Shown: positions 1 through 38,841 of the stretch, piece by piece | How the letters are laid out: each line of letters starts with the position of its first letter | Position numbering within the stretch: the stretch's first letter is position 1 | Origin: an uncultured Pelagibacteraceae bacterium | GTDB lineage: Bacteria > Pseudomonadota > Alphaproteobacteria > Pelagibacterales > Pelagibacteraceae | Reading direction: 5' to 3' | Assembly: GCA_902583635.1 (NCBI GenBank) | Contig: CACHWJ010000007.1 | Location: forward strand, 1 to 38,841 | Length of the DNA stretch: 38,841 bases | The notes under the pieces: model-generated | The model's input: the letters and a program-made list of their open reading frames with translations, nothing else | The model's database searches: none | What the model was told of the DNA's origin: nothing | Translations under genes and position numbers: made by a program

Positions 1-1019
1 ATGGATGTTTAAATATTGGAATATAATGCAATACTGTAACTATACCTTTTCTTTTTAAATAATTATATAAATTTGATCTATTAATATTATTTTTAGGTTT
101 AATAATAAATAAATGCCATGCACTTTTTTTGTCTTTATAAATTTTTGGTAAAATAAATTTTTTTTTGTCGATTTTTTTTAAGTAATAACTTGCTATTTGG
201 GTTCTTAAACCAATAAATTTTTTTAATTTTTTTATTTGTGAAATACCTAATGCTGATTGAAAATCAGTCAATCTAAAATTAAAACTAATTTCGTTAACTT
301 CATAATACCAGTGATATTTAGACAATTTTTTGGTTTTTAACAAATTTTTATCTCTTATTATTCCATGTGATCTTAATTGACACAATCTGTGATAATTTTT
401 TTTATTATTTGTGGTAATGCATCCACCCTCACCAGTGGTAATAGACTTTATTGCATGAAAACTAAAAATACAAAAGTCAGAATAATTACATGAACCTATT
501 TTTTTTAGACTTTATGGACGCTCCTAAAGCATGACTTGCGTCCTCTATAATTTTAAATTTATATTTTTTTTTTAATTTATGAAGCTCTTCCATATCGCAA
601 GGAAGACCTGCTATATGAACAGCTATAATTGCTTTTGGCAGATTATTTTTTTTTGTTTTTTGAAGTTTTTTTTTTAAATAATCTATAGATAAATTACCAT
701 CTTCATTAATATCTAGTAGATCTACTTTTGCATTTGCATGCTCAATAATACTTGCTGTTGACACAAAGGTGTTGCTACTAGTCCAAACCCAATCCTTTTT
801 ACTTAAATTTAATATTTTACATGCCAGATATAGTCCAGATGTAGCACTGTTTACTACACATGCGTATTTTGATTTTACAAAGTTTGAAATTTTCTTTTCA
901 AACTTTTCTGTTGTCTTGCCTTGAGTAATAAAATTTGACTTTAAAGCTCTTACGACATTATTTATGTCTTTATTGTCTATACTCTGCTTAGCGTAAGGGA
1001 TTAACATTTTTAATGACAA
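1..1019 (-). pseudogene. pseC: PseC-like PLP aminotransferase, frameshifted and cut by the window edge
   Basis: DegT/DnrJ/EryC1-family aminotransferase, most like PseC, which aminates the 4-keto sugar made by PseB. The first frame starts at 1019 and reads about 172 family-like residues (GKTTEKFE near 35-42, EDASHALGAS near 158-167). It then hits a T8 run on the plus strand (499-506, A8 in the gene) and stops at 486-488. Removing one A restores a frame that stays open to base 1. That frame gives IGSCNYSDFCIFSFH and then AIKSITTGEGG, whose Lys is the expected PLP lysine, followed by typical C-terminal sequence (RSHGIIRDK, RLTDFQSALG). The last ~50-60 residues lie outside the window. The start overlaps the end of pseB by 32 bases; Met5 (1007) is an alternative start. 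Sequencing error, true pseudogene or slippage at the A-tract cannot be told apart here. Family assignment is firm; PseC versus LegC is less so. Confidence 0.85.
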
Positions 1020-2004
1020 ATTTTTTAAGATCTAAAGAGGTAATTTTTTTCGAGTTATTATTAGATGAATATTTAAAATTTTCTTTAATCAATTTACCTT
1101 TTTCTTTATTTTGATTGATTAAATAATTTTTCTTTTTATAAAAAATAATACTAGGTGTGACTACATAATAATTTTTAAATTCAACAATTTCAGCCTGATT
1201 TGAATCTGAAATTAATACTTCATGTATTTTTTCTCCAGGTCTAATACCAATATATTTAATTTTCTGATTATTTAATTTCATTATATTAGCTAGATCTAAA
1301 ATTTTACATGAATACAGTTTTGGTATAAAAATTTCACCACCAATCATATTTGAAACTGAGTTTATAACAAATTTAACACTTTCTTCTAAAGTTATAAAAA
1401 ATCTTGTCATATCTTTATGTGTGATAGTTAAGTATTTAGCTTTTTCATTTATCATTTTTTGAAATAATGGAACTACTGATCCTCTTGATGAAATAACATT
1501 TCCGTATCTTACTACTGAAAAACGAATATTTTGTTTACCAACCAAGTTATTTGCAGCTATAAAAAGCTTGTCAGAAGATAATTTTGTGGATCCGTACAAA
1601 TTTACTGGGTCAACTGCTTTATCAGTAGAAAGTGCTATTACTTTGCCAACTTTGTTTTTAATTGAAGCATTAATTATATTCTCTGCTCCTAGTATATTTG
1701 TTTTAATATACTCAAAAGGGTTATATTCAGCAGTATCAACTTGTTTTAGAGCTGCTGCATGTACTATTATATCAACATTTTTTGTTGCCAATTCTAGTCT
1801 TGCTTGATCCCTTATGTCACCAATAAAAAAACGTAGGTTTTTTTGATCAATATAATCTTGTTGCATATTATATTGCTTCAATTCATCTCTGGAAAATATT
1901 ATTATTTTTTTTGGTTTAAAATTATTAATTAAATATTTAACAAAAGTTTTTCCAAAGGATCCTGTAGCACCTGTTATCAAAACACTTTTATTATTAAAGG
2001 ACAT
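988..2004 (-). CDS. pseB: UDP-GlcNAc 4,6-dehydratase (inverting), PseB
   Basis: Extended-SDR dehydratase of the PseB/FlaA1 family, 338 residues, full length. PseB removes water from UDP-GlcNAc with C5 inversion, the first step toward pseudaminic acid or related 4-amino sugars. The NAD(P)-binding glycine motif TGATGSFG is at 11-18. STDKAVDP (126-133) and Y137-x3-K141 form the catalytic centre, and RYGNVISSRGS and DMTRFF follow as in the family. It is cytosolic, with no signal or membrane segment. The aminotransferase that acts next overlaps its 3' end, so the two are probably co-transcribed. It is divergent from the WecA-like gene, with 43 bases between. PseG and PseH homologues are not in the window. 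LegB, the retaining relative, is the main alternative; the motifs favour PseB. Confidence 0.9.
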   Translation of the reverse strand: MSFNNKSVLITGATGSFGKTFVKYLINNFKPKKIIIFSRDELKQYNMQQDYIDQKNLRFFIGDIRDQARLELATKNVDIIVHAAALKQVDTAEYNPFEYIKTNILGAENIINASIKNKVGKVIALSTDKAVDPVNLYGSTKLSSDKLFIAANNLVGKQNIRFSVVRYGNVISSRGSVVPLFQKMINEKAKYLTITHKDMTRFFITLEESVKFVINSVSNMIGGEIFIPKLYSCKILDLANIMKLNNQKIKYIGIRPGEKIHEVLISDSNQAEIVEFKNYYVVTPSIIFYKKKNYLINQNKEKGKLIKENFKYSSNNNSKKITSLDLKKFVIKNVNPLR

Positions 2005-2047
2005 GAAATTTTTAAAGTTATAAGTTTAAGTTTAGTTTATAAAATTT
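2005..2047. promoter_or_regulatory. Divergent promoter region between pseB and wecA-like gene
   Basis: These 43 AT-rich bases are the only DNA between two divergent gene starts, so promoters for both must lie here or reach into the genes. No -35/-10 pair could be chosen with confidence because almost every hexamer resembles TATAAT. The assignment rests on gene orientation only. Confidence 0.3.
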
Positions 2048-3118
2048 ATGTTTAATATAAAATTAAATATAAATTTGCAAATGACTTATATAATTTTTTT
2101 ATTAATTACAACCACATTGCAGGTACTAGTATTAAATAAAGCTGAAAAAATAGCAAATTATATAAACTTAGTCGACAAGCCTGACCGTCTTAGAAAATTC
2201 CAAAAAAAACCTACACCTTTAATTGGAGGATTAATTATATGTTTAATATTATTTTTAAATTTATTTTTTTTGAGACTTTCAGGTGAATTGTTTATCAAAA
2301 ATATTTTCATTTATTTATTCCCTATTATTACCCTTATAGGGTTAATTGATGATAAATATGATTTGACTGCAAATGTTAAATTTTTAATAACTATATTATT
2401 TTTTCTGGTATTTTTTTATTTTTATGAAGATTTAATCATTAAAGAATTACGATTTTCTTCGTTTAAACATGTTCAAAGCATTTTTGAATTTATGTCAGTT
2501 CCATTGACTATTTTATGCTGTTTACTTTTAACAAACTCTATGAACATGATAGATGGAAAAAATGGACTTTGTGCATCAACCCAAGTAATTATTTTATTTT
2601 TTATAGGTTTCTATATAATGAAAGAAAGCTATCTCAACTATGGTTATATTAATTTTAAAGATGAAAATCTTTATTTAATATTCTTATATTCATTATTATT
2701 ATTTATATTTTTATATTTTAATCTTAAAGGTTTAATATTTCTAGGAGATGCAGGTGCATTTTTAGGAAGTTTTATAATAATTTATTTAATTTTAGATGTA
2801 TATTCTAATAATAGCCCAGTATTAAAATGTGAACAAATATTTTTTTTATTAATTTTACCTGGTATAGATATGTTGAGAGTTTTCATTTATAGATTGATAA
2901 ATAAAAAAAATCCTTTCAAAGGTGATAATGAGCATTTGCATCATTTACTTGAGCAAAAATTTAAAAGTCATAAAAAAATTACATTAATACTGGGTCTAGG
3001 TTTAATTATTCCAAACTTAATAATTATATTTTATTCAACAAAAATGTTAATTTTTTTAATTATATATTTATTAATTTATTCTCTATCCATTAGATATTTA
3101 TATAAAATTAGAACTTAA
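2048..3118 (+). CDS. Undecaprenyl-phosphate sugar-1-phosphate transferase (WecA/WbpL type)
   Basis: Multi-pass membrane enzyme of glycosyltransferase family 4 (MraY/WecA superfamily), 356 residues. The family transfers a HexNAc-1-phosphate from a UDP-sugar to undecaprenyl phosphate and so starts O-antigen chains on the cytoplasmic face. Visible motifs: DKPDRLRK with PTPLIGG (43-61), the Asp pair in LIDDKYD (99-105), NSMNMIDGKNGL (163-174), LGDAGAFLGS in the second half, and the histidine motif DNEHLHHLL near 298-306. About ten hydrophobic segments alternate with these loops. The annotated start is the first ATG; Met12 is also possible. It stands alone on the plus strand and converges on the MBL-fold gene. 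A WbpL-like substrate (4-amino or FucNAc-type sugar) is possible beside pseBC, but specificity cannot be read from the sequence. Confidence 0.88.
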   Translation: MFNIKLNINLQMTYIIFLLITTTLQVLVLNKAEKIANYINLVDKPDRLRKFQKKPTPLIGGLIICLILFLNLFFLRLSGELFIKNIFIYLFPIITLIGLIDDKYDLTANVKFLITILFFLVFFYFYEDLIIKELRFSSFKHVQSIFEFMSVPLTILCCLLLTNSMNMIDGKNGLCASTQVIILFFIGFYIMKESYLNYGYINFKDENLYLIFLYSLLLFIFLYFNLKGLIFLGDAGAFLGSFIIIYLILDVYSNNSPVLKCEQIFFLLILPGIDMLRVFIYRLINKKNPFKGDNEHLHHLLEQKFKSHKKITLILGLGLIIPNLIIIFYSTKMLIFLIIYLLIYSLSIRYLYKIRT

Positions 3119-3136
3119 AATTTATTTGATATTATT

Positions 3137-4387
3137 TTATAAATGAAAAAAACTTAGACTAGTATGCACATCAGGCTCCATAATATTTGGATATCTTTTA
3201 AAATTTATATGCGCTCCAATTTCAGCATTATTCCAATGTGATTTTTTATCAAGAATTCTTCTTAAAAGTCTTGTGTCCATTTCGCAAATTAATTTTTTTT
3301 TCTTGTCACTACCCATATAAATTTTTTTTTTCTTCCTTCCAATCTTTAGATATATATTAGTCTTCAAATTTAATTTAAATTTCTTCAAAGTTGCATTAAA
3401 CTTTTCGCTTGCTATTAAAATATCTCTTTCAAGTTTTTCTGGATCAACCTTTTTATTTTCCTCATAGTCATAAGGATGGTGTTTAATTTTTTTAATGTAA
3501 TTTTTCATATGTTGCATGTCTAACTTTATGTAACTAGGTGTGCTGATTTTTTTTTCTAAATCATATATTTGATTTTCACGCATACAAATAACATTACATA
3601 CAATTTTGAGATTTTTTTCTAAATATTGTGCACATGTTTCCCAGGTGGTAGTGCCCAAGTAATCATTTTTTTTGTAATTTTTTCCGGCTAAAATATAAGA
3701 ACCTGCAAATGGTAGCACAGCATTAGGACTTAGACTGGGTAAAACTTTGCACAAATGCTTGAAATTTCTATTTAAAATTCTAACATTTTCTTTTTTTTTT
3801 TCTTTAATCGAAAGATTATCAAAACAAGATGGATATGGACCTGCTGCATTATAATTGACAAGAGCTAAATCAATTTTTTTAAATTTTTTTTTCAGTTTAT
3901 GACACGCCTTTTTATCTGGAGTATTGTCATTAAAATTAATTGCTGTAAGGTTTTGATCTTGTAGAACTATTGAGCTATCAATTAGATTTCCTAACAATGA
4001 CTCCTCAAATATATGTCCAACAAAAGGTTTGAACAATGTTAACTTAAATTCATTAAATTTTTTTGTTTGATTATCTTTTATAGAAATGATGTTTTTATAA
4101 CCTTTAGAAATTAAGTTTTTTTTTAAAAAATTAGGCCCTTCATCGAGAATAATAATTGGTTTAGTTTTGGAAAAATTAAAATTTCGCTGATCATAATGAT
4201 CTGGGTGAATGTGACTTAAATATATAGCATCTACGTTTTCTAAATCTCTTAACTTGGTTTTTAAGGGTGGATAATGAAACCAACTGCCTTCAAATACCCC
4301 ATCTTGTATCCAAGGATCACAAAGTATTTTAGTACCTTTAGATCCATGGAAAATTCCTGAAGCATTGCCAATAAATTGAAATTTCAT
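3137..4387 (-). CDS. MBL-fold metallohydrolase resembling the CMP-Neu5Ac hydroxylase metal domain
   Basis: A 416-residue soluble protein. The metallo-beta-lactamase motif is clear: SHIHPDHYD at 58-66, giving H59-x-H61-x-D63-H64. Before it lies a CDPWIQDGVFEGSW segment (23-36). Further on are LALVNYNAAGPYPSC and LPFAGSYILAG, and the C-terminus has WNNAEIGAHINF. This order (DPW, HxHxDH, GxxPxxx, PFAG, and a C-terminal W-N-x4-G region) resembles the MBL part of vertebrate-type CMP-N-acetylneuraminate hydroxylase, but the N-terminal Rieske domain of that enzyme is absent. The resemblance is from memory of the family, not a search. Function is not known; placement in a locus with NeuB and CMP-sugar synthetase homologues suggests work on a nonulosonate or other polysaccharide precursor. 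It is transcribed alone on the minus strand. Confidence 0.75.
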   Translation of the reverse strand: MKFQFIGNASGIFHGSKGTKILCDPWIQDGVFEGSWFHYPPLKTKLRDLENVDAIYLSHIHPDHYDQRNFNFSKTKPIIILDEGPNFLKKNLISKGYKNIISIKDNQTKKFNEFKLTLFKPFVGHIFEESLLGNLIDSSIVLQDQNLTAINFNDNTPDKKACHKLKKKFKKIDLALVNYNAAGPYPSCFDNLSIKEKKKENVRILNRNFKHLCKVLPSLSPNAVLPFAGSYILAGKNYKKNDYLGTTTWETCAQYLEKNLKIVCNVICMRENQIYDLEKKISTPSYIKLDMQHMKNYIKKIKHHPYDYEENKKVDPEKLERDILIASEKFNATLKKFKLNLKTNIYLKIGRKKKKIYMGSDKKKKLICEMDTRLLRRILDKKSHWNNAEIGAHINFKRYPNIMEPDVHTSLSFFHL

Positions 4388-4587
4388 AAATTTTATTTAA
4401 CTTAATTCTAAATAATTTGATTTTTTTGTATTTTATTTATCAACTATTATGCCAATTACAATGAGAAAAAATGATCTTTCTTTATAAAACATTATAAGTT
4501 CATCATATATTTTTTCATTAAATTTGATTTTTCTTATTTTTATATTTCAATTTATTTTTTAATTGTTTAAGAATTAATACAGCACAG
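4388..4587. promoter_or_regulatory. 200-base divergent intergenic region
   Basis: Largest non-coding gap in the window, between the divergently transcribed MBL-fold and gmhA-like genes, so promoters for both are expected. It is almost entirely A/T. No convincing -35/-10 pair, operator palindrome, riboswitch or terminator hairpin was seen. Confidence 0.35.
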
Positions 4588-5178
4588 ATGAAAAAATTTA
4601 AAAAAAATCTTATACATGAATTATATAGTAATGAGAAACTAAAAATCCAAAAATTACTAAATTTAATTCAAATTGAAAAATTAAAAAATTTTCAAAAGCT
4701 TATTAATTTTAGTATCAAAGCCATTAAAAACAAAAAAAAAATTATATTTTATGGAAATGGTGGTAGTGCTGCTGACTCACAACATTTATCAACTGAACTA
4801 TCAGTTAGATTTAGAAAAAATCGTCATCCATTAAATTCTTTAGCATTAACAACAGATGTTTCCAAAATAACAGCCATCTCAAATGATTTTAATTTTGATT
4901 TAATTTTTTCAAAACAAATAGAAAGTGTTTGCTCAAAAGGAGATATTTGTATTGCCCTCACAACTTCTGGTAACAGTAAAAATTTATTTAAAGCCGCTAA
5001 AGTTGCAAATTTAATAGGGGTTAAGACTTTTTGCTTTTCGGGAAATAACGGAGGACTTCTAAAAAAGTATACAAAATATCCTATTATAATTCCTTCTAAG
5101 GATGTCTCTCTAATACAAGTTTATCAATTATTTATAGGTCAAATATATTGTCAATTACTTGAAGATCACTTCTTTTAA
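4588..5178 (+). CDS. gmhA: Phosphoheptose isomerase-like SIS protein (GmhA family)
   Basis: SIS-domain protein of 196 residues, the GmhA length. GmhA converts sedoheptulose 7-phosphate to D-glycero-D-manno-heptose 7-phosphate. The sugar-phosphate loop GNGGSAADSQH (56-66) and LTTSGNSKN (124-132) are intact. H66 and E70 match the E. coli GmhA metal and catalytic residues H61 and E65, and Q177 matches Q172. The remaining active-site residue, H180 in E. coli, is Gln here (Q185, in IQVYQLFIGQI). The rest of a GDP-D,D-heptose pathway lies just downstream (HddC-GmhB fusion, HddA), which supports a GmhA role despite the change. It is first of a three-gene plus-strand run. A non-catalytic or altered-substrate SIS protein is the alternative. 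Confidence 0.83.
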   Translation: MKKFKKNLIHELYSNEKLKIQKLLNLIQIEKLKNFQKLINFSIKAIKNKKKIIFYGNGGSAADSQHLSTELSVRFRKNRHPLNSLALTTDVSKITAISNDFNFDLIFSKQIESVCSKGDICIALTTSGNSKNLFKAAKVANLIGVKTFCFSGNNGGLLKKYTKYPIIIPSKDVSLIQVYQLFIGQIYCQLLEDHFF

Positions 5179-5182
5179 TTAA

Positions 5183-6541
5183 ATGAGTAATAAACTACTG
5201 AATATAAAAAATATATTAATAATTATGATATATTTTTTTCCTCTATCTATATTAGCTGGACCTTTTGTAATAAATCTAAATTTAATAATATGCAGTATAC
5301 TATTTTTAATTTATCTTTTAAAAAATAATGAATTAAAGAGTTTTTTTTCTATCGAATTAATATTTCTTTTTCTATTTATTTTAATTAATATTTTACTAGA
5401 TTTAATTTTGGAAAGACCAAACTCATATAAATCTATAGGGCTTTTAAGATTTTTGTTGTTTGGTTTATGCATTAATTATTATTTTTCAAATAATTTAATT
5501 AATAGAGTTAATTATCAAAAATATATATTACTGATTATTCTTTTTGTTTGTATAGATGCAACAATACAATATATTTTTGGGGTAAACGTAGTTGGAATTA
5601 AAAAAGAGGCAAATTATATCTCAGGTTTTTTTGGCGATGAAAAAATTTTAGGCTCATATATATCTAAAATAATTATTTTTTCTTTACCTTTTTTAATACA
5701 TGAAACTAATCTAAAAAAAAAATTTTTATATTTCTTTGTATTTTTAATAATTTTGCTAACTACCGAAAGAATAGGTTTATTTATATTTATAACCTCAACA
5801 GGAATTCTGTTTCTGTTTTCAAATTATAATATTAAAAAAAAAATCCTGGTTTGTCTTATTGGATTAAGTATTTTATCAACATCTTTAATTTTATTTGAAA
5901 GTTTAAGAGTTAATTACTTGTATAAAACTCTTCATCAGTTTGGATTTGAAAACCTTAACAAAAAGATAATATTATTGGTTAACAATAAAACATTTTTTTC
6001 TGGATGTGATAAATTTAAAATTGATAGTCAGTCATGTGCTGAACAAAGATATGATAATATAAAAAGACAATTAGGTTTACAGGAAACAAGCACTGTAAAG
6101 AACTACGGAATATTTAGTCAAAATCATATCGCTCATATTCTCGTTGGCATTAAAATTTGGAATGATAATAAATATTTTGGCATAGGAGTAAACAATTTTG
6201 GAGATGCTAGCTGGGGAAACGAATATGAACTTGATAACAAATTTCTTAATACTATCAAAGCATCAACTCATCCCCATAACCTTTACATTCAAGTTTTAAC
6301 TGAAACTGGATTAATTGGTATGATATTATTTTTTTCGTCTATAATTATTATTGTGCTGAAGAGATTAAAAAAAATCATATTGATCAAAGAAAATTATCTG
6401 CAGAATTTAGCTTTTTTGACAATTTTGGTAATTTTTATGCTTCCTATTCCAACTGGAAATGTATTTGGAACTTCGCACGGAGTATTTTTTTGGACTTACT
6501 TATTAATGAATATAAATTTAAAGATAATAAAGATTAATTAA
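5183..6541 (+). CDS. O-antigen ligase / polymerase family membrane protein (WaaL-like)
   Basis: A 452-residue membrane protein with about ten to twelve hydrophobic segments and one large periplasmic loop (about 240-365). At the end of that loop is HPHNLYIQ (363-370) followed by TETGLIG, the signature of the Wzy_C/WaaL family. TTERIGL near 193-199 fits the conserved Arg region. WaaL joins undecaprenyl-pyrophosphate-linked O-antigen to lipid A core in the periplasm; Wzy polymerases share the fold and motif. With an ABC-type exporter in the window a ligase is more likely than a polymerase. It sits four bases after the gmhA-like gene and eight before the heptose fusion gene, so it is probably co-transcribed. 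The loop contains two cysteines (275, 285) that could form a disulfide. Confidence 0.8.
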   Translation: MSNKLLNIKNILIIMIYFFPLSILAGPFVINLNLIICSILFLIYLLKNNELKSFFSIELIFLFLFILINILLDLILERPNSYKSIGLLRFLLFGLCINYYFSNNLINRVNYQKYILLIILFVCIDATIQYIFGVNVVGIKKEANYISGFFGDEKILGSYISKIIIFSLPFLIHETNLKKKFLYFFVFLIILLTTERIGLFIFITSTGILFLFSNYNIKKKILVCLIGLSILSTSLILFESLRVNYLYKTLHQFGFENLNKKIILLVNNKTFFSGCDKFKIDSQSCAEQRYDNIKRQLGLQETSTVKNYGIFSQNHIAHILVGIKIWNDNKYFGIGVNNFGDASWGNEYELDNKFLNTIKASTHPHNLYIQVLTETGLIGMILFFSSIIIIVLKRLKKIILIKENYLQNLAFLTILVIFMLPIPTGNVFGTSHGVFFWTYLLMNINLKIIKIN

Positions 6542-6549
6542 AATATAAA

Positions 6550-7680
6550 ATGATTTTAGTAATTCTTGCTGGTGGCAAAGGCTTAAGGCTTAGACCCTTA
6601 ACTAATAATATTCCAAAACCAATGGTGGAAATTAATAAAAGACCTTTTTTAGAAAAGCTAATATTAAATTTCTCAAAATATAACTTAAAAAAGATATTTA
6701 TCTTAACAGGTTACAAATATCAAAAAATTCATTCAGTGTTTGATAAGAAATTTTATAATGGAGTAGAAATAATTTGTATTAATGAAAGAAAAATCATGGG
6801 TACAGGCGGTGCACTATACCAATTAAAAGACAAGATTAAAGGTAATTTTTTTTTAATAAATGGAGATACTTTCTTGGATATAGACTTAAACAATTTATTT
6901 TCAAAAATAAATAAAAAAAAAATTATTAATATGTTTCTAACAAAGAAAAACATAAATGACAATGATACTTTAAATCTTGATAATAAAAAAAATATAATTT
7001 ACGACAAAAAAAGTATTTATATTTCAAGTGGTCTTTATTTTTTTAATTCCAGATTTTTAAAGACAATTGAAAATAAACCTTCATCACTTGAAAAAGATAT
7101 TCTTCCAATTTTTATTAAAAAAAAAAAAATTACTGGACATATTATTTCAAGTTTATTTATAGATATTGGAACTAAACACGATTTAGGTAAATTTAAAAAG
7201 CTGGATGCAAAGCTAAAGAAAGCAATTTTTTTAGATAGAGATGGAGTAATAAATTATGACAAAGGCTACACTTATAAAATTAAAGATTTCAAGTTTAAAT
7301 CAAAAATTTTAAATTTTATAAAAAAATATAAAGACAATTACATTTTTTTTATTGTAACAAATCAGTCTGGAATTGGACGTGGTTATTATTCCATAAAAGA
7401 TTTTTTTTTATTACATCAACATATTAAATTAAAACTATACCAAAAAAATATAATGATCAGTGATTTAGAATTTTGCCCTCATTACGAAAAATCTAAAATT
7501 AAAAAATTTAAAGTTATTTGTAAATGTAGAAAGCCAAATAACTTGATGTTTAAAAACTTAAAAAAAAGATGGAATATTAATTTAAAAGAAAGTTTTATGA
7601 TTGGAGATAGCAAAAAGGATGAATTATTTGCAAAAAATTCTAAAATTAAGTTTAAATATTATTCTTCAATAAAAATTTAA
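6550..7680 (+). CDS. Bifunctional heptose-1-phosphate nucleotidyltransferase / heptose bisphosphate phosphatase (HddC-GmhB fusion)
   Basis: Two enzymes in one 376-residue chain. Residues 1 to about 213 are a sugar nucleotidyltransferase: LAGGKGLRLRPLT (6-18), PKPMVEI (22-28), NGDTFLD (104-110). Residues 224-376 are a HAD phosphatase of the GmhB type: FLDRDGVIN (227-235), VTNQSGIGRGYY (269-280), a zinc site from C309, H311, C324 and C326, and IGDSKKDE (351-358). GmhB removes the 7-phosphate from heptose 1,7-bisphosphate; HddC then adds GMP to the 1-phosphate. GTP preference is inferred from the pathway. The linker is very short. Codons 190-193 are an uninterrupted A13 tract (7117-7129), a likely slippage hot spot. 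Its end overlaps the convergent hddA by four bases. Confidence 0.88.
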   Translation: MILVILAGGKGLRLRPLTNNIPKPMVEINKRPFLEKLILNFSKYNLKKIFILTGYKYQKIHSVFDKKFYNGVEIICINERKIMGTGGALYQLKDKIKGNFFLINGDTFLDIDLNNLFSKINKKKIINMFLTKKNINDNDTLNLDNKKNIIYDKKSIYISSGLYFFNSRFLKTIENKPSSLEKDILPIFIKKKKITGHIISSLFIDIGTKHDLGKFKKLDAKLKKAIFLDRDGVINYDKGYTYKIKDFKFKSKILNFIKKYKDNYIFFIVTNQSGIGRGYYSIKDFFLLHQHIKLKLYQKNIMISDLEFCPHYEKSKIKKFKVICKCRKPNNLMFKNLKKRWNINLKESFMIGDSKKDELFAKNSKIKFKYYSSIKI

Positions 7681-8675
7681 ATTTGGTTATTATAAATTAC
7701 TTTTGTTCCATCTCTGTCTAGATCAAAATTTACAAGCTTTATCTTATTTATTTGATCTATTAACTTTTTTTTTTCTCTCATATTTTTAGATAAAAAGATA
7801 AAAAAACCTCCTCCTCCAGCTCCTAAGATTTTGCCTCCTATAGCTCCTGACCTCAAACCTTTTTCATATAAGTCGTCTATTTTTGAATTTGTTACTTTTT
7901 TTGATAAATTTTTCTTTAAATTCCATTGATCCCTTAAAAGTTCACCAATATGATTCAAATTTAAGGCATCTTTTTTTTTAAACAACTTTTTTGCCTCAAT
8001 ACATAAATCAAATAACTCCTCATAAATTGGATACTTTTTATGCATACTTTTAACTTTATCTAATTCTATTTTTTTTGCATTTCTAGTGAACCCTAGAAAA
8101 AATAAACTGCAGTGCTCTTTAAAAAAATTAATATTACTCAGATCTGTAAATTGAGTTATTTTAATATTTTTTTTTTTAAAACTAATAAAATTAGTTCCTC
8201 CTATTGCTGTTGTAATTTGATCTTGAGAACCAACACCAGCTCCATCAATTATACGCTCAATTTTTAATGTTTCTTTCCATAGAAGGCTATTAGACATTTT
8301 TTTATTTTTTAAAAAATATAATGATTTCAATAATCCATTTGTGAATGCAGAACTTGATCCCAGACCGCTTCGAGCTGGTAGATCTGCATTGTGGATAATT
8401 TCTAATCCTTTACTTTCATTATAAAACTTTTTGAGAATAGATTTAACTATTGGATGCTCAATTTTTTTAATACTATTTTTTTCCTCATTTTTAAAATATC
8501 TAATCCTAAATTTATGGTCATAAAATTTTTCTAAAAATCTAATATTTATATAAGAATACTTATTTATTGCAGAAGCTATAACTGCACCTTCCCGATTATT
8601 ATTCTCATACCATTTAGGTAAATCTGTTCCACCGCCAAAATATGAAATTCTAAGTGGTGATCTAACAATAATCAT
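7677..8675 (-). CDS. hddA: D-glycero-alpha-D-manno-heptose 7-phosphate kinase (HddA)
   Basis: GHMP-superfamily kinase of 332 residues. It phosphorylates heptose 7-phosphate at C1 to give the bisphosphate used by GmhB. The N-terminus has RSPLRISYFGGGTDLP (5-20), characteristic of HddA. The ATP loop is DLPARSGLGSSSAF (98-111), GAGVGSQDQ (145-153) follows, and the C-terminal GHMP motif is GAIGGKILGAGGGGFFIF. It is last in the minus-strand run that begins at 14963, and its ATG shares a base with the upstream stop codon (TAATG), suggesting translational coupling. Its partner enzymes lie on the opposite strand, so the heptose pathway is split between two convergent transcripts. The fucose/heptose kinase relative FKP is an alternative, but the neighbours favour HddA. 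Confidence 0.9.
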   Translation of the reverse strand: MIIVRSPLRISYFGGGTDLPKWYENNNREGAVIASAINKYSYINIRFLEKFYDHKFRIRYFKNEEKNSIKKIEHPIVKSILKKFYNESKGLEIIHNADLPARSGLGSSSAFTNGLLKSLYFLKNKKMSNSLLWKETLKIERIIDGAGVGSQDQITTAIGGTNFISFKKKNIKITQFTDLSNINFFKEHCSLFFLGFTRNAKKIELDKVKSMHKKYPIYEELFDLCIEAKKLFKKKDALNLNHIGELLRDQWNLKKNLSKKVTNSKIDDLYEKGLRSGAIGGKILGAGGGGFFIFLSKNMREKKKLIDQINKIKLVNFDLDRDGTKVIYNNQI

Positions 8676-10342
8676 TACTTCTTAATAATATCAGAATTTC
8701 GTAAAAACTGATCAATAATTAGATTAAAGTTTTGATCTTGTTTGATTTTATTTTTATTATTCACAATATTGGAAACATATCTAGGGTATCTGTATTTGAA
8801 TTTTTTAATTAAGTTTACTTTTATCATTTTTTTAAAAAAGTAAAAATAAGCAAATTGTAAAGCTTTATCAATTTTGGTTTTTTGAACTTTTTTTGCTTTT
8901 TTAAAATTCATATTAAGAAAATTTAAGTAATCTTTTTTATTTTTAGGATCAAAGGTAATATTTTTATTTTTTATCCAAGCTTCACCACAACAAATAACTG
9001 GGATACCCATGGCAGCAAATTCAATAGACATCTTGCTAGAATAAACAATTGCAAAATTACAATTTTTTGCAATTTTATAAGTATTTATTTTGGAAAAGGA
9101 ATTAATTAATTTAATATTATCTGGGATTTTACCAAATTTACTTAAAATATAATCTTCAACACTAAATGATGTGGGGACATTACCTAAAAATTCTCCTGGA
9201 TGTGTCCTTATAATTAATTTCTTATTTGAATTTTGAATAAAATATTCGATTGTATAATCAATTAATTCAAACATATCTTTAAAAATACTTTTTTTAAAAT
9301 GTAGCTTTGCATCCCAATCAACATTTAAAGCTAAAAGATAATTTCCTTTAGTATTTTTTTCCAAAAAGTCATTTAAGCTTTTATCTAGAGATTTTCCAGA
9401 TTGAAAATTTATCCAGCCCTCATTTCCACTTATCCTTTGATTTAAATAATTTTTAATTTTAGTTTTTTGTTTTTTATTAAGTAAATGATTTCTCCAAGTT
9501 CTATTTTCAGGAAAAAAATTATGAACATTTTTATTTTTGGTTACTATCAATGAATTTTGTCTATAACCAGGTTGCCATACATAAAAAGGTATTTTTTGTT
9601 TTTTGCTAATAAGTGGAATTATTCCTTGAGGAATATAAATCCCATGATGAGTTATGATTTTAGTAATTTTTTTTTGTCTTAAAATTCTTTTAAAAGCAAG
9701 AAAAAACAAAATAGCAGATTTGAAATACTCTTTATATATTATTAAATCTTCAGACCTGTTAATATTTTCATTTGATGTACCTTTAAATCTTATAAAACCA
9801 CTAAATACATGCTCATTTAAAAATGAGAATTTTCCATTAAAACTTTTTATATTCTTAATATTGATTTTTTTAACATAATTATTAGCCAAAATTAAATCTT
9901 TTGAATTAATAAAACTTTTTAAAGAAATTACATCTTTGATATCTTTTGGAAAATCCGATTCAAATCCTTTGTTACAAAAATTGCATATATTTGCCTGTGC
10001 TGAAGCAATGTTATCTTCTACTAATGTCTTAGTAAAAAAAGTATAATTTGAGGCGTTACACAAATTTAAACTTTTTGAGCACTTCAATATAAAAGTATTT
10101 TTATTTTTAATTTTTAAGTAAACATAAAATAAGTAATCAAACATACGAATTATGTAATTATCCCCAGACAATGTACAAATTAATATTGATTGGCTGTTTT
10201 TATTTTTATTTGAATGTGGATAACTAAGATTTGAAGATTTTTTTGAGGAAATATATTTATTTTTTAAGTTTCTCAAAAAAAGTAGTTTTTTTTTTGAATT
10301 TAAATACCCAAAGTATTTTTTTAATTGTAAAGAATTAAACAT
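8675..10342 (-). CDS. Capsule-synthesis (KpsS/KpsC-like) glycosyltransferase with four-cysteine motif
   Basis: A 555-residue soluble protein, clearly paralogous to the product of 16991-18676. Shared blocks include HHGIYIPQG (232-240), a W-D-A-K-L-H segment (343-348), IIRTHPGEF (377-385) and AAMGIPVICCGEAWIKNK nearer the C-terminus. The HPxE and GEAWI blocks fit the Capsule_synth group (KpsS/KpsC/LipB-like), whose known members use CMP-Kdo. It directly follows, and overlaps by eight bases, a CMP-sugar synthetase gene, so a CMP-nonulosonate donor is a reasonable inference. Four cysteines (C88-x6-C95, then C120-x2-C123) recur with the same spacing in the paralogue, suggesting a metal or Fe-S site. 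Codon use is AT-rich like its neighbours. Glycosyltransferase is likely; donor and acceptor are unknown. Confidence 0.7.
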   Translation of the reverse strand: MFNSLQLKKYFGYLNSKKKLLFLRNLKNKYISSKKSSNLSYPHSNKNKNSQSILICTLSGDNYIIRMFDYLFYVYLKIKNKNTFILKCSKSLNLCNASNYTFFTKTLVEDNIASAQANICNFCNKGFESDFPKDIKDVISLKSFINSKDLILANNYVKKINIKNIKSFNGKFSFLNEHVFSGFIRFKGTSNENINRSEDLIIYKEYFKSAILFFLAFKRILRQKKITKIITHHGIYIPQGIIPLISKKQKIPFYVWQPGYRQNSLIVTKNKNVHNFFPENRTWRNHLLNKKQKTKIKNYLNQRISGNEGWINFQSGKSLDKSLNDFLEKNTKGNYLLALNVDWDAKLHFKKSIFKDMFELIDYTIEYFIQNSNKKLIIRTHPGEFLGNVPTSFSVEDYILSKFGKIPDNIKLINSFSKINTYKIAKNCNFAIVYSSKMSIEFAAMGIPVICCGEAWIKNKNITFDPKNKKDYLNFLNMNFKKAKKVQKTKIDKALQFAYFYFFKKMIKVNLIKKFKYRYPRYVSNIVNNKNKIKQDQNFNLIIDQFLRNSDIIKK

Positions 10343-11075
10343 TAAAAAAACTTTTTTTTTTTATTCTAATTTTTTTTTTATCCATTATTAATTTCGCAAA
10401 ATCATAATCAAGCTTAGTGTTTATATCAAAACCTTCATATCCTGATGTAAAAAAGGGTAAAATCTTATTTCCTGTAATACTCTTAGACTTTTTGAAGCTT
10501 TCTTTTTTACATATTTCTAAACTTGCATTTTGAGCGTAGTAAATAGGCAGTGCTGCATACTGGCTACTGTGCCATGGAATATTTTTTAATTTTCTATTTA
10601 GAAGTGGCTGAAGGTAATGATTTTTATAGATCCATATTTTTCCAGGATGTGTTTTAGTTCTTTCAACTGCACGAATTGAATCGGCATCATTTTTATTAAA
10701 ACTTGAAAAGGCAGATTTAATCATTCGAGTAGTCCTAAAAGGATTCGTGGGTCTCAAAATAGAAAAATTATCAAATCTAATATCCAATTCATCTAAAATT
10801 TTTAAAGCCCATTTAACCCATTTGTAATCAGGGTCTACTGGACCACTTGTATTCTTTGGTCTTAATGGAAAAAAATTACAACCATAGTAGTTGGAAATTC
10901 TTTGATATTTTTTTGAATCTGTTATGCAAAATATATAATTAAATTTTTTACTCCTTACAGCAACATCAATTGTGTATGCAATCAGTGGGTGACCTGCTAA
11001 ATTTATTATATTTTTATTTTTTAATCTTACAGAACCTTTGCGCGCAGGTATAAATGCTACGTTAACATTACTCAT
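10335..11075 (-). CDS. CMP-nonulosonate synthetase (acylneuraminate cytidylyltransferase family)
   Basis: A 246-residue cytosolic nucleotidyltransferase. The CTP-binding motif PARKGSVRLKNKN (11-23) matches the NeuA/PseF/KdsB fold signature. LRPTNPFRTT, KTHPGKIWIY, PWHSSQYAALP and YAQNASLEI follow, and the C-terminus has GYEGFDINTKLDYDFA, as in the acylneuraminate cytidylyltransferase family. It would activate a nonulosonic acid as its CMP derivative. It lies four bases after the cupin gene and overlaps the KpsS-like gene by eight, inside an operon with the NeuB-like synthase. NeuA, PseF and LegF cannot be separated from sequence alone, so no symbol is given. Near the C-terminus the gene carries an A11 tract (10352-10362 on the plus strand). 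Confidence 0.88.
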   Translation of the reverse strand: MSNVNVAFIPARKGSVRLKNKNIINLAGHPLIAYTIDVAVRSKKFNYIFCITDSKKYQRISNYYGCNFFPLRPKNTSGPVDPDYKWVKWALKILDELDIRFDNFSILRPTNPFRTTRMIKSAFSSFNKNDADSIRAVERTKTHPGKIWIYKNHYLQPLLNRKLKNIPWHSSQYAALPIYYAQNASLEICKKESFKKSKSITGNKILPFFTSGYEGFDINTKLDYDFAKLIMDKKKIRIKKKSFFNV

Positions 11076-11079
11076 TACT

Positions 11080-11514
11080 TTATTTGAGGATAACTTCTCG
11101 TTTTAGCGTAGACTTTAGTCCAGCACTTTCACTTATTCCATATTTTCTCTCTACCCTAACTCTGTCATTAAAATGTGGAGTTGATGCCTCTATTATTGTA
11201 CAATTACTTAGAGCAACCTCTTGATGTATTGCACCTGGTGGAATATGAAAAGCTTTTCCTGCATTAATAATTTTTGACTTTAATTTTCCGTTTCCATTAT
11301 CATAATTTATTTTTAATTTTCCTTTAAGTAAATATCCACATTCGTTTTTTTTGTGGTGAAATTGAAGTCCACCTTTTTTTCCTTTTTTTATTTTAAGTAT
11401 TTTTAAGGACAAAACTTTTGAGATCAAAACTAGAAGATCTTCTGATCCCCAGTTTCTTTTACCTAAGTTTTTTATTTTTGGAAATTTCACTTTAACAATT
11501 TTTTTTTTAATCAT
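11080..11514 (-). CDS. Cupin-domain protein of the nonulosonate cluster
   Basis: Small single-domain cupin, 144 residues. Metal-binding motif 1 is seen as LQFHHKKNECGYLLKGKL and motif 2 as GKAFHIPPGAIHQ, with the expected histidines and glutamate. It sits exactly between the NeuB-like synthase (next base upstream) and the CMP-sugar synthetase (four bases downstream), so it almost certainly serves the same pathway, perhaps as a sugar epimerase or isomerase, or as a binding protein. No reaction can be assigned from sequence. The N-terminus is basic, with no signal peptide. The start follows the neuB-like stop directly, which suggests translational coupling. Confidence 0.85.
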   Translation of the reverse strand: MIKKKIVKVKFPKIKNLGKRNWGSEDLLVLISKVLSLKILKIKKGKKGGLQFHHKKNECGYLLKGKLKINYDNGNGKLKSKIINAGKAFHIPPGAIHQEVALSNCTIIEASTPHFNDRVRVERKYGISESAGLKSTLKREVILK

Positions 11515-12555
11515 TTATTTAAAATGTTTTAAAGAAAATTTTTCATCTATAAAAATTTTCTTTTTTAATTTTTTATTTAAAATCATTTTATATTGAAATG
11601 GCTTTAAACCTTGACCAGGGGATTTAAAACTAATATCCTTTAAAGATACTACATGACCTAATTCAAGTGTTTTGTTCGCCACCATCATTTTTCTCATTTT
11701 TTCTATCGGTTTTTTTTCAGATTTCAAAAATTTTTTTTTATTGGTTCCGAGCATTTTAGGAATTCTATTTAAATTTCTGCATAACTTTCTTAAACCGTTT
11801 GGTTCTAGTGAAAAAGATTGGTCTGTTCCCTTCCAAGACCTATTTAAAGTGAAATGTTTTTCAAATACTCTGGCTCCTAACATATATGCTACTGATGCTG
11901 CATCTATGCCATTTTCATGGTCGGAAAGACCTATAATATTTTTTGGGTATTTTTTAATTAATTTTTTTATAATATTTAAATTCATATCTCCTATTTCTGC
12001 TGGATAAGACGCTGTACAGTGTAATATCATCAATTTTTTATTATATCTAATGATGTTTTTAAAAGCTCTATCAATATCTTTGTATGTACCTCCACCAGTA
12101 CTTAAAAAGATTGGCTTATTTTTTTTGGCAATATATTCTTGAAGTGGAGTATTAGTTAAATCTCCTGAGGCAATTTTATAACACGGCACCTTTAATTTTT
12201 CTAAAAAGTCTACACTTTTAAAATCAAAAGGAGTTGCAAAGAAAATTATTCCAATTTTTTTTGCATATATTTTTAGTTTTCTGTATTGAGGTAATGAAAA
12301 TTCTAAGAAATCTCTGTGCTTACCGTAAGTTTTAGCATAGGAATTTACATGAATGTAAGGAGTGTTGTAAAAATCATTTGTATACAAATCCTTATTGTAT
12401 CTTTTTTGAAATTTCACTGCTGTTGCACCTGAGTCCTTTGCAGCTTTAATTAAAGCAAATGCCTTCTTTAAAGATCCTTGATGATTGTTTCCTATTTCAG
12501 CAATAATAAATGGATTTTTTCCAATAATATGATTATTAATCTTAATATTTTTCAT
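11515..12555 (-). CDS. Nonulosonic acid synthase (NeuB/PseI/LegI family)
   Basis: A 346-residue synthase that condenses phosphoenolpyruvate with a six-carbon amino sugar to give a nine-carbon acid. The TIM-barrel starts IIAEIGNNHQGSLKKA, followed by GATAVKFQK, FFATPFDFKSVDFLE, KIASGDLTN, LHCTASYPAEIGDMN, IGLSDHENGID and FEKHFTLNRSWKGTDQSFSLEP. A C-terminal SAF antifreeze-like domain (VANKTLELGHVVSLKDI onwards) completes the family architecture. It is first of the NeuB-cupin-CMP synthetase cassette and lies 50 bases after the glycosyltransferase gene. The KGTD-x-SFSLEP block differs from what I recall of characterised PseI and NeuB, so the substrate (pseudaminic, legionaminic, neuraminic or other) is left open. 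No NeuC/PseG/LegG hydrolase is in the window. Confidence 0.9.
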   Translation of the reverse strand: MKNIKINNHIIGKNPFIIAEIGNNHQGSLKKAFALIKAAKDSGATAVKFQKRYNKDLYTNDFYNTPYIHVNSYAKTYGKHRDFLEFSLPQYRKLKIYAKKIGIIFFATPFDFKSVDFLEKLKVPCYKIASGDLTNTPLQEYIAKKNKPIFLSTGGGTYKDIDRAFKNIIRYNKKLMILHCTASYPAEIGDMNLNIIKKLIKKYPKNIIGLSDHENGIDAASVAYMLGARVFEKHFTLNRSWKGTDQSFSLEPNGLRKLCRNLNRIPKMLGTNKKKFLKSEKKPIEKMRKMMVANKTLELGHVVSLKDISFKSPGQGLKPFQYKMILNKKLKKKIFIDEKFSLKHFK

Positions 12556-12605
12556 ATTTTTAGCTTATATAATTTTCATAAAATTAAAATAATATTTTAA
12601 ATTAA

Positions 12606-13829
12606 TTATGTAAAAACCTTATCATAAGAATGAAAAGACTCTTTTCTTAATTCATTATTGATATCAATATCAGTAAAATCTTCATTGTTTAAATTTTTAA
12701 AAATTTTTATTATATCATCAACAGAATTATATTCGTAAATAATTTTATTTAAATGATGTGGAAATCTTTTTGATAATTTCGTAGGTAAAATTAATTTGTT
12801 TTGAGTATAAAAGGCCTCTAGGCTTTTGTTTTTAAAACCATAACCTTTGTCTGAAAAAAACATACTAGCACTGCTTTTACCTAATAGTGAGTAGAACGAA
12901 TTATAATTTTTTTCATTTAAAAGATTAAAACTTTTTAAAGGTTCTGAATTTAAAATTTCGTCTAATATACTCTCTCTTTTTATAAAGTTTACAATTAAAT
13001 CTCTGTCTATAAAAATAAAGAAATTTTTGTATTCATTTATTTTTTTTCTTTTTAAATACTCTAAAACTCCATTTGGAACAGTACCAGTTACAATGAATTT
13101 TATTTCATCAAAGGCTTGCCCCATTTTTTCTTTAATTCTTGGTAATAAATCACCAATTTTTACAATTTGATCTACTGAAATTGGATTAGGATGACTGGAA
13201 CCTGAAATAGTTATAATTTTTTCGTCTTTAATTTTATCTACATCCTTTATGTGTTTAATATACTTGCCTGATAAATAAGGTGTTGCTGTTAGAGCTTTAT
13301 TTTTAGAAAGATATTTCCAATAATTTTCAGTTTCCCACTCACAATTTGTGAGAATTTTTTTTGCAAAAAGGGATGTTAATAAATCTCTAAAAAAAAATCT
13401 AATTATGTGGGATGGATAAATTATAAAAGTTACGTAAAAGATAACCAATATACCTTTGATTGAATTTTTTTTATTTTTAAAAAGTATTCCTGATAGAAAA
13501 TGATTAAGGTTACATATAAAAATATGAATTCTGTGATAAAATTCAGCATTATGAGATCTATAAATAATTTTGCCAAATTTAAAAAAGAGATAAAATTGTA
13601 TTAGTAAATTTGGTGAGTGCTCTATTATAATATTAGAATAATTTTTTGAATTTATATACTTAACTTTTTTTCTAACATCTGTGAAATTCATATTCATTTC
13701 AATTCTGTCTACTAGATATTTTTTTTTATCGAAATACTCTATTCTAGAATTAATATCTTTGTTACTTCCTAGATAAAAAAATTTTTTATTACTTATTTTT
13801 TTTGATGTTAAGTGAAGTATTGGTAGCAT
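12606..13829 (-). CDS. Probable GT-B glycosyltransferase (GT4-like)
   Basis: A 407-residue protein with features of a GT-B glycosyltransferase. The N-terminal half has IIEHSPNLL and IIYRSHNAEFYHR, and LTNCEWETENYW near the domain boundary. The C-terminal half has TISGSSHPNP and DKGYGFKNKSLEAFYTQNKLI, where a Gly-x-Gly/Glu block stands in the nucleotide-sugar site as in GT4 enzymes. Hydrophobic residues around 110-160 suggest membrane association. The canonical E-x7-E motif is only partly visible, so the family is tentative. Its start abuts the stop of the ABC-like gene (13830), so the two are very likely co-transcribed and perhaps coupled. It probably adds one sugar to the exported polysaccharide. 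Confidence 0.6.
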   Translation of the reverse strand: MLPILHLTSKKISNKKFFYLGSNKDINSRIEYFDKKKYLVDRIEMNMNFTDVRKKVKYINSKNYSNIIIEHSPNLLIQFYLFFKFGKIIYRSHNAEFYHRIHIFICNLNHFLSGILFKNKKNSIKGILVIFYVTFIIYPSHIIRFFFRDLLTSLFAKKILTNCEWETENYWKYLSKNKALTATPYLSGKYIKHIKDVDKIKDEKIITISGSSHPNPISVDQIVKIGDLLPRIKEKMGQAFDEIKFIVTGTVPNGVLEYLKRKKINEYKNFFIFIDRDLIVNFIKRESILDEILNSEPLKSFNLLNEKNYNSFYSLLGKSSASMFFSDKGYGFKNKSLEAFYTQNKLILPTKLSKRFPHHLNKIIYEYNSVDDIIKIFKNLNNEDFTDIDINNELRKESFHSYDKVFT

Positions 13830-14963
13830 CTAACTTGCATTAAATATGAACTCTGGTTTTATTAAAGATCTATTTACTGATCTTAAAGATCCAAAAAATT
13901 TTATTCTAGCCAATAGAAAATTTTCCATTATTCTAAATGTTTTTCCTTGGTTTCTTTCGTTGAGATTTTCTACTTTAATACTTAATAAGAACTCATATAT
14001 ATCATCAACAAAAATATTTGGTACTTTTATTTCAACATTTACCTCATTATGATCATTAATTTTTATCCATTTAGCACTGGTCTGAGAAATAATATTTTTT
14101 CCTTTCGCTCTTATGTTTAAACCAAATTTAAAAGTAAAATCTGAAAATAATTTACTTGATAATTTAAGTTTAATTTTAAATTCTTCAAAATTATTTTTTA
14201 CATGAAAACCATTTGAAACATTAGTAAAATCAATATTTAAATTGTTTAAATATTTTAAAAGATTATTAGACTCTATGATTTGTTTATTATCTTTAATAAA
14301 AAGTTCATTTATATCTTCTTGAAATTTATTTCTAGACTTACAATGGATGTTCTCTAAATCGTTAAAATCAATGAATTTGGTAAAAATGTTATTATTTAAA
14401 TTTTTATATTTAAAGTCTAAAAATAAAATTTTAGATTTCGATAACTGTTCGACTTTATCAATTATTTTGTTTTCAAATGTCAAATCAGTATCTAATGCTA
14501 TCTCTGACAGTATGTAGATGTCATAATTTAGATATAATGGTAAGGAATAAATAATTTTAGATATTTGACCAGTTGAATACCTTTCTAAAGGTTTTTGATC
14601 GTCAATATTAAATTCTAAAAATGTAATTAACTCATTATAATTTCTGTGAATATTCTTTATATCTAAAGTATCTTCAATAAAAAACTTTATAAAATTTTCA
14701 AATACACTTTGTTCAAAATCAAATCTTTTTTTTAATGAATAATAATTTATAATTTTGTAATCCAGGATAAATTCATTATTTTCAATATATTTTTCACCAG
14801 AAATAATTTCATAAAAGTGTCTATGTATTTTATTAAAATTTGGGTTTTTTAAGACGTTTACAACATTGGGTTTTTCTATTTTCATATTTTTAACTTTGAA
14901 ATCATCATTTATACGATAATTATCTTTTAAAATACTTGAGTTAATATTTTTTATTAAAATCAT
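13830..14963 (-). CDS. Walker-A-less ABC ATPase-like subunit with Wzt-type C-terminal domain
   Basis: A 377-residue protein that looks at first like an orphan but aligns with Wzt ATPases. ERYSTGQISKIIYSLPLYL (127-145) matches the ABC signature (usually YSSGM followed by R/K and aliphatics). YDIYILSE (147-154) is a Walker B with Asp changed to Ser and the Glu kept, and a D-loop-like DTDL follows at 158-161. Where Walker A should be (about 39-48, just before HFYEIISG) there is no GxxGxGK[ST] at all, and no H-loop histidine follows Walker B. Residues from about 250 form a beta-rich Wzt-like cargo domain. It is divergent, by 47 bases, from a complete-looking ABC ATPase whose signature motif is itself degenerate. 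The two probably form a heterodimer with one active ATP site. First gene of the minus-strand operon. Confidence 0.65.
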   Translation of the reverse strand: MILIKNINSSILKDNYRINDDFKVKNMKIEKPNVVNVLKNPNFNKIHRHFYEIISGEKYIENNEFILDYKIINYYSLKKRFDFEQSVFENFIKFFIEDTLDIKNIHRNYNELITFLEFNIDDQKPLERYSTGQISKIIYSLPLYLNYDIYILSEIALDTDLTFENKIIDKVEQLSKSKILFLDFKYKNLNNNIFTKFIDFNDLENIHCKSRNKFQEDINELFIKDNKQIIESNNLLKYLNNLNIDFTNVSNGFHVKNNFEEFKIKLKLSSKLFSDFTFKFGLNIRAKGKNIISQTSAKWIKINDHNEVNVEIKVPNIFVDDIYEFLLSIKVENLNERNQGKTFRIMENFLLARIKFFGSLRSVNRSLIKPEFIFNAS

Positions 14964-15010
14964 AAAAATAAGATAATATTAGATATATTAAATAAAACAC
15001 AATCTTTTTT
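14964..15010. promoter_or_regulatory. Divergent promoter region between the two ABC subunit genes
   Basis: These 47 A/T-rich bases separate the starts of the two ATPase-like genes, so both arms of the export and biosynthesis block must start here. On the minus strand a TTGTGT and a TAATAT stand 15 bases apart, a poor but possible -35/-10 pair. Nothing firm on the plus strand. Shared control of both arms is inferred from the layout. Confidence 0.35.
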
Positions 15011-16171
15011 ATGAAAGAATTATCTTTGCAAATAAAAAATGTAAATAAATATTACGTTGAGAAAAAAGAATTAAGCTTAAAAGAAATTTTACTATTAAAG
15101 AAATTTAGAAAAAGAGAAAAAAAAACATTGGTGCTTAAAAATATAAACATAAGTTTTAAAAGTGGAAAAATATACGGTGTAATAGGTAAAAATGGTGCAG
15201 GAAAATCAACTTTGTTAAAAATAATATCAGGTGTGGAAAATATTTCTGAGGGACAAATTAAAGCTGAAAAATGCAATATTTTTCCATTACTTGAACAAGG
15301 AGATTTTTTTGAAAATGATTTAACTATCCGTGAGAATATTAATTATGCACTTTATTTTCAAAATATAACAAACAAAAAAAAAATTGATAAAATAATTAAT
15401 AAAATAGTAAGATTTTTAAATATTGATGAAAAAATACTAAATCAACTTACAAAGAATATTAGTAAAAATGATTATGCAAAAATAGTATTTAGTCTTTCAA
15501 TTTTTTCAAAGTCAAATGTTTTACTTATAGATGAAATATTTAATTTGATAGACTTAAATTATAAGAAAAAATTTTTTAAAATTATTAAAAGAATTAAAAG
15601 GGACAAAATTATCATTTGTGTTTCTCATGATATAGGTACACATTATGAGATCAGTGACGAAATATTGTGGATGGAAAATGGATCAATTTTTAAAAACTTA
15701 GATAAGAATGAGAATCTGAGTAAGTATTTTTTAGATGTTGCTGTTCAAAGGGGTTTTAAAAGAATGTTTTTGACAAATAAACAAAATAATGAGAAGCATT
15801 TTTTCCAATCAGATGAAAATATATTAATTAAATTTGATTTTGACGCAAATTTTTTTACAAATGAAATTTCAAATGATTTTTTTTTCGAAATGACTTTATC
15901 TACTGAAAATTTTCAGGTATGCTCTTTTAAAAAAAAAATTGGATTAAAAGAAATTTTAAATAAACACTTTTTTTTCAAAATTAATTCTTATACCCTTGCC
16001 CAAAGAAAATATTTTTTATCTTGTAAGATATTTAATGATAAAGATATTGTGATAAATAATTTTGAAACAACTTTTGAAATATTTCATATAAATAGAACTG
16101 ATTTAAATACATATGACCACCTAGGGGCAATGATTTCTCCAAAATTATTTTTTTATGATAGTAGACAATAA
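15011..16171 (+). CDS. Polysaccharide ABC transporter ATP-binding protein (Wzt/KpsT family)
   Basis: A 386-residue ATPase of the O-antigen/capsule exporter family, with an extended Wzt-like C-terminal cargo domain (about 255-386). Walker A is GKNGAGKST (59-67), the Q-loop glutamine is Q96 in LLEQGD, Walker B is VLLIDE (170-175) and the H-loop is VSHD with H206. The signature motif, normally YSSGM or LSGGQ, reads ISKND (150-154): its glycine is Asn. A homodimer would therefore lack a normal signature in both sites. The divergent partner at 13830-14963 has the signature but no Walker A, so the two are complementary. The gene overlaps the permease gene by 17 bases. It is cytosolic and docks on the permease, energising export of the finished glycan. 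Confidence 0.88.
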   Translation: MKELSLQIKNVNKYYVEKKELSLKEILLLKKFRKREKKTLVLKNINISFKSGKIYGVIGKNGAGKSTLLKIISGVENISEGQIKAEKCNIFPLLEQGDFFENDLTIRENINYALYFQNITNKKKIDKIINKIVRFLNIDEKILNQLTKNISKNDYAKIVFSLSIFSKSNVLLIDEIFNLIDLNYKKKFFKIIKRIKRDKIIICVSHDIGTHYEISDEILWMENGSIFKNLDKNENLSKYFLDVAVQRGFKRMFLTNKQNNEKHFFQSDENILIKFDFDANFFTNEISNDFFFEMTLSTENFQVCSFKKKIGLKEILNKHFFFKINSYTLAQRKYFLSCKIFNDKDIVINNFETTFEIFHINRTDLNTYDHLGAMISPKLFFYDSRQ

Positions 16172-16991
16172 TTTTTTTAACATTAAAAATCAAATTACTT
16201 TATCTATAGATAAAATTAATTTAGTAAGTTTATTTTTTAAAAATACAATCTTATTATTAACTAGAAGAACGTTGTTGGGAAATTTGTGGTTAATTATTAA
16301 ACCTGCTTTTCCATTAGCAACATTCACTATAGTTTTTGGTTTTTTTTTTGAGTTGAATAGTAGTGAGACACCTTATTTAATAATGCTCACAAGTGCTTAT
16401 GTTTGTTGGGCAGTTTTTGATGATACACTCTATTGGACAACAAGGACATTTGAGGCAAATAAGAAAATTCAAAAAAAAATAAGTCTTCCTTTCCTTCTCT
16501 TACCATTAGGGTCTTCTTTTGTGGGTTTGGTAATGATGTTTGTAAGCCTGTTTTTTTTAATATCAGCATTATTTTATTACGTATTTTTTGAAAATTACTC
16601 TTTAAACTTTGGCATTTTGAACTTACTGATGTTTCTATTAAGTGTTTTAATTGTATATTTATTAGCTTTAGGAATAGGACTTTTCACCAGTATTTTAAAT
16701 GCTAAATTTAGAGATACAAAATTTTCAGTCAAAATTATTTTATCAGGTATAATGTATCTTACCCCAGTAATGTATCCAATAGATAAAATTCCTGAATCAT
16801 TTCAGTCTTTATATTTTTTTATAAACCCGATAGCAGCCCCTGTAATTACTAGTAAGTATTCTATTACTAATAATATGGAAAATATTCCTTACGAATATTT
16901 AATTTATAGTTTTATTATTTCACTAATATTTATTTTTATAGGTTTTTATTTTTACATGAGAAACATTAAAAATGGCTTAACAATTAATTAA
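16155..16991 (+). CDS. Polysaccharide ABC transporter permease (Wzm/KpsM, ABC-2 type)
   Basis: A 278-residue ABC-2 permease with about six hydrophobic segments. The N-terminal amphipathic stretch and GNLWLIIKPAFPL match the family region (LGxLWxxxxP), and FRDTKFSVKIIL followed by YLTPVMYPIDKIPE is the classic Wzm/TagG/KpsM C-terminal block. It forms the membrane channel for polysaccharide linked to undecaprenyl pyrophosphate. It overlaps the ATPase gene by 17 bases and the following KpsS-like gene by one (TAATG), so all three are surely one transcript. Only one permease gene is present, so the pore would be a homodimer even if the ATPase pair is a heterodimer. Confidence 0.9.
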   Translation: MIVDNNFFNIKNQITLSIDKINLVSLFFKNTILLLTRRTLLGNLWLIIKPAFPLATFTIVFGFFFELNSSETPYLIMLTSAYVCWAVFDDTLYWTTRTFEANKKIQKKISLPFLLLPLGSSFVGLVMMFVSLFFLISALFYYVFFENYSLNFGILNLLMFLLSVLIVYLLALGIGLFTSILNAKFRDTKFSVKIILSGIMYLTPVMYPIDKIPESFQSLYFFINPIAAPVITSKYSITNNMENIPYEYLIYSFIISLIFIFIGFYFYMRNIKNGLTIN

Positions 16992-18676
16992 TGGATCAAT
17001 TAGATAAAATTCTTACAGAGAATAGAAAAAAATTTAAATTTGATAAAAAAAAAAATATTCTTTTTGCAACCGGGTTTTCTGGATATAACCATGGAGCTAT
17101 AATTGATAAGCTAATTTCCTCATCTCTACTCTTTAGAGGCTACAGCGTTGAATTTTTTCTATGTGATAAATTTTTATCAACATGTATGTTAACAAAAATT
17201 AAGCAAATTGATCCACAAAAACTCAGTGAAGTTAAAGAACAGCCAAGATGTGAAAATTGTTTCAAAATGGGTTTGGAGTATCTGAAAAATCTTCCAATCA
17301 AAAAAAATTATTTTTCTGAATTTGTCTCTCAAAATGAGATAAATAAAATAGAACAAATAGTAAACTCAACTAATTTAGAACATTTAAAAGATTTTAAATA
17401 TAATGAAATAAATACCGGTGAAGAAGCTTTAGCTGGAGCGTTGAGGTATTTTGGAAAAGAGAAAATTGATGACGAAAAGTTCAAACTACAGATATTAAAA
17501 AAATTTCTTTATTCAGCACTTAAAACCCAAATCTCATTTCAAAATTTAGTTAATGCAAATAATTATGATGTAGTCGTATATTCTCATGGAATTTATGTAC
17601 CTCATGGTATTATTAATCAAATCCTTAAAAAAAAAAATATAAGATCTGTAGTTTATATTCCTAGCTATAGAAAAAATACTTTTATATTTTCGCATAACGA
17701 CACCTATCATAAAACAATGATATCTGAACCAAATGAAAAGTGGGTAACTTTAAATTTAGATAGTAAAAAAAGATCACTCATAAAAGGATACTTAGAGAGT
17801 AGAAAGACTGGGGAGAACGATTGGATATGGTTTAATAAAGATAATAATTTTGACTTCAATAAAATCTGTAACGAATTTTCTATAAATAAAAATAAAAAAA
17901 TTGTTACTTTATTAACAAATGTAGTTTGGGATGCAAAACTTCATTACAAATCAAATGCTTTTGAAAGTATGTTTGATTGGATATCGGAGACCATTAATTT
18001 CTACTCAAGTAAAAAAGATACTGAATTAATTATACGTGTTCATCCAGCAGAAATAACTGGAGACGTACCCTCGAGACAAAAAGTTCAAGATGAGTTAAAA
18101 AATATCTTTAAAATATTGCCTGAAAATGTAAAGATTATTCCTCCATCATCCTCTGCTAGTACTTACACTATGTTAGAAAAGTCTAATTTAGTTTTAATTT
18201 ATAACACCAAAACAGGAATAGAAGCTGCTGCTATGGGGAAAAAAGTAATAGTTGCAGGTGAAGCTTGGATTAGAAATAAAGGATTTTCGTGGGATGCAGA
18301 GTCTAAAGAGAATTACTTATCTATATTAAATTCTATAGATATGAATGAAAATTTAGATCAAGAAAAAAAAGAAAGAGCTTTGAAATATGCTTATCATGTT
18401 TTTTTTAGAAGAATGATTGAAATTTCTTCTATAAAAATAAATTATCTTAAAAATAATAAGTTTACTACAGATATAAATAATATTTCTGATTTGTTGCCAA
18501 ATTCAAACTACCAACTAGATTTATTGATAGATGGAATCATAAATAAAAAAGATTTTATTAATGAAAATGAAAAAATAATTTTAAATAAAAAAAACAATAA
18601 AATTTCAATAACATTTCAAAGAATATTATTAAGTACTTTAAATTTAGTAAAAAGATTAAGATTTAAGTTTATATAA
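16991..18676 (+). CDS. Second capsule-synthesis (KpsS/KpsC-like) glycosyltransferase with four-cysteine motif
   Basis: A 561-residue soluble protein, paralogue of the product of 8675-10342. Shared blocks: SHGIYVPHG (198-206), VVWDAKLHYKS, LIIRVHPAEITGDVPS, AAMGKKVIVAGEAWIRNKGF. The four-cysteine pattern is also kept (C58-x6-C65, then C87-x2-C90). HPxE and GEAWI place it near the KpsS/KpsC/LipB Capsule_synth group. It ends the exporter transcript, while its paralogue sits in the divergent biosynthetic arm. The two may add different linkages of the same or related CMP-activated sugars. Its last 21 bases overlap the end of the convergent oxidoreductase gene. Glycosyltransferase role likely, donor unknown. 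Confidence 0.7.
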   Translation: MDQLDKILTENRKKFKFDKKKNILFATGFSGYNHGAIIDKLISSSLLFRGYSVEFFLCDKFLSTCMLTKIKQIDPQKLSEVKEQPRCENCFKMGLEYLKNLPIKKNYFSEFVSQNEINKIEQIVNSTNLEHLKDFKYNEINTGEEALAGALRYFGKEKIDDEKFKLQILKKFLYSALKTQISFQNLVNANNYDVVVYSHGIYVPHGIINQILKKKNIRSVVYIPSYRKNTFIFSHNDTYHKTMISEPNEKWVTLNLDSKKRSLIKGYLESRKTGENDWIWFNKDNNFDFNKICNEFSINKNKKIVTLLTNVVWDAKLHYKSNAFESMFDWISETINFYSSKKDTELIIRVHPAEITGDVPSRQKVQDELKNIFKILPENVKIIPPSSSASTYTMLEKSNLVLIYNTKTGIEAAAMGKKVIVAGEAWIRNKGFSWDAESKENYLSILNSIDMNENLDQEKKERALKYAYHVFFRRMIEISSIKINYLKNNKFTTDINNISDLLPNSNYQLDLLIDGIINKKDFINENEKIILNKKNNKISITFQRILLSTLNLVKRLRFKFI

Positions 18677-19609
18677 ATTTTCTATTAAGGTTGCTACTTT
18701 ATGGTAAGAAGTAAAATTTTTTAATTTTTCACCTTCAATTATCTTATTTATATTTTTTTTAAGATAATATTTTATAAAGTAATCATAAATCATTAATGAA
18801 TTCGAGTTATAACTTTTAGATTTTATATTATCCTTTATCAAAAAAATTTCACCACTTTTTTGCCATATGTAACTTTCATCTAAACCTTTAAATTCTATTT
18901 GTAAAGGACTTGAAACAAATTCATCGCTTAAAAACCACGACATTTTAAAATTGATAATTATATTTGACTTAGTTTTTAAATTTAAATCAATACTTTTTTC
19001 TATTTTATTGTCAAAGTTATTAAATTTAATATCAATTATATTTATATCTTCATCCAATAAATAATTTAATAAATCAATTGCGTGAATTCCCCAATCAATT
19101 AATATCCCCCCACCTGAAATATCTAAATTAAGACTCCAATTATTCTTAGGCTTAAAATCTTTTATCCATTTTACTCTTATTGATTGAATTTTTTTATTTT
19201 TAATATCTTTTATAAAATTTGTATTTTTTTGATATCTTAAATTAAATCCACCAAATATTATTGGATAATTATTTGGAAATTTTTTTTTGATATATTGAAA
19301 ATCATTTGAAGAAATCATTACTGGTTTTTCAACAAAAACTGGTTTATTTAATTTTAGAAACTCTTCTATTTGGTTTTTGTGATATTTGTTGGGGCTAGTG
19401 ATTAATCCAAAATCAAATTGAATATTTTTTAGATATTCTAGATTGTTTATAAAATTAAATTTACGAAAAAAATCATTTTTTATTGAGTTAGGTGAATAGA
19501 CTGACGCTATTTTATGACCCATTGAGAGTAATATTTTGCAGTGTTTTTCTGCTATTTTGCCAGGACCAACTACTACAAAATTGTATTTTTTTTTAAATAA
19601 ATTAAACAA
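18656..19609 (-). CDS. Gfo/Idh/MocA-family sugar oxidoreductase
   Basis: A 317-residue NAD(P)-dependent oxidoreductase. The Rossmann motif is VVVGPGKIAEKH (12-23). The catalytic-lysine motif is FVEKPVM near 95, and GGGILIDWGIHAIDLLNYL holds the usual C-terminal-domain His region. The family oxidises or reduces ring hydroxyls of nucleotide sugars and related cyclitols. It is last of a long minus-strand series and abuts the radical SAM gene upstream with no gap, so the two are probably coupled in one pathway. Substrate cannot be deduced. Its 3' end overlaps the convergent KpsS-like gene by 21 bases. Confidence 0.82.
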   Translation of the reverse strand: MFNLFKKKYNFVVVGPGKIAEKHCKILLSMGHKIASVYSPNSIKNDFFRKFNFINNLEYLKNIQFDFGLITSPNKYHKNQIEEFLKLNKPVFVEKPVMISSNDFQYIKKKFPNNYPIIFGGFNLRYQKNTNFIKDIKNKKIQSIRVKWIKDFKPKNNWSLNLDISGGGILIDWGIHAIDLLNYLLDEDINIIDIKFNNFDNKIEKSIDLNLKTKSNIIINFKMSWFLSDEFVSSPLQIEFKGLDESYIWQKSGEIFLIKDNIKSKSYNSNSLMIYDYFIKYYLKKNINKIIEGEKLKNFTSYHKVATLIENLYKLKS

Positions 19610-20737
19610 TTAAAAATTTGAACTTTTTTTTGTTTTAAATAATCTTGAGCACTTAGAGAGAACTCCGGGGTTACCGTTTTCATCTAAAAATTTTCTCCAT
19701 TTTTTTGCTTTCATGCTATTCCACAAATCTGTAATTTTTTCTTCTTTTATATTTCCAAATTTTAAATCTGGATAATCTCCACAATTAACAACATCTCCAT
19801 TTGGCTGAATAGCCATTGAGTTAAAACAAACACATTTTCTCTCTTTTGGATAATAAGACGGTACTTTAAAGAACATTTCCAGTTCGTTTAAATCAGTAGG
19901 ACCCAAATAACATGTCCTTGGCTGAGTAAGAAGCCAAGTTATATCCTCATGTAATTTTGTAATATTGATCTTTTGACATTCCTTGACAAATGTCTCATCA
20001 GAAAAATTACCTAGATATGACATGCAGTTAGTTTGAAATTCTTTTTCCATAATTTCAAAATAATCTATTCCCATTTTTTTGTCTGCAAACCGTGGCGCAT
20101 GAAATTTTATCTCATCAATTTCAGGAAATTTATTAATATAAAATTCATAATAATCTCTCATAGTTTTGTAATTATCTGGAGTAATTGTGAAATGTATTTT
20201 TAAAAGTGGATGTTTGATTTTTCTTTTTTTCTTTTCTTCAATTAAAATTTCAAGACCATCTAATGCTTTCTGCCACGATCCTTTTAATCCTCTTATTTCA
20301 TCATGCAAATCTGGGGTATAACCATCAAGTGATACTGATATCATATGTGGTGGATCATCTAAAATATGGTTAACATATTTTTTTAAAAGCAATCCATTGG
20401 TTGAATAAGAAAATTGTATTTTTTTTTTATTTAAAAAATTCGAAAGTTTAAAAATATCCTTGTAAACTAATGGTTCACCTCCAAAAAGATATGCTGTTTT
20501 CAATGGCTTTTCTAATTCATTTATTCTTTTTTCTAAAACCTCTAAATTTACTTTTGTCCAATCATCCTGACTATTTGGTGCTCCCTCAGGAGCATTAACT
20601 TGCCCACACATTTTGCATGACAATTGACATTGATAAGTTAAAGTAATTATTAAATGTTTAAGTCTATACTGATCTGTATCTAATATATTTTCTGCGTTAT
20701 TAAAAATTTTATTTTTTATATAATTGATAATTTGCAT
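19610..20737 (-). CDS. Radical SAM / SPASM protein A
   Basis: A 375-residue radical SAM enzyme. The [4Fe-4S] triad is C37-x3-C41-x2-C44 (CQLSCKMCG), followed by a GGEPL motif (AYLFGGEPLVY) and SVSLDG. The C-terminal part has CVCFNSMAIQPNGDVVNCGD, FGNIKEEKITDLWNS and a last CSRLF, the SPASM pattern for extra Fe-S clusters. SPASM enzymes are best known for peptide maturation, but members also act on carbohydrates. Here it lies between a B12-type radical SAM gene (two bases upstream) and a Gfo/Idh/MocA gene (adjoining), with no peptide substrate gene nearby, so sugar modification is inferred. Reaction unknown. Confidence 0.82.
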   Translation of the reverse strand: MQIINYIKNKIFNNAENILDTDQYRLKHLIITLTYQCQLSCKMCGQVNAPEGAPNSQDDWTKVNLEVLEKRINELEKPLKTAYLFGGEPLVYKDIFKLSNFLNKKKIQFSYSTNGLLLKKYVNHILDDPPHMISVSLDGYTPDLHDEIRGLKGSWQKALDGLEILIEEKKKRKIKHPLLKIHFTITPDNYKTMRDYYEFYINKFPEIDEIKFHAPRFADKKMGIDYFEIMEKEFQTNCMSYLGNFSDETFVKECQKINITKLHEDITWLLTQPRTCYLGPTDLNELEMFFKVPSYYPKERKCVCFNSMAIQPNGDVVNCGDYPDLKFGNIKEEKITDLWNSMKAKKWRKFLDENGNPGVLSKCSRLFKTKKSSNF

Positions 20738-20739
20738 TT

Positions 20740-22077
20740 TTAATTTTTGAATTGAAATATTTTAATATAACCACTTAAATAATCTATAAACCAATTAAAT
20801 CTAAAATAATACTTTTGGTAACATTCCTCAAGAAAAGATTTAACTATAAACTTGTCTAAAATATCATGTTTGTAAACCAAATGATACTGAGTAAAATTTT
20901 CGTAATTTTTTGTTAAAATTTTATCTTTAAATTCTTTAAATACTGGAGTTGAAGGATACGGGGTCCAAATGCTGAATTGAGCATAAGTAGTATTAAGCTT
21001 AATGGCATAATTTAATGTATTTTTCATACTGTCTTTTGTATCAGATGGAAAACCAATGATATACATTGCAGATATTGCAATGTTTTTTGATTTAATTTCT
21101 TTAATTTTTTCTAATTGATCATCTCTACTTACTGTAAATCTTCCCTCTTTCTTTAAAAGTTCTGTGTCAAAATTTTCAACTCCTACTTTAACACCAATCA
21201 AACCACTTTTCTTTAGAAGGTCTAACAATTCTGAATCTAAAATTCTTAAATGTGTTTCAATAACAAATTTAAAATTAATTTTTTTCTCAATTATTTTTTT
21301 ACAAAATTCTATTGTATGATTTCTGTTAATAGAAAATACAGGGTCTCTAAATATAAATGTCTTAACTTTATTAAATTTTAAGTTGTGTTCTATTTCTGAT
21401 ATAATATTTTCAACAGATCTTTGGTTGACTTTCCTTCCCTGTTGCAAAGGATATACGCAATATTTAAAACATGAGTATGGACATCCTCTGGTAGCAAGTA
21501 TTGGTATTGAACGTCCATATCCAAACAAATTATTTATTTTATTTAAATTTGAAATCTCAGACCACTCAATTATTGGAAGATCATCTAAATTTTCTAAAAA
21601 AAATTCATCTGTTTCTTGCTTATTTATATCATTTAAAAATTCAGATTTTAAAAAATAAAACTCTGGTTGTCCTTTAACAATAATCACATTTTTCATCATG
21701 TAGTAATCAGGATTATTTGATGCAAAGGGTCCAATTACAAAAATTGGTTTATCTATTTGACTCAATTGTTTTAATTGATCCCTTTCATAATTACATGCAG
21801 CAATAGAAGATGTAAAAATTATTACTTTATAATCATTTATATTTTTAGGAATAGAATTAGAGAAACTAACATCATAATTTCTCTTTTTTAAACAAGCGTA
21901 AGTGTAAGCAGCAAACATGGGAGGCCAATCACTATTTCGTCTCATTAAATATTTTAACATTCTGGGGATAAACTTTTTACTACCAAAATCATTTCCAGTT
22001 CCATAACCACCACTCGTATCTTTTGAAATTCTATAAGAGGTTTTGGGATAGAGATCTAAAATTAAAATTTTTTCCAT
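20740..22077 (-). CDS. B12-binding-type (class B-like) radical SAM protein with CX3CX3C cluster motif
   Basis: A 445-residue protein with a Rossmann-like N-terminal domain (about 1-145) and a radical SAM barrel (about 190-400), the layout of cobalamin-dependent radical SAM enzymes. No clear DxHxxG cobalamin-ligand motif is seen, so B12 binding is not assured. The cluster motif RGCPYSCFKYCVYP has C199-x3-C203-x3-C207, one residue longer than the canonical CX3CX2C; I checked this against the bases. Later blocks include IFRDPVFSINR, KVGVENFD and YIIGFPSDT, typical of this group. It overlaps the GT2 gene upstream by 16 bases and lies two bases before radical SAM A. Probably modifies a sugar or lipid-linked sugar (for example C-methylation); inference. 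Confidence 0.8.
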   Translation of the reverse strand: MEKILILDLYPKTSYRISKDTSGGYGTGNDFGSKKFIPRMLKYLMRRNSDWPPMFAAYTYACLKKRNYDVSFSNSIPKNINDYKVIIFTSSIAACNYERDQLKQLSQIDKPIFVIGPFASNNPDYYMMKNVIIVKGQPEFYFLKSEFLNDINKQETDEFFLENLDDLPIIEWSEISNLNKINNLFGYGRSIPILATRGCPYSCFKYCVYPLQQGRKVNQRSVENIISEIEHNLKFNKVKTFIFRDPVFSINRNHTIEFCKKIIEKKINFKFVIETHLRILDSELLDLLKKSGLIGVKVGVENFDTELLKKEGRFTVSRDDQLEKIKEIKSKNIAISAMYIIGFPSDTKDSMKNTLNYAIKLNTTYAQFSIWTPYPSTPVFKEFKDKILTKNYENFTQYHLVYKHDILDKFIVKSFLEECYQKYYFRFNWFIDYLSGYIKIFQFKN

Positions 22078-22781
22078 ATATTATATTTTAAAATACACCT
22101 AATTGCAGAAAATCCATCCTTCCAAGTAATTTTTTTTCCCTCTGCATAGGATCTTCCGTTATAACTTATACCAACTTCGTAAAATTTACACTTTATGTTA
22201 TTAAGTTTAGCAGTTACCTCAGGCTCAAAACCAAAACGATATTCTTCTAAATTAATTGATTTAAGCTTAGATGACTTAAAACCTTTAATGCCCGTCTCCA
22301 TATCGGTAAGATTTAGATCTGTTAGTAAATTTGAAAGTAAAGTTAAAATTTTATTTCCTAAATAATGTCTAAAATACAAAACTCTTGAAACTTCTGAATG
22401 ATTGAACCTAGATCCATAAACAACATCTGCATCATAATTTTCAAATACTTTAATTACTTTTGAAAAATCGGTGGGATCATATTCTAGGTCAGCATCTTGT
22501 ATTAAAATCAGATCTCCAGTAGACACTTGTATTCCTTGCTTCACTGAAAAACCTTTTCCACGATTTTTGTCATTAAATAGTATTTTATAATTAATATCTT
22601 CGAATTTATATTTTTTTAAAAATTCACGTGTTCCATCAGATGAAAAATCATCAACAATAATTACTTCTTTTTCATAATTTGTTAAAAAATTTTCTACTTT
22701 TTTTAAAATTATTTCAATAGTATCAAATTCGTTATAACAAGGTATTATTATTGATATTTTTTTAATTAAATTTTTCATCAA
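22062..22781 (-). CDS. GT2 glycosyltransferase, polyprenyl-phosphate mannosyltransferase-like (DPM1/GtrB type)
   Basis: A 239-residue GT-A enzyme lacking C-terminal membrane helices. IIIPCYNEFDTI near the start, IIVDDFSSDGT (41-51), NRGKGFSVKQG and the DxD block LIQDADLEYDP are as in dolichyl/polyprenyl-phosphate sugar synthases, and YGSRF and ETGIKGFK continue the pattern. Such enzymes make a polyprenyl-phosphate-sugar on the cytoplasmic face, which after flipping feeds GT-C enzymes in the periplasm. Two large GT-C-like membrane proteins lie just upstream in the same run, fitting that route. No GtrA-like flippase is seen. Sugar unknown. Confidence 0.85.
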   Translation of the reverse strand: MMKNLIKKISIIIPCYNEFDTIEIILKKVENFLTNYEKEVIIVDDFSSDGTREFLKKYKFEDINYKILFNDKNRGKGFSVKQGIQVSTGDLILIQDADLEYDPTDFSKVIKVFENYDADVVYGSRFNHSEVSRVLYFRHYLGNKILTLLSNLLTDLNLTDMETGIKGFKSSKLKSINLEEYRFGFEPEVTAKLNNIKCKFYEVGISYNGRSYAEGKKITWKDGFSAIRCILKYNIWKKF

Positions 22782-22802
22782 ATAACTACTTAATAGTTTT
22801 TA

Positions 22803-24710
22803 TTAAAGATTAAAAAAACTCCTAAAAAATAAATATGGTGGTAGAATTTTATGAAGAGTTTTCTCATATTCTTTAAACTTTTTATCGTGACTTTCGTTTA
22901 AACACAAGTGAGCCTCAGTAAAATACAATAAATATTTTTTTTTACAAATTTTATCATTTGGTCCAATTTTATTTACTTTTATTTTTTTGTTAGTAATAGC
23001 AAAATTAGTGATGCGATCTATACTGAATAATACTGTTTCCCAATTAGATAAATAAATATTAATTTCGTCATTTTTATCCAGATTGGTGTAATAAAATTTT
23101 ACTTGCTCTCTGAGCAAAATTTGTGTTGTAACAATTGTTGAAATATTTAAAGCTGAAACTATTAAAACATTTATTGATAAAATTATTCCAATAATAAAGC
23201 CAAGTAAATTAAAATTTTTTGAAAGTAGTGAAATCATAATGAGCAAAGGTATAATCCAAACAAATGGAAAATATCTATAGAAAATTGGATATGGAAAAAT
23301 TAAAATTACCAAAAATATAATAAGACATAAAATTTCAATAAAATATTCTTCAATTTTTCTTTGTTTTAAGCTAATTTTTTTAAAAAAAATAAAAAGAATA
23401 GAACTTAAAAAGGCCAAACCAAATAATGGCCCAGCGGCTGCAATCATAGGCGTGGCAACAGCAACGTAGTATCTTAACTCATGTTTTTTTATTGTAAAAA
23501 GTCTCTCTAAATTATCAGCTCTTTTTGCTTGAAAATACTCAAAATCATCTTTTGATGCTTTAAGGAAAAGTGATTTTATAAATATAGAAATTGGATTTGT
23601 GTTGTTAACATATATATTTCTTGGGTCAGTTGGAGGAGTAAACGGGGTTACAAACTCTTTTTCAAAACAGGGTGGCAAGGGATTATTATTAATTTTTTTT
23701 TGTATTATTTCCTGATAAATAAAATTTTTGGCTGTTGGTGTATAAGAAAAAAGGAATAAAGCTGAAATAGGTAATAGCACTACTAAAACTAAAATTTTTT
23801 TTTCTTTGAATTTTTGAAACAATATAAACGAAAATACTAAAAAAAAAGTAATTGCAAAAAAGAAAAAGTTCATTTTTGGAGATGAGAATATACACACACT
23901 CATTAAAAATAAAAAAAAGTTTATCTCTTTGAATTTAATGTTGGTGTAAAGAAGAATGAAATAATAAATGGCAAAAATAAAAAAATAATAACCATATATA
24001 TCTTTGTAAGCATTAAATAGTTGATTAAAAATAATTGGATTAAAAATTATTAACAAGGTAATCCAATATTTGAATTTTTTTACACCTGATATCCTTAAAA
24101 TTTCTAAAATAGGGAAGATAGTAGCTAATAAAATTAATATTTTTCCTGCTTTAAAAACATCAACAGAAGTTTCATTTGTAATATTATAAAAATAATTTTC
24201 AAAAAAATGGATTGAATGTGATGCATACTGATGCGATGCACTTGGTAAAATAAAAAACTTTGTAAAATCTAAATTTCTTTCACCAATTAAAGAACCACAA
24301 AAATCATAAAATGGATTATAACCATTTGCCAAATAGTAAGAAATTTTTAATTGATAACTTAATCCATCTGGTGTTAATTCAAGAATTTTTTCAGCAAAAG
24401 TGCATGATAATAATACAAAAAATAAATAAAAAATAAAATAAATTATAATTTTAAAAAAATTAAATTTTTTAGTTGAGTAAAAAATTATTACTAAAGGTAA
24501 AATAGATATAAAAATATAAAAAAACCTGTAAAATTTAAAATTTTCAAATGTTATATTTAAGAAAAAAAAAATTGATGTTAAAAAAATAACAAAAAAAATT
24601 AAATTCAGTGTGTATAGGTGAAAGAAATTAAAGAAATTTGCAACAAAATCTTTATTAAAATTTTTGGATACTAATGCAGTATATTTAAACACTAATGAAT
24701 TAAAAGTCAT
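22803..24710 (-). CDS. Large GT-C-like integral membrane protein 1
   Basis: A 635-residue membrane protein with about eleven to thirteen hydrophobic segments. A first extracytoplasmic loop after the early helices has the acidic stretch ELTPDGLSYQLKISYYLANG, resembling the Asp-bearing loop of GT-C glycosyltransferases that use polyprenyl-phosphate sugars. A hydrophilic stretch (about 330-400) and a small C-terminal tail follow. No named family was recognised. It overlaps the next membrane protein gene by four bases (ATGA) and precedes the GT2 gene by 21, so it is a plausible user of the GT2 product. O-antigen polymerase or a non-enzymatic membrane protein are alternatives. Confidence 0.6.
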   Translation of the reverse strand: MTFNSLVFKYTALVSKNFNKDFVANFFNFFHLYTLNLIFFVIFLTSIFFFLNITFENFKFYRFFYIFISILPLVIIFYSTKKFNFFKIIIYFIFYLFFVLLSCTFAEKILELTPDGLSYQLKISYYLANGYNPFYDFCGSLIGERNLDFTKFFILPSASHQYASHSIHFFENYFYNITNETSVDVFKAGKILILLATIFPILEILRISGVKKFKYWITLLIIFNPIIFNQLFNAYKDIYGYYFFIFAIYYFILLYTNIKFKEINFFLFLMSVCIFSSPKMNFFFFAITFFLVFSFILFQKFKEKKILVLVVLLPISALFLFSYTPTAKNFIYQEIIQKKINNNPLPPCFEKEFVTPFTPPTDPRNIYVNNTNPISIFIKSLFLKASKDDFEYFQAKRADNLERLFTIKKHELRYYVAVATPMIAAAGPLFGLAFLSSILFIFFKKISLKQRKIEEYFIEILCLIIFLVILIFPYPIFYRYFPFVWIIPLLIMISLLSKNFNLLGFIIGIILSINVLIVSALNISTIVTTQILLREQVKFYYTNLDKNDEINIYLSNWETVLFSIDRITNFAITNKKIKVNKIGPNDKICKKKYLLYFTEAHLCLNESHDKKFKEYEKTLHKILPPYLFFRSFFNL

Positions 24711-26821
24711 GACTGTATTAAATTGTTTTTAGAGATAAAATCTACAGCCTCATTATTATAGAATTTAAACCTATAAAATTTAGATTGATTTTCTATAAAT
24801 TTTAATTTTTCTAAAAGTTTAGATTTATTTTCACCCTCATACAATAAAGCACCTATTATTAAAGGCTGCCAGAGATATAAATTAATTTGTTCCTCAGGTC
24901 CATGATTGTGAAAATTTTCAAAAAAATTGACTTTTAATATAGTTTCTTTACTAAGAAGCGATAAATTTTTATAATCTTTAATCGCAAGATATTTTTTAGC
25001 TGTCTGGTAAATATAACAAATATTTTTTTCTAATTCGTTTTGATTATCAGTAAATATTTTCATTTTATTAAAATAATCATAAAATAAGTAATTATTATAT
25101 TGAATTTCAGATCTTTGAAAACTGTAGTCTATATTACTTTCCTCTAGGGGATCTGCTAAATTATACAATATAGCACTGTCATGACTTAAACTTGAGTTTA
25201 CATCATAAAACTCATAACATTTTTGATGCTGTGATTTGAATCCAACAATTATTTTTCTTTTGTCGTTGCTTTTTAAGTTGTCAATGGATACGAAAAATTC
25301 AGGAATTGATGAGTATTTATTTGTTAAATGATTATCAAATCTTTTTAATTCTAAATGTCCTCTGGGCTTATCATATAATAAATCTAAAAGAAAATGATCC
25401 TTATCTTTTTGCAAAGTAGTTGCATAAGAAAGTCTGTGATCTTGCAATAAGAAAGTTGTAGGATTTTTAAAATCACCAAATCTCCAGATTATTTGACTGA
25501 TTTGTTCTTTAGTTTGATTTTCTATTTTATTATAATGCTCAGAGCCAAGAAAACCGTTTAATGAATTAATGGTTATAATTAACGAAAAAAATAATAATCT
25601 TAATTTTTCATTTCTAAAAATCAAAAATATTAGAGTTACTACAAGCAAAGAATAAACTAGACTAGCTGGGTAAGCATATCTAGATAATCCTCCTATAAAA
25701 ATAAAATTAACTTTCCTTCCGGTTAAGCTAGAGAGTAATAAAAATATTATTATAAATAATATACAAATAAATAGTGTTATAATAAGTTTTTTAAAAGAAT
25801 AATTGTTTATGAAAATTCCTTTTTTATCTAATAAATAAAATAAAGAGGTTATAGTAAAGATATACAAACAAAATTTAGTACTTAAATCTAATACTGGTAA
25901 ATTACTTGCTGGGTTTTCAATATAATTATTGATACCTGAAAAAAAAGTAAACAGTGGACTTAAAATTAATTTAATTAAATTCTCTTTTGAAGATAAAAAT
26001 GTGGAGTACAGAAAATCAAATGGTTTGTTTAAAAAAGCACTGATATAATTTCCAATATCATAATCTGGATTAATATTAACTTTTCCAAAAAAATCATTTT
26101 CATAAAAACCTATCCATACTGCAAGAGCCAGAAAAATAACCAGGTATACTAGAGAATTGATAATGATTTTATTTAAAGAAATATCTTTGTTTGATTTAAA
26201 CAAAAGATAAGTAATTCCAAAAATTCTTACAGCTTCAGCAAAAAAGACGTATGGAAAACTTGAGAGATGTACAAATATAATCAGTAAGGCACTTAATAAA
26301 ACTAAACTTGCTTTTTTTATTTTAGATTGAATTTTTATGGCTTTGAAAGATGTATAGAGAGAAATTAAAAAAATTAATAAATAAAAAGTTTTCGGAAAAA
26401 AAGTTATTTTAGTATTTACAACATCATGTGCTCCATATGTTAAATAAAAAATTACAACTAAAAATAAGAATTTTTTATTTTCAAAAAAGAATTGTAAAAT
26501 TTTATAAAATGTAAAAGTTGAGAGTAAATGGATTATCAAAAATGTTAATGTATAAAGACTGTAATTATATTGAAACAAGTAATATATCGACGCCCAAACA
26601 TATCTCTCTAACCATCTCGGGCTCCAATTATGATCTTTAAAAAATTCTAAATATCCAACCTGCTCTATTTTAAAAATAACATCTTTGTCATCCCAAATAA
26701 ATAATTGAACCGAAAAATAATTAAAATATGTAACTATAAATAAGTAAACAATTACAAAAAGATAAATTAACTTATTTGAATTATTATATATAAAGCTTTT
26801 CAAATTGTTGAAGTTACTCAT
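24707..26821 (-). CDS. Large GT-C-like integral membrane protein 2
   Basis: A 704-residue membrane protein: one helix near 18-35, then an extracytoplasmic loop with FIWDDKDVIFK and WSPRWLERYVW, about ten further helices, and a soluble C-terminal domain of about 250 residues (from about 450). The double Asp in the first loop is a common GT-C feature, and the large C-terminal periplasmic domain fits PMT/ArnT-like enzymes. No specific family was recognised. It lies 46 bases after radical SAM C and overlaps membrane protein 1 by four bases. Likely a periplasmic glycosyltransferase decorating the polysaccharide; inference from topology and context. Confidence 0.58.
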   Translation of the reverse strand: MSNFNNLKSFIYNNSNKLIYLFVIVYLFIVTYFNYFSVQLFIWDDKDVIFKIEQVGYLEFFKDHNWSPRWLERYVWASIYYLFQYNYSLYTLTFLIIHLLSTFTFYKILQFFFENKKFLFLVVIFYLTYGAHDVVNTKITFFPKTFYLLIFLISLYTSFKAIKIQSKIKKASLVLLSALLIIFVHLSSFPYVFFAEAVRIFGITYLLFKSNKDISLNKIIINSLVYLVIFLALAVWIGFYENDFFGKVNINPDYDIGNYISAFLNKPFDFLYSTFLSSKENLIKLILSPLFTFFSGINNYIENPASNLPVLDLSTKFCLYIFTITSLFYLLDKKGIFINNYSFKKLIITLFICILFIIIFLLLSSLTGRKVNFIFIGGLSRYAYPASLVYSLLVVTLIFLIFRNEKLRLLFFSLIITINSLNGFLGSEHYNKIENQTKEQISQIIWRFGDFKNPTTFLLQDHRLSYATTLQKDKDHFLLDLLYDKPRGHLELKRFDNHLTNKYSSIPEFFVSIDNLKSNDKRKIIVGFKSQHQKCYEFYDVNSSLSHDSAILYNLADPLEESNIDYSFQRSEIQYNNYLFYDYFNKMKIFTDNQNELEKNICYIYQTAKKYLAIKDYKNLSLLSKETILKVNFFENFHNHGPEEQINLYLWQPLIIGALLYEGENKSKLLEKLKFIENQSKFYRFKFYNNEAVDFISKNNLIQS

Positions 26822-26867
26822 AAAATCAAATTTATCGATTTTTTGTAATTTTAAAAATAAATCTTTT

Positions 26868-27995
26868 TTACTTTTGAAAATTAAGGTCAGTTAACTTACC
26901 AGTATTTTCAAGTTCTTTATTAATTATAAAAAGTTTTCTATCGCACATACACTTATTTTTTACCATTAATTTAAAGTCTCTCTCAACAACATCTCTATCG
27001 TAGGAATAATAGAGGTCCCAAAAATTATTATCTTTCAAATTTCCAAGTGCTTGGGAATGAAAATCTGGTGATGAAGATTCTGAACAATGATATAAATATC
27101 CATCTAAACCAATTGCAGGATGAGCAAATCTTGCATAACACGGAATGGCTCTTAACTGGTTGATTTCATATTTTGTGTCTGGATCAACAATTGAAACAAA
27201 AGTATTTAATATTTTTTTTTTATCTATTAGTTCTTCAACTTTTTTAATTAAACTTTGTCTATCCTCAATAAATATATTTCCTTTTTGATTATAATCATAA
27301 TTTCTTGGTACTTGAGGAAAAGAAAACCTTAATGTATCAACTCCTAAATTACTGAGATCATCAATACTTTTTGATATTTCTGAAATGCTAGAATTATACG
27401 TTGTTAATAAATATGTTGTATTAACATCTACTTTTGAATTTTTTCTACTTTGTATACTTTCAATATTCTTATAAATTTTGCTAAGCACATCAACTTTAGT
27501 TGTTATGCCATGAGTTAAGTTATAACTCTCTTTTGCGCCCGCATCTACACTAATAGACACATAAGATTTGTCTCTGATATTTTTATCAGATACAATTTCT
27601 AAAAATTTTTTTGATATTTTTAATAACTTTGTATGCATTCCAGTTATAAAATTATGCTTAACTGAAGTTTCAAAAAGTTGGTCAAAATGTTCGTAATTTA
27701 ATGGATCTGTAGCATAACCAGCAAGGATCAACTTTTCTATTCTCCCATTTGGTCCGGATGCAACTTCTTTTATAATTTCCTTGTATCTCTCAACAGATAA
27801 TCTGTCTCCAGAATTTTTAGCACTCCCTCCATAACAGTAGGGGCAACTCATCCAGCATAAAGCTTTGCCTTTTTCTCTCCCAGGCTGAATTTCTATTTGA
27901 TAAGGAACACAAGTATAATTGAGAATTTTTTTTGCAAATTGATCGTACTTTATAAACTGGGCACTGTAAGTTGCTCTTTCTTTAACTGTACTCAT
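26868..27995 (-). CDS. Radical SAM / SPASM-like protein C
   Basis: A 375-residue radical SAM protein. The cluster motif is C47-x3-C51-x2-C54 (LCWMSCPYCYGG), SISVDAGAKESY is in the barrel, and VDTLRFSFPQVPRN is later. The C-terminal part (IPCYARFAHPAIG, LDGYLYHCSESSSPDF, KNKCMCD) supplies further cysteines, SPASM-like. It is a paralogue of 32540-33871, sharing the DAG, LRFS, YxCS and SPxF blocks, and both are unlike radical SAM A. It follows a GT2 gene by three bases and precedes membrane protein 2. Function unknown; role in sugar modification is inferred from company. Confidence 0.8.
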   Translation of the reverse strand: MSTVKERATYSAQFIKYDQFAKKILNYTCVPYQIEIQPGREKGKALCWMSCPYCYGGSAKNSGDRLSVERYKEIIKEVASGPNGRIEKLILAGYATDPLNYEHFDQLFETSVKHNFITGMHTKLLKISKKFLEIVSDKNIRDKSYVSISVDAGAKESYNLTHGITTKVDVLSKIYKNIESIQSRKNSKVDVNTTYLLTTYNSSISEISKSIDDLSNLGVDTLRFSFPQVPRNYDYNQKGNIFIEDRQSLIKKVEELIDKKKILNTFVSIVDPDTKYEINQLRAIPCYARFAHPAIGLDGYLYHCSESSSPDFHSQALGNLKDNNFWDLYYSYDRDVVERDFKLMVKNKCMCDRKLFIINKELENTGKLTDLNFQK

Positions 27996-27998
27996 TAT

Positions 27999-28898
27999 CT
28001 AATATTTATTTTTAACTATAAAATGTTTTTTTTTAATATTTAAATAAGCTAACCTTTTATTAGAAAATATAAATAATAAAATAAAAATAAGTGAAATTAG
28101 AGAAGATAATATTGATAAATATATTAAATTGAAAATGAATATAATCGTTAAAATCAAAAAAAATAAAAATAAATTTAAAAAAATTTTAGATATAGAGATC
28201 TTGGAGTAATATAAAATTGTGTCTATAGCTAACAAAGTACTTGTTAAAAAATTAAATTTTGTTTTACCTATTTTTCTATTGTTACCTATATAAAACACAC
28301 TTTCATATTTTTTTATAAAATTGTTCATACGAATTCTTATAAAAACAAATGTAGGTAAATTATAAAAAAATTTTTTGTTAATATCTTTTGTAATTAGTCT
28401 AAAGTCAGCATGATTTGCAATGATTGGAATTTTAATCAAATTCATAAATTTATAATAAAATTTAGAAAAAAAATTTTTAATAAATTTATCATGCCTTTTT
28501 TTATAAATTCCTAAAACTGGTTTATTTGTTAGATTGTGTTTTTCAATTAACTGAATAATCTTATTTGGATCTTCATGCATATCAGCCGACACAGTAATGA
28601 TTAAATCCTTTTCTGCATGGAACATTCCTGCTAGATAAGAAGATGTATATCCAAAGTTTTTTTTTAAATTAATTATCTTTAAAGGGAATTTTTTTCTCTC
28701 TTCTAATATTACTGATAATGTATTATCTGTAGACCCATTATTTACTATTAAGATATTAAAAGATGTAATTTTTTTTTCTTCTTTTAATTTTTTTAAAATT
28801 TTATAATACTTCTTGATAGTAATACTTATGATCCCTTCCTCATTATGACAAGGAATAACTAAAGATACGCTTTTAGTCTTTCTACTTTTTTTTTTCAT
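27999..28898 (-). CDS. GT2 glycosyltransferase with C-terminal membrane helices (GtrB-like)
   Basis: A 299-residue GT2 enzyme. SLVIPCHNEEGI, ILIVNNGSTDNT, KKNFGYTSSYLAG and the DxD-like SADMHEDP define the GT-A domain. Residues about 235-280 form two hydrophobic helices, as in GtrB/ArnC-type polyprenyl-phosphate sugar transferases. It probably builds a lipid-linked sugar for the GT-C proteins nearby. It overlaps the nucleotidyltransferase gene upstream by 17 bases, which suggests that enzyme supplies its nucleotide-sugar donor, and precedes radical SAM C by three bases. The DxD is SAD rather than DAD. Confidence 0.83.
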   Translation of the reverse strand: MKKKSRKTKSVSLVIPCHNEEGIISITIKKYYKILKKLKEEKKITSFNILIVNNGSTDNTLSVILEERKKFPLKIINLKKNFGYTSSYLAGMFHAEKDLIITVSADMHEDPNKIIQLIEKHNLTNKPVLGIYKKRHDKFIKNFFSKFYYKFMNLIKIPIIANHADFRLITKDINKKFFYNLPTFVFIRIRMNNFIKKYESVFYIGNNRKIGKTKFNFLTSTLLAIDTILYYSKISISKIFLNLFLFFLILTIIFIFNLIYLSILSSLISLIFILLFIFSNKRLAYLNIKKKHFIVKNKY

Positions 28899-29622
28899 TT
28901 AGAATTATTAAGTCTTTATTATAATTTATTTGAAAATAAGAGTTATCATCATAAATAAAGTATAATTTGTTTTTTTTAGCAGCCAAATTAAATAAACCTA
29001 TTTCAAAATTATCCTTAATTTTTGATAAATTTTGTAATAGAAAATTTTTATCAATAGAACAAACACCTGAATAAAAATATTGCAAATTATTATTAAGATC
29101 TACAAATTTTTTAAATTGTTGATTTTTATAATTAAAGGATATTTTATTATTTTTCCGAATTACAAACCCATAGTCTAATCTTAGTTTTGTGCAAATTAAA
29201 TTGATAAAAAACTTTTTTTGTAACTTAGAATTGATTAATTTTTTTAGATTAAATTTATAGAATGAGTCACCATTTAAAATTATAATATTTCTTATATCAT
29301 CGTTTATAAACTTTATACTCTTTTTAATTCTATTGGTGATGTTTGTGTTAACGCCTGCATCAAAATATTTTAAATTTTTATTTTTAAAACTATTTTTCAA
29401 AAATTTTTTTATACTATTTCCTTTAAAACCAAGAGGTATTACTACATCCTGAATTTTATGTTTTTCTAAATGTTTAATAATATGAAAAATTAATGGCTTA
29501 TTTTTATATTTTAAAAGAGTTTTATTTGTTTTTGATCCCAAACTACCTAATCTTGTCCCTTTTCCTCCACAAAGAATTATAGCAGCAGTTTTATGTTGGT
29601 TTTTAAGCATAAAATATTTCAC
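28882..29622 (-). CDS. Sugar-phosphate nucleotidyltransferase
   Basis: A 246-residue protein of the NTP_transferase family. The nucleotide-binding signature is LCGGKGTRL (17-25), followed by NKTLLKYKNKPLIFHII and the metal-site block ILNGDSFYKF. It makes an NDP-sugar from NTP and sugar 1-phosphate. Sugar and base are unknown; the sequence is like the HddC/RfbF-type enzymes. It overlaps the oxidoreductase gene upstream by 20 bases and the GT2 gene downstream by 17, so the three are tightly linked. The start is uncertain between Met1 and Met5; the later start would shorten the overlap. Confidence 0.83.
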   Translation of the reverse strand: MKYFMLKNQHKTAAIILCGGKGTRLGSLGSKTNKTLLKYKNKPLIFHIIKHLEKHKIQDVVIPLGFKGNSIKKFLKNSFKNKNLKYFDAGVNTNITNRIKKSIKFINDDIRNIIILNGDSFYKFNLKKLINSKLQKKFFINLICTKLRLDYGFVIRKNNKISFNYKNQQFKKFVDLNNNLQYFYSGVCSIDKNFLLQNLSKIKDNFEIGLFNLAAKKNKLYFIYDDNSYFQINYNKDLIILNEKKK

Positions 29623-30502
29623 AACAATTTTTAAAGTTTTTTATGATTTTTTGCTTTTCAAGCTTTTTGTTATAAACTCTACTTTTTTTTAAAATTTCTT
29701 TGACACTCTCAGTTAGTGGATTTTTTATATCAATTTTTTTATTTAATTTATTGGAAAATAAATAAGTAAATACTTTATTTTTTTTTTCAATCATTTTTCT
29801 CTCTACCAAATATCCATCTAAACCAAACTTTAAAAGTTTTTTTTTACAATTTTGTTTTAATTCAATAGAGCAAAAACAGTTATCAACATAAAATTTAATT
29901 TTACAATTATTCTTATTTATTTTTTTTTTTATAGAATGAATACTTTTATATTTTATTAGGTTATCTAAAATACTAAATAAGTGTGGCACTAAATCATCAA
30001 TGATTTGGTCATACACGTGGTGTCCAGTCGTGTGATAAAAAAAATCAAATTTTTTGAGAGAAAATTTCTTGTTTTTAAACAGCTTAAGATATTTTTTTGC
30101 ATAATACTCATTTATTAAATTATAATAAATTTTATTATTATAATTAAAAAGATCATTTAATTTTTTTAAATTTCTTTTTTTACTTACTTTTCTATTTAAG
30201 CTAATAATAGGCTTTTCAATAATGACATCTCTATTATTATCTAGAGTTTTTTTTATGTGATTATAATGAAATATGCTGAGGGAACATATTAGAACGGTAT
30301 CAAATTTATCTTTAAAAAACCTTTTGAAAGTTCTGGCTGCTTTTACTTTTAAATTATATTTTTTATTGAGATCTTGAGCTTTTTTTAACGAAGTTTTGTA
30401 AGTAGAATTTTTTAAAATAATAGGATTAATCTTTAGGTTTACAAAATCTCTTAAATAAAACTCACCTAACCTGCCAAGCCCTATAATTCCTAAATTTTTC
30501 AT
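29603..30502 (-). CDS. Gfo/Idh/MocA-like oxidoreductase (short form)
   Basis: A 299-residue NAD(P)-binding protein. The Rossmann motif is LGIIGLGRLGEFYL, and the lysine motif VIIEKPII is near 91-98. The C-terminal domain contains a divergent DDLVPHLFSIL in the usual His-bearing region. It is shorter and more lysine-rich than typical members (330-380). Among the window's genes it is most like the product of 33882-34784. An A11 tract lies in it (29930-29940 as T on the plus strand). It is the first gene of a minus-strand run, divergent from a GT-C-like gene. Probably a sugar oxidoreductase; substrate unknown. Confidence 0.75.
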   Translation of the reverse strand: MKNLGIIGLGRLGEFYLRDFVNLKINPIILKNSTYKTSLKKAQDLNKKYNLKVKAARTFKRFFKDKFDTVLICSLSIFHYNHIKKTLDNNRDVIIEKPIISLNRKVSKKRNLKKLNDLFNYNNKIYYNLINEYYAKKYLKLFKNKKFSLKKFDFFYHTTGHHVYDQIIDDLVPHLFSILDNLIKYKSIHSIKKKINKNNCKIKFYVDNCFCSIELKQNCKKKLLKFGLDGYLVERKMIEKKNKVFTYLFSNKLNKKIDIKNPLTESVKEILKKSRVYNKKLEKQKIIKNFKNCCEIFYA

Positions 30503-30553
30503 AACGTTTCAAAATATACTTTTAATAAAGATAATAAAGACTAATATATCTTT
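30503..30553. promoter_or_regulatory. Divergent promoter region at the centre of the mirror-image block
   Basis: These 51 bases separate the divergent oxidoreductase and GT-C-like genes. TATACT at 30515-30520 is a possible plus-strand -10, and the overlapping TATATT on the minus strand could serve the other gene; neither has a convincing -35. Assignment is mainly from orientation. Confidence 0.3.
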
Positions 30554-32533
30554 GTGACTGAAAGCTTTATTATAAATAATAATAAAAAATTTTGGATTTT
30601 ATCTACAATCTTAACAATTTTACTTATATTACCAGTAGTATTTTTTGGCATAAAAGATCAAGAGGCATATCAATTGCATTATTTTTCTTTAGGATTTCAC
30701 TTAAGCAGTATAAAAAATTTTTTTATTGATTATGTTGATTTTTATGGACCAGGGACTTATTTACCTACTTTAGGTGAGGACAAGCTAAGTGTATCAAATA
30801 TTTTCTTTTTAAATACAAAACTTTATTTTTTCATAAAGTTTTTCTTTTATATAACCTTTCAGGTTTTTTTTTTAAAAAAAATATTTGATTTTTATAAAAT
30901 AGATAACAAAATATTTGTACTTTACTTTATATTTTCAATAAGTAATTTTAATTATGTTTATAGTGATGATTGGCACACTTTATTTTCTTACTCGTTAATT
31001 TTCCCAATATTCTACTATTTATTATTGTTCTATAAATTTAGAAAAAAAATAGATTTTTTCTTTTTGATTTTTTTTTCATCTTATCAATTTGCTAATGGTC
31101 ATTTTGGCAATATAGGGTTACATTATACTCTTTTTTTGATTTTTGTTCTTTTACAAAGAGACTTTTTCTTCATTAAAAAAAAATACTTTTATCTTGGCTT
31201 AATTATATTCATAATAATTTGCTTTAATAGATCATATAACATTATATTTCGATTTTTAGAATTTCCAGAAGGACTTGAGACAGTCACCCAATCGGGATAT
31301 TCAATTACTGATATTTTTTTTACACAAATTAATTCTATATTTAATTTTAATCTTATGAACCGATCTCCATTCTATGGAATTATTAATTATGTTGTTCTTA
31401 TTTATTCTTTTAAAATTCTAATTAACAGAAAATCTCATGAAATTCTTTACTTAAATATTTATTATATTTTTTTATTTACAATATGTTTTTTACCAATTTT
31501 AGAAAATTTTTTCTATATATCAGCTAGCTGGCAATCTAGAGATATAATGAATTTAGTTTCAATTATTTTGATTGGTTTAATATTTAAAGACATAAATAAT
31601 CCAAAACTTAAATTTTATACACATATAATTACACTTTTTTTTATATTAATAATTTTTATAAAAAATAATCTGACTTATGTTGATTTTAAAAAATTTAATT
31701 TTATTTCAAAAAAAGTTGAAGACCCAGTTTTAATCAAATCTTTTGAAAACATTAGCAAAACAATAGACAATAAAAGTATATATAAAGTTTATTTATCTCC
31801 CGAGTTTGACAATAATATTAGAGGAGGTTTTAAAAGATATGGAATTTATGCAGTTACGGATTTAATTAAATACCGTCTTTTTCCTTTAAATGGTTGGTTT
31901 AAATATTCTAGCAAAGATAATATCTGGCCATCTAAAAGTCAAATGCATGGGTTTATAAGTTCAGACTATAAATCATTTAATGATGACAATTTTTTAAATT
32001 TTTTTTTAGTAAATAAAATAATTTATTTCAAGAGTGAGGCTGATAAAGTTACTATTAATCGTGAAATAATTGATGAAATATATTTAAATCATATTAATAG
32101 AACTATTATAATTGCCAAAAGATTACACACACCATTAGAATTTTTTAATACCAAAATAACATGTAAAAAAAATTCTGTAACTTGTATTTTAAATAAAAAC
32201 TATTTTGAAAAAAATCCTAATATAATATTCAATAGAATTGGTTTAAATAAAATTGAAATCTTAAACAAAAATAATCAAAAAACTAATTTTATATTTCCTT
32301 TTACTGACGCTGATAATTGGAAAGTTTACAAAAATAATAATTTGATTGATAAAGATTTTAAAAAAGTATTTAAATTTAAATTTTTAGAATTGAGTCCAAA
32401 TACAAAGTATCATTTGGAATATGTAAATTTGGTTAATTTTTACAGTAATATTGTGACAATGTTTGGTCAATTAATTCTGTTTTTATTTGTTATTTTTTTA
32501 TATTTATATAACAATGAAAAAAATCTTAATTAA
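30554..32533 (+). CDS. Large GT-C-like integral membrane protein 3
   Basis: A 659-residue membrane protein starting at GTG (30554). A first helix (about 12-32) is followed by a loop with GIKDQEAYQLHYFSLGF, an acidic first extracytoplasmic loop like those of GT-C enzymes. About nine or ten more helices follow, then a hydrophilic domain (about 385-620) and one last helix near the C-terminus (about 632-652). No named family was recognised. It heads the plus-strand run GT-C, radical SAM, oxidoreductase, GT2, which mirrors the minus-strand run to the left. Likely a periplasmic glycosyltransferase; inference from topology and context only. Confidence 0.58.
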   Translation: MTESFIINNNKKFWILSTILTILLILPVVFFGIKDQEAYQLHYFSLGFHLSSIKNFFIDYVDFYGPGTYLPTLGEDKLSVSNIFFLNTKLYFFIKFFFYITFQVFFLKKIFDFYKIDNKIFVLYFIFSISNFNYVYSDDWHTLFSYSLIFPIFYYLLLFYKFRKKIDFFFLIFFSSYQFANGHFGNIGLHYTLFLIFVLLQRDFFFIKKKYFYLGLIIFIIICFNRSYNIIFRFLEFPEGLETVTQSGYSITDIFFTQINSIFNFNLMNRSPFYGIINYVVLIYSFKILINRKSHEILYLNIYYIFLFTICFLPILENFFYISASWQSRDIMNLVSIILIGLIFKDINNPKLKFYTHIITLFFILIIFIKNNLTYVDFKKFNFISKKVEDPVLIKSFENISKTIDNKSIYKVYLSPEFDNNIRGGFKRYGIYAVTDLIKYRLFPLNGWFKYSSKDNIWPSKSQMHGFISSDYKSFNDDNFLNFFLVNKIIYFKSEADKVTINREIIDEIYLNHINRTIIIAKRLHTPLEFFNTKITCKKNSVTCILNKNYFEKNPNIIFNRIGLNKIEILNKNNQKTNFIFPFTDADNWKVYKNNNLIDKDFKKVFKFKFLELSPNTKYHLEYVNLVNFYSNIVTMFGQLILFLFVIFLYLYNNEKNLN

Positions 32534-32539
32534 ATAACA

Positions 32540-33871
32540 ATGAGACTTGATAATTACAATTACATGAAAAATCTAACTGATTGGGTAGATGAAAAAGATA
32601 TATTTAATAAAGATTTCGTTTGGCCAAGACAAATGGAAATTCATTTACCGTCTAATAAAGAAATAGCTTGTGATTTTCACTGTTTTTATTGTCAAGGTAG
32701 CAAGTTGGATATGGCGCTTGGCATGGATGAGAAAAAGGCACTAAAATTGATGGAAGAAATAGGCCCTGGAACGTTTGAATATTATGTTTATGGAGGTGCT
32801 TATACTGAACCATTGCTTAATTCTTATTTTATGGATTTCATGAGATTAACTAAAAAATTAAAAGCTCATTTTGGAATTCATTCGAACGGATCTCAATTAA
32901 AAAAACTTCAAGAAAAAAATGGTTTCTGCACAGAACTAGTAAGTTTAATGGAGAGTAAATTTGATTATTATTCTTGCAGTCTTGATGCTGGTTCTCCTGA
33001 AAGTCACATGAAAACAAAAAATATTAAATACGATGCATGGACAGATATTATTGAAGGATTAAAAATTCTAGTTAACGAAAGAGAAAAACAAAAATCAAAA
33101 GGATCTATAAGAGTAGCTTACCTATTAAACAAATGGAATTCTAGTGTTGAAGAATTAACAAAATTTATAGATCTTATGAAAGAAATTAAAGTTGACTCTT
33201 TAAGATTTTCTATTCCATATGCGCAATATGGAAATGATGTTGCCAAAGTTCAAAATTACAAGCAAAAAGTTGAAAACAAGGAACACGAAAAATTCAAAAA
33301 ATTGCTACAACCCTATATGTCTAAAAGTAAAGATGAAAAACCATTTATTTTTTATTTCGCACCTGTAAATCAAGATATAGATAGGATGTTGGACGAAAAC
33401 TATAAACAATGTGCTTATACATATTATCAAACAACAATGGGATCTAGTGGACATATTTATAGATGTTCAAGCATTGCAACTCCTTCTTTTGATTATGGTA
33501 TTCTTGGAAAACAGCCTGAAACTGTATCAGAGTTAAAAGAAATGATAAAAGTATCTCAAGATAAAAATTTTCACTGTCATACTTGTATAAACTCGACCGC
33601 AAGATGTAATAGAATGGCATTAGAAATTAACACAGAATGGAATGCTTACAATAAAAAAAATAATTATACTGCTAAAACAGATGACACCCTTGCTGTAGGG
33701 CCAAAAAATAAAAGAGATGAAATTAAACATGTCTATAAAGATACTGAAAAAAGATGGAACAAAAAAATTTATGCTGAAGATAAATTAAAAATAAATCAAG
33801 ATAACATTGCAATAAAACCCAAATCTTTTGAAATTTACAAAAATATAAGTCAAAAAAAATCAAGTAAATAA
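32540..33871 (+). CDS. Radical SAM / SPASM-like protein D
   Basis: A 443-residue radical SAM protein with C44-x3-C48-x2-C51 (ACDFHCFYCQG), YYVYGGAYTEP where the family has a GGEP-like strand, SCSLDAGSPESH, and VDSLRFSIPYAQYG. The C-terminus has QCAYTYYQTTMG, SSGHIYRCSSIATPSF and CHTCINSTARC, giving additional cluster cysteines. It is a clear paralogue of radical SAM C (26868-27995), with a longer C-terminal tail. It looks less lysine-rich than its neighbours. It starts six bases after the membrane protein stop. Reaction unknown; likely a sugar-modifying step. Confidence 0.8.
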   Translation: MRLDNYNYMKNLTDWVDEKDIFNKDFVWPRQMEIHLPSNKEIACDFHCFYCQGSKLDMALGMDEKKALKLMEEIGPGTFEYYVYGGAYTEPLLNSYFMDFMRLTKKLKAHFGIHSNGSQLKKLQEKNGFCTELVSLMESKFDYYSCSLDAGSPESHMKTKNIKYDAWTDIIEGLKILVNEREKQKSKGSIRVAYLLNKWNSSVEELTKFIDLMKEIKVDSLRFSIPYAQYGNDVAKVQNYKQKVENKEHEKFKKLLQPYMSKSKDEKPFIFYFAPVNQDIDRMLDENYKQCAYTYYQTTMGSSGHIYRCSSIATPSFDYGILGKQPETVSELKEMIKVSQDKNFHCHTCINSTARCNRMALEINTEWNAYNKKNNYTAKTDDTLAVGPKNKRDEIKHVYKDTEKRWNKKIYAEDKLKINQDNIAIKPKSFEIYKNISQKKSSK

Positions 33872-33881
33872 TTATAATAAT

Positions 33882-34784
33882 TTGAAAAATAAAATTGCAC
33901 TAATTGGATTTGGATATTGGGGCAAAATTTATTACAAATATTTAAAAAATAATAATAAAATAATTGTTTTCACCAGATCAAAAATTAAAAATGTTACAAA
34001 TCTGCATAATTGCGAATTTACAAATAAAATTTCAAAAATTTTAAAAGATAAAGATATTAAAAAAGTATTCGTAATTACTCCAATCAATACTCATTTTCAA
34101 ATTTCTAAGAAATTTTTAAATGCAAATAAAAAAGTATTATGTGAAAAACCCCTGATTTTAAAACAAACTGAGTCAAATTTAATAGAAAAAAAATTTAATA
34201 ACCAAATTTTTGTCTCTTATCCTTACACATATTCTCGAATTCTAAAAAAAGTTAAAAATATTATCAGGAAACATAAACTTGGAATTCCTAAATTTATTTA
34301 TGTTAATTTTTCTCAAGCTGGTAGATTTAACAAAAATTCTGTTTACCAGTTGCTTGGGCCTCATGTATTATCAATTATCTCCAAATTTTTTAATTTAGAT
34401 AATTACTTAATAGTTAAAAAAAAAACAAATATGTTTTCATATAAAAATGAAACTGGAATTTATGAAATTTCAAAAAATAAAAAAGTATTTTCTGAAATCA
34501 TTATATCTACAAATTATCTATTTGATAAAAAAAAAGAAATTATACTTTTTTTTGAAGACGCAAACATAATTTGTGATTTAGCAAAAAACAAGAAAAATAT
34601 AATTTTAAAAAAATATTCAAGAAAAAAAATTAAAACATATGACTATGCAAATATAAAATATGAAAAAATATTTTCAGTTGAAGATAAAGATAACATTAAA
34701 TTAGTTATTAACAACTTTTTGAAAGATAAAATCATCTTTAAAAATAACATGAAACTTACAAAATTAATTAATAGTAAAATTTAA
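33882..34784 (+). CDS. Gfo/Idh/MocA-like oxidoreductase (short form), TTG start
   Basis: A 300-residue protein with IALIGFGYWGKIYYKYL (Rossmann motif, GxGxxG) and VLCEKPLIL carrying the family lysine. YQLLGPHVLSII aligns with the VPHLFS region of the 29603-30502 protein. The start is TTG at 33882, chosen because it precedes the Rossmann strand by the expected few residues and lies ten bases after the radical SAM stop. The C-terminal domain is shorter than in classical members. Probably a sugar dehydrogenase or ketoreductase working with the adjoining radical SAM enzyme. Confidence 0.76.
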   Translation: MKNKIALIGFGYWGKIYYKYLKNNNKIIVFTRSKIKNVTNLHNCEFTNKISKILKDKDIKKVFVITPINTHFQISKKFLNANKKVLCEKPLILKQTESNLIEKKFNNQIFVSYPYTYSRILKKVKNIIRKHKLGIPKFIYVNFSQAGRFNKNSVYQLLGPHVLSIISKFFNLDNYLIVKKKTNMFSYKNETGIYEISKNKKVFSEIIISTNYLFDKKKEIILFFEDANIICDLAKNKKNIILKKYSRKKIKTYDYANIKYEKIFSVEDKDNIKLVINNFLKDKIIFKNNMKLTKLINSKI

Positions 34785-34813
34785 AGTTTAATTAAAAATT
34801 TAAAAAAACTATT

Positions 34814-35734
34814 ATGATTAAAATTTCAGTATTACTGCCTGCTTTTAATGAGGCTAAAAATTTAAAAAAACTTATACCATCTATTTTCAAAAATTTAAAA
34901 AAGAATAAAAAAATCAACTCATTTGAAATAATTGTAATTAATGACTCATCCACAGATGGAACTGAAAATTTAATTAAAAATTTAAATAAAAAAAATAAAT
35001 ATATTAAATCTATAAATCTTAAAAAAAATATAGGTAAAGCATATGCAATTGATTATGGAATAAAATACTCAAAAAAAAAACATAATTGGATATGCATAAT
35101 TGATGCCGATAACCAATACAATCCGATTTATATAAACAAAATTATAAATTTTATTAAAAAAGATTCTCTCTATATAAATACCAAACGCGAAAATAGAAAA
35201 TCTAGTTTTATTGAGAATTTTGGGTCTAAATTTTTAAATAAGATAATTCACTCTTTTCTCGTAAAAAAAAAATTTGATTACTTTTCTGGATTAAAATTAT
35301 TTAAAAAATCAATATATGAAAAATTAAATTATAGAGGATTGGTAAGATTTTTAATTTTCTATTGTATTGAAAAAAATATTAATATAGAGGAATTATCTAT
35401 AACTCATTCTCAAAGACTGTATGGTTATTCAAAATATACTTTTATTAAAAAATTTTATTTATTCATACAAGATATTTTAACTATTTTAACATTCATAAAA
35501 ACTACACCATCAATTTTGATAAAATTTAAAAAGAAATTTTTAGATAAAATTTTCTTATTGTTGTCTCTTATTTGCATTTTAAATTTTTCAAATTTTAATG
35601 CTGTTTTCTTTATTACTTTTATTCTCATAATTTCTTATCTTATTACAAGATATACAACCCTAAAGTTTATAGAACGTAAAAATTTGAAATATGTAAAAAA
35701 AAACAGTGTAAAGAACTTTATTGGTTTCAATTAA
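34814..35734 (+). CDS. GT2 glycosyltransferase with C-terminal membrane helices (polyprenyl-phosphate type)
   Basis: A 306-residue enzyme: ISVLLPAFNEAKNL, IIVINDSSTDGTENL, KKNIGKAYAIDYGI and the DxD block IIDADNQYNP form the GT-A domain. Two hydrophobic helices lie near 245-280. It resembles DPM1/ArnC/GtrB enzymes that load sugars on polyprenyl phosphate. It is the third such gene in the window and ends the plus-strand run; its 3' end overlaps the convergent DprE1-like gene by eight bases. Sugar donor unknown. Confidence 0.83.
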   Translation: MIKISVLLPAFNEAKNLKKLIPSIFKNLKKNKKINSFEIIVINDSSTDGTENLIKNLNKKNKYIKSINLKKNIGKAYAIDYGIKYSKKKHNWICIIDADNQYNPIYINKIINFIKKDSLYINTKRENRKSSFIENFGSKFLNKIIHSFLVKKKFDYFSGLKLFKKSIYEKLNYRGLVRFLIFYCIEKNINIEELSITHSQRLYGYSKYTFIKKFYLFIQDILTILTFIKTTPSILIKFKKKFLDKIFLLLSLICILNFSNFNAVFFITFILIISYLITRYTTLKFIERKNLKYVKKNSVKNFIGFN

Positions 35735-37034
35735 AAAGTCTTTTATACAGTTGACTATTAGCTTTTTTATCAATTTTTATTGATTTTTTAATTTTAATTA
35801 AACTTCTTTTATCAAAAATATATCTTGCAAAAAAAGAGTCTTGAGCGAGATAAATTTTTACTTTATTTTTTTTAAGTAAATTTAATAGCTTTTTTAAAAA
35901 GGTTTTTTTTTTATAAATAAAATCTTTAGACCACTGAAGAGTTAGATCGTAACCATTGTCTGAAAAAAAATGTTCAGAATTTTCAAATTTATGTTTCTTA
36001 ATACCCATCCACCAAGACTCACAATAATAATATTTACACAAAGTATTTAAATTTTTATAAAATTTTTTGAAATTTTTTTCTTTTACTAAAACTTGAATAT
36101 TTATTTTACCACCGTTAAACAGTTTTTTTTCATAAGGAAGTAAATTCTCTTGAGGATAATAAAAATCTAAAAAATTTTGTTTTTTTTCGTTTTGTGAGGA
36201 AAAAAAATATAAAAACTTATTAAATATTCTTATAAAATATCTTGAAATAAAAATTTTTCTAAATAAGAAATAAATAAATTTTCTTAAGTTGCTTAATTCT
36301 TTTTTATAAATAGAATAATCATTTAATTTATGTGATTTCAGCCACTTTGATGCTTTAAAAATACCTCTACCATTATCACTATAATGATCTACCCAAGCAC
36401 CCATATAATCAAATTTTTTATTTATGAAATAATTAAAATGCGAAACCATAGTGTTTATATTGTCAAATTTTTTTGTTACAGTTAACAGTTGATTGCTCAA
36501 AATTTTTTCTACTTTTAATCTAGCCTCTAAAATAATTCCATTAATTCCATGAGTTCCAGTATATATTGATATGTCTTTTTTTTTTTTAATTCTAACTATT
36601 TTATTTTTTAAATTCAAAACCTTTAAAGAAATAATATTATTTGAAAAAGTTCCATTTTTAAAAGCATCTTTGCCATGAACATTACACGATATGCAGCCAC
36701 CAATTGTAGCACTATAAGTGCCTGGTAATGATTGGATTATAAAATTTTTTTGAAGTAAAAAATTTAATAAATCTCTCAAAATAACACCACTTTGCACATC
36801 TATAAATTTTTTTTTAATATCAAATTTAATAATTTTATTAAAATTTTTTGTTGATATAGATCGTCTACTCTTATCAAAAATGCAATCTCCATAGGAATTA
36901 TTGCCTCCTAGTGGAATAATATGATTATTTTTATATAAGGAAGACAATTCATTAATATTTTTTGGCTCATATACTTTAGTCTCCTTAAATATTGTCTCAC
37001 TCCAATTTGATAAATTTATTTTATAACTTTTCAT
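35727..37034 (-). CDS. FAD-linked oxidase resembling DprE1
   Basis: A 435-residue flavoprotein of the FAD_binding_4/VAO family. The FAD-binding block is IPLGGNNSYGD (40-50), and LPGTYSATIGGCISC runs directly into NVHGKDAFKNGTF (103-130). The PGT-x3-T-x-GG and HGK-x5-G-x-F blocks match what I recall of DprE1, the mycobacterial decaprenylphosphoryl-ribose 2-oxidase. DprE1 needs a short-chain reductase (DprE2), and none is in the window, though the Gfo/Idh proteins might substitute. Several lipid-linked-sugar GT2 genes lie next door, which suits an oxidase acting on a polyprenyl-phosphate sugar. An A12 tract (36576-36587 as T) is in frame. It overlaps the asparagine synthase-like gene by 14 bases. 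Confidence 0.72.
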   Translation of the reverse strand: MKSYKINLSNWSETIFKETKVYEPKNINELSSLYKNNHIIPLGGNNSYGDCIFDKSRRSISTKNFNKIIKFDIKKKFIDVQSGVILRDLLNFLLQKNFIIQSLPGTYSATIGGCISCNVHGKDAFKNGTFSNNIISLKVLNLKNKIVRIKKKKDISIYTGTHGINGIILEARLKVEKILSNQLLTVTKKFDNINTMVSHFNYFINKKFDYMGAWVDHYSDNGRGIFKASKWLKSHKLNDYSIYKKELSNLRKFIYFLFRKIFISRYFIRIFNKFLYFFSSQNEKKQNFLDFYYPQENLLPYEKKLFNGGKINIQVLVKEKNFKKFYKNLNTLCKYYYCESWWMGIKKHKFENSEHFFSDNGYDLTLQWSKDFIYKKKTFLKKLLNLLKKNKVKIYLAQDSFFARYIFDKRSLIKIKKSIKIDKKANSQLYKRLFN

Positions 37035-38841
37035 TATTTCTTATCAAAAAATTATCTAAAATCTTAAGGTTCCATAATTCTAACCTGTTGTCTTTAAAAA
37101 ATTTACTTTGTTCATCTAAAAATTTATCAATTTCAAAATCAACATTTTTTATATTATTTAATTTGAATTCTAATTTTTTAGATTGTATCATTTTGGATAA
37201 TGGTGTTGTTAAACCAATTTTTTTTCTATTAACAAATTTACTTGGAAATATTTTTAATGCTAATTTCTTTAGGATATATTTATTTGTTCCATTTCGAAAT
37301 TTAAATTCATGAGGTATTTGCCTAATTATATCAACTACTTCATTGTCTAAAAATGGAGATCTAATTTCCAAAGAATTGTACATACCTATTCTGTCAGTTT
37401 TTCTTAAAGTTTGAGATTTAAGAAAAAAATTAACATAAAAATACAAAGTCTTATCGATCACACTCTCTTTTTTATTTTTTTTCCACTCATTTATTATTTC
37501 TTCATATATATCATCATTTTTATAGTCCTTTTTTAACATTTTATTTATTAGATTTAAATTAAGTGGACTTAACCAAACAGGATTAGCCAAAGACAAATCG
37601 TTTGTTGGTGCTTTAAAAAATCTATCGATAAGAAATTTCATACTCTGATTTTTATGAAAGGAAGGAAAAAATTTAATTAATTTAGAAAAAAATTTTAAAA
37701 TACTGTAAACGTTATATTTATTCATTTTCTCATAATAACTTATTGCCTTAAAAGTATTGTAACCGGCTAGAAGTTCATCGCTGCCATCACCACCTAAAAC
37801 AACTTTTACTTTTTTTGAAGCCTCTTTACATAATGCGTAATAAGATATTAGAGAGCTGTCACTTAATAGCTCTTTGTTACTATTTTGAAAATTTTTATAT
37901 AAATTTTGAGAGTTTTCTAGTTTAAAATCTAAATCATAATGGTCAGTATTTAAAATATTTTTTTGAAAAAAATCGATATATTTTCTCTCATTAATTTCTT
38001 TATCCTCGAAATTGATTGAAAAGGTTTTAAGGTCTTTTCTTTCTTTTCCTGCAAAATAAGTAATTATTGATGAATCTAGCCCTCCACTTAAAAAAGTTCC
38101 AACTTCAGTATCTGCATTCAGTCTAATTTTAACAGAATTTTCTAGCGCACTATACAAACTGTCTATCCAATATTTTTCAGATTTTTGATAGTCTGGTTTA
38201 ATTTGAAATTTCCAATACCTCTGAAAATTTGGTATCATTTTTTTAATATTTAATTCAATATTAAATCCTGGTTTAAGAGAAAAAATATTTTCATAAGGTG
38301 TAAGGTTTTCTGGTACAAAACCTAAAGCACAGTACTTAGCGATATTTTTAAAATTTAGCTTTACATTTGATAATATTTTCTTGATAACCCATTCTTCTGA
38401 AGAAAAAATAAAAAACTCCTCAGAAAAATAGTAAAATAAAGGTTTTTCCCCAAAACGATCTCTGCTAACAAATATTTTATCATTATTCTTGTCATAAATT
38501 ATAAATGCCCACATGCCGTTAAGTTTTTCAGTAATTTTAAATCCATAATTTTGATATCCCTTTAAAATAACCTCTGTATCTGAGGAAGTATTAAACCTTA
38601 CACCATTACTTTTTAACTCATCCCTTAGGCTATTATGGTTATATATTTCTCCATTAAAAATTATTACTGAGTTATCATCAGATCTCATTGGTTGGGATCC
38701 ATTTTTATGATCTAATATTGATAATCTATTATGAATAAATATTATTTTTTTATTTTGTTCATTACTTTCATTAATCACTTTTGTTTCATCAGGGCCTCTG
38801 TAAAATAACTCATTTTGAAAAGATAATATTTTCTTTTCAAT
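37021..38841 (-). CDS. AsnB-type glutamine-dependent amidotransferase, 5' end beyond the window
   Basis: The frame is open through the right edge: bases 38841-38779 read IEKKILSFQNELFYRGPDET, which is the family's RGPD block, so the GTG at 38778 is not the true start. The catalytic Cys2 lies outside. The N-terminal glutaminase domain shows HNRLSILD, FNGEIYNH, SSDTEVILKGY, LNGMWAF and RDRFGEKPL. The synthetase domain has FLSGGLDSS (ATP loop), LGGDGSDELLAGY and RKTDRIGMYNSLEIRSPFLD. Asparagine synthetase B or, in a polysaccharide locus, an amidase of hexuronic acids (WbpS-like). Context favours sugar amidation, but the sequence alone does not decide. It is upstream of, and overlaps, the DprE1-like gene. 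Confidence 0.88.
   Translation of the reverse strand: MEKKILSFQNELFYRGPDETKVINESNEQNKKIIFIHNRLSILDHKNGSQPMRSDDNSVIIFNGEIYNHNSLRDELKSNGVRFNTSSDTEVILKGYQNYGFKITEKLNGMWAFIIYDKNNDKIFVSRDRFGEKPLFYYFSEEFFIFSSEEWVIKKILSNVKLNFKNIAKYCALGFVPENLTPYENIFSLKPGFNIELNIKKMIPNFQRYWKFQIKPDYQKSEKYWIDSLYSALENSVKIRLNADTEVGTFLSGGLDSSIITYFAGKERKDLKTFSINFEDKEINERKYIDFFQKNILNTDHYDLDFKLENSQNLYKNFQNSNKELLSDSSLISYYALCKEASKKVKVVLGGDGSDELLAGYNTFKAISYYEKMNKYNVYSILKFFSKLIKFFPSFHKNQSMKFLIDRFFKAPTNDLSLANPVWLSPLNLNLINKMLKKDYKNDDIYEEIINEWKKNKKESVIDKTLYFYVNFFLKSQTLRKTDRIGMYNSLEIRSPFLDNEVVDIIRQIPHEFKFRNGTNKYILKKLALKIFPSKFVNRKKIGLTTPLSKMIQSKKLEFKLNNIKNVDFEIDKFLDEQSKFFKDNRLELWNLKILDNFLIRNNEKL

Follow-up and report, generated by a model that had tools for sequence, protein, structure and literature searches.

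Reciprocal motif losses in two divergent genes of the Wzt type suggest an asymmetric glycan exporter

In ABC dimers, each ATP is bound between the Walker A motif of one NBD and the signature motif of the other. The ATPases of KpsMT and TarGH/TagGH are homodimers with complete motifs. BmrCD is a heterodimeric exporter whose two subunits differ and one of whose ATP sites is degenerate. The Wzm/Wzt O-antigen exporter of Aquifex aeolicus (PDB 7k2t/8dku), a type V ABC exporter, draws both of its NBDs from one Wzt. A single O-antigen site, formed by the CBD dimer together with one NBD, is described for this transporter (PMC9445017). As a system with a single O-antigen site is already asymmetric, a relative of it could tolerate, or even profit from, two unequal halves. 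Both the role of a degenerate ATP site and the need for ATP at both sites are treated in PMC7756269 as questions that are still open. Here we describe a locus that differs from that of Aquifex in having two genes with reciprocal losses.

The window, by which we mean the whole stretch of DNA analysed, is one complete contig of 38,841 bp with a GC content of 19-27% in 2-kb steps, and it belongs to a genome of 984 kb in 42 contigs that is 82.2% complete. The low GC content and the small genome point to a SAR11-type alphaproteobacterium as the probable source. P1 (13830-14963, reverse strand, 377 aa) is identified by sequence profile, phmmer and model as a pseudo-NBD of the Wzt type with a C-terminal domain, and P2 (15011-16171, forward strand, 386 aa) is identified by Pfam, phmmer and model as a Wzt-type ATPase; both ORFs were confirmed at these coordinates. 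The two genes diverge from a gap of 47 bp (14964-15010), and the ATG of a 407-aa gene of no assigned family (12606-13829, reverse strand, placed by ORF position) follows immediately after the P1 stop codon, so that P1 and P2 are the first genes of two opposite transcription units. The 407-aa gene and P1 probably share one of these units. On the other side, the end of P2 overlaps by 17 bases the start of a gene (16155-16991, forward strand) whose product is assigned as a Wzm-type permease by its match to the ABC2_membrane family in Pfam and to Aquifex Wzm (E 1.5e-6). The end of the permease gene in turn overlaps by 1 base the start of a gene for a 561-aa Capsule_synth protein (PF05159 by Pfam; 16991-18676, forward strand), which probably acts as a glycan enzyme within the export unit of P2 and Wzm. 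A promoter scan of 14800-15200 returned 2 matches, against a shuffle mean of 3.6, and 0 inside the 47-bp gap.

P2 matches ABC_tran in Pfam (E 6.7e-18) and, by phmmer against PDB sequences, Aquifex Wzt (E 6.7e-27) as well as TagH/TarH and KpsT. A low-confidence model divides it into an NBD (residues roughly 5-240) and a C-terminal domain (roughly 270-386). The Walker A motif GKNGAGKST (residues 59-67; 15185-15211, forward strand, from sequence) is complete and standard, as are Walker B, VLLIDE (residues 170-175; 15518-15535), and the H-loop, VSHD (residues 204-207; 15620-15631), which like the signature were located on the forward strand by sequence and motif score. The signature position reads ISKND (residues 150-154; 15458-15472) and is degenerate. 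All four of these motifs had been named in an earlier reading made from the sequence only, and all were verified in the translation. By its NBD sequence and the three standard motifs, P2 is classed as a Wzt-type ABC ATPase, one whose signature departs from the usual Ser and Gly.

As a reference we used 41 'Wzt-type' proteins, a label of this analysis for the 50 distinct proteins from the fetched loci that matched P2 (E ≤ 1e-15) less nine of other ABC types, which were removed by hand. Every one of the 41 has the Walker A Lys and S/T, the signature Ser and Gly, the Walker B Asp-Glu and the H-loop His, and the P-loop is present in 50/50 of the distinct proteins matching P2. A profile built from the 41 NBDs, with P1 and P2 excluded from the build, gave P2 a score of 176.5 bits. 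Among 525 ORFs of at least 150 codons in the fetched loci, window copies excluded, 92/92 matches to this NBD profile have the P-loop, overlapping loci counting more than once.

Similarity is far lower for P1, for which the search of Pfam returned no significant match. Against PDB sequences, however, phmmer matched P1 to Aquifex Wzt (E 3.3e-6), to TagH (E 3.9e-5) and to TarH. The NBD profile scored P1 at 36.1 bits, against 8.8 for the best shuffle (5,000 shuffles of residues 1-210, 4,667 of them reported), and the best of 30 other proteins of the window reached 4.2 bits. This profile replaced an earlier Wzt profile that included C-terminal parts, under which composition bias was large and P1 scored 18.2 bits, the best of 2000 shuffles reaching 8.2. 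The E value of 3.3e-6 and the score of 36.1 bits rule out that P1 is an ORF devoid of ABC ancestry, and the ABC similarity on which the sequence-only reading of P1 depended is therefore present. These scores point, beyond chance, to a genuine though very divergent Wzt-type domain. The profile match spans residues 56-182, which hold the signature, the Walker B region and, as judged by homology, the helical half.

The motifs of P1, all on the reverse strand, are lost in part. The signature, YSTGQ (residues 129-133; 14565-14579, by alignment and motif score), is kept and ends in Q, whereas most Wzt have M there. At the Walker A position, KNPNFNKIHRH (residues 39-49; 14817-14849, by alignment and frame scan), the P-loop is gone: K45 aligns to the column of the Walker A lysine, but none of the glycines is present and no S/T comes next. 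At the Walker B position, IYILSE (residues 149-154; 14502-14519, by alignment), Asp is replaced by Ser and Glu is kept, and at the H-loop position, LDFK (residues 182-185; 14409-14420, by alignment and motif score), the His is lost. YSTGQ, YILSE (residues 150-154) and the lack of Walker A and of the H-loop His were thus read correctly from the sequence at the outset. Lacking Walker A and the H-loop, P1 is treated here as a pseudo-NBD descended from a Wzt and not as an ATPase. A search of all six frames of 12601-18700 found the P-loop pattern GxxxxGK[ST] only in P2 itself, which rules out a Walker A displaced into another frame by two frameshifts. The reading frame of P1 is open for 377 codons; its other five frames contain 17-66 stops.

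Structure prediction agrees with this assignment. An AF2 model of P1, of low confidence in its division into domains, places the pseudo-NBD at residues of roughly 25-200 and a strand-rich C-terminal domain at roughly 205-377. The middle of the NBD is modelled well, with block means of 84-94 over residues 71-150, and the model is poor after residue 221, where pLDDT is mostly below 50. Searched with the P1 model, Foldseek returned full-length Aquifex Wzt as its best match (E 5.6e-15). VIA gave Z 20.7 and an rmsd of 3.5 over 220 residues against 7k2t_A; its leading matches were Wzt, TagH and KpsT, narrowly ahead of many other ABC proteins. As the AF2 models were built from alignments of other ABC proteins, the ABC fold is favoured from the start, and these fold matches are supporting and not independent.

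Set against the 41 Wzt-type proteins, the losses in P1 and P2 are complementary and specific to particular motifs, as the sequence-only reading had proposed for the two subunits. Walker A log-odds are -21.7 for P1 and 30.4 for P2 (lowest of the 41, 23.3), and H-loop log-odds are -12.8 and 15.8 (lowest 9.7). The signature scores run the other way, at 9.3 for P1 and -9.1 for P2 (lowest 10.3), P1 lying only slightly below the lowest of the reference set. Walker B scores are 4.8 for P1 and 16.7 for P2 (lowest 13.9). The D-loop, at 0.0 in P1 and 2.2 in P2, falls below all 41 in both proteins (lowest 2.7), and its aspartate is present in both. Since ATP sits between Walker A and the signature of the partner, P2 Walker A with P1 signature is the sole complete site that these two could form.

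We consider it fairly probable that P1, P2 and the single permease make up an asymmetric glycan exporter of composition Wzm2-P2-P1 with one composite ATP site. In such an exporter of two Wzm, one P2 and one P1, ATP would be bound by Walker A, Walker B and the H-loop of P2, and P1 would close over that ATP through YSTGQ and its D-loop aspartate. At the opposite site, composed of the P1 Walker A position and ISKND of P2, the usual binding or hydrolysis of ATP would not take place; as the P-loop of P1 is gone, this site probably holds no ATP. One ATP would then drive each closure, and P1 would still dock on the second Wzm by way of the half that keeps the signature. The sequences show that both proteins are NBDs of the Wzt type with reciprocal losses; that they form a heterodimer, share Wzm, have one working site and export a surface glycan is inferred. 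More tentatively, P1 could be an obligate signature donor, that is, an ATP-free NBD mimic on a subunit of its own, such that exactly one nucleotide would be used per cycle and the P1 half would be free for glycan recognition. The profile-matching part of P1 holds the signature, which counts for the exporter reading. The location of P1 outside the P2-Wzm operon and divergent from it counts against that reading, as does the scoring of both D-loops below the 41 Wzt.

Alternatively, P2 might work as a homodimer despite ISKND, with P1 acting as a separate regulator or as a glycan-binding NBD mimic. Such a role would suit a protein that is encoded in another transcription unit and that has its own strand-rich C-terminal part in the low-confidence model. 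However, the fourth position of the signature, Asn in P2, is Gly in 41/41 Wzt-type proteins, and the motif missing from P2 is exactly the one that P1 keeps, which makes this alternative quite unlikely. Both C-terminal domains show, at most, a weak similarity to the Wzt CBD. A 28-row Wzt CBD profile gave 6.2 bits with the C-terminus of P2, a score matched by 5/1000 shuffles, and 0.9 bits with that of P1, matched by 122/1000. Profile comparison of the C-terminal parts of P1 and P2 with each other and with Wzt CBDs returned nothing, and a search of the genome with the PF14524 (Wzt_C) profile, which gave a match in 4 of 14 controls, returned none.

A search of the genome with P2 returned 22 ABC places, P2 included. 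Among the 21 others, 20 were classified by NCBIfam as UgpC/PotA/ProV-type and other importers, urea/branched-chain-type, LptB-like, LolD-like, MsbA-like or an ABC-2 exporter ATPase, and none as Wzt; the remaining one is a 69-residue stretch on contig 26 outside the classified set. A normal Wzt just beside the locus, which the sequence-only reading had named as a finding that would speak against it, is absent there as well as from these 20. Only one permease in this 82.2%-complete genome exceeds the ABC2_membrane cut-off, and it is the Wzm that adjoins and overlaps P2, in line with the single permease gene first noted at the locus. A weaker permease adjoins an ABC-2 ATPase on contig 12, and no PF02563 exporter was found in the genome. 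About 18% of the genome, which is in 42 contigs, is absent, so that a normal Wzt encoded there might pair with Wzm and leave P1, P2 or both as accessory proteins; the short match on contig 26 would also leave room for one. With no other permease over the cut-off, no Wzt among the 20 classified matches and P2 overlapping the Wzm gene, we regard this as very unlikely.

The P1/P2 pair was found nowhere else in overlapping samples of 397, 399 and 398 genomes, in IMG/VR, in phages, in plasmids or in limited scans of GTDB. Among the 397 genomes of the order no P1 orthologue was found; the 4 other matches are three ordinary ABC proteins (two of Wzt/KpsT type) and one frame with six stops. IMG/VR and phages returned no P1, and plasmids returned one place, of 28% identity and annotated as an ABC transporter ATP-binding protein. 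Six short peptide patterns of P1, whose reach is close relatives only, were not found in GTDB contigs; the contig scans rely on short patterns, which distant relatives may escape. No P2 orthologue with ISKND was found in the 397, 399 and 398 genomes (thresholds 1e-18, 1e-18 and 1e-20). In IMG/VR, neither P2 nor a canonical Wzt query returned a match, and a Wzt alignment returned at least 18 loci, those listed being other ABC proteins; in GTDB, a search with an alignment returned at least 5 loci. Wzm has three weak relatives in three other genomes of the order sample and none in IMG/VR.

Within the phylum sample, ordinary Wzt relatives of P2 turn up often: the P2 search matched 57 other genomes, and 29 of their places became loci and had their motifs read. 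From the order and genus samples, the P1 or P2 searches brought up a Wzt-type ATPase in nine further genomes (G004, G017, G041, G091, G163, G376, G466, G473 and G496), and Walker A, the signature Ser and Gly, Walker B and the H-loop are kept in 9/9; distant KpsT-type ATPases fall below the P2 thresholds, and that of G041 was found by P1 alone. The Wzt of G473, which is of the same genus (L054, 1492-2229), has the signature LSSGN, a milder departure with Ser and Gly kept. The matches in G234 and G550 belong to a different type of exporter, and that in G110 is a frame full of stops. The P2 matches in the Wzt of L086 (G672) and L087 (G895) were reported with one and three internal TAA stops, respectively. 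The sequence-only reading had proposed a search for co-occurrence of the two genes. No orthologue of either turned up in another genome, whether alone or together with its partner. As the pair is known from one genome, conservation gives no support.

This restriction to one genome would also fit a decaying cassette, in which P1, once a Wzt, is shedding its motifs and P2 is likewise without its signature, leaving a non-functional or failing exporter in a surface-glycan island that is prone to change. In a quick tree P1 and P2, which share approximately 20% identity, are neighbours with a support of 80, and the end branch of P1 is extreme and saturated at 10 changes per column. Given this saturation, P1 is only a possible duplicate of P2; the saturated branch also fits decay, as does the scarcity of Wzm relatives (3 other genomes of the 397). 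Nevertheless, the frames of P1 and P2 are fully open in DNA of 20-21% GC, those of P2, Wzm and the PF05159 gene are open and overlapping, and the losses of each protein fall on a different half of one composite site. We therefore judge decay unlikely, and return to the asymmetric exporter as the preferred reading.

The region around P1 and P2 is a surface-glycan island. Its genes, named here by their best NCBIfam or Pfam match with most NCBIfam matches falling below curated cut-offs, include those for a GmhA-like isomerase, a fused HddC-like/GmhB-like protein, an HddA-like kinase, a NeuB-type synthase, a PseF-like cytidylyltransferase, glycosyltransferases and an O-antigen-ligase-like protein. 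The first three lie at 4588-8675 and likely make up a GDP-heptose pathway in which a single fused protein covers two of the steps. Four long proteins of 555, 635, 704 and 659 aa (8675-10342, 22803-24710, 24707-26821 and 30554-32533, respectively) have no match in Pfam (E 0.001) or NCBIfam (E 1e-5), and for the first, third and fourth the best E value against PDB sequences is only 0.12. Four radical-SAM proteins (19610-22077, 26868-27995 and 32540-33871) are encoded near MocA-type oxidoreductases and glycosyltransferases.

In family, P1, P2 and the permease resemble Wzm/Wzt of Aquifex, and P1 and P2 share with Wzt the order of an NBD followed by a C-terminal domain. KpsMT and TarGH/TagGH are also close: P2 matches TagH/TarH and KpsT by sequence and P1 matches TagH and TarH, the TagH and KpsT structures are matched by the models of both proteins, and the 561-aa neighbour of Wzm belongs to the capsule family PF05159. 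P1 and P2 depart from the complete motifs of the homodimeric ATPases in these systems. In the open-access literature searched we found no example of an asymmetric Wzm/Wzt exporter, or of a Wzm/Wzt system with an inactive or second ATPase. If the preferred reading is true, P1, P2 and Wzm would constitute an asymmetric Wzm/Wzt exporter.

Unequal NBDs are better known from elsewhere. ABCG5/G8, ABCB2/B3 (TAP), TM287/288 and BmrCD are transporters of other types than Wzm/Wzt. The first three, as described in PMC7756269, pair two distinct subunits and have a single degenerate site, as the proposed exporter of P1 and P2 would; the Walker A change in ABCG5/G8 is given there as Lys to Arg, by which the motif is not lost. 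ABCB5-beta, according to PMC11391348, has a truncated NBD that lacks Walker A and the A-loop and in this respect is like P1, but it is an isoform truncated from a human full transporter and not a separate gene with an oppositely degenerate partner. The sequence-only view that both Walker A motifs persist in known asymmetric exporters was accordingly too strong, as the accounts of these two proteins and of yeast Pdr5 (PMC8421411) indicate.

The closest parallel is Pdr5, a PDR full transporter with a deviant NBS1. Its non-catalytic site is reported to deviate in all conserved regions except the D-loop; NBD1 retains VSGGE, and NBD2 reads LNVEQ (PMC8421411). As in P1 and P2, the signature lies on one NBD and the catalytic motifs on the other, and in Pdr5 they form one catalytic composite site (PMC8421411). 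Pdr5 differs in being a single eukaryotic chain of another transporter type, whereas P1 and P2 would be halves encoded by separate genes. ATP is still bound at the degenerate site of Pdr5 and of the asymmetric exporters described in PMC7756269, whereas no P-loop can be recognised in P1. If the preferred reading holds, P1 would go beyond Pdr5 in having its P-loop erased and in being a gene of its own, and with one P-loop wholly gone and the halves on separate subunits, the question of a single site would become approachable by simple mixing of subunits. The one-site logic that the motifs of P1 and P2 suggest is already known from Pdr5; the erased P-loop and the split into two genes would be the new part.
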